From the NCBI GenBank assembly GCA_037952775.1, contig JBANAY010000003.1, positions 6,696,001-6,760,000 on the forward strand: a stretch of DNA of 64,000 nucleotides, given 5' to 3'. Made by a program: the position numbers and the translations under genes. The first letter of the stretch is position 1, and each line of letters opens with the position of its first letter. Origin of the DNA: Clonostachys chloroleuca. Taxonomy: Eukaryota > Ascomycota > Sordariomycetes > Hypocreales > Bionectriaceae. The notes under the pieces are model-generated. The model made no database searches, was not told where the DNA came from, and was given only the letters and a program-made list of their open reading frames with translations. Shown here one piece after another: positions 1 to 64,000 of this stretch.

Positions 1-82
1 GCCTATATTCTAACACTGGAAACCACCTTTTGTTTCATACCTCAATGAAACAGGTACTTGTGCTAACTTTTTGGTGCGCTAG

Positions 83-1457
83 GGGCAGTCTTGACAGGTT
101 CTACTGTCCTGGATCCAGACCATGGGTCCAAGTACTACCTAGACTATTGTAAGCATTCCGCCATGAATACCCAAGGCTCAAGGCTAATGTATAGGTTAGA
201 TCTTGAGCATATGTGTAAAGACTTTGTCTTTTCGGAAACAGATAGAAATATGCTTAGAGATCTAGTCCCTTTCTCCCTAAACGATTCCGCGCTACAAAAG
301 AGTCTAATCGCTCTTGCTGCCCGTCATCTCGCCAACAGAGGACAGTCTTTCCGTCAAGCCGACCCAAATGCATCCGAAGATAACACTGAAGCCAATCGAA
401 AAGCCCTCGTATTCAAACAGCAAGCGATGCAAGCATTGCTAAAGACTCTAAGCGACCCAGTAGAGCTTGATAACGACAGAACCAGAGCCAGCATCTTCCT
501 CTTTATTCTACTTGACCTCATGGAATCTGGAAGCTCTGGGTGGGATTCCCACCTTGAAGGTGCGAAAAGGTTACTCTATCTCAACCAACCCACGAGTAAA
601 GTGGCAGATCGAGCTCTAGCGGAACAAAATCCGTGGAGTGTTTGCCAAGACCTCCAAGGCTTCTTGATGCGCCAGCTTTATTTGTACGTCTAAAGCGATT
701 CTCTATGTTATCCAACGCGCTAATCCTGGGGAACCTTAGAGTCGAGAGCCTGGGGTCATTGTTTGCCCGTCCTGGCCGTGCTACATCTCTGCCGCAAGCC
801 ATCACCTTTGACGAACATTCAATCACATATGGGTCTATCAATGACTCATTCCTAGGGTGCCCGGCATTCCTGTTGAGAGCTATCCGATTTATCTCCACGG
901 AGAGAGATCTACTTATGGCAAAGCTCCAAGATATAGGGCTTGGCGCGAAGGAGACTGACAAGCGGTCCCTGGAGGAAATGCTTTCTCTTGTTGAAACATT
1001 TGATTGTGACAGGTCGCCCTTCGACATCCCAAAGGAATTCTCATCTTCTCCCCAAAATCAAGACGAAACACACCACCGGAGTGTTTTGTCCAAAGCATAT
1101 AGAATTGGCATCTTGATCTATGGAAAGCGAGTGCTTGAACCACTCACCGAAGGCCGAACCTCCGGCGTTGCTGAGCTCGTATCAGAATTACTGAACTTAC
1201 TCGAGACGCTACGGGGTGATCAAAACCTTCTTAGATGTGTCCTCTGGCCTCTATTTGTCGCAGGTCTAGAATGCCAGTCTCCACAGCAAAGAAAATATTT
1301 CCTCATGCACTTGGAGAAGTTTTGGATGGCTACCAAATGCCTGAACGTAATACACGCGGCTAGAATATTAGAGGATTACTGGAAAGAAGGGGGCGGGAGT
1401 TCAATATCGTGGCCTTTCGATAGCGGCCGTTTTGGCCGTGTTTGGCTCTTCATGTAA
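83..1457 (+). CDS. fungal-specific transcription factor, C-terminal part (5' truncated by window edge)
   Basis: This is the 3' part of a Zn2Cys6-type regulator with the Fungal_trans_2 domain (acriflavine-sensitivity/ACR-2 style). Two exons are seen. The first begins at about 83 or 98, after a branch-like GCTAAC and a CAG acceptor, and runs to 683. A 56-bp intron with donor GTACGT and acceptor CTTAG covers 684-739. The second exon is 740-1457, and the frame is continuous across the junction. The text carries family hallmarks: an N-terminal stretch with ALIALAARHLAN-like helices, a middle 'FILLDLMESG' segment and a C-terminal 'LWPLFVAGLECQ' segment followed by a helix ending in 'ILEDYWKEGG'. 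The zinc cluster and start codon should lie left of base 1. It would act in the nucleus; target genes cannot be read from the sequence. Its 3' end faces the cyanamide hydratase gene with about 180 bp between them. Confidence 0.75.
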
Positions 1458-1638
1458 TATTATACATGAGCTGAACAACCAGTCGAGAAAGATCGTTCTG
1501 ATAGTTGTATTTACAGGGCAGTTTCGAAATGCACGCATCACTACAACTTTGAGCCGGGCTATGAAAGGGAAATGTGTAGACACCTGTCTTTTGATTTCCA
1601 GGGCACTATATATTATGAGATTTCGAAAGCAACAATAT

Positions 1639-2437
1639 TCACTCCCACTCCTTCATTAGCGTATTGGCGCAGATTTCCTTGGCAAAGTCAACCAGATGAG
1701 TCGAGTGGCACCAAGGCTTAATGTTCTCTTCCTTTTCTATGGTTTTTGAGAAGAAGGAGCACCACTTCGAGCGCGGGAAGGCCTCATTGATCTCCTTGCG
1801 CGTAACGTCGTGAATCAGCTTCCCAAAATCTTTGACATGGGGGTGAATCCCAGTATTATCATAGGTGGTAGCTAATTGAATGAGTTGGCCGATAAATGTA
1901 ATGGTTCCATCTACACCCATGTCCTGGTGCCTAATAATGGCCTCAGAAACGGCCTCGGCCTGGTCGGTCGTCGCTCCCAAGTCCTTGAGCACCTGCAAGG
2001 CCTTGATCCCGCCGTAAAGATCGAAGGACATGCGGGTTGCAGTAAGGTTTTCCTCGGCTGTGCCGATATCGTGTAGCAAGCAGGTCAAAGCCCAAGTTGC
2101 TGGGTTGAGCACAGAAGCCTGATCAGGGAACTGCTGTCTTGTAATGGCGATTCCTGGGTATTCGTCAACAGATAGGAACGTAATAATGAATCTAAGAGAA
2201 TTCCGGCTGCTTACCGTAATGATACACTCTCATGGAGTGGTTTAAAGTCTCGGCATGGAGAGCTGCTTTTGCGTAGTCATAGGTCTTTTTGACGACAGGG
2301 TCGGTATGAGGGAATTCGATCTCTTTCAAGGATAAAGCCCCAGGCTCGTTGATGAACGGTCGATCTCCAAAAATGACACCGGCATTCGCGGGTGTGCTCG
2401 TCCAACCGTTCTGACCGACTTCGTCGTGCTGGCACAT
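1639..2437 (-). CDS. cyanamide hydratase (HD-domain, Ddi2/Ddi3-like)
   Basis: Exons are 2215-2437 and 1639-2153 on the minus strand, with a 61-bp intron (2154-2214, donor GTAAGC, acceptor CCCAG). The product is 245 residues, the usual length for fungal cyanamide hydratases. The family hydrates cyanamide to urea and uses an HD-fold metal site. Visible hallmarks are an N-terminal '[10 protein letters not shown]' and '[11 protein letters not shown]' segment, then the metal-ligand histidine in '[11 protein letters not shown]', the HD pair in 'LLHDIG' and a further His-Asp in 'IIRHQDMG'. The two exons join exactly inside '[14 protein letters not shown]', which is typical for the family. Such genes are often accessory in fungi and vary in copy number. 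No regulator is adjacent apart from the convergent transcription factor. I am confident of the family and less sure of the substrate. Confidence 0.88.
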
Positions 2438-3207
2438 GTTTGCTACGGTTTGGTCTTGACGAGGTTTAATGGGGAATATTCAATTGATATAGCAGATGAT
2501 GATTTTTTCTTGTCATGGAAGAAGAAAGGAACAGCAAGAAACGGCCACACTTTTATACCTAGTCCCTAAAATGCCTCTAGTTAGATTTGATATGTAATCC
2601 CCAAGCCAGTATTGCGTCAAATCTCTTCCTCTCAAAGCATTGATTGCCAAAGCTGCAGGCTTCAGACATTGCATGACAGGATCCGGCGCTATACGGATAC
2701 GTCGGGAAGCTTGATCTGTTGCGCTGTATCAACAGCCTACCTAGTTAATTACTGTATTAGGAAGTTGTTTTGGGTGGGTTGGTCTTACGAGTGGGTGTGA
2801 ATCAATCTGATCTCTAATATTCGCTAGTCCCAATCTTTGTCTCTAGCATCATTTCCTTTTTTGGAATATAAATGTCAAAAATCTCCATTGTTCTTTTGAC
2901 TCACTCAGCCATCATGTGAGAGACATACCTGGATAGAGGCATTAGAGTTACATCGGCATTGATCCAGGCATCCTATGGCTCGATGAGTATCCGTCAATAT
3001 TAGACTCATTACAAATCATTTTGGGCAAAGAGTGGGATGATCTCACATTGTACGCTTACGCTCTGCTGCACGCGGATGAGAAGCAATATCTACGTCGACT
3101 TAAACAGTTGCCCTGTCGAGCTAATGCTACATTCTGAGTGAATAAGATACGGATGCTCTTATTAGACGAAATACGTTGAGAAACGTGCATGTATTTAGAA
3201 GCAAACC
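2438..3207. other. intergenic 0.8 kb
   Basis: The stretch is AT-rich and lies upstream of the cyanamide hydratase and downstream of the first HET gene. Apart from an ATG-less open frame listed separately (2946-3137), I see no gene, structural RNA or clear repeat. Confidence 0.5.
2946..3137 (+). pseudogene. orphan ATG-less open frame, possible gene relic
   Basis: A 63-codon open frame runs between a TAG at 2943 and a TGA at 3135. It has protein-like composition, with segments such as 'LWLDEYPSILDSL' and 'YAYALLHADEKQYLRRL'. It has no ATG, and I could not connect it in frame by a normal-sized intron to the upstream ATG at about 2872. It could be a relic of a longer gene or a chance open frame. 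I do not recognise the family. Confidence 0.25.
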
Positions 3208-5691
3208 TCATACTATCGCCAATACTTCTGAATCATCCAGGTCTCGACGGTCTTCGAAATATTCACCGTGCATTATTCCCTCAACGTAACATTCCCCAAC
3301 AAATTGAAACACCTCCTCTTTCCCCGCATTTGGACCGGTGACTTGTCGTAACAAGTATGGTACTTTGCCTCCGTCGAGAAGAGCAATGAAATCTCCCTCT
3401 TTTGCCATCCAAGGACACAGACCAGACATGCCATCTTCTGTGACAAAGAATGATTTCTCCAGGCACGTTGGGAGTTTGTCAGTCTCATAGCTACAGAATC
3501 CTCCAGCCTCGGTGGGACAAAGGCTCGGCAACTTCGACCGAGAACAATAAGCCCAATGTGCGTTCGTGTGGTCTCTATATTCTGTCCTGGACCTCATTAA
3601 CTTGTCTTTGGCGTCATGGACTATGATTTCAATCCCCCAGAAGCCAGTGAATCCGCAAGGATCAAATATCCTGTCAATTATTGACGGAGCTTCGGACTGC
3701 TGCTCTGGGTGTTCTCCGTAGGGATACATGTCCTCTATCGGAATGTACCCCATACAGGATATTCTAGATATCCGCCGTCCTCGGAGCAGAAGTTTTAGAG
3801 GGTCACTAGCTTCGAGCAAACTGATATCGGCTTCTCTCTTTCCGGTGGCGCAAAAGTCAAACTGCGCGCACAGCGACGCTTTAGACCACTTGGAGCGGCC
3901 GGTAGAACCTAATGCCCAGCTGGGATGCGGCAGTTGGTCATCGCCATGTGATTCGTATAATGTCTGTCTCCAAGTGCGTCCCTGTTGGCTATGAATGGCG
4001 GATAAGATATCAAGCGATCGCTTCTCCCTGATCCACCATCTAGAAAAGTCGGCGAAGACTTGTTCGGTTGACTTATTATAGTCCGGCCGGATCAGCTTGT
4101 CTAGGTTTTGGACAGCGTGTGTCTCATTCCCAAAGACCAGAAGAGCAAAGATTTTATCCCTGGGATCACTTGCCCGGAGATCATGACCATCAAGAAAGAC
4201 ATCAAGGATATCCGGGAGCTCCTTGTTGGTTCGCAGACGCTTCCATATCGCTGGCATTGCCGTATGGGACTGGATATGGTAATCGAAATGCCAGTGGGTG
4301 AACTTCGGATCCTCAAGCCACTCACTCGTTTGCCTTAGCTCAATCCAAGGGATCACTTCCTTTGAGCTGTGCACGAAAGCTTGTTGGCTGAGCAAGACTT
4401 CTTGCACAACCCAGACCCGCGAGAACCATGGGTTTGAGATGAGACCGACCATTAGAGTCGCCAAACTTGTTGCCTTTGATCCACCAGCCCAGTCCGCAAC
4501 ATTGTCGGGAAAGCTTGGCTCTAAGAGTCTGAAAACCTCATCCATGTGATGGAATGTAGGTAAAAGACCTCGAGCTCGTTTCGATTCAGCCAGCGTATCC
4601 ACGTCTTTGAACGTTAATGAGTGACGTGTCCCATCACAGTTGCAGTCCGCCCCTCCAGGACAGTCTTTCAAGTTGTAGTTGTAGACATTCCGAGCAATTC
4701 TCAAGCAAGCATCGACCCCGTCATGTCCTTCACCTAGCCAGATATGAACCCTCTCTGCACGTGAAAATATATCTCGCATCAAGCCGACTTGTCGTGACCT
4801 CTCTTCGTAGTTTTCCTGGTTGATGCAGATAGCATCGATCCATATGTGCAAAACTTGATCACTTCTTCTCAGCCGACGCAGTGCCAAGTCGACTGTCGGG
4901 TTGATGTCGAAGGTTGTCTTTTTTTCCGGTTCAAGGTCCGATGAAACCATCATTTCGACTGTATCCAGCGGCGCTCCCCAGCAGTATGAAAGAGCACTGA
5001 ATTTGATCTCCTTATCATCGAGATTGGAGATGCTCCATGAAACATCCAACTTGTCTGTGATGTTTGTCGCAGGCTGAACTGTCAACAGCCGTATCTCCTT
5101 TATTGTAAGGGAGAGTGCATATGTATAGCTCTCTGCGCCAGGGTAAGGCTTCGGGTGCCGTTTTCTCTGCTCTTCGCTAGCTGGTTCATACTCGATTCCA
5201 ATACGACATTCTTTCACGATATTGACCCAGCATGGGTACCTGGCCTTTGGTATGAGCTGTACTACATCGCCTGGCTCAAGGGCTTGAACCCATGAGCGTT
5301 GAAGAAGGCCACTCTCAGCTGACCAGCGGCTCGTCTGTTCATGGAACTCAGGATCGGCAAGCTGGTTATGCATAATGATCATGCTCCGCAAGTTAGAGCG
5401 ACTGCCCGGACGTCGGACTGATGCTTCAAACCAAGTGAATGACACAGTATTCTCGGAACTCGCCCAGCCTATTCGATGTGGTTGGTTATTTAAGACTATT
5501 CACCTCATGGATCATTTCCAGCTGGTTGTGTCTAACAGACCTTGATCGTGCGCAATAGCCGTGAACGTCACGGCCTCGACGCTTTTGGCATCAGATGGGA
5601 TGCGAAGCTCAATGTACGGCCGATCAGGACAGTGGTCATGGACCTGGATTGGGTGGGCGCGGCTTGCACTGCATTTTTTGGTGTTGGCCAT
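3208..5691 (-). CDS. heterokaryon incompatibility (HET) domain protein
   Basis: Exon 1 is 5541-5691 and exon 2 is 3208-5468, separated by a 72-bp intron (5469-5540). The frame is continuous and gives 803 residues. The N-terminal part contains the 'AHDQGW' motif found in this HET subfamily. The HET domain proper (about residues 205-380) shows the three classic blocks: 'FSALSYCWG', 'LHIWIDAICINQ' followed by 'VHIWLGEG', and 'NPWFSRVWVVQEV'. The C-terminus has the subfamily's 'VPYLLRQV' and 'FVGECYVEGIMHGE' segments. HET proteins trigger programmed cell death when genetically different hyphae fuse; the partner here is unknown. The neighbouring NACHT-ankyrin gene is a second nonself-recognition class. 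A frame-broken relative lies at 21670-24250. The start chosen is the ATG of exon 1, because it alone yields the conserved N-terminus. Confidence 0.88.
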
Positions 5692-6900
5692 TACGGTCCG
5701 CTGTGAGAAGCTGTGGTAAGCTGTGGAAGGGGAGCGAGCGGGGAGATGGTTAATCGACAGCTGAACGTATTTGCACCCGGTGGATTAGGCATTAATTATA
5801 TGCTCGGAGCTGCTGTCGTGCTACCGTGAGCATTTGCGTTCCTTCAAATGCCTCGCGTAGCAAATATTGGTCTGTCTGCCGTGGAACGCACTTTGGTCCA
5901 GGTCAGGACCAACAAAACTTGGCGACCCCGCCTGCAGGTGCAGGACCTGCAAGCAAGAACACGATAGCCTGCATCAGGCTGACTGTGGGAGATGGTTGTC
6001 ACAGAACTGAGAAGACAGGTCGAGCACGCGCTGTGCCCCATATCTCATGCATATTTGGGCCTCGTCCCGGGCCGCTGACGAAAGCCACTTGCCGCAGTCC
6101 AATAATCGCAGGGGACAGAGCCAACACACGTCGCCATGGCGCCATACTGGCACAGGTATTGGGTAGTATTCAGTGACATTGGCTGCCCACCTGGATGGTC
6201 GCGCACAGGTAGGGCTGGTAGGGTAGTGTATTGTCGACAGAATATTTCAGTTCCCCCTGTCATCAAGCAGAGCAGTTGTGGCTGTGTCAAATGTGGCTGG
6301 GACTTCGTGGATGGATTTGTGGCTTTGTGGCTTTGTGGCTGTGTCGCTGCAGGTGGTTGGAGGCCGCTGTGATGGCTTCAACCTTGCGTTCCCCTAGTTA
6401 AAATAGGTGCATGAGGATTAGCAGTATTGTTGATTAAAAAAGTAAAAGTAATCTAAAGGGTCTAATTGAACAGTTTAATCAAGATTATTGACACAGATCA
6501 TATTCACGCGTGTATAGGGTAGACTGGAATATAGCTACCCTACACTCAACTTCAACACCCCTTACTTTTAGATTTTATCAAGTTGAAAGCAACAAATCTA
6601 TCTTTCAAGCCCACAAATTAATTGCAAAAAACAACCGAATGGATTAACTTGTTGGTGTACTTTGGATACATGTGGTGAAAGGCACAAAAGCTGGAAATCA
6701 TGAGCGAACCATCATGAGGCAGGCTGACACGCGCAACGGCTGCCTAAGGGCAATCGTCACTGATCTGCATCGCACATTTTAGAAAGATATGTTGCTGACA
6801 TGATCTCGGCTCCCTCCATTCATCAACACTTAAAGTTATCAAGCAAGCGAATTTTATCTTGTGAAGATATTTACAGCAAATTAGACAAATTCTATCATTG
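5692..6900. other. 1.2-kb divergent promoter region
   Basis: This is the shared upstream region of the HET gene (minus) and the NACHT-ankyrin gene (plus). It contains a short degenerate tandem stretch based on TGTGGCTT (about 6310-6360) and an AT-rich 300-bp block before the NACHT-ankyrin start. No further gene was seen. Confidence 0.5.
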
Positions 6901-9900
6901 ATGGATGCAACAAACGACGGGATCGCGGATCTAGTAGATTCGTCTGGCAAGATCCTCCTGGCTTCATACCGACTCCGCGACCGGGTTACGCAGTCGAAGG
7001 ATGACATTGATGCGCTCATTATCGAAGTCGAATCGCTCTCTATCGTCTCCGAGGATGTAAGAGACTCCTTGGATCAGGCCTCCCGAGAAAATAAGTCAGT
7101 TGCTCAAGTCGAAGTGCCAAGCAAAGATGGACAGCAGGGTCAATTGGCGCTGACAGCTTGTCAATCCGCGCTGGATGAGGTCGACAGTATTTTCCAACAG
7201 CTACTCGATGTCATTGGCCCCTTCAGTAAGCCAGGATACAAAGGCGAGGCCACATGGGCATTTGATTCGGCTACCTTGACGAAAAAGCTTGATACACTTC
7301 GTAAGGCGAAGTCGACGCTGAATCTGACGGCATTCGCTCTTCAAAGCGCTTTGTCGGCCGCCGACGAGTTGTCGCAGGACGAGAAGAGCTCCATGCCGGG
7401 AAAACATGGCGACGACTTCCGAGTTGTGCAATCGCAGCGGGAAAAGACCGAAATGCTAGCATGGTATAAGACCAGCGATCCTGAGCGCAAACACATATAT
7501 TGCCAAGAGATCCATGAACAGGGAACGGGTTCCTGGATCTTCGCAAATCCCGAATTTCGACGGTGGAAAAATGCAAGAGAGCAGTTGCTCTGGCTTCATG
7601 CCATACCAGGAGCAGGAAAGACAATTTTGGCCTCAACAATCATCGACCACATGCAAAATCACGTTCGCTCCAAAGTGGGCAATATTGGTCCTTCGGATCG
7701 TGTGGTGTACTTCTATTTCGACTTTGCAGATACCAACAAACAAACCCTTGCAAGTCTCTTGGAGGCCATTGTTTATCAGTTGCTCTCGAAGAATCCAGAG
7801 CCTTCGGAACTGGTGATGGAGTTACATGCCAGCCTCAAAAGCAGGGGTCGAAATTCAGCAAACGCCGAAGAGCTCCTCGACGTATGCTTCGCTGAGGCTG
7901 CTGGCAATGGTAAGACCTTCTTAATTATCGATGCTCTGGATGAATCACAAAAAGGAGAACGGGGAGAATTCTTTCAAAAATGCCTTCACAAGCTTCTTGC
8001 AAACAATTTCAGCATCCTCATCACAAGCCGCAAAGAGCCTGATATTGAGAATTATTTCGAAGACTTCTCCCCCCAAGTGATAAATCTCGAAGCGGCGGAG
8101 GTCGACGAAGATGTGAGAAAACATGTCAACAGCGTCATACATAGTGACTCAACCCTGAGTGCAATGCCGCAAGAAATACAGAAAGAGATATGCGATGAGA
8201 TTGTGGCCGGTGCAGGCGGCATGTGAGTTTCCTCCTGCTCTCCAATGAATCAAATGGAAGTGAACTAGCTGACCATGCTATCACAAAGGTTCCGTTGGGC
8301 AACGTGTCAACTTGACAGAATTAAACAATGCTTGTCTCCGGCCATGATCCGTGCAGAGCTTCAATCAATGCCTCAAACTCTGGATGAGACCTACGAGCGC
8401 ATTTTGGGCTCAGTGCCCGATGTCCACCGGGAACTCGTGCAATCGGCTCTGAAATGGTTAGCTTTCTCTTCTCGCCCGCTACTGCTGGAGGAACTGGCAG
8501 AAGCTGTCGTCCTGAGGCCGGGACACGGGGATTTCAACCCCGCGTCCTCTCGACTTTTTACGGCAAAGGCCATCGTGGACCTTTGTGGTGTTCTAGTCGC
8601 GCAGACAACGATCGATCCACACAAAGAGAACTTGCAATGGCTGAGGAAGAAGGGAGAGGTCGATGCCCATGGCAGACAGAATTTCTACGACAAGATGGCC
8701 ACTGTTGTCTCACTGAGTCATTATTCCGTGAAAGAATATCTTGTATCCTCCAGGCTCCAAGAAAATGCTTTCTCTGCTTACTATGCTTCCGAAGAGGAGG
8801 GTAACTCTTTCATCGCCCGCAGCTGCCTCTTCTATTTGACGCAGTTCAATCAGGGCAAGGTTGCCTCGGATCTGAATTTCGAAAAGTGGCCGCTTCTGCA
8901 ATATGCTGCGGTGGAATGGATAACGCACTGGGACAAGGCGGGCACTATGAGAACTGACGCCATTCTCCGCCAGGTCTACGAGAACCTCTTTCGGCCGGAA
9001 GGTGTTGGGGCCTACGTCAACTGGCTTAATATCTATTCCCCAGATCTTGACTTCGAAGACCGGTTTGGCTATCGTCACTTCGATCCAATCAAGCAATCAG
9101 CAGACTTGTTTCCCCAGCCACTATACTGGGCGGCTCTTCTCGGAGATCCGCTCCTCATGGGGCCGCTGATCAGTCGAGGAGCTGACATCCACGCGCGAGG
9201 AGGCTATTTTGGTTCCGCTCTAGGCGTTGCTGTCTTCCGCGGGCACATTGAAGTGGTGGAGAATCTTCTCCATGCTGGGGCAAGCCCCAACACGGAATGC
9301 AATAGGTTTGGGAGTGTGCTTCAGATCGCAGCCGTGGGAGGCTCCAAGTACATGGTAGAGCGCCTGCTGCGAGCTGGTGCCGATGTCAACGGCCCAGGTG
9401 GCCAAAAATGGGGCTCTGCTCTAATCGCTGCGGCTGCTAACCAGCATCATGATATTGTTTCGCTTCTGATTGATAACGGTGCCGATCTCAATGGCGGCGT
9501 TCAACAGACGGGGTCGGCGCTATACGGGGCAGCGGTGGCTGGCGATGTGAAGCTCGCGAGAGTGCTACTGGCTGCCGGCGCTGATGTGAACGGCTCCCCG
9601 TCTATCCATGATCCCTCTCCCCTCTACGGGGCTACAAAGGCAGGGTCCTTGCCACTTGTGAAGCTGCTCATCGCGCACGGGGCCGATGCCAACAAAGCGG
9701 GTCCAGACGATTTTTCGAGTGCAAAATACCCGCTTCAGATTGCCGCCCACGAGGGTCTAACTGAAATCGTTCGCATACTGCTTTCGGCGGGCGCAGATGT
9801 CAACAAGATGAACAAATATAGAGCGACAGCCCTTGATGAAGCGATTTCCCACAGTGAAGAAGCGATGACCATATGCAAGATGCTGCTGGATGCTGGGGCA

Positions 9901-12444
9901 GATATCAACGCCAAATTTGGCTCCACGTTTCATGACTCGATATTCTCAAAGGCTGTGTCGTACCGCCGCTTTGATTTGGCTAGAATGCTGATAGATAACG
10001 GTGCTGAGCTGAGCCCGCGTGGAGTGTCGGGTGCTGTGATCGCATACAAAAAGGCCCCGTGGGTATTCGAAGCGTTCATGGAGAGAGATGTTGATGTGAA
10101 CGTCGCCGCAGAATACTCTGGCACCCCTTTAAGCACACCATTACACGTGGCCGTGATGAAACGTGACTGTGGTGACGAGTATGTCGTGCGGAAACTCTTG
10201 GAGAGAGGTGCGAATGTCAATGCCATTGACGAGAGTCACTACACCACGCCTCTCGTTTTGGCTGCGCGAGATGGTTCGGCCAATATTGTCCGGTTGTTGA
10301 TCGAATTCGGGGCGGACATTCAACGCACTATCAATTACTCTGCATTTGAGATGGCGATTGCTCATGCTTGCAAAGACGATGGATCACTTGAAGTTGCGGA
10401 AATTCTCTTGGAAAGTGGTTTCAACCTGGCTAAGAATACGGAGATGGCGTAAGTTTGCAGGGATTTTATATTTGATCTCGGACCGCGGTAGATTGCTAAC
10501 TTTTTTTTTAACAGACCGTTCTGGCCAATACAGACGCCCAAGCCCGAGATCATACACTGGCTATCGCACAAGGGGCTTGACTTGAATAGGATTCTTGGCC
10601 CTAAAAACCGGGCAAAAGGTGGCTTTATCTATGGTGATTTCCGTGGCAATAGCTACACCCCGATCCAGCTTGCAGCTAAAGACGGCAGCATTGATATTCT
10701 CCAGTTGCTTCTTGAGCTAGGGGCCGACGTCAATGGACCAGACAGCCCAAAGGAGACAACCTTGCATTATGGATTCAAGTCGGGGGATAAAGAGGTGGTC
10801 CGGTTTCTCCTGGACAATGGAGCCCTTGTTAAGAAGGACTCAAATCTAATCTGGCACGCGATCAAGCATGATTTAGACGAATACGTCCCCATTCTCGTTG
10901 AGAAGGAGGCCGACCTGAATCAGGATTACCAGGATCAAAGCCCCCTTGCGCTGGCTTTTTCATCTGGGAAACACCGTCTTGTCCAGTATCTTCTAAGCCA
11001 AGGTGCTACATTCTCCACAGGTAGTAATGCGCTTGCAAGAGAGCTTGCCACGAAGGGGTCACTCGATGACCTAAAGTTTCTACTTGATCATGGCCTGGAC
11101 CCAAACAGCAAGCGGAGGAAGTATGGATCTTTACTTGCAGCCGCTTGTGCGAATGCAGATACAGCCGTTCTAAAGCTTTTGATAGACGCAGGAGTGCAAC
11201 TAAGCGGAGATGATTGTCAACACGCATTTGGGAGCGCCTGCAAAACTGGTCACATTGAGATGATAAAATTCCTCATCGAACACGGTGCTGATGTTGACAT
11301 CGCAGCAGCACTACAGGAGGCTTTCAGTGCGCCTAACAACCTTGTAATCGTCGAGCTTCTCATGGAACGAGAGAAAACTGTTCAACCAGATCTCGGAAAA
11401 TGCTTCCAGGCAGCAGCGAAAGCAGACTGCCAAAAGTCCATCTCCTATCTTCTCAAGTTGTCAAAGGACCCGTCTGAAACGCCAAGCTATCTAGGACAGG
11501 CCCTCCAAATAGCGGCAAGTAACTCCAATTTAGCTCTTTGCAAGTGGTTAATCGACGAACACGACACAAACGTCAATTATTTTGGCCTTCCCGAAGGAAG
11601 CCCCCTTCAGGCGACCCTCGGCCATGTTTACAGCCAAGAGGGTAACCAAATGCTCGTTTTCCGTCTACTTATCGAGCGAGGTGCCAATGTCAACCCCCCA
11701 AGGATGGAGAAGAAGCCGAGACAGACGACGTCCAACATAAGAAAGCGCCATTTCATGAATTATCCTATCGACACTTCCACTACCTTCGCATCGCCCCTTT
11801 CGCTTGCTATCGCAGGCGGGCGTTGGGGCAGCGCTCAAAAGCCATTCGTGACGCCACTTTTGGATCTCGGGGCAGATGCAAATGGGTTTGGCGGACAGTA
11901 TCATTCTCCTCTTCAAGCCGCTGCACTCCGCTACCCGGAGATGGTCGGTCCACTGCTTGACGCAGGCGCCGACGTAAATGCAACAGATGATGAGAGCGTG
12001 TACGGCACGGCACTTCACGCTGCTGCGTACAAGAGAGATCTGGCCACCGCTAAGATTTTGCTCGACCACGGGGCGGATGTGAATATCATTGCGGGCGACC
12101 ATGGAACCGTGCTGCGAGCAGCTGCCGGTGACGACTTGCGTGGCGGCCAGCAGGGAACAATTGAGATGATGAATCTGCTATTTGAGGTAGGCGTGGATGT
12201 CCACGCGCAGGATAATGAGAAGAACTCGGCGGTACAAGCAGCTGCTCAACAGGGTAACGTTGGAGCGTTGGAATGGCTGAGAGATCATGGCGTGGATATT
12301 TGCGCCGAAGGCGGGAGCAAAGGTAATGCGTACCGGGCTGCGCTCAAAAACCTGAAGAACAACCGTTGTGTTAAATGGGAAGCTGTTACGTGGTTGGAGA
12401 AGCATTACGGTAGGGACTGTTGGGACACGGATCTTCTTCCTTAG
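6901..12444 (+). CDS. NACHT-ankyrin receptor-like protein (STAND NTPase)
   Basis: There are three exons, 6901-8222, 8289-10448 and 10515-12444. The introns are 66 bp each with GTGAGT/AAAG and GTAAGT/ACAG signals, and all phases match. The product is 1803 residues. Order: a helical N-terminal domain (about 1-110) like those of fungal STAND proteins, then a linker, then a NACHT NTPase with Walker A 'PGAGKT' near residue 235 and Walker B 'LIIDALDES' near 340. A winged-helix-like region follows ('WATCQLDRIKQCL', 'LPQTLDETYERIL'-type block). From about residue 730 to the end there are some twenty or more ankyrin repeats with the 'GADVN' turn. The class is known from fungal nonself recognition and cell-death signalling, with repeats as sensor and the N-terminus as effector. 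The true start is the ATG at 6901. Repeat number may vary between strains. Its neighbour on the left is a HET gene. Confidence 0.87.
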
Positions 12445-13446
12445 ACGAGAGGACTACTCTCGACCACGGGGCTTCTATTCCAGTCGTATCATGATAATAT
12501 CCATGTCCAATCACGGCTAGATATCAGAGTAGCTGGGTCTGACTTCAATTCTGCGGGTGCGATTCAAAATCCACATATGAAGATCTATTTACTTATGAAC
12601 GTGGAGATTGTCCGCTTATGTTGTAAGTATAGCCACACGTGGAGGAGTTGGAATACTACATTAGGTATCGCCAAAACAAGTCTCAAACCTTGAAACCCAT
12701 TTCAAGAAATAAATTTGCGAGGTTACATCAAGTATGCCATCCAATGTGAGCAAGTAAGAAGAAGGCGGAGCATGTATGGCCTTGGCAAAGTCCAAATAGG
12801 GAAAAATAGGAGGCACCAAATAATTTCCCTTAGTGAGCCTCGGTGCTTACAGTATCGTCATTGTTGCAAGCAGGTCTCACCCCATCGCTACGCGAAGTAG
12901 GACCCGTTGAGGCTGACGATTCTCACCAAGCAGATGGGAAGAGGAATGGGCTGGAGGATCCCAAATGTCTAGGTGTCCTCTATACAATTGATTAACAAAT
13001 AGGTCATAATGAAGAGTTTTCGTCCAGCTGGAAACAGAAACATATCTCGTCTTCTGCCGCATTCCTTACCGCCTGATCTCCTTGATCCGATTTTCAAGCT
13101 CGATGATCCGGATGCCTCCCGCCTTCGGCTACCGTTGTCATCAAGCCTATAGCCCTATGCCAAGGCGATCTTGGCTCAGCAAGAAATCTCACCTACCGCT
13201 GTGTCTTTCCAAATGCGGTAATATCGTCAAGCACCAAATCTCCACGCGGTTGAAGCGGGTCCCGATCAATCTGAACTGCACTGTACTGCCATAGGGCTGC
13301 AGTCTTGATTTTGTATTTAATAAAGGCATAACCTAAGGTTTCATGAATCCTTTCAAGCCAGATCAGAGTCCACTTCGAATAGATTCAGCTGTTCAATTCT
13401 TGCATCTATACCTAGTTATTGATACACCTCCCTTTTCAAAGCCATT
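12445..13446. other. intergenic 1 kb, no clear gene
   Basis: Between the NACHT-ankyrin gene and the next transcription factor I see only short open frames without family features. A stretch around 13010-13290 has locally protein-like reading in one frame but is broken by stops, so it may be a decayed gene. Confidence 0.4.
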
Positions 13447-15136
13447 ATGCCCGGTATTCCCAGATCCAAAGGGTGTCGTTCATGCAAAGCCCGAAGAATA
13501 AAGGTATGCGATCATGAGATTCTCAGTGATAGTTTTACTTACATGTCCTTCCAAGTGCGATGAAAACTGGCCCGCCTGTTCTCCCTGCGTACTGAGAGGG
13601 TACGAATGCCCCGGACCAACCTCCTTGGTCAAGTTTATCAGAGACGGAAACCACAAGAACTCCCGATCAGAGTTATATGTGGAAAATGGAGACATTTCAG
13701 AAACATGGCTGTCTGAAGTATGCACTCGGCCTAAACGATCCACACAGTCTCCTGAGCCTGAAAGACCAGATAAAAGAAGACGACCAGCCAATATGGCAGC
13801 CATTCCTGCTGCTCATCTCACCTACTTCCGACTCCCTTCCAAGCTACGGCCTCTGCCTACCACAGTCACAGATCGCCTCGCTGCTCAGCTAGTGAGCCAC
13901 CTAAATCGGGCGGCTGATCGCGGCATGATCCTGCCGAAGAGCTATCTGCAGTACGTTCCCAGCCGGCTCGCATACTACCCATGCCTTCGGGATACGATCG
14001 CCCTCTTCTGCACCGTCTGGTCCAATTTCCGCCGTGGAAGACAGTATCTTGATTTCATTACTTTACCCGCCTATGGGAAAGCAATTCGGAGCTTACGCCG
14101 TGCCTTGGGAACTGAGCAGGCATTCGCAGTGGAGACACTGGCGGCCGTCACGATTTTACAAAGGACTGAGGAGCTATTCAATCCTGGTGGGCCCAGAATG
14201 ATACACGACCAGGGGATGACAACTCTATTAGAAAATATAGGGCCACCTGAACCGAGTGATGAGTTCCATATCAGTGTGTTGTGCGAGGATTATAGCATTC
14301 TGGTATGTTGGGCCTCTTATTTCGTCTGTAATCGTGTCAGCCTTGGCGAGAATTGCCGTTTTCTGAGCGTAAGAATGGCTAATGATGATTCTCAGGTCCC
14401 TTACTGGATAATATCAGGATGGAAAAATATCATGAACGAGTCCCCATTCAGAACCCCAATTATCGAAGGATTTGCGAAATATACGGAAAACAAACGATTG
14501 TTCCCGCTAGTGCAGACAGCATTCTACAGGTTTGACGCCGTCACGAAAGCACTGCCCGTCTTGATACGTGCCTGCGAGTCCCTCTGGGAGCCTTCCAACG
14601 GTGAGTTCAACCACAGCTCCAACATATATATAACGAATTGTTTCAAGGAGACACATGAGGTGGCAGAAGACATCATGGCCAAGTTCCTTGAGGGAGCTCT
14701 GGGCACAGGCGACATCGAGGAGAAACCAGATGAAGCTTCTCTCTGTGAAACAAGCTATTACTTTTCGACAATCTACTTGGCACAGATCTTCCTTGGTCTG
14801 ACCAGTGTCCACTTATGCATCGCTCGGATGCGATACGACTGGAGCGCTGCCCAGGGGCTCCCGGAAACGAGGAATGTTTATTCAAAGCTGAGGGAGCTTT
14901 CGGAGCATGTCTGGAAATATGCTAGATTTCTACGCAGCGTCGAATGTTTTATTGGGGTCACATCCCAGCGTTCTCTCTACCTCACTCTTGAAGTTGCAGG
15001 GGTCGACGAAAAAGAGTATCTCCTGGACTTGATTTCAGATATGGACAGCTTCCGAAGAAGGCTTCCTGCGCAGAGGGATGATTTAGAGGCGCAGATTCTT
15101 ATGTATGCTAGACTTTTGACAGGACGAAGGGCATGA
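13447..15136 (+). CDS. Zn2Cys6 transcription factor
   Basis: Exon 1 (13447-13503) and exon 2 (13556-15136) are split by a 52-bp intron that falls inside the zinc cluster, a common place in this family. The binuclear cluster reads C-x2-C-x6-C-x6-C-x2-C-x6-C near residues 10-39, with 'GCRSCKARRIKC' followed by 'CSPCVLRGYEC'. The rest resembles the Fungal_trans_2 type of regulatory domain. Without further splicing the product is 545 residues. A second possible intron at 14303-14395 (93 bp, donor GTATGT, branch GCTAAT, acceptor TCTCAG) is in frame and stop-free, so a 514-residue form is also possible. The gene converges on the TauD-type dioxygenase, with about 250 bp between their ends. A link between the two is plausible but not shown. 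Confidence 0.85.
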
Positions 15137-15389
15137 TAACTGAGTTATGACGCTTTTGATACACAATTATATTAGACGTTTGGAGAGAAATAGAGATCAG
15201 AAGTCATTCAGGTACTTTGAGCAGAATCTTTATATATAAATATCATATACTTCATAAATTATGAATGACATTGATCAAAATATCAATAAATTTTCTGAGG
15301 AGGATTCCTCCATATCCAGAAAAGGTAGATTGCCTTCAAAACTTTATCCTCTGTGACTTCTCCAAAGTTTGGGAACTCAAACCCTTGGA

Positions 15390-16658
15390 TTAGACTTCAG
15401 GGGTCGGTTGAGTCTGTTTTCTCTCGTTTTCGATTCTCTTCTCCCTGTCTGCCCGCCCTTCACTATTCGGGTCATAAAATGCTATAGTCAGGGGTCAAAT
15501 CAGCACACCATCTTACTGCATTGAAGGTTAATAGGGTGCGTCTGCTTACGCTTCTCACTGAAAACGGTTGTGCGTATCCCGCGCCGCGGACTTTTGTAAG
15601 AACCCGGGATAACCCGGTGGATCACACACCGGTTGTCCCACATTGCTACTGCGCCTACTGTCCATTTCCATCGAACAAGATGATCATCCGCGGAATGAAT
15701 GTGGTGACTGAAGAAGTCGAGTAGTTTGTCTGCATCGTGAATACAGACAATTAGTAATGCACCTGTCGGGTTCTTGTAAAGCATCTTACCTGACTCGGCT
15801 TTTTTCAACTCGGCGAAGCCTGACACGAATCCCAAGTTTACGTTTAGTGCCTTGAGGCCAGTCACTGGGTGAGTCCTCACAGCGGGATGATGTGTATCAA
15901 TAGGCGGACGGTTGGGTCCGACCTCCCAGAGATCCAGGATTGTTTCGTATTGTAGCTAGACATCATCAGCCACTAGTCCCAGTTGGAGTGAAGCGTGTGG
16001 AATGGCTTACTCTTGACGTGTGCACCGCATGAAGCCCTTCCAAAAGTCGCTTATAGGGTTCACTGAGGGCGTCGTAAAGTCCGTACCCTGAAATCCACGC
16101 CGTGTCTCCTCCTACCTCGGGGTGTTCCTCCATCCGGAGCAAGGAGTATGACGGAGGATTGAGCTCGAACGATGTATCCGCATGCCATTCATCTGAGCGC
16201 CAGGGGGTATACTTGGATATCTCCCTATGGTCCTTGGTGCTTCCCCGGATGACGATATGCTTGACGTCCTTCTGCGCGGGGTGCTTGTCCAGGACACCGT
16301 AATGCTCAAATAGCTCCTCCTGCTTCTCAGTTGTGAGGTCCTGGTCTCGGAAAAACACAACACCTCTCTCCGATACAAGCAGGGCCAATTCATCTAGCTG
16401 AGTTGGAGTTAATTGAGAGAGCTGTACATCCTCGAGGAGAGTCCCAATCGACTCGGTCAGATCAGATCTTTTAGCAACGGAGAGAAGATCTCGCTTTTCC
16501 GGATCTGCAAAGCTAGCCCTGTCAGGTGAGGGAGTAATCTCATCTCTGATCGGGTCCGGGGGTACGTGGCTCTTGATTTTGTCGTTGAAAAGAGGATGCA
16601 GGGTAATGGGCTGGCCAGACTCGGGAGATATATGCTTATAGGATTCGAGATGCGACAT
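15390..16658 (-). CDS. TauD/TfdA-family Fe(II)/2-oxoglutarate dioxygenase
   Basis: Four exons (16011-16658, 15790-15955, 15550-15729, 15481-15390) join in phase through introns of 55, 60 and 68 bp and give 361 residues. The fold's iron ligands are visible: His159 and Asp161 in 'WHADTSFE', and the distal His309 in 'CVIHRV'. The 2-oxoglutarate-binding Arg follows in 'RRGIRTTVF'. Enzymes of this type in fungi oxidise sulfonates such as taurine (Jlp1-like) or related small acids; the exact substrate cannot be read. Splicing repairs the family blocks 'LKKAESDKLLDFF' and the C-terminal 'KPFYDPNSEGRAD', which supports the last two introns. A TGAGTCA element lies about 75 bp upstream of the start. 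The 3' end faces the Zn2Cys6 gene. Confidence 0.87.
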
Positions 16659-17156
16659 CTTTACGTGAGGAGACGTGGTTTGTTCTTTTTGCGATGTTCA
16701 AGTATTCAACCTTTTTTTTTTTAACTCAAAATTTGAGTCATTTGAGTGATGAACTTATCTTGGAGGATATCAGATTCCGCCCAATACTACTGGAAATAAT
16801 GCGACATTTATCAGATGGTCTGCATATTAGATATGATGATGCCTTATCCTATTAGCATGACGATATGGCTCGATTAGTAATTATACCTATTGAAGGCAAC
16901 CTAACATGACTCCCAAGTCTTGGTTCAGGAAATCTTCACATTCTACTCGCTATTGAGTGCTGAGAGGTGCTAATATCGTGCATCTGGGTCTAGATGGCTC
17001 ATACGGTTCGCTGATTGCGTGATCATTCTCAGTTGAATTCGGACTCCTTCTACCAGGCCCAGACGCCCTCTCTTTTCCGGTCGAACAGGAAAGGCTGTCT
17101 TTCCACACCACTAAGGACAGTGTGACAATTTTAACTGGTTTCTGATTTTTGTCTAA
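16659..17156. other. intergenic 0.5 kb
   Basis: This is the promoter of the dioxygenase gene and the 3' flank of the unknown gene to the right. It contains a T10 tract at 16711-16722 and the TGAGTCA element listed separately. Nothing else was recognised. Confidence 0.5.
16734..16740. promoter_or_regulatory. TGAGTCA, Gcn4/CpcA-type bZIP site
   Basis: A perfect palindromic TGA(G)TCA heptamer lies 76-82 bp upstream of the dioxygenase ATG and is followed by a near repeat TTGAGTGA. In fungi this is the consensus for Gcn4/CpcA-like bZIP activators of amino-acid starvation responses. The position fits a promoter element; function is inferred from consensus only. Confidence 0.4.
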
Positions 17157-18292
17157 TCATGCAGCTGGTTGTTGGCTCTTTGGTGTATAGCCATCCCAAA
17201 GGTTTCCTTCCATCGGTACTGCAAAGCCAAGAAGAGGAGGGCCTATCTGCCTCTGAATATCACCGAGTCTTGCGTCTTCTATGCATTTCCAGATCCTCCG
17301 TCGATTTCGAAGACCTAGAGGAAGACGCAGAGTCTCATCCTCAGGGCGATAGATGTCAGTCCTGGACAGCTTCTTGACGAGAAGCTCCCAATTCCAATCA
17401 CCTGTGCGTTGCTTCTTGCGGGCTGCGTCTTCGTCCAAGTCCCACAACCAAGGAAGTTCCTTCTTGGTGATTAATTCATTAAACCACCAATCTCGATCTT
17501 CTAAATCGGCTGAAGTTTCCTCGCTGCGAATCACCGAAGCATCTGGTTCCAGATTATCCAGGATGCAGTCAGTCAGTTGGGGCACCTCGATTGGGTCTGC
17601 TTCTACATACTAGTATGAACATTAGCACGATTCACTGAGAAAGAGATTGAATTTTGCATACTTCACCAACCAAAGGGTTATTATCTGGCTCCCACTCTGT
17701 CAAATGAAGAGAAGCAATACCGTAATATCGGGTCGGATGATCTATATTATGAGCAAACCCACGCCCAGATGCCGGTAGCCGACTAAAAATAACTTGCCAT
17801 AGTTGTTTGACGGAAGAGATCTCATCCTTGTCGCTGATCTGGAACACGTCGTGGGCCTCGCGTCTGCTGCTGACAAAGTGCTGGACAAGCTGGGAACAAC
17901 GGCCATGAACGGCGAGGTACAGGGCACTCTCATTGTCAACAATGTGAAAGGCGGTGACCTTTTCGCCCGATCCTGAGATGAGAAACACGTTATGATCCTG
18001 ATATGTGGCCTCCTGTTCCAACACTCGTCTTTGGGAGTCATTAGCCGGATCGGCAAGGTCATAGGTATACATTCCTAGTTCCCACTTGTACATGTCTAAC
18101 TCGACGCCATTTTTTGCAAGATGGACAGTAGTCCAAAGTGTTGGATGACATAGCCACTCGCCCGGCTCATGCTCACTACAGTGCCGTTAGGAGAATGACA
18201 CACTTGACGATGCGCGATGATATGGCTCACCGAGTGCCAGGTTCTAGGAACGGGCCTCCGCAGATACAGCAGTAGACCTGGTTACGACCCAT
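17157..18292 (-). CDS. uncharacterised fungal protein with N-terminal CxxC
   Basis: Three exons (18231-18292, 17662-18175, 17157-17609) join in phase through introns of 55 and 52 bp and give 342 residues. I do not recognise a named family. The N-terminus 'VYCCICGGPF' with a CxxC pair looks like half of a small metal site. The middle is rich in aromatic and charged residues, with 'LYLAVHGRCSQLVQHF' resembling the opening segment of fungal F-box-like proteins. The C-terminal half contains 'DRDWWFNEL' and 'LPWLWDLDED' and ends in 'PMEGNLWDGYTP'. No signal peptide or membrane segment is seen, so a soluble intracellular protein is likely. The intron signals (GTGAGC/TGTAG and GTATGC/ACTAG with CTAATG branch) are good. 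Confidence 0.75.
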
Positions 18293-19390
18293 ATTTTCTA
18301 ATGGTCAATAAGAATGGGGAGATGGCCGAAACACAAAACTGAATGTCCGAAGAGGGTAAGCAGAAGCAGGCGGAAAACACTGGTGAGATGAACATTACCC
18401 CACACAAACACCCAGAGTCTCTAATAATAAGACCAAGCAGTTGACCAGTAAAGAGTGAAGAGTAAAAGTGAGCACTAGCGAGATTTAAGCCCCAACAAGT
18501 GCGATGTGTTGATCAGTTATTAGCTGGTGAGAGAATGGAGAAGGGGTAGCATTTCAACCAGCAGAGGGCGAGTGCTGATCTTTTCCTCTCTCAACACTCC
18601 ACAGGTGCAAAAACTGCCGGCTCTAATTTTGACTCATCTACTGACCGACCAACATTTCCATTTTCCAAGCTCTCTCCTCTTGCTATGATCATCTTGATGC
18701 AACAGCGTGATTAGCAGATGGAAATCTGATTGATTATCTGGGAGCAGACACCTCGGCACTTCACGCAAAGTCTGGATGAACGGTTCGGGTGGGAATGGAA
18801 TTAGGTAAGCCGCAATGGAGCTAAATGGATTGAGGAAGATGGCCTGATCATTGATGCTGAAGAGTTATAGCGCCACGCCGGATGACACATTTGTGCATGT
18901 GAACAGAACGAAGTGGCGAGTGAGTCAACTGTTCCAGAGTCCAGAGTCCAGAGTGATCAAGTGAGGATAGATGAATAGACGGACAATTGCAATAAATAAG
19001 TAACTGAGTATGGCTGCTATCCACATGCTAGAGTGACCCCCACCACCAGTTTTGCTGCTAAAACAATGGAGGGGAAAGCTGATGCCCACCTGAGTTACAT
19101 CTGATCTGATTGATCAAGGTTCGCGCTGAAAAAAATACAGTAAAACGCACAAGCGAGTGGCGCTGGGCTGAGCTGAGTTGAGCCGGGGCAAAGCAAAGCA
19201 AAGCAAATCGAATCACGAGACCGCAATTCCTGCTTATTTAATTTGTGCGTTTCACCGTCGCCTAAAAACCGCAACAGCTGCTCATTTTCTACGTCATTCC
19301 GTAGCAGATATTACAGCTCAGCAGCATATTACAGCACCCAAAAGCACACACACACAGCAGAGTGTGATCTTCATTGACGGAGCACCCAGC
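18293..19390. other. 1.1-kb divergent promoter region
   Basis: This region lies between the minus-strand unknown gene and the plus-strand FunK1 gene. It has short tandem tracts (GAGTCCA x3 near 18940, AAAGC x4 near 19190, CA repeat near 19350). An in-frame stretch of about 210 bp precedes the FunK1 ATG but contains no earlier ATG. No gene was seen. Confidence 0.5.
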
Positions 19391-21145
19391 ATGGCCATCT
19401 CCAACCACACCCAAGCCATCGACCCTGGTGCCATTCGTCGGCTGCATGGACTCTCTGATACAGACACCGAGGATATCCTGGACGACATCTACGCCCGCAT
19501 CCATGTCGATGTCGATGGGTTCCTGGACAAGTACTTCTTGAGCCCCTCGTCAGCATCAGCCCCTCCTCCCACCGCCAGCGCATTTCTCAAATGGCTGGCC
19601 ACACACCTCGCCGACGACGCCAATGGCGGCAGATGGAAGCTGTCTTTGCCTGCTAAGGCCACCGTAGACAATGCTGCCGGCGCAGATCTTGTCCTGCTGC
19701 GCCCAACGGAACCCGACGCAGCCGCCCAGTCCCAATGGGCCCGGGTGGGCGTAATCGGCCAGTTCAGCCGGGACAATGGCCCTGCAGAGTACGAAGAGGG
19801 CTTCCTGCGCTTCTGCAACCAGGCCCGCGACGTCTTCGCCAACCAGCCCACGCGGTTCTTCATCCATGGATTCTTCATCTGCGGCCAGACGATGGAGCTG
19901 TGGGTCTTTGATCGATCTGGCATGTACAGCAGCTCGGCTATCGACATCCAATCTGAGTTTAACCAGTTCCTGTCCGTCATCGATCACTACGCCCTGCTAG
20001 ATGACGAGGAGCTCGGCATTGCCCAGGTCCTCAAGGCGGACAAGATTGGCCAGTTTGTCGAGGCCCATGGAAGCCATGCAGAGGGACTGGAGAGGCTGTA
20101 TCTGGAGCACAAGCCGATTGCCAGGTCGGAAAATCTTTTCGGCCCTGGTACGACGGCATATCGGGCAAAACTTCCCAAATCAGATCGATGGAGTCATGTC
20201 GTCAAGTTCAAGTGGCGGACCAAGAACGATGGCAAGGAGGAAGATATTCTGCAGGTGATCAAGGAGAAGAATGTCTGGGGCGTGACATCCATCGACTACT
20301 TTGAATATATTACGCGGACGTCGTACCTGCGTGGAGGCCTTCAGTATTCTTCGTATCGGAGATTTGTTCCTGACCTGGGGAAGAAGGAGGAACTGGTCAA
20401 GACGTGGGACTCGTCCGAGCAGGATATTTACGACTACACCGAAGAGTCCGGGAAGCCCTTTGAGGATCTCATTCTCACTTGCGTTGTTACATCACCTGTC
20501 GCAAGGAGTTTACGCTCGTTCAAGAGTCGAACAGAGCTACTCGAAGCCCTGCGAGATGCCATCAGAGCCCACAGGTCGTTATTAACGGATGCTCGGATCA
20601 TTCACCAGGACATCTCCACGGGAAATATCCTCATTACGGATGCACCGAGAGATGATGAGCCGAGAGGAATACTCATCGATCTCGATGTGGCGACACAGCT
20701 TGACTCAGGGCGAAGCAACGCGAGGGAAATCACGGGCACACCGCCGTTCATGGCCATTGACGTATTGAAAGGCAGACGGCACACATACCGACACGATCTG
20801 GAATCATTCTTCTACGTATTTGTGTGGGTTCTAATTTCGAATGGAAATGACGATCCTCCCGATTCCAGCAGGCTACAGAAATGGGTTGGAGAGTCATTCG
20901 ACGACCTGGCGGAGCAGAAGCTCAAGGACATGAGGCAGGAGGACTTTGCCAGCATCATTGCGGAATTCCCACCTGAGTTTGAGTCACTACGAGCGTCGGC
21001 TGAAGAGATACGCCAGATCCTGTTCACATCGAGGGATGGGTCTTCCTTATGGACTGGTACGGATGGTAGTTCTGAAGCGATGCAGGACATGTACAGGAGA
21101 ATCATTGATGTTTTTGATAGAGCGATTACGTCAAATAGACTGTAG
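19391..21145 (+). CDS. FunK1-type fungal protein kinase
   Basis: A single 584-residue frame starts at the first in-frame ATG (19391). FunK1 is an expanded fungal family of atypical kinases. Its kinase core is seen in the second half: the catalytic-loop equivalent 'IHQDISTGNIL' near residue 403, the metal-binding-loop equivalent 'LIDLDVA' near 430, then 'GTPPFMAIDVL' and 'HDLESFFYVFVWVL', which are hallmark segments of this family. The N-terminal region has the usual 'VIGQFSRDN' and 'FIHGFFICGQTMELWVFDRSG' blocks. Substrates are unknown for the family. FunK1 genes are often found in variable regions next to other nonself-recognition families; here a HET gene lies just downstream. Confidence 0.88.
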   Translation: MAISNHTQAIDPGAIRRLHGLSDTDTEDILDDIYARIHVDVDGFLDKYFLSPSSASAPPPTASAFLKWLATHLADDANGGRWKLSLPAKATVDNAAGADLVLLRPTEPDAAAQSQWARVGVIGQFSRDNGPAEYEEGFLRFCNQARDVFANQPTRFFIHGFFICGQTMELWVFDRSGMYSSSAIDIQSEFNQFLSVIDHYALLDDEELGIAQVLKADKIGQFVEAHGSHAEGLERLYLEHKPIARSENLFGPGTTAYRAKLPKSDRWSHVVKFKWRTKNDGKEEDILQVIKEKNVWGVTSIDYFEYITRTSYLRGGLQYSSYRRFVPDLGKKEELVKTWDSSEQDIYDYTEESGKPFEDLILTCVVTSPVARSLRSFKSRTELLEALRDAIRAHRSLLTDARIIHQDISTGNILITDAPRDDEPRGILIDLDVATQLDSGRSNAREITGTPPFMAIDVLKGRRHTYRHDLESFFYVFVWVLISNGNDDPPDSSRLQKWVGESFDDLAEQKLKDMRQEDFASIIAEFPPEFESLRASAEEIRQILFTSRDGSSLWTGTDGSSEAMQDMYRRIIDVFDRAITSNRL

Positions 21146-21669
21146 AAGTCACATTAGAAATCAGATGAAGTAATTTTCGGGCAAGGAGGGCTTAGAATTG
21201 CATACATTTCGATATATAAATCAAGAACAATAATTCCCATAAAATTATACATGGCTATCAAAACATCTAAAATAATCAAGAGTTCTCGCTTTAATCTTCC
21301 GTGAATGTGACTGTTTATATATCGCTCAAACATCGCTTAACCGTGATCTCTTCATCTGTCTTGCATTAGGTAGGGACCAACGACACACAAGCCTGGGACA
21401 CAGGTTAGAGGCTGAAAGCAGCATGAGATCCAGGTGCCGAGATTAGTCAGTAGAGTCGTACTGAAATTTGAACTGCGCATGTTCAGTTCTGCCATTGCTA
21501 ATAATAGGAACTGTTGGTTGCGATTGCGGAATTTATGGACAATTCCCCATCTGCTGACGTCGATCAATTCTCATCACTTACCGAGATAGACAAGACAGTT
21601 GCGTTAGTGTGATAATCCAGTACCATAAACTAGGTAAAGCCCGTTGATTTGGTCGGGTATTGGGCCGTC
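21146..21669. other. intergenic 0.5 kb
   Basis: AT-rich spacer between the FunK1 gene and the second HET gene, both on the plus strand. No feature was recognised beyond presumed terminator and promoter. Confidence 0.4.
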
Positions 21670-24250
21670 ATGGCTGCCATTCAGCTCACAGTTGACCCTC
21701 GTTGGGAGTATCACTCTACCTCCTCATGTCACTCATCACAGACCTCAGCCCTCTGCCCAGAAGCCGCTTACGTCTCGCTGAGGCTTCCCACCCCGGATTC
21801 GGACAATGGACGTAGTCCCTCAGACTCGCTTGTCGTCCATCGCATTGTATTCACCACCGAATCTCACGACCAAGGCTTCAGCGACAACGAAGGCGCCATC
21901 GGCACCTACCGCGACTCCAACTCCTTCTTCGAGGCTCACGTATCAGACCCGTCCACTGGGGCTCTCCGCGTGCCGCAGCGCCGCATACAGTATAATTATC
22001 ACGCAAGCGACGTGTTCCGCACCCACACAAACGTCTGGGATAGGCGCGATGAGGACTTGGCCGAGGCTAGCCCTGGTGCTGCCGCCTGGGTTAACAGGAC
22101 AGAGAGCAAGGGCTTGTCGCTGGCTGAATGGCTAGGAGAACTTCGAGGGGGTGATGTTATCATGATCGTACCCAAAGCCTGGTACCCCGGATGGACCAAC
22201 GTCGTGCGGTTCGCTCGGATCGAGGTCTGGGCTGAATTTGTCTCAGCCCGACCACCTCTACACCAACTTCTATTCGGGACCACTGGCAAGAGTCAAGACT
22301 TCTATCGGCCATTGAGCTTCGAGAAGAAGGAAATTCGGCTGGTGGTGGTTGAGCCTGATGGCCGTGGCGCAAGCGAGGATGCCACCCTCCGGTTGTCACT
22401 CCGATACTCATCGCTGGAGGATCTAGATTATGTCCCATACGACGCACTATCGTACTGCTGGGGAGACTCTGCAGAAAGGGAGGCAGTTCTACTGAGTGAT
22501 GGCGAGTTGGGTCTACAAGACACCGAGATTTACGTTCGGAGGAACCTTGCATCAGCCCTTCGGCACCTCAGGTCTTTGGACGAGCCAGCAGTACTTTGGG
22601 TCGACCTTCTTTCAATCAACCAAGCCGATCCTGCGGAACGTGCTCATCAAGTCGCACTGATGGGAGAGATATTCGCATCTGCCCGGTTGGTCAGGGTGTG
22701 GCTTGGAGAGGCGGATGATTTAGTGACTGAGGATCTTGGCATCATTCGATCAGTTGCCCAGCGATATCAGACAGGTTGAGGACCAATCCCGAGCTCGGAC
22801 TCCCAACCTCGCGGGAAGCGCATGAACTCATCGCCCATGAGACCTTCATCTTTGTAGACGCCGACTCCATCTTCATTCGGCCCTGGTTCCGCCGCGTCTG
22901 GGTGTTGCAAGAGGTCTGGAACCCGCCATTCGGAACGACAAGATCGCAGCGCCAGGTGACAGTCCACTGCGGGAAAGAGCAACTACCGTGGGAGGACATC
23001 GCGCAGGCGAATCGATGTATATACGATCAGCTCAAGTATCTCAACAATTACACAATGCCGCGGCTGCTCACGGGCCTGTTTGACATCACTCGAGATCGAG
23101 AATCGTCCGTCCTAACTTGTGTTCCCGCCCATCGTCGCGACATCCTGAGCATCGTCTTGGAAGGACTCGATCTGCAGGCCACCGATCCTAGGGACAAGAT
23201 ATTCGCACTGCTCATCTTCGGCCACGAGACTCACCAGATTGCCACGCTGCCGACCTTGCTCAGGCCCGACTACACCAAGAGCGCCGTGCGGGTGTACGCC
23301 GACTTCACACGTTGGTGGATACTCCAGCATCGATCGCTGCGCATTCTATCAGCTGTCCACGCTCTCGTGGGCAGGCAATGGCTCCAGCTCCAGGCGCACG
23401 ATGGGAATATACCACAACAGCGTAGTCCCTCCTGGGCTCTCTGGTCCGCGGGCCACAGCTCCTGGGTAAGGGGCACACTCGCCCTCCAGGATGAAGTCTG
23501 CGTATATAGCGCCTGCGGCGACCGCAAGACGATCGACGAGGATCTCCTAACGCTACCTGGGGCAGCTAGTAGGGATGAAACGGAAGGCCTCACCATGAAG
23601 CTCAAGCTCAGGGGCGTACGGCTTGGTTCGATCGCGGCCGAGCCAGCGTACTATCCATACTTTCAGCAGCCGCCCTTGTCTGCAGGTCTCCAGGAAGCGT
23701 ATATGCGAATTTTCGACCCTCCGGGTACACTTGGGACGTGGCAGAACGCACGTAACGCCAGGGGGTTCTGGGAAAGCACGATCGTCATTGCAACGAGCTG
23801 TTTCGGCACTATATAGCACATTGGGAGAGGTACCCGCCTGACCCTTTCACCAGGGACGATTCTCAGAGTGAATCCCAGAGTATTTCTGAGAGTGAAGCCC
23901 AGAGTGATTCCGAAAGCGATGCCCATAGCGGTTGCGGGAGTGATGCCCAGACTGGCTCCGATGACAGTTCCCAGTGTGATTCAAGCGATGAGGAGCCGAC
24001 TTGGCTCCCTTGCCATGGAAAATGCATGTTCACGACCGACGATGGCGGGCTTGGGCTCTGTCCTGGGACGGCGATGGCGGGAGATGTGGTTGTGATCTTG
24101 TATGGCGGAGACGTGCCCTACCTGTTGCGGCCATCCGGAGAACCGGGAACCTACCGCTTTATTGGGGAGTGTTACTTTGATGGTGTCATGAGTGGCGAGG
24201 CATTTGCCGATGATAGAAACTTGGCCGAGGAAATATTTGTGTTGGAATAG
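21670..24250 (+). pseudogene. HET-domain protein gene with two frame breaks
   Basis: Three overlapping reading frames together spell one HET protein related to the one at 3208-5691. Frame 1 (21670-22779) gives the N-terminus with 'SHDQGF' and the HET blocks 'YDALSYCWG' and 'LWVDLLSINQ'. The next frame (from about 22730 to about 23790) gives 'RPWFRRVWVLQEV' and the middle part. A third frame (to 24250) gives the C-terminal 'VPYLLRPSG' and 'FIGECYFDGVMSGE'. Each change equals the loss of one base. The second cannot be an intron of normal size, since the possible gap is only about 34 bp; the first lacks good splice signals. An acidic Ser/Asp/Glu-rich stretch (23858-24000) with repeated SES/SDS units is absent from the other HET protein. 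Assembly error cannot be excluded, so the gene may be intact in the organism. Confidence 0.65.
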
Positions 24251-24859
24251 AGAGCCTGGCATAGATCACCCCCTGGCGTAACCGCCTGTGGTTGATTATT
24301 GAGATGTTTCCTCAGGCGTCAGTGCTCCTAGCCTTTTCCGCAATGTAACTCATGATTCTGCCCCGTGTTCAGTTGTAAGCCGATGATGATTGAAATCGAA
24401 GATGAGTCCTAGGATTAGGCCTCGGCTGGCACGACTTCGTTAAACAAGCAACCGTCCATCTGAAGAATACATGAGAAGGGGTTAGTGGGAGTGTCTTGAA
24501 GCCTTTGGCAGAAATTTACGGCTAAATTTGAGCCAAAGAGAAACAGAAGGCGACGGCTTCATTAAGAGCAGAATATATGGACCTAGACAAACGACAATGA
24601 GTGAGGAGGGGGCAAGGTTGAATGCCACGACAGGTGGGGACCGTCGACATCATATGCCGTTTCGGGAGATATCCAGCGCGGCACGAAAGTACCTGGTCAA
24701 TCACTCCAGGGACCATTGTGAGTTGATCGAAAGGGGGTGAAAGTACCACGCCAATTTTAGGATTTTTGGGATAGTATAAGTGAAGAAGAGGCTTGCAAAG
24801 GAAACGTCTCTCATCGTATCGAGATAACTCCTTTCATGGTGTCTGCCTCAAGTTAGAAC
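24251..24859. other. intergenic 0.6 kb with transposon relic
   Basis: Between the broken HET gene and the WD40 gene. Apart from the transposase-like relic listed separately, nothing was recognised. Confidence 0.4.
24600..24765 (+). mobile_element. decayed Tc1/mariner-type transposon fragment (copy A)
   Basis: The plus strand reads 'MPFREISSAARKYLV' and 'RDHCELIERG', which resembles the helix-turn-helix N-terminus of fungal Tc1/mariner transposases. It is followed at once by GGTGAAAGTACCACGCCA. The same order, with the same GTACCACGCCA end, occurs at 28090-28370, where about 180 bp more lie between the two parts. This copy therefore looks like an internally deleted form. No full transposase or paired terminal repeat was found. 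Confidence 0.5.
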
Positions 24860-26014
24860 TTACAATGCGCTATCCACATGCCTGGATGCAAACTGCTCAA
24901 TCAAATCTAGATCCCAAACCTGTACATTACGAGTCCCCCTAGGCTCACCGTCGGACAAGATAGCCAACTTCCCATGTCCTGCCGCATAATTCCTGATAAG
25001 CCCAATTGATCCCTGAAGGTCAACGAGCCACTTCCGGCTTTGCCAATCCCAAAGTTTAATACGGCCATCACTTGTTCCAATAGTGACTAGAAATTGACCA
25101 ACCCTAGCAAGCCCCCGAACTGGGACTTCATGCGCAATAAAGCTGTGGACGAGCTCACCATCCTGTGTCCAGGTCTTAATTGTTCCATCAATCCCACCAG
25201 TTAGTAGGTTTCCATTATTGGCATTTACGTAGAGGGTAGTATGCCTGGCTTCAGTTTGTCGTTCTGCCTTCATTTTGCTATTGATTTCCGGTTAGTGGAT
25301 AATGTAGTTCAATGCCCGAGTATCTCTTACCCATTCTCCCAGTCCCAGATGCGAACTTGACCATGGCCGTCGCCAACGCGAAGGAGCGAGCCATCAGGGC
25401 TAAAGGTCAAAATCGAGGTGTCCTCCGGGTGCCCTTCCAACACTTGAATGCATTCGCCGGACGTTATGTTCCAAATCCTTACAGTTCCATCCTCAGATGC
25501 AGAAAATAGCATGCTCTCCTTGCTTTCTAGCCGGTTGATCCGTCCTCTATGACCCTGCAGAGTGTGGGTAGGCTCTTGCTTCTCTCGCTGCCATAGGAAA
25601 ATCTCGCCACCATAGGTAGAACTGGATGCATATTGGGACTTGTTGAGGAATGCAACATGATGTGCCATCCCTCCCCCGATAAAGTCCTGGATATGTGTAC
25701 TATTAATTCACATTAGATAACAATAGTAATAAGCTGGAACAACCACATACTAACCCATTTTCAAAATCCCATAATCCTACCTTACCAGCGGCATCCCATG
25801 TAGCAACAAGCAGAAGACTAGACTCTGGGTGGCACTTGACCTCCCAGTTTAACCCAATATCAAAGTCGGCTTTTTTCCCCGGGCGGAGGGGATCATGGCT
25901 ATACACGACACATCTTTGCGCAGCAGCGATGAGATACTTGTCAGTCAGAGTGAAACCATAGACCATGGCCAACTTAGGGGAAACTTCGAGTTGGAAAGCA
26001 CAGGACGTTTCCAT
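24860..26014 (-). CDS. WD40-repeat protein
   Basis: Exons 25755-26014, 25331-25699 and 24860-25277 join in phase through 55- and 53-bp introns; both junctions fall inside a Gly codon after 'WDFEN' and 'WDWEN'. The product is 348 residues. At least five WD-type blades are visible, for example 'GKVGLWDFENG', 'GEIFLWQ', 'GTVRIWNITSG', 'GQVRIWDWENG', 'GTIKTW' and 'GRIKLWDW'. WD40 propellers are protein-binding scaffolds. There is no F-box or other domain in this model, but the start is uncertain: the frame stays open upstream of the ATG at 26014 without another ATG, so an upstream exon is possible. The C-terminus 'EQFASRHVDSAL' ends at a TAA that lies within a GTAAGT, so further splicing is also conceivable. 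Confidence 0.75.
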
Positions 26015-26787
26015 GCTGAGGATAATGGGTAAGCTTTTATGGGCTGAAAACGTAGATATGGAGTAGAAAGCCAAGCGATATTCTGGTGTAGAGAAATTGG
26101 GATGTGATAGAACAAAAGGTCATGAGGAAACAAAATTCGGAGGGAGAGACATTCCATTTATAACTGGGAAGCGGGGTCGATTGATTACCCTCCAACCGGC
26201 TGTGGATGCAAGGCCGCGCCTCGTTCTGACTGCATTAGCATCAAGGATCCTGGACCGTGCAGATGAACCAGTTTTTTCTCACACTGTGTTGGAAGCCCGT
26301 ATCGTGCCACATGATACAATAAAGCCTCCGGCGGCCTCCCCTACTTGGCCTACGCGAATAAAGAAAATGGTAAGCTGGCTTTCATTTTACAAGACGGCAG
26401 AATCATCAGAATTATCTCGTATTAGGATAGCCTATCGTTTGGATGCAGGCATCTTTTATAGAACAGCAGTAAAGGCTATTGATGCAAAATTGTTCTACTA
26501 TTACCAGTTAGAGGTATAGTGATTTGGATCTAATTCACTCTAGTTAGGGAAGTATATCCGTCGGGATTAGAATATTTACTATATTTGTCTTTACGTAGGA
26601 AGCTCTCCCCCATGTCCATAAGAACCGCTTTCTCTATCAAGGCATCAAAATAATCACAAGACAAGTTTAATACCAATACTAGTATATATTGAAATAAATT
26701 CGTGCTGCCTTGGATACATAAAGAGTGACTGCAACATAAAAACTTGTCCCTGATGTATTGCGAGTCGAGTAAATGAATAACCATCTA
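26015..26787. other. intergenic 0.8 kb
   Basis: Upstream of the WD40 gene and downstream of the small secreted gene. A 140-codon plus-strand open frame here has no family features and was judged spurious. The rest is AT-rich. Confidence 0.4.
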
Positions 26788-27185
26788 TTAGTCCACACAT
26801 TCCAACTCGGCAAGGTTGCAGCGGCACCCGAAGGTCGGGTCACAATCGGCGGTTTTTGTGCAAAAACCGTTGCACATGTCCGAGTTGGCATTCTATACAG
26901 AGTCAGTCATGCGTTTCTTTCTAATTAAGTTTTTGCCCACCAACCTTGAGGCCCTTTTTAAGGGGGCTCGTCTGGGCTTTTACCCGGGCCCTTTGCAGGA
27001 GCCTTCGCAGGAGCCTTCGCAGCCCTCTTCAGGGGAACGTTGGCATCTTCATAAAGAGCAGCTCTAGCTCGAAGACAGGCTCTATCGAGCGCCGCGGCTC
27101 TACGCTCTAGGTCGATGTCACGCTCGAACTGAGCCATGACACCAACAGCAGCGATGGCGTAGATGAGGACCTTGGACAGCTGCAT
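26788..27185 (-). CDS. small secreted Cys-rich protein, probable two-exon gene
   Basis: The first part (ATG at 27185) encodes 75 residues. It has a signal peptide ('MQLSKVLIYAIAAVGVMA'), dibasic sites (ERR, LKR) and an Ala-Lys-Pro repeat built from 12-bp units. A second coding block at 26788-26892 encodes 34 residues with six cysteines spaced C-x3-C-x5-C-x5-C-x-C-x6-C, a knottin-like pattern, ending 'CVD'. A TATAG acceptor sits immediately before this block. However, the only good donor (GTAAAA near 26970) joins the blocks out of phase by one. Either another splice or one indel separates a working pre-pro-peptide gene from what is seen. Small secreted Cys-rich proteins act outside the cell in defence, competition or host contact; no family is assigned. 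Confidence 0.55.
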
Positions 27186-28593
27186 GGTGGGAGTTTGGGA
27201 CTTGACTTTGTGATTGTGATGAATGTAAAGTGAGAACAGAAAGAAGTGTTGTGAGATGTCCGTACTTTCTTGATGATGGCGATGGTGATGGTGATGGTGA
27301 GTGGTTTTCAACCACTCGACTTGCTGTACCGCGTCGGACCTTTTATAATTATTTCCACCGTCCCCTGCTTCAGCACGCCCTCTTGAGAAAGGCTTTTTAA
27401 AATTGCCACGCAGTGATCACGGTCTTTCAAACTAAACCAGGAACAAAAATCGCCAACTAGTCTTGCTGTTGGTCCCTCCCTTGCTTAGATACTACTTAGA
27501 GGTTCTAGTATTACTCATTCTTATAGGCCTACTGCATTGAGTGACATACTAATCTTTTGCCTTGTGCCTCGTACAGCATACCCTCCATATGTCCTTGCAC
27601 TGTGTTTTCCAACGTATGAGGCACTTTTGGCCAACAGCACTCCATTCGCGTAAACGTAACAGTTCGTTTCCATTTCCACCGACAGTAGAGCAGGGGCTAA
27701 AAATAACAAATCTAACGTGACTTGCCATCCCCGCCATTACCGAAACAGAACCAACTCACAGAGAGTGACGACGTGAATGCCGCCTCCCGTTCAGGGCTAA
27801 TCCGACCAACACCACTGTCCCCATCCTCTATGACCCATACTACCTCAGCCTTATCCGCCTGTACCCTATCCGTGCTAACGGGGCACCTTGTCCATCAGGA
27901 GCACTCCAAGTATAGCCACGGGACTTCTCAGCTCACATCCCCGATTTCCTCCGTTCCTTCCATACGCTGCCACAAGTTAAGTCGCCTATTCGTACACCAT
28001 ATCGTCTTCATAGCTACCCCAGCGGTCTGGAGATAGCGGAGGGTTCAAGGGCGGTAGCTATGCCATTACCCACCGTGACGCCAGTGCTATTCACACCCTC
28101 ACAACAGGGTTACCATTTCAGGAAATAGCCAGCGCTGCGAAGGTAGTCAATTGCTGCAGGGATCATCGCCAGCTGATCAAAAAGGGGTGGCTGCAGCCTG
28201 TCAGCGAACTAGACCTACCAACGGCACGCACTCGCACATTAGTCATGGGCAGCGAAGCCTGAGAAGGTGTAAAGCCCTCGATGGGCTTATCACAACCTCA
28301 GGTGTATTCAGTGCCCTCAAAACTCAGAAGTTAGATTGTGGTGGAAGTACCACGCCAGAATCTCGACACGATTCTAGTATTTTTGTTGTGAGCCTTGACT
28401 TTATCAGGAAATGGGATCTTACATGTAAGCAGAATGCCAAGTGCTCTGGGGGCTAACAGGACTAATAAATAACAGCTGGTCTCACGTTCGTCTCCGCATA
28501 TTCTCTCCTCCTTCTTTTTCATTTACTTTACATTCCTCATTTTTGCTCTAATAAGCTTCGGAAATATATTTTTACTCATCGTCAATTGCTAAA
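27186..28593. other. 1.4-kb gap with repeats and transposon relic
   Basis: The left end is the promoter and 5' leader of the small secreted gene, with a GATGGT trinucleotide-like run at 27275-27300. The middle has open frames without family features. The right part holds the second transposon relic (listed separately). A CT-rich leader precedes the membrane-protein gene. Confidence 0.4.
28060..28375 (+). mobile_element. decayed Tc1/mariner-type transposon fragment (copy B)
   Basis: The plus strand reads 'TTGLPFQEIASAAK' and, after a small frame change, 'CCRDHRQLIKKGWLQPV', matching the helix-turn-helix part of fungal Tc1/mariner transposases. The frame then breaks. The relic ends in GGTGGAAGTACCACGCCA, shared with copy A at about 24740. 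The ORF is disrupted and the catalytic DDE region is absent, so the element is dead. Confidence 0.5.
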
Positions 28594-29070
28594 ATGGCCA
28601 CCAAAACAACGGTTCCCCTCTACTATGATATTTATTTCCGCTGGATGGACCCTATAATCTCCATCGCGACAGCCCTGCTCGTCTTCTTCAATCGCGACCT
28701 GATCCTCGCCCAGGCCGGGCCAGTTGCTGAACGTTCTCAGCAAGACCCCATTCTAGACCCGCTCATGTGGCAGCTCGCCGGCTTGTACTTACTCATCGCC
28801 ACCTTACAAGGCGGTCTTCTGCGCTACACCGATGATCTGGGCGTGTGGAAGTTCTGCAATTTCGGCGTCATGGTGGTGGATGTGTTGGTCGTCTGTAGCT
28901 TGGTGGAGCTGAAGGCTCGCACCCCCGAGGGACTGTCTGTGTCTGGCATGAGACCAGAGGACTGGGTGAATTGGGTATTGACGATTCTCGCGGTGGTCAT
29001 CCGGCTTGCTTTCATTCTTGATGTTGGTCTCAAGCCATCCAAAGAGTTCGGCGCCAAGAAGAGGGTCTAA
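28594..29070 (+). CDS. four-TM membrane protein, DUF7704-like
   Basis: A single 158-residue frame with a good context at its ATG. It has about four hydrophobic segments: 'IISIATALLVFF', 'LAGLYLLIATLQGGLL', 'VMVVDVLVVCSLV' and 'VLTILAVVIRLAFIL'. The opening 'YYDIYFRWMDPIIS' and the spacing of segments fit the DUF7704 family of small fungal membrane proteins; this assignment is from memory of the pattern. The function is unknown. It is followed by the large GTPase gene on the other strand, about 380 bp away. Confidence 0.75.
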   Translation: MATKTTVPLYYDIYFRWMDPIISIATALLVFFNRDLILAQAGPVAERSQQDPILDPLMWQLAGLYLLIATLQGGLLRYTDDLGVWKFCNFGVMVVDVLVVCSLVELKARTPEGLSVSGMRPEDWVNWVLTILAVVIRLAFILDVGLKPSKEFGAKKRV

Positions 29071-29451
29071 GTTATCTTCTGTTGGGCAGGCTAAAGACTT
29101 GCTTATCCACAGAGCAAAAATACAAAGCCGCGAGAATTCTAAAATGAAAACGTTGCGGGTTGGAGATTCTCGAGAACTTGGGTGGAGGAAACTGGATTAC
29201 ATGTGATTCATTTGGTATGTCCATTGTTGCTAGAAGGACTGGTAAGGTGGCTTTTCATTCTCATGAAAGAGCAAGGTTCGCTCAAGATTATCACCGAGGG
29301 ATATGCAACATATTTATGGGCAGAGCTTGGAGCTCTTTTAGCTACAAATACACTTATTTTCTTTTACGTTATGAATTTCACAGCGGAACCACAAACGATT
29401 ATCCGACCGTCATCATAAATCCTTGCAAGTCCAACCCTGCTGTGAGTTTAC
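29071..29451. other. convergent 3' spacer
   Basis: Spacer between the ends of the membrane-protein gene (plus) and the GTPase gene (minus). It is AT-rich, with no gene seen. Confidence 0.4.
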
Positions 29452-32400
29452 TCATCTTAGAGAAAGTCCTGAAAACATACTACTAAACAGGCCAGAGCTG
29501 CGGTTGTCATGTTTCCGGTGGCCGTCTTTGGGAACCACCTTAGGTGGAGACCTTTTCTGTACTGTGATGACACGGGCCTGCGCCTGTTGAGGCTTAGAAC
29601 GCCGAGCTCCAAATCCCGCTCCTGCTCTTCCACCGATACGGTAAGGCCGCTCTCTGTACGTGGCTTTATGGGCGGACGTGATTGTATTCTTCACCGCTTT
29701 GAGATTCTGCCCAAAGTGTGGGAGGCCATAGAGTCTGGCAACAAGCTGCTCGACACCCTTTTCATCCAGTAGTTGCTCTTTCGCGTTGCGTGGAGCGCGC
29801 ATATGCTTGGTCAGTGTATTGACGAGCTCCAAGTGCGCTTGCTTGTCTTCTTTTAAGCCCTGGAGACGTTTCTTGTTGATGTCCACATTGTGTCTTAGCT
29901 GTCTCCCGGCTTCGATCTTGGACTCTTCATCTTGAATGAGCATGTTGATGTAATCCTCGGTTGCATCGTTGATTGGTGTCAAAGCCCACGCCTTGAGAAA
30001 CAGCCCAAATCGAGCTGCTGCTTCTTGTATTTGCATATGCTCTGATTTGTATTCCCCAATCAGCTTTGACGCTTCCGCGATACCAGTCTGGCGCAGGGTA
30101 ACATCTCCAGCGTTGGCTTGTAACTGTCTCTGGATCTCCGTATCGGTCACCTGAACAGTGACTTGCTCAAGCTCATATAAGACATGCATGTGCTCTTGCC
30201 ACTGATGTGTGCACCTCTTGCAATGATCACTGCCACTGAAAGCGGCGCAGCGGATCAGGTTTGGGTGTGCAACCACGTCTTGCTTCACATCAGTGAGATA
30301 GCACACTGGGTGACAATGGGACTTGTAGATGGTGACAGTCTCTCCGTCTCCCTTTCCACTGTCCTTAAAGTCACAACATGTCGTGTTCTTGCAAACCGTT
30401 CGAGGTTTATCAAGCTGTCGACTTTGGAATTGAATTTTGTCGAGTTGAAGCCTTTTACGGAGGTTATCACCAGTCAGCCTCGTGTCCAGCAGTTGTTGCT
30501 TCTTGTCTTCCATCGCGGTGATATTATCTCTAATCAACTTGGAGATTTCGGCCATAGGCTTGGTGAGCTCCATGATGAGTTGGCGAGCCCCATTTAGACT
30601 AATAGTGCTCACGACACTATGAGGCTTTCTGGTCTTGAAATAGTCGACAGGCCGCACTGATTCCATTCTCGAGTGCTCCCAGCTACGACGGAAATCCTCC
30701 TCGTTGGGGAGAAGGCAGCCATTCTTGTATGCTGCCAAGTATCGGAAGCTCTCTGAATCAAAGCAGTACGTTGTTGAATTCGAGAGTGTCAATCCCATGT
30801 CTGAATGTTCCTTCAAAAGCGACATGAGGGGCTGGAATGTATCTCCAGGAGTGTAATTCGATATTCGCGTGTTGGTGAATCCGAATACAATGTTCTCAAC
30901 AGCGCTTCGATGGAGGTGTGCCAGTAATTCTTTGACGCAAAAGCGGAAAGTGATTGTCAGGCGGGCGTTGTTTGACTTGAGAAGAATCAATATTCCGTGG
31001 AGATTCTCGTAGCTGCTAAGCGTGCTAAGGATATCTGCCATGTTCTTCTTGTCATATTGGATTCCCCTTGTATCTCCAATCCCCGGAGTGTCAATCAACC
31101 TATATGTGGCTGAGCCAATATTGACTGAATACACGTTCGTCTGTTGAGTTGCAGATGCACCCTTAGATCCATCTGCTTCATCATCACGGCCACCAACTTT
31201 GATAACCTTCTCTTCAATTGGTTGGTTTGGATCACTTCTGTTCATGACTTGAATAGAGAAGGAGCATGGGATCACCGATTCTAATTGGTCAGACGCCTTG
31301 GCGAGATCGAGAGTTTCGTAAGATAGGTAGTTGATGAAGGCGTTGATGAACGTGGATTTCCCTACCCCAGTTTCGCCCAGAATCAGGATGTTGATGTAGT
31401 CTGACTGGTCCAAGTTGCCCAGGAGCCCACCGAGAGTCTTGGTAGAATAGGGAACGTAGTCAGTTCCGTGACGATCACCATTGCATTTGAATTGATAGCT
31501 TCTATACGGTGCGCGTCCACATTCACAATATATGAATTCATCCGTGAAGCCATACTCAATAGGAGCAAGACAGAAAGAACATGACCATTCGCATATTCTA
31601 GTTGGATCACATTTGCCACACGGACATGGTATCTTCACGAACCGGCGTTTGACGGGCTTGTTGTTTAGACTGGTATCAAGAGCGATCGTCTGGTACTGAG
31701 CGAGAGATTTCTCGGCCATAAATTTCTGGTGATCGAGCAAATCGGAGATGCTTTCCTCGCCATTCTGGAAGCGACAAATGCGAGGAGCATCCGAATCCAA
31801 GGACTTGGACGCCGCATCACAGTCTACAACGTAGACAGGAGCTGTTTGGCGGGCGCGTGTGAGCAGCCCCATCAGCAACGCACAATTGTCATTCCAGAGA
31901 TCTTGGCTTTTCATCGCATTTCGGTTGAAGAGAAAGGCATAGCAGCCACTGTCGCCATGGGAATCAATGGCATCCTCATAAGAGAGCCTATTGTGGCCGA
32001 TATAGATGGCTCCATTGGAGACCACATGATTAATGAAATCAAGCTTGGCACCCTCTTGACCAGCGATAGCGGATAGCTTCCTTGGAGAGAAATCTCCGTT
32101 GTTGTACTGGTTGAATAAGTCCCAAAGAGTCGTTGACGCTGTTTGACCTCGCCGTACGCTCACTAAACCTTCCTTGAACTCCTCTTGGGCAAGCTTTTTT
32201 GCCTTCCCAAGCTGATCAATGGACCGACGCACTTCTTGAATGTGGCTCTCTGATGTGTGGAGGCTATGCCGACTAAGATCAGCGTAGTACGCTCGTAGCT
32301 TGGCTTCCGCAATCTCGTAGTTATCAAACAGGTTGGTGAACTTGGCGAGATACTCGGGGCTTATGGGGGATGAAGTGACTTGGAGCTCATGGGGCAACTG

Positions 32401-33174
32401 GATGAAGTGATGCAACATGGTCAAAGGAAGCAAGGCATATGATAATGGCCACCCCTTGCCGTTGCTGCTCTGGCTGATATGGTCAGGTATTAGGCGGATG
32501 AACTGTAGGCCCTCATCCGCTGTCTGCAAAACCAGCCCTTCCTCTTCAAAAGCATCGCTGTATAATGTATAATCATACTCTGGGTTCATCCGAGATGAAG
32601 TAGTGTTCGCGGCGCCCCGACTCTCAGCTTCAAAGAAAGCACGAAGCTTGGTCAGATCCGCTTCGAAGGCATCCTTGGAATCCTTGTAGTTGGCATCTTG
32701 GGATAAGTGCTGCTTCACCTCCAGGACGGTATGTAAGCCCCAGTTGATTCCCAAAACCACATGGGTGCTATCGCGGTTTTGAAGCAAGTCCAAATCAAGA
32801 TGATTGTGGAGTTCTGGGGCCATGAAGTTCAGTTTCTCCTGTACAGTGGAAACATGATGATGAATCGCCCCGCAGAGTATCAGCTTATCGCTCGAGGCAT
32901 TGCGAAGATAAACACCTGATCCCTGTGGCTTAATCAAACCAGCGAGAATGCTAGCGGCGGTGTCACCTTGGATATCAAGGGCATTATGGCGCTCACGATA
33001 CGTTCCCCCAACTGTGACGGAGCTGTTGGTTTTCTCAGCCGGCCGCTCAGTCACAGCACCAGCTGGGGGCACGCCAGTTAGAATAGAGCCCGGGTGAAAG
33101 ATGTCGAGTTTGGCATCATAAAGAGCCCCAAGAGCGACTTTCTGGCCGAGAGCCGGGCGATCTGAGTTACTCAT
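29452..33174 (-). CDS. large GTPase with stonustoxin-like N-terminal domain
   Basis: An intronless 1240-residue frame starts at the ATG at 33174, just before the conserved start block. Residues 1-260 resemble the MACPF-like N-terminal domain of the stonustoxin family, with 'LGQKVALGALYDAKLD' and 'FHPGSILTG' and a later 'VVLGINWGLHTVLEV' strand. The next 230 residues are helical. A Cys-rich zinc-type segment (about 520-580, 'CPCGKC', 'SCSFC', 'CECG') follows. Then comes a P-loop GTPase: G1 'GETGVGKST' near 598, G3 'DTPGIGD' near 693 and 'FGFTNTR' in the G4 place, so it lacks a normal NKxD. Another Cys-rich segment ('NTTCCDFKD', 'HCKRCTHQW') and a coiled coil end the protein. Fungal proteins of this order are uncharacterised; a membrane-acting, GTP-controlled role is an inference. 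The stonustoxin-like call rests on sequence pattern only. Confidence 0.75.
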   Translation of the reverse strand: MSNSDRPALGQKVALGALYDAKLDIFHPGSILTGVPPAGAVTERPAEKTNSSVTVGGTYRERHNALDIQGDTAASILAGLIKPQGSGVYLRNASSDKLILCGAIHHHVSTVQEKLNFMAPELHNHLDLDLLQNRDSTHVVLGINWGLHTVLEVKQHLSQDANYKDSKDAFEADLTKLRAFFEAESRGAANTTSSRMNPEYDYTLYSDAFEEEGLVLQTADEGLQFIRLIPDHISQSSNGKGWPLSYALLPLTMLHHFIQLPHELQVTSSPISPEYLAKFTNLFDNYEIAEAKLRAYYADLSRHSLHTSESHIQEVRRSIDQLGKAKKLAQEEFKEGLVSVRRGQTASTTLWDLFNQYNNGDFSPRKLSAIAGQEGAKLDFINHVVSNGAIYIGHNRLSYEDAIDSHGDSGCYAFLFNRNAMKSQDLWNDNCALLMGLLTRARQTAPVYVVDCDAASKSLDSDAPRICRFQNGEESISDLLDHQKFMAEKSLAQYQTIALDTSLNNKPVKRRFVKIPCPCGKCDPTRICEWSCSFCLAPIEYGFTDEFIYCECGRAPYRSYQFKCNGDRHGTDYVPYSTKTLGGLLGNLDQSDYINILILGETGVGKSTFINAFINYLSYETLDLAKASDQLESVIPCSFSIQVMNRSDPNQPIEEKVIKVGGRDDEADGSKGASATQQTNVYSVNIGSATYRLIDTPGIGDTRGIQYDKKNMADILSTLSSYENLHGILILLKSNNARLTITFRFCVKELLAHLHRSAVENIVFGFTNTRISNYTPGDTFQPLMSLLKEHSDMGLTLSNSTTYCFDSESFRYLAAYKNGCLLPNEEDFRRSWEHSRMESVRPVDYFKTRKPHSVVSTISLNGARQLIMELTKPMAEISKLIRDNITAMEDKKQQLLDTRLTGDNLRKRLQLDKIQFQSRQLDKPRTVCKNTTCCDFKDSGKGDGETVTIYKSHCHPVCYLTDVKQDVVAHPNLIRCAAFSGSDHCKRCTHQWQEHMHVLYELEQVTVQVTDTEIQRQLQANAGDVTLRQTGIAEASKLIGEYKSEHMQIQEAAARFGLFLKAWALTPINDATEDYINMLIQDEESKIEAGRQLRHNVDINKKRLQGLKEDKQAHLELVNTLTKHMRAPRNAKEQLLDEKGVEQLVARLYGLPHFGQNLKAVKNTITSAHKATYRERPYRIGGRAGAGFGARRSKPQQAQARVITVQKRSPPKVVPKDGHRKHDNRSSGLFSSMFSGLSLR

Positions 33175-33794
33175 TTCTAGAGCAATCCTATAGAATCTGC
33201 ATTTGTATCCAGGGAATTCTGAAGATGGGAATATCAAAGAAGTGAAACTGCAGGGACTAAGGACGTAAGATCAATATGGGCATGGCGGGAACGTCCATTT
33301 GCCTGCCGCAACGCTGTGGTTTCTTATCACGGCCTAAATGTGCACATGTTGATCTCTTTGGCACTTCATATTGTGAAATCAATAATGACATTGCCTCCTT
33401 GTACCGGTACTTGCACAATCGATGCACCTCGTATTATCATCAGCGCGCCATTACCCCTAAGTAGTAAGACCTGCCTCAGCTCCCACGCCACATGGACGCA
33501 CTACCGCCTGAGCTGACACCAAACTGCATCTTCCATTGGACATTGGCGAGCCACGACGCACCTTTCTAGACTCGTCACATCTGACCCCTCATTCCTGTGG
33601 ACGCCTTTCAGGCAGAGCGGTAGGCGAAGTGATAGCGCCGTGCTCTACAACACGCGCTACCATCAAATCATGCAGCGTGCAGTTCTCACAAAGGTGCAGA
33701 ATTCGATTCTCGGTTTACAAGGAATCTCCGTTCAGAATGGCCGCAATACAGACCTCACACAGGATTTTGACATTGGGGAATTCCCAAAGCTGAC
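33175..33794. other. 0.6-kb divergent promoter region
   Basis: Shared upstream region of the GTPase gene and the BTB-like gene. It contains a 10-bp palindrome GTACCGGTAC at about 33403. A short upstream open frame (33737-33793, 18 codons) ends one base before the BTB-gene ATG. Confidence 0.45.
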
Positions 33795-35188
33795 ATGGAG
33801 CTTCATGAACGCAGTACGCTTGATGTCCAGGTGGTCCACGATAATAACTCATCAAAAACATTTCGACTCGACAAACAGAAGGCGTTCTCGGCATCGCCCT
33901 ACCTGTCACGGCTCGGGCGGCGTGCTCCGAATCATCTAATCACGTTACACAATGTTCAACCAATCGTCTTCGGCCTTTTTGATTTTTGGTTAAGGAGAAG
34001 GCAGTCAAATAGATGGTCCATTGGTCCTAATCTAGAGGCGTATCAGGAGGAGCCATGGCTATCTAATACCGCGGCAGCTTATGTTCTGGCACAGAGACTA
34101 GAGTCCAAGAACTTTTCTCGTTTCTGCTTTGAGAAGTTTATCCAGAACTGTGCACTTGCGCCTTTCGGCCCGTGGCATTACATTGAGGACCAACTCCAGC
34201 CAGACACACCACTTCGCAGATTCAGCAACCACTGGGTTGTCTGGAACGCGAGTATTCTACGGGAGAGTGATCATGAGTACCTAGGATTGAAAGCACTGGA
34301 AAGCCTGAGCATGGTGGATGAGTATACCGGCGACCCGCGAAACATCGACCCTGAGCATTGGTATACTGCAGGTTGTGGAGATTCTATAGCTCCAAGGTGT
34401 TTCCATAACCCCAGGCATCGTCAAGTCTGCACAGAGGAACGAACACGACTCGAGAGGCCTCTTCCAGACGAATGGGGACACTCAGAAGAACAAACATATC
34501 ACCAGCTCGGCGGGATTCCGGTGCCACAACTGCCACAACTGCCACAACTGCCACAACTGCCACAACTGCCACAACTGCCACAACTGCCACAACCGATACA
34601 ACCGCCACAACCGATACCACTGCCACAAATGCCACAACTGCCACCATTGCAATCATTTCCAAGGCCTATGCCTCCTCGTTCCCTATCACCTTCCTTTAGG
34701 CCTTCTCAGCGATACGGGACGGACCCAACACTAAGAGGAGGGGGCCTGCTATTCAGAATGATTCGGGTACTTTTGACCGTGAGTAAAAGCCCATGGGCCC
34801 CTGCCTATCTTAGATGCCGATACTTACTAAATTACGCGTAAAGCTTTGCTCTCTTGGCTGTTTTGTCATCTGTTTCTCGTTATGTATTGTGCTTCTGATG
34901 AGGGACGACCATGGTGTAAACTGGAGAACAATAACATACACCATGTTCTGCATAGTATTTGGCATTTTATTCAGTATCTTCCCATGGGTTCCGGAGATAC
35001 TTCCACTGTATTTCTGGTTCGCAGTTGGCGACGGGATAGCTTTAGCGGTTGGCTCATCAAGATGCAGCCAGGGTTCCAGTGCCGACATCTGTCACATGGT
35101 AAAGGCTTTGACTGTGTTTGTTTGGTTCACTGTCCCTATTTCGGCTCTCCTATTTGCGGAAAGTCTATATAGGAAAAGTTCAATATGA
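33795..35188 (+). CDS. BTB-like domain protein fused to a four-TM C-terminal domain
   Basis: Exon 1 (33795-34778) and exon 2 (34844-35188) are joined by a 65-bp intron with donor GTGAGT, a perfect ACTAA branch region and acceptor AAAG. Both exons are in phase, giving 442 residues. Residues 1-70 look like a fungal BTB/POZ-type domain ('[11 protein letters not shown]', '[18 protein letters not shown]', 'VFGLFDFWL'). A Gln-Pro-Leu repeat array (about 243-285) follows. The C-terminal 115 residues hold four hydrophobic segments ('[14 protein letters not shown]', '[15 protein letters not shown]', '[14 protein letters not shown]', '[15 protein letters not shown]'), like MARVEL-type proteins. BTB plus a tetraspan region in one protein is unusual. 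Alternatively, a separate small membrane protein could start at an internal ATG near 34758, but the matching phase favours a fusion. Confidence 0.68.
34521..34650 (+). repeat. coding 9-bp minisatellite (CCACAACTG)n
   Basis: About eight perfect copies of CCACAACTG are followed by degenerate copies (CCACAACCG, CCACAAATG). They encode a Gln-Leu-Pro repeat in the BTB-like protein. Arrays like this change length by slippage, in whole codons because the unit is nine bases. Confidence 0.9.
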
Positions 35189-35277
35189 AGCAATAAGATA
35201 CGTGTAAGCTAATGTATCTATTCAAACACAAGCAACACCAAACACATAGAAATCATCGTCTTTGGCCATGGAAACCT

Positions 35278-37632
35278 CTAAGCCTTGATGGTCCTTCCAG
35301 CCTTCGCAACTATTTCGCCCGCATGGTAGTCAATAAAGAAATCACGCATCTCTCCTGTCTCTATTATTTCTTCGTCTTCATCAAGATACGCATCCAGGAT
35401 CACCTGCTCGACCTTTTTTGCGCCGGCTTTCAGGCTACGCGCGCCCAGCTTTTTATGGTAATGTTCCTGGGCTAAGGCCAGGCAGACAGTGGCGTCTTTC
35501 CGGATTGACAGTCTTATGTTTCCAACAAGCTGTTCTTCACGCCCCTTTGAAAGGCTAACTGGTCGGCGCAGGTCGTCGGCCAGTTCTAATAAGCATTTAT
35601 GCGTGATTACAGCTTGTTCTCCGTGCGTAAATGGCAGAAAGGGGACAAATTCGGACACGCGCCCCGTCACAGGTGCCTGAAAGAATTGTAAGACTAAGAC
35701 GTGACCTCGAAGCAAAGAATTGAAACACTTACATCAAAATATTGTAGAAAATCTTCTTGGAGTTGGCGAGAGAGCTTCTTGGAGAGTCGAGCTTGCTCTG
35801 ACTGATCCTGTCCAAAAATCGCTTCATTCTTTAGACAAAAGTCCAGAATGGTCTCATCGAGGGCATTTGTGGCCATGATCCAGATTGTGTTGGAGCAATC
35901 GATCCTGTTATTATTGCGTCTATCGCGATATTCACCTTTATCAAATCTGTTAGTAGAGCAGAAAATGACCCAGTGGTTCACTAGCCATTGGCTTACCATT
36001 ATCCCAAGGAAGCAAAAGTGATTGATGGATCTCCCTCGTGGTCTTTTCAAACTCGTCCAAGAAGACGATACATCTTCTTCCAGAGTGAGTTGCTAAAAAG
36101 TTGTTCAATGGAGATCCATTTTCCGAGCCAGAATAAGGCGCCCGCGGGCCCCAAAGCTCGATCTCCCGGTTCATCACCGTACAATCCACAACCTCTAGGC
36201 TCAAAGAGAGGAGTATACCCAGCTGACGAGCAAGCTCAGTCTTGCCATGCCCACTGGGGCCGGCGAAGCAAAGAACCAGAGGTCTCTTTGATGGCAACGT
36301 CAGATAGGCCACCAGTCTGCGAATCAAGAAATCAGTCGCAATGGGCTGACCAATAATGAAGTATGGAATTCCAAGGAGCCTTTCGGAGTTCCGTAGACGA
36401 GCCACTTGCCGTCTTTTTTCAGATGGCGGTTTGGTCTTGGCTGCTCTATCCAAATAGTATCTCTGGGTAATGTTTGCTTTGCTTAATTTCTTCGCTGCCG
36501 CCTCGGTGCACCAGGCTGTCAGATTATTGTGCTGCTCCTCTGAAACCTCGCTCGGTGGATTTCCAGACTGATCTCTGTCATAGGGCGAATAAATCCACTT
36601 CGGTATAACCTTAGGCGAAGCGCCGTAGCTAAGAAGTATGGCCACTATCTTGGACGTGTCCCTTTGGGAGATCTCCCCATGGATAATTGAAAACGCAAGC
36701 AATGGGACGCCAGATGAGCCATGAAGGGCAGAAGGGTCTGCTCCATAGTCCAGAAAGAGTCGCACTAGGATATCATTATGGGAGGACACTGCATAAAATA
36801 CGGGCGGTATGCCGTCCACCTCTTCGTTTATCTGACTTTTCACCGATTCTAGCCCGTATGAGTCGAGATAGTTTCGAACATGTTGAGGTGCTGTATTATG
36901 TTGAACTGCAGCTGCAAGAATACTAGGGCTGAAAGTATCATTCTCTTCTGTCACCACTCGTGAGAGGTCGCCAGGGTGCGGGAGAAGAGGCAAACTGAAA
37001 TCCCACTCCGCTGGCTCAGTAGACGCAGGATCCCCCATTTCGGAACACTCTGGGGTTGCGTTCTTGATATCCAGTGCTTGCTCTGGTTGCAAAAGGTTCA
37101 AAGGGAGGTTTGTCTGACTCATACTACTGGGCATGCCATATACGGGCGAAATCAACTCTTCACTGGGATGTAGGGAGGCTCCGGCACCACCTTCGATGGG
37201 CGACTGAGGGGTCTTAGTCGGAGCTAGAGGTTGCGAGTTTCTGGACTCGGGCCTGGGTGCTGGTTCCTCTTCTCTCGAGAATTCTTAGACCCAAAGCCGT
37301 GGCTAGAGCCTCTATTCGACTGTTGGTCTTGGTCTTGCCCAGGCGTCATGGATTCTGACGAGGGAGTCGAGGGAGAAGGGGGGTCGGGGATTGGAGGAAC
37401 CGAGTATACAAGTAATGGTGTCTTTTGGCCCGGGCGACATCATTATTTGCACGCTGCCAAAAGCAATTGTTAGATGGCTTGTATCCAGCGATAGATGACC
37501 GAGATAGTAAGCCTAAGCTTGTATGGCCCATCGATTACTTACTCCAAGGAGGTACATGGCTTTCTCTGCTGTGCAATCACATCCGTCCATGACATCTTGT
37601 ATCTGATCCGGGCTCGGCTTTTGTTCCTTCAT
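35278..37632 (-). CDS. UBA-like / ankyrin / AAA+ (ClpB-type) ATPase
   Basis: Best model: exons 37543-37632, 37410-37453, 35997-37240, 35733-35935 and 35278-35676, all in phase, 659 residues. The last three exons are secure; the first two are tentative. The first 45 residues look like a UBA-type helix bundle ('SPDQIQDVMDGCDCTAEKAMYLLG', split by an intron). After a Ser/Pro/Gln-rich linker come ankyrin-like repeats ('FLDYGADPSAL', 'LLSYGASP'). The AAA+ module has Walker A 'GPSGHGKTELA' near residue 372, Walker B 'CIVFLDEFEK' near 440 and sensor-1 'IWIMATNALD'; the segment resembles ClpB/Hsp104 and torsin-like ATPases. Such proteins remodel or unfold others, and ankyrin repeats may pick the target. 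It lies in a cluster with the GTPase, BTB-like and coiled-coil genes. A second open frame around 37240-37420 leaves the 5' structure uncertain. Confidence 0.72.
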
Positions 37633-37813
37633 CCTGAATATTAGATAGATATGCCCAAAGCCTTACGATGAAAGACGTTAGAGAAGAGTTTCCCTGGTGC
37701 GGACACTCCTTGAGCTAGTCTAGCAGTCTGGTGAGAATATGCGGATAACGATACATGCCCGGCCATCTCTCTAACTTAGCATGAATTCCCTCTCTAAGCG
37801 CCAATCCCTTGCA

Positions 37814-38909
37814 TCATGAATCTCTGGGGCTGAATGAGACATTGTCAGCACTACACATTTGTGCGCACTTGTACCGGTACTTGTTAGCCTGCAGCCAGAT
37901 AGCAAGACATGTGGCGCCCCGACGGCCTCCTGCATACACCCATGTTGGGCACCTCTGCAGCTCTTCAGCTCTCTACGTGGTTCCGGGACAAAGTGAGGCA
38001 GATTGGAAAGCATTGCATTTCTTGGTGTTGCTATCAAGCGAAGCTGCCGGGCACACTCACTTCCTGCCCCTGTCTCCTTAATGTGGCCAATAAGGCCTCC
38101 TGTCCCTGGAGCTTCTGTTCCTGGTCCGCAATCAGCTCCCGGAGCTTTCTGTTCTCCTCACTAGTCTGTTTGGTATTCCTCGATGCCTGCTCCCCAATAG
38201 TCTGGTGCCACGTCAATAGCCTCCGGAGCTCTGCCACATCCTTGGCCTGTGAGTCCTGAACGACGGAAGTCGCCTGCAGATTGTGCAACTGTGCCTCGGC
38301 GGCCTCCCTTCGCTGCTGATCGCTAGCACACTGTTTTCGTAGCATCTCAAGCTGGGTGGCCATCTCCTGTAGCTGGCTCTCTTTGGCCTTGAGCTTCGCT
38401 TCCCAATCTTTCTTACTCTGTGCTGCTGCCGTAGATGCTCCATTTCTGGACATGCTTTCGAACCGATGTTGTAGAGTTCGGGACTCCGAGATCTGCCTGC
38501 TGAGAGCTTTCTCCTGACCTTCGTTCAATCGACGTAGATTCGCTAATTCCTCGTCTTTTGTCTTCATCTCTCCCAACAGTCGCATTTTCTCTTCGTTCAA
38601 TCTGATGATTTCTTCATCCTTCCCGGCAGAGAGTCGCTGCTCTTCATGAAGTTTATCTTCGATCACAATAATGTCGTCAAAGACCTTGTGAATACCATTG
38701 AGTGCGTCATCTCTCTCTCGCGTAATTGCCTGCAGGTTACCCTCGAGTTGCTTGACCCTGGTCTGCGCATCTTGAGGAATCATACTTTCTCGCTCTTTGG
38801 TTTTAACCATTGCGGTGCTCAGTAAATGTGTGGGTTTGTTGGGAATTGGGGGCTCGTTTTGCCGCTCGATTCTATTTCGTAACGGAATCCTGCCAGAAAT
38901 CCGGTCCAT
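37814..38909 (-). CDS. coiled-coil protein
   Basis: Exon 1 (38061-38909) encodes 283 residues, and exon 2 (37814-37954) is joined in phase by a 106-bp intron (donor GTGAGT, acceptor TGCAG), giving 329 residues. If the intron is not used, the frame ends at 38034 after 291 residues. From about residue 50 to 280 the sequence is a long heptad-rich coiled coil with high Glu, Lys, Gln and Arg content. The alternative C-terminus has four cysteines and an aromatic 'YRYKCAQM' segment, which could form a small domain. No signal peptide or membrane segment is present. Coiled coils of this kind oligomerise or tether partners. It is transcribed in the same direction as the AAA+ gene, about 180 bp upstream of it. 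I do not recognise a named family. Confidence 0.7.
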
Positions 38910-41900
38910 AATGCTCTAACACAGGCTTTTGTCGATGAGCCAAAGCGTACACGAAGATTGAGGTGGGATTTGTAAACGAGAACCAAACAATCAGGCTCAC
39001 ATAGTCAGGCTCGCGTCTTTACCGCCTGGAAGAAATTGCCGCCTAAAATCAGCAGTAAAGATAAAAGCTAGTGAGACTGAGACAGGAAAGGCAAAAAGCA
39101 AATTATCCATGCTGTCAGCCTCACCAGCGCGATATGCACGTGATACCTGACAGCTCGCTGGCATGGTGCCCAAGGCAGACTTACGATCAACCTATGGGCA
39201 ATTATTTCCACTGTCGCAACAAGTCAACAAGCTGTCATTTGTATGTTCTGTCCTCGCCACTTGCAATTTCTTTACGCGCCTAGTCTCTCCTCTGCCGTCT
39301 CCTGGTCACCAGACTGCGTTGGGGAAGAACAAGCCACTAGCCCACGTTGTAAGCAGGGAACAGAAAGCACTCATACTAGAGGCAATGAATATATGAAGAA
39401 TTGAAACTAGAAGCTATGAGATATATATGCGCAGCTTCAGAGCTTCAATGTTATTAGATCCAATAGCCCATGTGGTTTGATAGCTTGAATCAATGCTAGT
39501 TCTTCATGTAATGATATCTGAACCTCCGGTCCTAGTGAATAGATCTAGAAGATAGACGAGATTTCTAGACATTTCAGAAAGTTGTTCTAATGGACTTTTT
39601 TCCTAGTTTTGTAGGAAGAAACAGCACAGCAAAACGCTGGGCACCTAGTCATAGAACTCGACGATTTCTCTGCCCGTGCCACTTCTTTTAGTTTATCGCT
39701 ACAAGCATTACTCTCAGTTCCTCCTTGTAATTCGAGTCGCTCTACCATTTATTAAGTGTTCCAACACACTATCTTACGAGCTCTCCTCCAGAGCTCGACT
39801 CTGGACGTCAATAAAGTCAGAAGATGATGCAGGTTCTCTAGAAGAATTAAATCATCAAATTTACATTTATTGCTTCCATATCTCCATCAGATTTCCATTC
39901 CCAAAAACTCAGTCATCTGACTATTTCAGAATAGGCAATGCAGATTAGACAGAAACTGTTTCTTCGATATCCAAACTGTCACGTTTAAGATGATGGCTTT
40001 GAGTTATAGAAGATAACTCTCTATGGGGGGAGCAGTTCCATTTAATTCCTAGTTAAAAGCATAGCTAGGCATGGCCCGCAGGCCACTAGATTAGTTTATA
40101 AATCACACCAGAGGCTCCGGCTAGAATTCAGGTAAGATGATATATACCAAGTACGAAGTAAGTAATTTGAAAATGAAGAATTGACAATATTTTGCGTCAA
40201 AAACCAACTTGGAATCCTCTTGTGCGCAGACCGAGACCGGGTCTCCTCGGAGGGTCAAGCACGCCTGACAATTGCGCAAGAGATCCAACCTTTTCTCAAC
40301 AAGATATGCAAAAAGAGGTATCATCCACTGGTACTATGTTGCGTTGGCGGCTATTTCATCGGAAAGCATATTGATGCTAGATGTGATCCCACGTTGAGAT
40401 TTTTCATAAGGCGGGAAATATAAGCTTGATTTTGTAGGCATGGTTTCTGGCGGTCACACCATATCTGACTTCGCGAGCTAGGAGGCACACTCGGCACTCT
40501 ATATCGACGTATGCATACACCACTTAAGAGGTTTACAACTCGGGATACATAAATAAAGCAACGTTATTTTAGAGTTTGGGTGCAAAAAAAGCGTTACCCC
40601 ATTTGTCACCGTGGAATGAATGTTCATGCTCATGAGCGCTACTGAAACACATACCAGTATGGTAGCCCTATCAGCTATATTCATCCACCCGGCGATGATC
40701 TGATAATCTCACCCTTTAGGCCCGGTGTCGGAAAGACTTTAGCAGTGGCTGGGGCAGATTCGCGTCCCCGTGTCAGCGCCGTGCTACCCATATGACTGGC
40801 GCATACGTCAGCTAAAACGAGGAAGACAGGCAGTAACAAGAGATAGTCGCTGCCATTGCAATGAACAGCAGCCCCTCTTGCCTAGGTTTGCAGAAGAGTG
40901 AGTTGTGAGGATCGAGAAATGACGTTATTCACAGTCATCCCAAGTGGAATGACATAGCTCCAGGTGGAATGACATAACTAAAGGCCCTAGGGGTGCAACC
41001 ATGTCCATCAGGGCGACTTTACGAATAGGGAATAGGTTGGAGGGTATTTGGCCGCTCTGTACGGAGCAGGATGCACGACAGATGCAAAGCACTCGCCTTG
41101 TAATGCCAGAATTACCTTGGTATAGTTCCCACGGCAGCCGCTTCTATAGGCAAGGAGGGAGGCCTAGAATTACGCGCCCGGCCGAGATCAGGTTATTATA
41201 TTCAAGCAGGTATGCATATCGGCGCCAGTACCATCGCCAAAGGTCTACTTGTGCCTCATCCCTGTGCTTCTAATGAAACTCCACTGGCCAGACGGAGTGG
41301 CATTGTTATTGGTGCCACGAAACACGCCAGCAGACACGAAACGGGAGCGATCTGCTCAAGCAGCAAGAGAGCCACTAACTCTGAAGGAAAGGTAGAGGAG
41401 GATCAGGCCAGGGGTTGACTCCTGCAATCAATCACGCTGTCACATCACCGTTGGGGCGTGTTCGTCTCGTCCCGCTAACTCCTCCCATAGCGCTCTTTAA
41501 CAGCAGCTACTGTAGGTAGTCGCGGGCCAAGCCAAGGGCTCTTCGGCAGAGGGTGGGTTCGTCGTTTCCAAGCATTGTACTCTGTAAGCGCTGGCTAATT
41601 ACCCGCCATGTGTTCGAGGAGCCGTGGTGGATCAGTCACTAGACAGGGGTCGCGAAGCTTGGTGTTGTTTTGCCGTGTATGGATATGTCCGAAAATGAGG
41701 CCCTCCAGAAGTTCCCTGCCTCATCAAAGAGCTTTTCCTGCCATGATCGAGTCATTCTTAAGACCTTTGTGTCGTATCAGGCCCTGCGTGCACCGAGTAA
41801 CCTGCAATGTCCGCAGCTGGGCTCCCTTTCTCCAATCCGGAGTGATAATAAAGAAGGTAAAGCCACAGGTCAGAGGCAAGATACTCCATTCGGGATTGGT

Positions 41901-42375
41901 ATCCCTGATGAGATGGGTAGTGCCGAAGGATCAGGCTCGTCTCAGCCTAACGATGTCATGGTTTGATGGTGTAACTGTTGGCCAGGCCTTGGAATCGGCA
42001 GTAAAACACACCGGATGCCGATTCCCTCCTGATCCTCGTTGTCCCTGCTGCTGCCAATGGGCTGCGCACGAGAAATGGGTCGAGGTGTTTCGAAACCCGC
42101 CAAAATCTCACGCATTGAGGCAAGGCCGGGATTTAAGTGAGTGAAGCCAACTGGGGAATTAGTCCAGGTAACCGAAAATAGCATTCGTCCATCGCTAAAG
42201 ATGTGCCTTGCCTTCCCTGTCGATCCTGCCAGGTCAAACACGTGAGGCGTCGCACGTAACCTAGCAATCATACATACACCCTTCTCCATCTCTTCCATTC
42301 CTCTCGAGCTCAGTTCAAGTATGCTCAGGTGCTAGACAGCCTCGCCGTTGGTCAGCTTTGGGAAAGGAGCCAAAG
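38910..42375. other. 3.4-kb region without recognisable genes
   Basis: Many short open frames occur on both strands, but none has family features, convincing splice signals or protein-like composition over more than about 60 codons. The 178-codon plus-strand frame at 41608-42144 is Arg/Cys/Pro/Ser-rich and looks like chance. Short local repeats such as GGTGGAATGACATA (about 40940-40980) are present. The right end (about 42255-42310) is CT-rich and is the likely leader of the next gene. The region may contain decayed mobile DNA or a non-coding gene; nothing can be supported. Confidence 0.4.
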
Positions 42376-43424
42376 ATGCACGGCATTCTCTTCGCTTCAT
42401 TCCTCTTACACCTGGTGCCGAGGACGCTCGCGGCCTCGAATTCAACATGCTACTTTTCCAATTCCAATGTCGCCAAGAACGATGTCCCTTGCGATCCCAA
42501 TGCCGAAGCGAGCGTCTGCTGCTCCAAGGAGGAAGGCACAGTATGTCTGGAGAATGGTCTCTGTCAGAATAGCGGCGGTCACAAGAGTCGTGGATCGTGT
42601 ACAGATCAAAACTGGAACTCGGAGTACTGTCCTCAATTCTGTCTGGGTAAGTTGTAGTTCTATCGCAGAACAACGATGAGACGTAAAAGAGAAGGGACGC
42701 TGACATTTCTTGCGGCACAGACACCGATGCCAGCGACGGTGTTGGCATGAAGTCGTGTTCATCCACCACTAAGAAGGACACCTCGTACTGCTGTTGGTAC
42801 TCGGCCGACAGCTGCTGCTCGACTGGAGTTAACCGCATTGAACTGCTGCCCTCCAATCCGGGTATCTGGGCATCATATGACAACTCTTCGAGCTCATACG
42901 AGGTTGTTAAAAGCCGCACGTTGATCTCGAGCTCGTCCACCCAAGTGTCAACAAGCACGTCGTCGTCGTCGTCAACCTCCTCCGCCACCAGCAGCGCAAC
43001 TACCACGACCTCCGCCCCCTCACCGACCTCGACCAGCGACGAGAGTACTTCAGGCAGCAGCAGCGGTGAGCTGACCACAGGGGCGAAGGCGGGTATCGGT
43101 GTCGGCGTCACGCTCGGTGTGATCGCCCTGCTCTGCCTCGGGTTCTTCCTGAACCGCTGGTACGAGGCCAAGAAACGGGCAGCCGCGCAGGCGCAGGAAC
43201 AGGAGTATCCTCACTCGCCCGGCAAGTATTCCGAGCTGGCAAGCTGGGGCACATCGCAATCGCAAGCCTACTCGTCGCCGCATGGCACGGCTTACGCAAC
43301 TCCTCATGTAACACCTCACACAACCTCGCCGCCTTATGATCCTCGATTCCCCGTAGGGCCGTCCATGGCTCCAGTTGAGATGCCTACCAGGCACACTCCT
43401 GCCGTTGAAATGCCCGCCCATTAG
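42376..43424 (+). CDS. single-pass cell-surface sensor, Mid2/WSC-like
   Basis: Exon 1 (42376-42646) and exon 2 (42721-43424) join in phase over a 74-bp intron and give 324 residues. A signal peptide ('MHGILFASFLLHLVPRTLAA') precedes a Cys-rich ectodomain with twelve or more cysteines ('CYFSNSNVA', 'SVCCSKEEG', 'YCCWYSADSCCSTG'). A Ser/Thr-rich stalk (about 145-205) of the type that becomes O-mannosylated follows. One transmembrane helix ('AGIGVGVTLGVIALLCLGFFL') and a basic, Pro/His/Tyr-rich cytoplasmic tail complete it. This layout is that of fungal cell-wall stress sensors and receptor-like proteins. The ligand is unknown. The start is the first ATG that gives a signal peptide. Confidence 0.82.
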
Positions 43425-44483
43425 AATAATGGGATTTACCGGGGAGTTGGCATTTGCATTTTACGGAGCTTGCATGGCCGTCTAGTTTCTGGGTCTTCGG
43501 CGCTTTATTTTCGGTGTGCACGGTAGCGATGATTAGTATGCTTTTGAACATGATTTTTTTCGTTAGAAGCGAAAAGCAACGGTTAGCAACTGTCTCTGTA
43601 TAAGGTAGCTATCGAATATACATAATACCAAACCCTTCCAACGGCTGCGCTTCTTGAAGCTGGATTTGGAAAATGAGACACGATCTTGAGGTTGAAAAGT
43701 AAGGCATAAATTATGCGAAATTGGTGGAAACTTTAGCGATACTCGATTTGATTTTGCCGTAATATTCACGAAGAATTAGCAATGTTTATCTACACGATGA
43801 CCTTGCTTGAGAGTAGTTGATATCAGAGTCGTGTCCCATTCTGGCGACAATTACTTGTGTATAGTTCAGCTCAGGACTCAAACCATCCTTGGGAAGGTCA
43901 AACACAGATCATACCCAGCATATTTTGTCATATAATTATTTCCCCGAGGTTCATTACCAAGCTTCATATCGATAATTGGGTTAGCTTCTAATCCAAATCT
44001 TACAGAGACACCCTTGATAGAACGAACTCGATGCGTACTCGGCCGAGCCAATAGCTCCCCGTCAACGCATCCAATTTGACACCGGGCCCCAGGGGAGTTT
44101 TGACAGATCCACCTGAACCATTGAACTTCCCGGGAGATCTACGGGTTGGCTTGGTTGGTTGTGTTACACTCCGTCCGCGCCCGGCTCCTAACATGTTTCA
44201 GGGAAGCTATGCCAAATGTGGCACGTTCCATTAATTTGGGTTTTACAGTGTCAGATTGAAATTTGGCTCTTGCAGTAATACACCGTGAAGTTCTTCGAGG
44301 TATGCTTTCCTACTAGAGTTACTGATTATTATCCATGAATTAGTCTCACTCCTTCGATGGCGAACCCCCCACACACTCCCCTTCCCCTTTAGCCTTCCTT
44401 CTTCCACTCATTGACTTCATTTACGTAACGTACTATTTCCATTCAGGCCAAGATTTCTTAAGGGGACGTATAACCACACACAG
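43425..44483. other. convergent 3' spacer, 1.06 kb
   Basis: Between the sensor gene (plus) and the tannase-type gene (minus), tail to tail. No gene, repeat or RNA was recognised. Confidence 0.4.
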
Positions 44484-46262
44484 CTAGAGTTCGTGAGATC
44501 GAGAATCATATCCTGTCTCACCATTACTCTCGCCATTGGTGTGGGACGGCAGCAGGCCGGAACAGGACCAGCAATTGGCTCTGGAAGTATCTCCGCAGGT
44601 TTGGCTGAAATGGGGGATGGCTGGATAGGAGCAAAGAATCCTATCATGTGTCGAATTACCCACTGACACCTTGACTGGAGTCTTCTCGGGAGCCGTTCCA
44701 TTTTCCACCCATCCCCGGAGTTGCTCAAAGAGAGCGGTCGGTGGGCCGCTTGCACCCCCGAAGCAGTGGCCCAGCCCAGGAGCTTCAAACAGACGGTAAA
44801 AGTCGTGGACATCAGGTGTAATCTTCTCCACATCCTCGTAGTAGTCTCGAGTGCCGCCCGGAGGTATGACATTGTCAGCCTGTGGAACAATGTGTTAGTT
44901 GATTATCCTGTGACCGTGACAAAGAGCGTCGGCGTTGACACCCTGTTCGAGCTATACTCACCAGGCCGTGGAATGTTACCATCTTTCCTCCAGCATCCCT
45001 GAATCTTCTCAAGTCCGGGTCACTCGTCTCGATCAGGGATGCGAACTCCTGGAAGCCGGCTTGTGCGAGAACGTCAAACTCCTTACGGCTCAGATTTGTC
45101 AAATCAAGCGTAGCGTTCTTGGCCACAAAAAGACTGAACCAAGAAGTGCCAAGATAGTTGGGCGCGCTTTTGCATCCGTTTTCGTCACAAGCCGTGGTTA
45201 CAACACCGGGCTGGCCGTATGATCTGGGACTGTTTCCCGTCAAGTCAGCCCCGGGCAGAATCCCGTGATAACCATGCTCATCATTCGCAGTTACGTGGCC
45301 GTGCCAGGTGGCATTGACAATCCTCGCAGCGGCTTCGGTAATGAGGACTTGCGTACCGTTTTTCTGTGCGCACGTTATCGGCTCACCAACGAGAGAGGAG
45401 GTGTCAAACGACTTGAGACATTCATCAACGTTTGATATGACGCCGTCAGTGATTCCGTCAAGATCATCGCAGGCGGAGATGGCTGCCGCCGTGATGGCAT
45501 CTAATTCGCAGCCGTATGGAAATTCCCCGAGCTCATTCATGACCTGGTGAGGCCATTGTATGAAAGTAGCCAGTTTGCTAAAATTGATTGCGGGCGCGCC
45601 AGCCACAATGCCGTCGTAAACGTCCGGGTAGCGTTGGGCGAGCATGAGTCCCTGGCGGCCGCCCTGGGAACATCCCGCCCAGTATGAGAACTTGGGGTCT
45701 TTCCCGTAGAAACTCTTGATCAAAGACTTGCCAATCGCCGCCTACCGACTGAAAGTTAGCATCTAGTGTTGATTGTGGATGATATGATCGCTACCTCGTC
45801 GTTCAGGGACACGGATCCGAGATTCTGCAAATTGTAAAGATTGACGTTTCCGGGGCTGTTCAGAGCCCATGGACTGGGCTCATCGGCGGAACCAAGCCCA
45901 GCGTCCGTAGTAATAGTCGCATAACCGTCGGCAATAGCACCGCTCATGGCATTGTAACTCAGAAAGAATCGTCCGGCCACCCAGCCCCCTCCCCCAACAG
46001 CCATGAATCGCTCGTTCCATTCCTCAGGGAGCCAGGCTTCTGTGATGATTCTGTCATTCTGTCCTGGGTGCGTGTAGGTGACAGTGATATTGCAGAACGT
46101 GGCATCTTTGAGTTCTACTGAAGGGAAGGTGTACCGAAAGGCCTCCGGCACCGAGGCACTATAGTTTGTGACCAGATTGGCTTGAATTGACAGGATGTCG
46201 GCTCCATATAGAGATAGGTTAAATGCACTCGGTGTGCAGAACTCTATTGATGAGAGGGCCAT
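44484..46262 (-). CDS. tannase / feruloyl esterase family hydrolase
   Basis: Exons 45795-46262, 44962-45741 and 44484-44879 join in phase through introns of 53 and 82 bp; the product is 547 residues, the family's usual size. The family cleaves ester bonds of gallate or feruloyl groups from plant material. The catalytic serine is Ser181 in 'AGCSQGGRQG'. The His lies in 'GLGHCFGG', and the cysteines next to Ser and His form the CS-D-HC arrangement typical of this family. The block 'WLPEEWNERFMAVGGGGW' and the calcium-loop-like 'CDDLDGITDGVI' are also typical. Oddly, no signal peptide is seen after the ATG at 46262, although most relatives are secreted. A TATA element at 46382-46390 fits a transcript starting near 46350, with no room for a secretion exon; an unusual start or cytosolic form is possible. 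Confidence 0.87.
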
Positions 46263-47082
46263 GGCAAGATCGGTGGATCCCAAAACAAGTGGCTGGCTTA
46301 GGCGGAAATGAAGCTGCTGGCACCCAGTGAGAACTCGATTTGTAACTGGGATCTAGCACTCACAACGGTCGGAGAGCGAGTCTTTATATCATTGTTCTGC
46401 GTGAGTAGGTGGCACGGGGCCAGGGGTTTCCATTTTAGGTGAAAAATAACATGATAGCATGGCCAAACATGTACTCAATGTTTTAAAACAGTATTGAGCC
46501 ATTCAAATGTTCAAAATGTATGGGGCTATAGCTTGGCTGTGTCAGGGACGATGTTGTATGGGGGAGTCGTTGTCGGATTCAGAGTGAAGCGATTGGCCCG
46601 CAAAACTCGGGTTGAGAGCGAACACGGTCCGCCCACATAGCCGCGTGGATCTCTCGGCACGAAGCTCTATCTCCTCTCCCTCTTTTCCAACCATCTTCAG
46701 GGGTGTAGTTTGGCCAACAGTCTAGTTCCTTCAAGCGAGACCACCTGTCATAGTGTCTACTCGGAAACGCAGATTCGTGCCTCGGATTCCATCTTACCCA
46801 CTCCCACCGGTCCTTCTATTGCGTGTATACCATACGCAAGCGATTCAGGCACTGGCATGGCCAACTGCTCCCATATGGCATCTTGTAATTACGATGAATT
46901 ATGAATCTGATCGAAACTCGTATATAAACCTAAAGCTCCTCCAGACTCAGCTTGTCCTTTGTTAGACCATCCATTCTCATCTCTCTAGTCACCAACATCC
47001 TATCTTCCCCAGCTCTAGGATCATTTGCCAGCTTTCCGAGTAGAAGGACTTGTGCTGGCAGACCGCCCTCGAGAAACTCAAC
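46263..47082. other. 0.8-kb divergent promoter region
   Basis: Upstream region shared by the tannase-type gene (minus) and the RTA1-like gene (plus). It includes the TATA element listed separately. The right end is CT-rich. No gene was seen. Confidence 0.5.
46382..46390 (-). promoter_or_regulatory. TATA element of the tannase-type gene
   Basis: The minus strand reads GATATAAAG, 120 bp upstream of the ATG. Position and sequence fit a core promoter TATA box. Confidence 0.4.
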
Positions 47083-48011
47083 ATGTCTACAGAAGGTCTG
47101 ATGACACCTGTGCCGGGCGTCGAGCCTACCAGAGGCGGCGTGTATCTCTGGCGATACTCTCCAAACGTCGGGGCCGCCGCGCTGTTCCTCGTCCTCTTCA
47201 TGGCCACATTTCTCTACACCACCTGGAGGATCTGGAAAACACGAACCCTGTTTTGCATCGCCTTCGCCGTCGGAGGTTTCAGTAAGTGCAAAGCCTTCAA
47301 TGCCAGCAGAATGCCGGTAGAAGCTAACACCAGACAGTGGAAATGGTCGGCTACGGCGTGCGCGCAGGGGCGCACAGCAAGACGGGGAAGCTCATGCCGT
47401 TTGTCGTCCAAAACATGTTCATCCTCGTCGCTCCCGTCCTCTTCGCGGCCTCGATCTACATGACGCTGGGGAGGCTGATCACGACTGCCCGGGGCAGCTT
47501 GCACTCCCTCGTCAGGCCCTCGAGAATCACACTGACGTTTGTGCTGGGCGATGTCCTTTCCTTTGTGGTCCAGGGTGCCGGAGGCGGTATGGCAGTAGTG
47601 CAGAACCAGAACTTGGCGAAATGGTCTGAACGGATCGTGGTGATTGGTCTGCTCATCCAGGTCATCATGTTCGCCCTGTTCTGTGTTCTAGCCGTCGTGT
47701 TCCACAGGAGGATGAAGCAAGCCCTAGGGTCTCGAACTAATGCATATTTGCCATCGTGGGAGGGTACGATGATCATGCTCTACGTTGTCAGTCTCCTCAT
47801 CATGGTCCGCTCCATCTTCCGAGTGGTTGAGTACTGCCAAGGTTATACCGGGTATGCCTTGTCTCATGAGTGGACGTTGTACGTGTTTGACTCCCTTCTC
47901 ATGTTTGCGGCCACTGTTGCCTTTGCATGGAAATTCCCCGAAGATGTTGTTGGGCAGCCTGGAGGATCGGAGGATGTCAATATGGACTCCCAGCAATCTA
48001 TGCTCAAGTAA
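47083..48011 (+). CDS. RTA1-like seven-TM membrane protein
   Basis: Exon 1 (47083-47281) and exon 2 (47338-48011) join in phase across a 56-bp intron, giving 290 residues. Seven hydrophobic segments are visible. RTA1-family hallmarks include 'YSPNVGAAALFLVLF', 'MEMVGYGVRA', 'VVQNMFILVAPVLFAASIYMTLGR', 'FVLGDVLSFVVQGAGGG', 'RSIFRVVEY' and 'EWTLYVFDSLLMF'. The family (Rta1, Rsb1) sits in the plasma membrane and is linked to lipid translocation and to tolerance of sphingoid bases or toxic lipids. The short C-terminal tail is polar. The ATG at 47083 is the first that fits the family start; a Zn2Cys6 regulator gene lies about 440 bp downstream on the opposite strand. Confidence 0.9.
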
Positions 48012-48447
48012 GATTTCATTTTCAAACAGCTCCATAGTGGACAGATGGTTTCTTCGTTTTTTTTTTTTTTTTTTATTTTGTTTTTTTTCTTGCTTTCCCT
48101 GGTAGATTCCTTGGTTTCGGGTGCGGAAGGCAACTTTGGGTGCGGAAGACGAGCATCTCAAGTTAGTAGGTGGTTTTCAATGCATGAGGCATATAGAATA
48201 TAAGTAATAGTTGTCTTCAAACCATGAAGTATAAACATTATTTCCAGATGCAGCGATCCGATTAGATAGCGTGCGCTCGGCTGTGTTAAAGCAGGCAGCC
48301 CAGAACCTCTTGTTGGCTTCCTAAGAATCAACCCTGTAAAAGTCGTGTATCGATTGGATATACGCCTTGTTGTAGGAAACGGAACAAGGAACAGATTGCA
48401 AAGCCAAAATCAAGACTTCGTCGAGAGAATTATTTAAATAAAATTAT
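48012..48447. other. convergent spacer with poly-T tract
   Basis: Between the convergent ends of the RTA1-like and Zn2Cys6 genes. A run of about eighteen T (48057-48074) followed by another T-rich run lies just after the RTA1-like stop. No gene was seen. Confidence 0.6.
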
Positions 48448-49641
48448 TCACGTTTGCTCTACCTCCTGTTGTGGCCATGCTAACCAGTTTGCCCAATAGT
48501 CACCCAAGTGACTTGATATCGAAGATACAAGAACGCGCCCGGAATCCCCGACCGCCCAGTATTCCCTCGCATAATGGAGCAGTACCCCGTAGTACGCCAG
48601 AACCACCAAGGCCTCTGGTCGTCGCTGCTGCAGTAGCTGTATGTACTCTGTGGATATCCTAATGGGCCATTCTTGCAGTGCCGTCATCCGGCGTGTATCC
48701 GACGAGTGTACAGAGTCGAACAGATACTGCAGAACCTTGACAGTCTGCCTATATGTAGCAAGAACCTGCTGGTCCAAACCACTGTGCTCGAGATGGTCGA
48801 CAAGACCATCGCAGTGGCTCCCCTCGGTGGCCAATGGAACCAGAGTCCTAGAGACGGTGTAATCTGCCGACGGATCGCTGTACATAAGACGCTGGACGGT
48901 CTCCCAACTCTTACTGGCAGTGCTGCGGATACCATGGTGGAGGTTGAAACATTGTATAAGCTTATCGAGTGACTTAGCGAAGTCGAATGTGGATGAGAAG
49001 ACGTCGAAGAGGACGTGCTGGCCGAGGAATGTGGAGAAGAGGAAGGGGGCGAGGGAGGCGCTATCAAAGGGTCGGTCGAAGTCGACTTGGGATACTGCAC
49101 GAGTCTGCAGTCTAATCGACTCAGTGCGATATAGATGCTGCAAGTCTCCTGTGACTGATGTACTCTTGTGTGCCGCTGCGAATGCCAACATCTCATCCAT
49201 CAGATACGGCGTCCGGTATGCTTCGCCAAATGCAAGTTCAAGGAACCTGTCTATTGCTGGGTTGTGTAGCTGATCAAACCCAAGCCTCTGGGATTTGAGG
49301 TGGTCGAGGATCTCCAGATGAAGCAGAGTGTATTTAGCCTCAAAAAAAGATGCGCCAAACGAAGAGGTCGACGCACCATCAGTGGAGATTGCTGATAGAG
49401 GTCGTGTTCTTACCAGTTGATCCTGGGACTGGGATGGGGAAGTGGCGGTCGTGCTGCTGCAGAGACTTGGTGTTGAGGTTGACGCCGGAGATATTGGGGC
49501 CGGCAGAGTAGTTTGCACATAAGAGCAGTGCTGACGACGAGATACGCACTTGAGGCACGACGGCTTTGCCTCATCGCATTTGACCTTGCGTTTCTTACAC
49601 TGCTTGCATCCGAACCGTGACTTGGTATGTCCTCTCCGCAT
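48448..49641 (-). CDS. Zn2Cys6 transcription factor, UPC2-like type
   Basis: A single 397-residue frame. The binuclear zinc cluster is at residues 12-39: C-x2-C-x6-C-x5-C-x2-C-x6-C, in 'GCKQCKKRKVKCDE' followed by 'CLKCVSRRQHC'. The sequence around it ('HTKSRFGCKQCKKRKVKCDEAKP') is that of the sterol-uptake-control (Upc2) style of fungal regulators. A Ser/Thr-rich linker follows, then a helical regulatory domain with 'LLHLEILDHLKSQRLGF' and 'FLELAFGEAYRTPYLMDEMLAFAAAHKS', also typical. It acts in the nucleus; targets are unknown. Its position tail to tail with an RTA1-like gene is suggestive, since both classes touch lipid homeostasis, but that is only an inference. Confidence 0.88.
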   Translation of the reverse strand: MRRGHTKSRFGCKQCKKRKVKCDEAKPSCLKCVSRRQHCSYVQTTLPAPISPASTSTPSLCSSTTATSPSQSQDQLVRTRPLSAISTDGASTSSFGASFFEAKYTLLHLEILDHLKSQRLGFDQLHNPAIDRFLELAFGEAYRTPYLMDEMLAFAAAHKSTSVTGDLQHLYRTESIRLQTRAVSQVDFDRPFDSASLAPFLFSTFLGQHVLFDVFSSTFDFAKSLDKLIQCFNLHHGIRSTASKSWETVQRLMYSDPSADYTVSRTLVPLATEGSHCDGLVDHLEHSGLDQQVLATYRQTVKVLQYLFDSVHSSDTRRMTALQEWPIRISTEYIQLLQQRRPEALVVLAYYGVLLHYAREYWAVGDSGRVLVSSISSHLGDYWANWLAWPQQEVEQT

Positions 49642-50558
49642 GGTGGCAGTCAGGTGCTCTATGCCATGAAGGAGGACCGAAGGAGACGAGTCCAGCCCGC
49701 ATTGTTCGGATTGCTCGTCTTTTGATAGAATTCAAGAGTTCGAGAGTGTCAAAGGACTCGGAAGATGGTGGGTCAAGATTCCAATCGCGATCCAATGGGC
49801 TCATGCTGTATCCGAGCCTTCGGATTGGCATCCACTTTCCTTTAAGTTAGCGGGCTAGGGGCAATTCACGGTTGGCGAGAAACGGCGAGACACTGACTCG
49901 CCCGCTTTCCATCTTCATCACCTAGCCAAGGTACGTAAGTGCGTGATGGAGCTTGGTAAGGTCGCCCCTGAGATAGGCTCAAGCCAAACGCGTCTCGGGA
50001 GGCACATACACGATGGTGTCTCAAACCATGTGCTCCTTTGCTGCTCTGGATCTTTATACGCGCAGATACTACCAAAGAGTCAACCAGTCGGTTTGCTGCC
50101 TTCAGGGTTGCTGCCAAAGAAGCCAAGAAGAAGAACATTTATTATCCTGCAGGGCTGCCACTAACCTGCCGCTGAGGATCCCTGGCACAGCTCCGTTGAA
50201 CGAGGGAAAATGCGCCGCTAGCTGTATTTTCATCCATGTCTGTGGGGGGAAGGCTTTGGTAAGCTCGGACACACAGCCTGAGCGCAGATCCTGATTGAAC
50301 CGCTGCACCCAAGTCCAAGCGGATGCTATCTATTTCGGAGCCTTCTTGTGTCATACTGGGGCAAAGACTGAGTAATGTGAGGCTACTTAACTGATGGCAG
50401 CCCAAACACGCCGCGCCCTCGATCCCATCCATTCTCTACTGTAAACTAATTGTAACACAAAACAAAATATACCGACTACAGGGCTGGTCCCATTCGATTC
50501 GTTCTCGCCTCTATTGTTCCCTTCGTTTCTACGCCATACTTCCACCTCAATCTTAATA
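49642..50558. other. 0.9-kb divergent promoter region
   Basis: Upstream of the Zn2Cys6 gene (minus) and the small secreted gene (plus). No gene was recognised. The right end, before 50559, is CT-rich, as in fungal leaders. Confidence 0.45.
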
Positions 50559-50894
50559 ATGATTCCATCCACGGCCCTGGCGCTGGCCTGTCTGGCTGGT
50601 TCTTCTCTCGCCGTCGCCTACTCGCCCTCCTCGTCCGACTACGGCGTCGCGCTCGCCAAACGCCATGCCGACGAGCTCGACCTCAATTCCCACCTGTTCC
50701 GACGCGAGCTAGGATGCGGCGGCAAAATTTGTGACGCGGACCAAGTCTGCGTGCCCGCCAAGGTCAAGACGACGAAAGCCGGCAGCACAAAAGTGCTCCC
50801 AGCCAAGTGCGCGACTCAGCATGGACATTCGATCAAGCCCGCCAAATCGGTGCACCACAAGAAGGTCAAGAATATCAAATACGTGTCCTTCTAG
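50559..50894 (+). CDS. small secreted basic protein with four cysteines
   Basis: A single 111-residue frame starting at the ATG at 50559; the frame is open further up but only this ATG gives a clean signal peptide ('MIPSTALALACLAGSSLAVA'). After cleavage come two dibasic sites: 'LAKR' near residue 40 and 'FRREL' near 54. These suggest Kex2-type processing to a mature peptide starting at 'ELGCGGKICDADQVC'. The mature part has four cysteines and a Lys/His-rich tail. I know no family for it. Size, signal peptide and processing sites fit a secreted effector-like or antimicrobial-like peptide, which is an inference. Confidence 0.7.
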   Translation: MIPSTALALACLAGSSLAVAYSPSSSDYGVALAKRHADELDLNSHLFRRELGCGGKICDADQVCVPAKVKTTKAGSTKVLPAKCATQHGHSIKPAKSVHHKKVKNIKYVSF

Positions 50895-52405
50895 ACAGTC
50901 GATCGCGCTCTTTTTCCTTTTCTTTTTTCTGTCGTCACATCGGATACCTTGGGAACATGAAGATACCCTGGGATATTGGCAACTGGGTATGCTGGATACC
51001 CCTGTTTAGAAGAATGGTGGTGGATGGGCAGGATGGAAGCCCTCCTCGTGATGGGCTCACGGCTCAGGATGGTCTTGTAACATTGGCAACTTTAGTATAA
51101 TATTTTTTTTGTTGGTTTCTTTTTTGCTGTCCGGAGACGTTGATCTATTCAATTGACTGGACATCTGCCTGCTGTGAATGAACCGATTGCGCACCACGTG
51201 AATTCAACAACGACGCACTGCAACAACTCAGATGCTAGATGAGATTTAATCTACTCATCGTATATTCGACAAAAACACGAGGCTGCTCGCCACAGACAGG
51301 TGGTCGTCATCTCATGATGTTGCTCCGCTTCGAGACGGAGCTCACCCTCCAACGGGCCCACGGAATCTTACCAAATAGGTAGCCACACCCTGTCCAAGAA
51401 AATCTATAAAATCTCACTGCTCTTATCATTGGCATACGGCTTTCATAAAATGATCTTATGTTCTCAATAGAATATGCGGCAAAATAGACGCTTGCCACCT
51501 CTGTCCAGCATGTGTACTTCGACGACTCCATCGTAGCTTACCCTATACCTACGCCCAAAATGCGATACGCTGCCACCGTTCGAACAACTTCCTTCATCTA
51601 TCTAATTTCTCTTTGTTGAAATATTCGGATTTGTAGCTAATACTTCTCTTATAATTTATTCAATAAAATTTGCGCTTTGAACATGGAGAATGTGCTGCAG
51701 AGGCTACTACAGCCCGATAGTTCTGCTTTAATTCTCATTCACACTTGTAGTGGAGAATCAAGTTAAAGAAACAACTTCCAATTATGTTCTTGTTAGTCTT
51801 GAGAAACACAATCGACTATAAGATAAACAAGCTAGAAGCTTTAGAAAAAATGCACTACCGCTAGATTGTAGAAACTCGCAAGCTAGATTTGCTCCTCACT
51901 CCCAAACGATCTAGACTGAATTGCTTAGCTGTCTAAGGATGATGAAATACCAGGTTAGCTATTCGCACTGGGCGAACATGGACAAGACTTCGTGAATCGC
52001 GACCCATGTGCCTATTCTCTCTTAATCTGTGGGAAGGGCTCTTGGCGAGAAGAAAATTGTTTCCGGCTTCCTCGGGCAAATCAGACTGCGACTTCAAGGG
52101 AAGTGGAGACGTCGGGGAGTCGAGCACGAGCATCCTTAGAAGTCAGGCGCCGTGGAACAAGATCACTATATCCGTATATGCGAATCTAAGCCTAGAGCAG
52201 AATTTACGTAGTATTCGGTGTTCAAACGTGTCCGGGCTGATGGAATCTTGGAGTTGACGCGCTCCGAGCTGTTGAAATACATCAGGTACTATATAGCTGA
52301 CATGCTGGATAAGACAAACGAAAACTTTATTTGAACTTATCAGTAAAATTTGGCTTAAAAAGATAGGACAATTACCCATCGCCCGAACTTTTCGTTTCAA
52401 CAATC
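50895..52405. other. 1.5-kb AT-rich gap
   Basis: No gene, RNA or clear mobile element recognised. It is AT-rich, especially at 51600-51900. Some short open frames exist but none is protein-like. Confidence 0.4.
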
Positions 52406-54581
52406 ATGTCCTCGTACAAAATTGGCCAAATTGATGTACTTCATCAAGATATTATAAGGCCTACTCATGGAGAACCTCGATCTCCTTCGCGCACCATCCT
52501 CAAACCAGGACACAGGCGAACTGAGAAGAACCGTCCTATTTTAGTCGGAACCATTCGCGAGAGTGATCAAATACTCACCATGCGTGATGGAGTGACCCTC
52601 CGTGCGGATGTGTTTCGCCCTGTCGCCGACACGAAAGTACCAGCCATCACCATGTATGGCCCCTATGGTAAATCTGGATCAGGTGTATATCCTAATAACC
52701 TGAGAGAGAAGTTTTCAGGATATCCCACTTACGCATGAATAGGATGATTTGACACAGACAAATTTCCTTTCCGTGTTGGTATACCTGAATCGAAGTTGTC
52801 TGGCTATGAAAATTTCGAAGGGTGAGTCAACCTCGCCAACGAAGGCCCAAAGCCGCTATCAGTATCATTTTACTCTCCGTGTACCGCATATTCACTGACA
52901 CCAATTTGACCAGCCTCGACCCTGCTGAATGGGTACCAAAGCAATATGCCATTATCAACGTTGATGCCGGAGGTATCAATGATTCCGAAGGAAATGTAAG
53001 ATGTTGGGACTCTGCAGAGGGAGAGGACGGGCACGATACTGTCGAGGAGGTTGCAAAACTCCCGTGGTGCTCGGGAAAAGTCTCAATGGCCGGCAACTCT
53101 TGGCTAGCGGCTTGTCAGTGGTACACAGCAGCTCAAAACCAACCTCACCTGGCCTGTATTGCACCTATGGAAGGCATCAGTGATACTTTCAGAGAGCATA
53201 TGTACCGCGGTGGAATTCCGAACACGCGATTCGCAACTCCTTTGTCGGCATCGTTTATCGGTCGGTTTTATTCAAACTAAAAACTCGCATTTGTTGTGCT
53301 AACAGATCCAAGTGAGAGGACAAAGAGATGACATGCCAGCAACGGCAGCTAAGTATCCAGATAATAACGAGTATTGGGACGACAAACGTGCAAAGATTGA
53401 GGGTATCAAGGTGCCTAGATACATTTTCGCAAGCTATTCAACGGGCTTACACAATGTTGGTTCTTTCCGCGGTTTTGAAGAGATTGAATCCAAAGATAAA
53501 TGGTATAAACGAGTACTTCCAACCCCTCAGCACCATTTGTCACTAACTCTTGAGTAGGATATCTGTTCACGCGACCCAAGAGTGGTACGACCTCTATACC
53601 AAGGAGCGCACAGATGACCTTCAGAAATTTATGGACCGATATTTGAAGGGAGTTGATAACGGCTGGGAGGATACGCCTCGTGTCCGATACGCCTTTATTC
53701 GGTTCAACAGAGACTCCGAAGTCAACGTGCCATTCACTGACCTTCCTTGGAACCTTTCCAGCGCAATGGAAAAGCGCCTTTTCCTATCAGCCGATCGAAA
53801 GCTATTATCGACGAAGGCGTCCGAGCCGGGCCAGGTTAGCTATCAAGCAGACGCTCCATCCAAGTTGATGGGACCCGACCATGATGATCCATTTTTCTCC
53901 TATACTTTTCTTCAACGAACCAGACTTGCAGGACCGGCAACGGCTATCCTCTACGTTTCTTCTCCTATCAGTAATGACACGGATGTGAATGTTTAGCTGC
54001 GCAAGGCGGATAAAAACGGAGAAGTGCTAACCTACGACAATATCCCATTAAAGGACATTGGGGTTTCCACAGTCTCAGAGGTGCCAAATACTAACGTGAT
54101 GAAGTATTTGGGACCTACAGGAATGCTTCGTGCGTCAAGACGCCACGTTTCTGAAGATCTGTCTAGTAGGAGTAAATCTTGGAGAACGCTGTCGCATAGT
54201 CAGGTCGAGCCCGTTGAACCTGGCAATATAGTTCGGCTCGAGATACCACTGTGGCCAACTGGGCTGGTATTTGATGCCGGGGAGAGGCTATTGCTCTACG
54301 TATCAGGGCACTACATGACGCTGCCTGAGTTTGAAACGATGCCGCCATACGAAAATTATAACCGGGGAGAACACATCATTCATGTCGGAGGGGAATTTGA
54401 TAGTTCTTTAGTTTCTACCACGTTTAGGAAAATTATACCTCTCGTAGTCATCCTAGTCAAATCTTGGATCGCCGTAGTAGTAAATATGAAATACTCTGAG
54501 AAGATCGGTTTTGCGCCCGATTCATCAACTCCTCGTAGCCGACATCTTATCGAGGCTATAGAGTCAACGTGTAAGAAATAG
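52406..54581 (+). pseudogene. broken S15/CocE-type hydrolase gene
   Basis: The plus strand spells a CocE/NonD or X-Pro dipeptidyl-peptidase (S15) type hydrolase in pieces: an N-terminal 'LTMRDGVTLRADVFRPV' and 'PAITMYGPYGKSG', then 'YAIINVDAGG', the nucleophile elbow 'MAGNSWLAACQW', 'YIFASYSTGLH', 'ATQEWYDLYTKE' and a C-terminal jelly-roll part ('LRLEIPLWPTG'-like, 'HIIHVGGEFDSS'). In-frame stops interrupt it at 52736 and 52745 (TGA) and at 53994 (TAG, where CAG is expected). There are also frame changes near 53265-53330 and 53540. Some junctions look like introns, but the stops within conserved blocks do not. The family's usual length is over 600 residues. The C-terminal run-on past 'GGEFDSS' overlaps the end of the GH5 gene and is probably not original. 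Confidence 0.72.
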
Positions 54582-56790
54582 AGTTGCCCTCAACCCGAGG
54601 GTAAAACTCGAACAAAAACTCTACCGGCTTACCCAAGCTCTTGACAGCTTGGAGTGTAGCATCTTTAAGAACCACCTGAGCCCCATCAAAGAAGAATTGA
54701 CCATTGTATGTCTAGTATCAAAACATGTCAGTGGACTGTCTATTGTTTGGTGCAGACAGATAATACTCACGATTCTTGCCTGCTGAAGGGGACCAAGCCA
54801 CTGCGTCCAGTCATCAAAGAGATATGTGCCATCTGTAGCCTTTGCTCTCACAGCCGCAACCAACTTGAGACCATTGTAGTTAATAGGGATACTCAAATCT
54901 TGGCCCAGAACTGGTGCTGGGGTCGAGAGGAACTTTGGTGTATCCCACTGAATAATCTCAACGTTGGAGAACGCCCCGGCAGAGAATGTCAGTGTGAGGT
55001 TCGCCTTGCTTCCCGTTGACACACTGGGTCCGAGGTACTGCGACAAGAAGCTCTTTGTGAACGTGATGGAGTCGGAGGCGGTTGTGTAGTCACTCCCACT
55101 GGAAAGAGTCTTACCGCTATTTGTCTTGACCCCAGTGAGAGTGTTGCCGTTGAACAACCAGGGAAGCTTGTAGTCGGCGACCTCACTGCCGACTCGGTTC
55201 CAAATGAAAGCCGAGCTAGACTGAGTCGTAGCACTGGCGTCTGTAGTGCTGTCTGGCAAAGAGTTCTTCTGACCGGCAAGGGCGGCTTTCAGGATAGCGA
55301 TTGAAACGGGGTCGCGCCAGATACCCGTGTTGCGATCAAGGTGATCAAGACCGTTGTCCCAAACGATAGGGGCAATACCAAGGGTTTTTATGGTAGTTGC
55401 CAAGTGATCGAACCACTTCCATCGTGCGGCGGGCTCGGTGTGCACAACGCTCACGTCGAATTCACCAAGAATCAGCGGGACGTTGGTGAAATTGCCGCGC
55501 ACAATGGAGAACTCGTTGGTCATTGTGGTCTTGTCGTCAGCAGATCCCCAGATGGTCTTGCCCCATGCTCCAAAGACGAAGTCATCTGTGAAGTGTCAAC
55601 ATCCTACCTAATCTAAGAATAATAGAAAACCGGCGACTTACATGGAGAATAGTAATGGAACTGTAGCGCCCACGGGTTGTTGACGCCTGAAGGTGGCTGG
55701 AACCACTGAGTCGTCTTGGTGGCATCCATGCCACCGCCGGCAAACTGCAAGACTCGCTGAGGGTTGAAGCCGCCACTAGCTACAACCGCGTCATTAAATA
55801 TCTGGTTGAATTGGTTGATAAGGGCACCATGAGCGGCTGTAGTAGCAGGCGGCTCATTGATGGACTCAAATGACAAGCGCGAGGATTTACAACGCAACTT
55901 TGTCGCCACCTGTGTCCATACGGCCTTGAAGCGGCTCTGGATGGCGGTTATATCAGCCCCTGAAGCTGTAACGTCTGCCCACTCCCAAGAGTCTATTCAT
56001 AATTAGAAACCAGATCAAAAGGTGGAACTAAGCACCCGTACCATGATGAAGATTGGTGATGACGTATAAGTTCCTTGCAAGAGCCATGTCAATCACATTC
56101 TCGACCCGTTGCAGCCAATTGGCATTGACTGTCCAATTAGGAGACTCGCTGTCGAGATGGTGCGTATATGTCACTGATTTCATTAGCTATATTTCGTTCT
56201 TCGAGTTACTCCAATCAACTACTTACCAGGTATTCTGACAGTCTTGAAACCTTCTGAGACCACATAGTCAAAGACTTTCTCTGTCACTGGAGGATTGTTC
56301 CATGAATCCTCGTTCGGTGTTGCATCGAGGCTATTTCCGAGATTCCACCCAACACCAAGGGCAGCAACATAACTGCTGGCAGAAACAGGAGTAAACGAGC
56401 CAGTGCAGGCACCCGAGGTACTCGTAGTTCCAGGTTGAGAGCTGGTTCTGGTAGATGTAGCTGAGGTGGTTGAGGTAGACAGAGTTGTTCGAGTACTACT
56501 CGTTGTTGAAGCAGTTCCCGGTACGCATTGCGAATACCCTGCTCCTTTAGCATCTGCTGTCTCCATTCAAGCTGAACATTCAACTTACATTCATTCTGAA
56601 CCTGGCAATAGTAGCCAGATATACAGGTCGTTGGCCCAGTCCAATTATTGCCGCCACCTCCTCAAGTTAATATCAAGTACTTATCGTTCATAGACACTGA
56701 ATGATACTTACATTGGCCGTATGCTGGAGCCTGGGCAGCTACTCCTTGCCACAGAGCTACAGCAAACACAATTGCCACGTTTCTTTTCAT
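54556..56790 (-). CDS. endo-beta-1,4-glucanase GH5 with CBM1, X2 and CBM46-like domains
   Basis: Seven exons (56712-56790, 56589-56657, 56227-56538, 56042-56173, 55642-55992, 54771-55585, 54556-54711) join in phase through introns of 49-59 bp and give 637 residues. A signal peptide ('MKRNVAIVFAVALWQGVAAQ') is followed by a CBM1 cellulose-binding module (about 24-58; 'YGQCGG', 'WTGPTTC', 'WYSQCV') split by two introns. A Ser/Thr-rich linker leads to a GH5 catalytic domain: 'LGVGWNLGNSLDA', acid/base Glu244 in 'SINEP', nucleophile Glu356 in 'LGEFDV'. The C-terminus has an Ig-like CBM_X2 ('NTLTGVKTNSGKTL') and a CBM46-like domain ending 'EFYPRVEGNSISYTLTL'. It cleaves internal bonds in cellulose or related glucans outside the cell. 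Two CreA-type motifs lie 130-170 bp upstream. Confidence 0.92.
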
Positions 56791-58429
56791 CTTGGCTCTC
56801 GTTTATCGTGTATAGGATCTACATGACGAATTAATTGATCATGAATGTCTGCTTAAATAGTTCTGAAAGCTATAGTACGCAGTCCAGCTAGTTAGAAGCA
56901 ATACGGATTTTATTTTCCCGGGGCGGGACTGTCTGTGTCTTGATCCGACGCCCCCGGCTGCAATATTGAGCAATATATATTTTTTCTCCCATGTGACTTT
57001 TCAATAGCTCAATTGAGGTCTTACGATAGCTCCCTTATGTCCAACATGGCAGCTTGGTGCCAATGCTATATAGCAGATTTAGCCTGTTTAATCATGGGGT
57101 CCCCCGCAAGACGGCAGCAAAGCGTTCGTGGGCTCATTGGTGTGATATTATGGTGTCATCGGACCTGCTTCTTTAACGACTCTCTCGCCCACATTTATCG
57201 AAAATGGGCCACGGCGAGCTGCTTCCGAGCGCCGCTAAATGAGATGGCTACAAAGGAAGCTGGCCCGAAATTCCATGAGCGAGCCAAGATAACTTGTTAT
57301 TAATACTTACAAATTGCTACTGGCAAGAGGATTTTCACGAATTTCCGAGGCTTAACCATGTCCGAGTTGGATATGTTACGTTAAACCACTTCGGCGATTT
57401 TGTAAGTTGAGTTATTGGGACGCATATAAGCTGAGGTTTCATTCCGTCATAGAGCGTCTTCATTCATTGCCACGCCGACGTTAGAGAGGAAACTAGTGTT
57501 CTTCCACTAGTCTTAGTGCTTTTGTGAGTCCTCTTTTGTCAAGGAGTGAAAAGCAAGTAGTTGGTCGTTTGGCTAGCAAGTCGATAGAGGCCAGTCAGTG
57601 CCGAAGTAGGGTGTCGGCAACTGGAATGGCCCATCCAAGGCTCAATTCCTAATTTTTTCTGTCCTCTCTCAATTTACCGAGATGAAATGAGTAACAGTAG
57701 TATTCTTTAAGGATAAAAAAAACATGTCAGAAAGACAGCTGTCGTCTCTCAGGGTTAAGTCTAAAAGGCAAGCATCGCAAAAGGTCATCCGGAATAAGGT
57801 CCTCCAGGAATATTATTCGACCAGCAGATAGATATATGCAAGCTCTTGAGTCAAATACTAAATATGGAACGTAGCTTACCTACCTGAGGCGCGCATCTAT
57901 AACTTCTCATGGCTATCTTCGTCCTTCCAACGATAGAATGGCTGATTTCGCGTTCCAAGATTCGACTTCTCATATCCGACGTCTTCTCGCCTCGTTCATT
58001 GTCTCTTCGGCGGCATATCTAGCGCCATATTGTTAGATTTAGTCTATCGCCTTCAATAGTTTTCAAATCCACCAAGGCTAGAGTGTACTCCAGCCTAGGT
58101 TGATGTTATCTAAGTCCTAGGGGACACCAACTAGCTAGGGGACCCTACGGTAAGGTAAGAAATGACTTGCTACGAGGAGAAATAGGCTTTCACTGGTAAG
58201 CACATTATCAAATGAGGACAAGCTGGAGTAAAATATATATATATATATATAAATTAGCACTCATAAATAAGTTAATCATTTAAATACATCGTAAGGGTTT
58301 CGTAAATACTGTTGGCAATGTGCATTGAATGAAGTCCAGTGACAGGCTGTAATCGCCTGGCCTAAGTGTGAAAAGGCACTCTACCGGGCTTCACAGCCGA
58401 TATCATGTTGCTTCGTAACACCCAGTGGG
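56791..58429. other. 1.6-kb gap
   Basis: The left 300 bp is the GH5 promoter. Further right, short open frames without family features and a (TA)9 microsatellite at 58233-58250 are seen. No gene was recognised. Confidence 0.45.
56918..56957 (-). promoter_or_regulatory. two CreA-type motifs (SYGGRG) upstream of GH5 gene
   Basis: CCGGGG at 56918-56923 on the plus strand and CCGGGG on the minus strand at 56952-56957 match the binding consensus SYGGRG of the carbon-catabolite repressor CreA. Paired sites close to a cellulase gene are common. Function is inferred from consensus and position. Confidence 0.4.
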
Positions 58430-59377
58430 CTAAGTATGTGCTTCAGTAATGGCCAAGGGTAATTCGTTATTCTGTTGCCGATGTTTCATCTCTTCCCATG
58501 ATGCCTTCTTCATAGGCAGCTCGGGCTGCTCATCCGCATCGGTCCAGCCCCTCAAAGGACCCCATTGTATAGACTTGCCGGCAGTATGAGCGAGATCAAG
58601 AAGCCCCTTCATCATGTCACCAGTCTTCTTCACGCTCGGATGCCCATCAAATTGGATGGCAGTGATTGCTGGCATGCTTTCCAAGATTTTGCTCAGAAGG
58701 TTGCGGCAGAAGTCTTCATAGAATCCTTCATCGCGTCGGAAGCCATTGTAAATACTATCGCTCGGGTCGTTCTCGACAAATACCGAGATGGTACGTACGT
58801 TGGTGCAATCTGCCAACCCAAGAGCATCGTTCACTACCCACCCGCGCGGGGGTGCACCCCAACCTGGACCAACACGCAGTTGGATCGAGGTGAGGCACGC
58901 TCGTTGATGGGGCTTCAGGCGGGCGAGGAGTGGTCGCTTGGTTTTGAAGTATCGGCCAGGGAATATAGGGAAGATGCGAAAGCTTCGGGTGCTGTAGAAG
59001 TAGTGGGTTGCTTCCTCGCGAACCAGCCTGCAGACGCGGATGATTGCCAGCTTCTTGTGGAAACGTCGGTAGTTTCTTGGTTCGAGATCGAGCACGTCGC
59101 CTTCCTCATTCTCATCGTCGTCAAAGAAGTGTGTGTAGATTGAAATCCGAACCTCGGCAGGAAGGGAGAGGAAATGAAATGGTGTCTTTGGAATCCGTCG
59201 TTTGGGTACGAACGGGATCAAGGGAGTATCGAGTGTGAGGGAGGCGATGTCCAGACCGCTGACTTCGACATCGATATCGCGGGTCGGGGTTGCATTCTTA
59301 GATGCGGTCATGGCCTGTATCTGTGCAGTCGTTGGTCGCCGCACCATAACCGTATTCCGAGCTACTCGTCGAGGCAT
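58430..59377 (-). CDS. F-box-like / 2EXR-type fungal protein
   Basis: A single 315-residue frame. After a variable 65-residue N-terminus comes 'FHFLSLPAEVRISIYTHFF', which resembles the F-box-like opening of a large fungal family, followed by 'LAIIRVCRLVREEATHYFYSTRSFRIF', the usual second block (2EXR/DUF7730-type). The rest is alpha/beta with 'LTSIQLRVGPGWG' and 'CTNVRTISVFVEND', as in leucine-rich-like tails of these proteins. F-box proteins recruit substrates to SCF ubiquitin ligases, but this subfamily has no proven role. The C-terminus is charged and polar. It is divergent from tim50 with about 1 kb between. Confidence 0.75.
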   Translation of the reverse strand: MPRRVARNTVMVRRPTTAQIQAMTASKNATPTRDIDVEVSGLDIASLTLDTPLIPFVPKRRIPKTPFHFLSLPAEVRISIYTHFFDDDENEEGDVLDLEPRNYRRFHKKLAIIRVCRLVREEATHYFYSTRSFRIFPIFPGRYFKTKRPLLARLKPHQRACLTSIQLRVGPGWGAPPRGWVVNDALGLADCTNVRTISVFVENDPSDSIYNGFRRDEGFYEDFCRNLLSKILESMPAITAIQFDGHPSVKKTGDMMKGLLDLAHTAGKSIQWGPLRGWTDADEQPELPMKKASWEEMKHRQQNNELPLAITEAHT

Positions 59378-60373
59378 GGTTGTAGTCGTATTCGAACAGC
59401 AGAAATTGCTCTCTCCTGGATATTGGGGTGGCGATATTGATGTAAATTGTTACCAGTCCAAGACTCTATCAAGCCAACACGCCACGTTGAAGGCGTGAGA
59501 CAATGCAATGCGCAAGTTGAAGAAACAGCGAAGCGAAGTATCGGGTGGAAGGTTCAGGGGGTCTCGTGAGACAGTTCCGACGTAAAGGGCGATTCCATGA
59601 CGAGGTGGCAGACACTTTCGACAGTCAGTCTAGAGCTACCCTCTAAGCGGCAGCGCGGACGGGCATCGTGGTTGTCGCGAGTCGATCTTGGAAGTTATCG
59701 GCAAGGCCAAGGTGTAAGAAGGACTAGTGGACCCTTCTCCGTATTGTGAAGTAGAAATGAAGAGAAGCGGGAGGCAATGACCGGAGATAGGCCAGAGGCG
59801 TTTGGATGTCGGATTTCGATGCTGGGTATCTCGGACGGGTTTTAGCTGATGGCCATACCAGGATGATGGAACGGGATGGACACAGACCACTGACAGACAG
59901 CCCGCCGCTATGACCAATCAATGCATCGCCGAGATTCGGCTGGACGAGGGGCTGAGACGAGCAAGCGGCAAGCCAGGGGTGCACGTGAGCTTCGGCCAGC
60001 AAAGTGGGGGAGCTGGTGGAGGTCTTGCCGGAGAAACCGTTCATCCGGCGCAAGGTGGGTTCAATTGCCTTATGTAATGCGCCGGTGGGACCAGAGTGAT
60101 GCCAGAGCTGAATTGAATGAACTGACGGAATGGAACAAGCTCGAAGTTGGATGAAATTGAAAACCTTCGCAGACTGACTGTAATTCTTCTCGACACGGCG
60201 GCAACGCTTTCGTCACCCAGCAGCTCGACACCAGGCCATGCTGTGTTTGATTGCCCCGTCTGTATAATCCAGCACAGCCCTCCGTCTGTCTTCCGATTTA
60301 ACTTTTTTCCCACTCGCTCTCTCAATTCTCCTCTTTCGAAACTCTCCCACATCACCAGATCACCACCGGCGCC
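59378..60373. other. 1-kb divergent promoter of F-box-like gene and tim50
   Basis: GC-richer than other gaps. A pyrimidine-rich leader (about 60303-60350) precedes the tim50 ATG, as in many fungal housekeeping genes. No gene was seen. Confidence 0.55.
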
Positions 60374-61991
60374 ATGCTGCCCAGGTTAGCTCAGGCCACG
60401 AGCCTGCGCCTAGCTGCCACACGGGCTATGCCCATTGCCCGAGCGCGACCTGCATTCGCCATCTCGCCAGTGCTGCGAGCCTACTCTCAGAACAAAAATA
60501 ACAGCCCACTCGACCAAAGTGGCAAACCAGACCAGTCCGCCGGCTCCAAAGCGACGCCCTCCCAATCCGAGCCTTCACAAGCAACATCCTCCGAGTCGAA
60601 CAAAGCCCCCGAGACTCCTGCCGAAGAAGAGCCAATCCCATTCCACAAGCTGCCCGACTTGACCCAGGGTATTCCCTCGACGTTCGAACATGAGAAACGA
60701 GGTTCCACCCAGGATACCGTCACCTCGGCCCTGCAGGCTGTCGACCAAGAACAATATGAGAGGCGAGGCGGTGGCCAGCGCGACTCCTACGTATCTACTA
60801 GCGACCGTAACCGACGATGGTGGACCCGATTCCTGCTCTTCACAGCCGGAGGTGGCTCCATCGCCGGTGCGCTTTACCAAGGCCGCGACTGGGAAGACGA
60901 AATCCAAGTCAACCGCCACCCCGACATTCCCAATGGCATCTCTCCTACTCTATGGTGGCAACGCGCCAGGGCTCGTCTGTCCGAGTCCATGTCATATTAC
61001 CAAGATCCCGAATTCGACAAGCTTCTTCCCGATCCCGACCCAAGCTTCGAGCGCCCATACACTTTGGTTCTAAGTCTCGACGATCTGCTCATCCACTCTG
61101 AATGGACTCGACAGCACGGTTGGCGCATTGCCAAGCGACCTGGGTTCGACTACTTTATCCGCTACCTGAGCCAGTACTACGAATTGGTTCTCTTCACCAC
61201 CACCCCCTTCGGTCTGGGCGAGCCTGTTCTCCGAAAGCTTGACCCATTCCGATTCATCATGTGGCCTCTTTGGCGTGAAGCGACCAAGTTTGAGAATGGA
61301 GAAATCGTCAAGGTTAGTTGGATTACAGACCCGTCTTTCGTCGCATCAATTGGCGATTTCTAACCAGAAATAGGATCTCTCTTACCTCAATCGTGACTTG
61401 TCCAAAGTCATCATCATTGACACCGACCCCAAGTACGTCCGTAAGCAGCCCGAGAATGCCATTGTCCTCAAGCCATGGAAGGGAGACCCCAGCGATACCG
61501 ATCTAGTTGGTCTCATCCCCTTCCTCGAGTACATCCACACCATGCAATACACCGACGTCCGCAAGATCCTCAAGTCCTTTGACGGCAAGCACATCCCCAC
61601 CGAGTTCGCCCGTCGCGAGGCCATTGCCCGCAGAGAGTTCGAGGCCCAACAAGCCGTTCAAAAACACAAGAAGCATGTCCCCTCTGGCTTTGGAGCCTTG
61701 GGCGGCCTGCTTGGACTCGATGCCAAGCACCTCTCGATGAGCCCCGAGGGCGAGATCAACCCCAGCCAGGCGTTCGCACAGGGCAAGATGCTCCAGGACA
61801 TTGCGCGCGAGCGGGGACAGCGCAACTACGAGGAGCTCGAGAAGCAGATCCGGGAGAACGGCGAGCAGTGGCTGAAGGAGGAGAAGGAGGCCATGGAGAA
61901 GGCCCAGAAGGAGATGATGGATAGCATGTTCGGCTCCTTCGGCGGCATGTTCATGGGCAAGAAGCCTGAGGAACAACCCAAGAAGGAGTAA
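60374..61991 (+). CDS. tim50: mitochondrial import inner membrane translocase subunit Tim50
   Basis: Exon 1 (60374-61312) and exon 2 (61374-61991) join in phase over a 61-bp intron, giving 518 residues. Tim50 is the receptor of the TIM23 complex that guides presequence proteins through the inner mitochondrial membrane. The N-terminus is a basic, Arg/Ala-rich presequence, followed by a low-complexity stretch and one transmembrane segment ('[16 protein letters not shown]', near residue 155). The intermembrane-space domain is FCP1/phosphatase-like: '[22 protein letters not shown]', '[24 protein letters not shown]' and 'KVIIIDTDP'; the phosphatase DxDxT signature is altered, as is normal for Tim50. 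The C-terminus is charged and ends in '[10 protein letters not shown]'. This is the one clear core gene of the window. Confidence 0.96.
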
Positions 61992-62622
61992 AACCGGCTG
62001 CAAACGAAAAGCATCTTGACTGGGGAGTCCTTCCCAGTCGAGACACGAATCTCTCCACTTCTACCGACTATTTCACAACTACTTGTATAATGTGGGAAAA
62101 CCAAACGACGAGAGTCAGGAACGGGGGGCGGCGCATGTTGAGAATTCTGATACATAGAGGGCACATGTCTTTACCATCTCGTTCGTTTTATTATCATTTA
62201 ATGTCGGTATAGGGAAACTCGGCATATAGAACTCGACAAGCATCACGAAGAAAGGGGGGACGAGAGAGAAGAGGTGGATGTGTACGACTTGGGCTTTTGG
62301 ATGCTTGTCCGCAAAAATCATTGTATATTAACACTCACTCTGTACGATGTCATGGCGGGAGGCACGAAAAGTTGTTCTAGGTGAGATGACCATTAAAAAG
62401 CAAAAATCAAGATTATTTTTCCAACAGATGGATGACTGGCAGGTGTCATCCCGAATGATGGTGTGCGGTGAAATCTCCATCACCTGTGCTAGGTCTGGCT
62501 GTGTTTCTATATTACCAATGTCAGACCTTCCCAGATGTCTCGTCCTCCCATATCCACGCGTCGGAAGCGATACGCATCCAGTCCAAGCTACTACGAAAGC
62601 AAATTCCCACCGCCACCCGCTG
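61992..62622. other. 0.6-kb convergent spacer
   Basis: 3' flanks of tim50 and of the three-module secreted gene. No gene, RNA or repeat recognised. Confidence 0.5.
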
Positions 62623-63565
62623 CTACGTCGTTGCTTGCCCCGTTGAAGAAATGGACGTGAGGTCCAGGGCTGTTGGTTGAGTGATGAGTGTGCTCGGTCG
62701 TGTGGTCAAGGTGCCGTTGTTGAGGAAGCAGTGCTCACAGGCCGGGTTCGAGATACAGCGGATGTAGCTGCCAACGTATCAGTTCTTTCGTCCATTCTGG
62801 GGTTAACAGCGAGGGGAGGACTTACTCCGGGCTTTTCTTGTCCGCGATCAAGCTGCAGTCGCAGGGGCCGCCGATATAGCAGTTATCGGGTAGCCGAGGG
62901 GCGCCAGTGGTTGTCTGGGATGTGGAGGACGAAGTCGTTGACGATGACGCTGAAGACGGTTGTGTTGGCGTCGTGGGAAGGGGCATTGATATAGTAATTG
63001 AGATCAGGGAGATCGACGAACTCTGAGTGGCGGTAGGTGTAGTTGGTGGTGTCCAGGTCGCCGTGAAATAGCAGCGCTCGCAGTCGGGATTGCTGAGGCA
63101 TTGCCTGTATCTGATGAGCTAGTTAGCCAGCTATCCATTTCAGACCAGATACTTCGGGGGGTCTCTCACTCGTCACTGTTCTTATCCTGGATGTAATCAC
63201 AGTCGCAGGGACCTCCTTTGTCGTTACAATTATTCGTCTTGGTGGAAGTCGGCGTGGTTTGCGGAGTCGTGATAGACACTGAGCTGTCTCGGGCCAGCCG
63301 CATGTCCATTTCTCTTTGGACTCCATTGATGCAGTCTATGAATCTGAAGAGGTCCGAACTGTAAGTCTTATCATTCTTCGCCTCTTGCTTCTCAGTAAAC
63401 TTACTCGTCCACGGTGTCAAAGTCAGAAATACACCCGCAACCCTGCACGCAAGGCCGGGTCTGCACTCGAGCACGCCTCTTTCCCGACCCGGGAAATCCT
63501 CCTCTATGAGCGAAGGCAAGGCTTTGGGGCAAGAAGCCCAAAATCAACGTCTGGACGAACTTCAT
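62623..63565 (-). CDS. secreted protein with three repeated Cys-rich modules
   Basis: Four exons (63405-63565, 63170-63343, 62826-63110, 62623-62767) join in phase through introns of 61, 59 and 58 bp and give 254 residues. A signal peptide ('MKFVQTLILGFLPQSLAFA') and a KRR site come first. Then three copies of a module follow: 'PCVQGCGCISDF..DEFIDC', 'GGPCDCDYIQDKNSDEYRQC' and 'GGPCDCSLIADKKSPDYIRC'. The last two end in 'SNPDCERC' and 'SNPACEHC'. Every module is cut by an intron at the same phase-2 place, after the acidic residue. The modules are linked by Ser/Thr/Pro-rich spacers, and the tail is also Ser/Thr-rich. A different acceptor for intron 1 would add five residues. I know no named family; it should act at the wall or outside the cell. 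Confidence 0.82.
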
Positions 63566-64000
63566 TGTGGTCAGATGGGAGGTTGTTGGAGAATATGTGG
63601 TTGTTTGCCTAGCCAGGGCGAAAAGAATTATATGAGTTGGAGCGAGGGATGGCCATTATTGATCGCTGAAAACAGCAGCCTCAAGAAGGGGCGGCAGTGG
63701 TCTTATATTATTCAACTTGGCAATGCTTCCGACTTCGAAGGACGACGACGCGTACATCTCACATAATGTCGTACTGTCGGTTGAGTTGGGGCGTTTAGCT
63801 GGGCTGTCAGCCAATCCAATCCAAGATCTCTTCGAAGAAGGGGATCTGCTTCCCTGATGAGTGCCTCAGCTCTCTCCATGCCACAAGCACACAGAGGTGC
63901 CCTCGCTGCTCTCACCCAACCAAGAGTTGAGTCGTCCCAGACGCCTCAAGTGGCGAGCAAGCACCAAACAGAATCGGCACCATCATCTGGTTTGTTCATG
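63566..64000. other. upstream region at window edge
   Basis: Promoter side of the three-module secreted gene, with an AT-rich ATATAATTC element about 60 bp upstream of its ATG. No further gene can be supported before the window ends. Confidence 0.4.

What the first reader, a model, noticed from the sequence alone, without database searches (positions are those of the whole stretch)
62623..63565. Secreted protein built from three Cys-rich modules, each cut by an intron at the same place
Sequence shows three related modules of about 35 residues (core GPCDC...DE/D-Y-x2-C...SNPxCExC in modules 2 and 3, a diverged first copy) joined by Ser/Thr/Pro-rich spacers behind a signal peptide. All three introns are phase 2 and fall at the same codon of the module, so exon-level tandem duplication is the simplest origin. 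I know no described family with this module.
Basis: partly seen in the sequence, partly recalled or inferred. Interest (0 to 1): 0.75.

Follow-up and report, generated by a model that had tools for sequence, protein, structure and literature searches.

The report
Genus-restricted fungal secreted cysteine-rich protein
A mould that appears to belong to the biocontrol genus Clonostachys carries a gene for a secreted-looking protein built from two clear copies, and one doubtful copy, of a small cysteine-rich unit for which no catalogued domain was found; it is probably an outside-the-cell binding or interface protein, and its job is unknown.

Summary
The gene lies on the minus strand, 63565..62623: four exons, three short introns (61, 59, 58 nt), 254 residues, 16 Cys, signal-peptide-like start. 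All three introns are phase 2 and split the acidic codon of a [DE][YF]xxC motif that occurs only three times in the protein. Modules 2 and 3 are clearly homologous (0 of 5000 shuffles). Module 1 is not shown to be a copy by sequence (6-10% of shuffles score as well); only its intron position and layout argue for it. Proteins with the same junctions are predicted in C. rhizophaga and C. solani; C. rosea, C. rosea IK726 and C. byssicola have altered or truncated models. Three protein searches gave no relative outside Clonostachys; Pfam, NCBIfam and PDB gave nothing significant; no second copy of the module was found in the genome. Best reading: a lineage-restricted, disulfide-rich secreted protein with an undescribed module on Ser/Thr/Pro spacers, probably a multivalent extracellular binding or interface protein. 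Function is inferred; the structure model (pLDDT 37) decides nothing. Exon duplication is supported for modules 2/3 only; the size of the duplicated piece is unknown.

The parts
62623..63565 (-). whole gene, ATG to stop, 4 exons, 254 aa
   Evidence: orthologues P0001-P0003
63509..63565 (-). signal-peptide-like start, residues 1-19 (ends L-A-F-A)
   Evidence: sequence; highest 15-residue hydropathy (1.39) starts at residues 3-4, though spacer 2 reaches 1.36 at residue 142; no signal-peptide predictor was run
63473..63481 (-). K29-R30-R31, Kex2-like dibasic site, invariant in the 4 aligned proteins
   Evidence: the Kex2 reading is recalled knowledge
63405..63457 (-). module 1, first half (C39, C43, C45)
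63344..63404 (-). intron 1, 61 nt, phase 2
63307..63343 (-). module 1, second half (C58; lacks the C-x2-C pair)
63235..63306 (-). spacer 1, 24 residues, 54% Ser+Thr+Pro
63170..63234 (-). module 2, first half (C93, C100, C102)
63111..63169 (-). intron 2, 59 nt, phase 2
63065..63110 (-). module 2, second half (C116, C122, C125)
62888..63064 (-). spacer 2, 59 residues, 69% Ser+Thr+Pro
62826..62887 (-). module 3, first half (C189, C195, C197)
62768..62825 (-). intron 3, 58 nt, phase 2
62722..62767 (-). module 3, second half (C211, C217, C220)
62626..62718 (-). tail, residues 224-254, 52% Ser+Thr+Pro, one N-glycosylation sequon at N224

Best explanation
A real gene, found so far only in Clonostachys and in one copy in this genome, for a secreted, disulfide-rich, modular protein without a recognised catalytic domain. 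Shown: the exon layout as the DNA reads, the homology of modules 2 and 3 with the intron at the same codon and phase, the same protein under four named Clonostachys species labels (rhizophaga, solani, rosea, byssicola; some models partial), and no second locus found. Inferred: the leader is removed after residue 19 and a short propeptide after the K-R-R site; each full module closes its six cysteines (C-x5/6-C-x-C-x13-C-x5-C-x2-C) within itself; the Ser/Thr/Pro spacers are O-glycosylated and hold the modules apart as beads on a stiff string; and the repeated modules act together as a multivalent binding protein in the fungal wall or at the contact with other fungi or plant roots. Modules 2 and 3 arose by internal duplication of a piece that held a module with its intron, before the sampled species split.
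For: Gene model and phases. Modules 2/3: 0 of 5000 shuffles; the DNA of their first and second halves is also similar, 0 of 1000 and 5 of 1000 shuffles. Columns identical in the 4 full-length proteins: module 2 33 of 37, module 3 34 of 37, module 1 23 of 30, against spacer 1 14 of 24, spacer 2 39 of 59, tail 22 of 31 (region borders are mine, no significance test was made). All 16 cysteines are invariant in those 4; they are even in number per module (4, 6, 6). All hits at E up to 10 are Clonostachys: 3 hits among 967, 3 among 3 and 2 among 1580 candidates. Own genome: the 4 exons are the 4 best of 6 matches; of 14 GPCDC-type hits 12 lie elsewhere and of 9 NPxCExC-type hits 7 lie elsewhere, and none of these 19 has the other half-module within 300 nt on the expected side by the pattern tested.
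Against: No expression, proteomic or binding data were available here. The structure model is poor (pLDDT 37.3, pTM 0.18). C. rosea P0003 keeps 11 and 22 extra residues at introns 1 and 2, C. byssicola P0005 stops at intron 2 and IK726 P0004 lacks the front part, so annotations disagree on splicing. No binding face or sugar-binding motif was shown. The homology searches need shared 5-residue words and covered lengths of about 44-450 residues only, so distant, or longer, relatives can be missed.
Confidence: 0.5

Rival explanations
1. Apoplastic effector: the protein is secreted during root colonisation or mycoparasitism and dampens a host response, like other small secreted cysteine-rich proteins.
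For: 254 aa and 16 Cys (6.3%) meet the 'cysteine-enriched' rule of PMC9978495 (under 300 aa, over 4% Cys; passages read), a class given there as on average 118 of 1478 secreted proteins; all hits found are Clonostachys.
Against: Modules 2 and 3 are more conserved between species than the spacers, not fast-evolving; no expression data; no effector predictor was run.
Confidence: 0.25
2. Carbohydrate-binding or wall-protecting protein, working like LysM or CBM proteins but with an unrelated module.
For: Repeated small Cys-rich modules on Ser/Thr-rich spacers without a recognised enzyme domain; in C. [quoted passage not shown] A 17-position stretch resembles a piece near the end of a chitinase chain (3w4r, E 0.45), which is at chance level.
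Against: No binding-module family in Pfam at E up to 10; the 3w4r match is not significant and begins after the module's C-x-C.
Confidence: 0.2
3. The three introns were gained separately at a recurring target site (GA|GT) in modules that already existed, so the shared position does not date back to the duplication.
For: All three donor sites read GA|GT and the three introns show no similarity to each other (pairs 1-2, 1-3, 2-3: 745, 93 and 490 of 1000 shuffles score as well).
Against: Same codon and phase three times: 1.4e-8 for one given phase if introns were placed at random (computed after seeing the gene). Short introns lose similarity quickly (recalled), so its lack says little.
Confidence: 0.08
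4. Precursor that is cut into separate small cysteine-rich peptides.
For: A K-R-R site invariant in the 4 aligned proteins lies just before module 1.
Against: The only later dibasic pair is K-K at 203-204, inside module 3; there is none between modules, so the usual Kex2 route (recalled) would release one long chain.
Confidence: 0.06

Closest known systems
Orthologous unnamed proteins of Clonostachys (P0001 C. rhizophaga, P0002 C. solani, P0003 C. rosea)
   Same: Same protein over 100% of the query at 93, 86 and 68% BLASTP identity; same modules and spacers.
   Different: P0003 keeps 11 and 22 extra residues at introns 1 and 2.
Cysteine-enriched secreted proteins of Clonostachys (PMC9978495)
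   Same: Length under 300 aa, Cys above 4%, signal-like start.
   Different: That is a bin by size and composition, not a family; whether this gene is in their tables was not seen (supplements not available).
Fungal CBM1, CBM18, LysM and CFEM proteins (names recalled)
   Same: Small extracellular modules, often Cys-rich and on Ser/Thr-rich linkers (recalled).
   Different: No Pfam match; cysteine spacing differs as far as recalled.

Membership tests
Any Pfam-A domain (CBM1, CBM18, LysM, CFEM and CBM14 are thought to be among them) | profile match at or above the curated cut-off | tested here: not met
   whole protein and modules 2 and 3 alone (module 1 not alone); only EndIII_4Fe-2S at 15.9 bits (cut-off 20.5), E 0.016, 11 residues around C-x2-C. 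Filters drop most matches above E about 0.1.
NCBIfam families | profile match at E up to 10 | tested here: not met
   0 families for P0001 and for P0002; the library serves bacteria and archaea.
A family with a solved structure | significant sequence or profile match to a PDB chain | tested here: not met
   best E 0.27 (disintegrin 1rmr) and 0.45 (chitinase 3w4r)
A known fold | confident model matching a known fold | tested here: inconclusive
Cysteine-enriched secreted proteins as in PMC9978495 | under 300 aa and more than 4% Cys | tested here: met
   254 aa, 16 Cys, 6.3%
Cysteine-enriched secreted proteins as in PMC9978495 | predicted signal peptide, no transmembrane domain, GPI anchor or mitochondrial signal | not tested
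   the start looks like a signal peptide (sequence); no predictor was available
Protein grown by symmetric exon duplication | homologous modules cut by introns of the same phase at the same codon | tested here: met
   modules 2 and 3
Protein grown by symmetric exon duplication | module 1 is a further copy | tested here: inconclusive
   intron position fits, sequence similarity not significant

The most novel reading that the evidence does not exclude
The founding member of a new disulfide-rich module that arose inside Clonostachys or its close ancestors and grew by duplication of a symmetric phase-2 exon, giving the genus its own multivalent extracellular protein, with retention of intron 2 as a possible switch to other forms (as the C. 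byssicola and C. rosea models would read; untested).
Probability: 0.3. Interest if true: 0.5.

Novelty: new variant of a known kind. Interest (0 to 1): 0.36.

Why it matters
Lineage-restricted secreted Cys-rich proteins are common in fungi (recalled), but here the growth of one can be read in the gene: two recognisable copies, a possible third, and introns at one codon and phase. It offers a small test case of how a new extracellular module multiplies in a genus used for biocontrol. The function is open, which limits its weight.

Tried and rejected
Paralogues in the same genome: the whole-protein search gave the 4 exons and two further matches at E 0.31 and 0.82 with stops inside, taken as chance and not looked into; the tool scores only the best candidates. 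GPCDC pattern: 14 hits against 13 for the reversed control. NPxCExC pattern: 9 hits against 4. A search with the last 50 residues found only this gene, with a second match at E 0.05 in its exon 3. The 12 and 7 outside hits were checked by script for the other half-module within 300 nt; none has it.

Known domains: Pfam, NCBIfam, PADLOC (P0001 only) and PDB by sequence and by profile gave nothing significant. Rfam reached no gathering score in 61900-64000. No tandem DNA repeat at score 30 or more there.

Module 1 as a copy by profile comparison: unproven. Intron and spacer similarity as a trace of duplication: none found. The low-confidence model was not used for a fold search.

Literature: seven searches. 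Listed of found: 11 of 11, 5 of 5, 15 of 19, 3 of 3, 0, 8 of 15, 6 of 77. No title or start of abstract listed names this protein; full texts were not read for it. Seen: passages of PMC9978495, outline and abstract of PMC7176902, search listings for the rest. Supplementary tables could not be read, so the gene may be listed there.

Full report
The gene. On the minus strand an ATG at 63565 opens a frame that runs to a stop ending at 62623 once three introns of 61, 59 and 58 nt are removed. The donors are GTAAGT, GTGAGA and GTAAGT; the acceptors CTTCAG, CATCAG and TGGCAG. The product has 254 residues with 16 cysteines. Exons 2 and 3 (174 and 285 nt) are symmetric. Third-position GC is 65%, close to the 63% of the first exon of the TIM50-like neighbour. 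Other acceptors exist near introns 1 and 2 (for example the TTACAG before the chosen one in intron 1 would keep the frame); the chosen ones are those that fit P0001 and P0002.

Modules. Module 2 (residues 91-127) and module 3 (187-222) share C-x5/6-C-x-C-x13-C-x5-C-x2-C with 18 of 30 aligned residues identical; none of 5000 shuffles, with or without cysteines fixed, scores as high. Module 1 (37-66) has four cysteines and lacks the last pair. Its similarity is not significant: 410 and 289 of 5000 full shuffles (498 and 414 with cysteines fixed) reach the score against modules 2 and 3, and 29 of 200 and 30 of 200 in profile comparison. Its claim to kinship is the intron: in residues 20-90 just 1 of 213 codon-and-phase slots would place a phase-2 intron on a [DE] codon followed by [YF]xxC, and intron 1 is there. 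That rule was set after seeing the gene.

Introns. All three are phase 2 and split the acidic codon of [DE][YF]xxC, a motif found at just those three codons of the protein. The introns do not resemble each other detectably, nor do the spacers. So the duplicated piece most likely held a module with its intron, but its borders cannot be read.

Relatives. The protein database gave three full-length relatives, all Clonostachys: P0001 C. rhizophaga (93%, a cluster of 8 members whose other names were not seen), P0002 C. solani (86%), P0003 C. rosea (68%) (3 hits at E up to 10 among 967 candidates). A search with module 2 of P0002 alone gave the same three (3 among 3 candidates). A profile of modules 2 and 3, with candidates of about 44-140 residues, gave two more models, P0004 from C. 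rosea IK726 and P0005 from C. byssicola (2 among 1580). For that profile I used 7 of the 8 rows made and dropped the P0003 module 2 row because it holds extra residues. P0004 lacks the front of the protein and P0005 ends at the intron 2 border. Proteins longer than about 450 residues were outside the searched lengths. The window's genome is taken to be a Clonostachys from these matches; it was not named to me. Identical columns in the four full-length proteins are denser in modules 2 and 3 (33 of 37, 34 of 37) than in the spacers and tail (14 of 24, 39 of 59, 22 of 31), with module 1 between (23 of 30); this fits selection on the modules, untested by rates.

Splicing in relatives. P0001 and P0002 show no extra or missing residues at the three junctions. 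P0003 carries 22 extra residues at intron 2 whose end (LIRYRQC) equals the window's intron end read in one frame, so it looks like a retained homologous intron; it also has 11 extra residues at intron 1. P0005 ends with NSDE, as the window would if intron 2 were kept (one search shows NSDE followed by a stop). These may be annotation errors or real alternative forms; no RNA data were at hand.

Genome. Searches found one copy in the 59.4 Mb genome (counts are lower bounds). Neither half-module pattern has a partner elsewhere by the test used. Its neighbours are a TIM50-like gene (NIF domain, E 9.6e-18; the name TIM50 is recalled) and, upstream, a long frame with metallophosphoesterase-like motifs (recalled; no Pfam match at 1e-3; frame).

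Known families. No Pfam, NCBIfam or PADLOC family and no PDB chain matched significantly. The AlphaFold2 model from three sequences has mean pLDDT 37.3; modules 2 and 3 show a similar low-confidence pattern, a helical turn at the third cysteine, a helix bearing the fourth and a helical stretch at N-P-x-C. This is a hint only. A second model, of the single-module protein P0004, could not be obtained.

How it may work. The even cysteine count per module, the Ser/Thr/Pro spacers and the lack of a recognised catalytic domain suggest closed, stable modules spaced along a glycosylated chain, as in many extracellular binding proteins (recalled). A K-R-R site before module 1, invariant in the four proteins, suggests removal of a short propeptide; no dibasic pair lies between the modules, so the modules should stay joined. 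What it binds, if anything, is unknown. Rivals are an effector role and wall protection; both could be true of a multivalent binding protein. Confidence: that the gene and its modular layout are real, about 0.9; that it is secreted, about 0.85; the binding or interface role, about 0.5.

Literature. By size and cysteine content it falls into the cysteine-enriched class of PMC9978495 (passages). In C. rosea LysM proteins are reported to act in hyphal protection and root colonisation (PMC7176902, abstract), which makes an extracellular modular binding protein in this genus plausible but proves nothing here. No title or start of abstract in seven search listings names this protein (three of the listings were partial).

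Noticed in passing
window 52406-54480 (+): Pieces of frames of a CocE/X-Pro-peptidase-like hydrolase (name recalled, not tested) with an in-frame TAG near 53995; possibly a pseudogene or a sequence error.
   Followed up: partly
window 54560-56792 (-): Glycoside-hydrolase-like gene (recalled) with a CBM_X2 domain in the frame 54621-55523 (E 5.3e-21) and what looks like an N-terminal CBM1 with a Ser/Thr linker (recalled motif, sequence).
   Followed up: partly
window 29452-33237 (-): Long frame with a MACPF_SNTX domain (E 3.2e-21), DUF7656 and a weaker GTPase match.
   Followed up: no
window 3208-5445 (-), 8275-10452 (+), 10582-12444 (+): A HET-domain frame and two neighbouring ankyrin-repeat frames.
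   Followed up: no
P0003, P0004, P0005 (orthologues): Database gene models of the same gene disagree: intron 2 kept in frame (P0003), front missing (P0004), truncated at the intron 2 border (P0005).
   Followed up: partly
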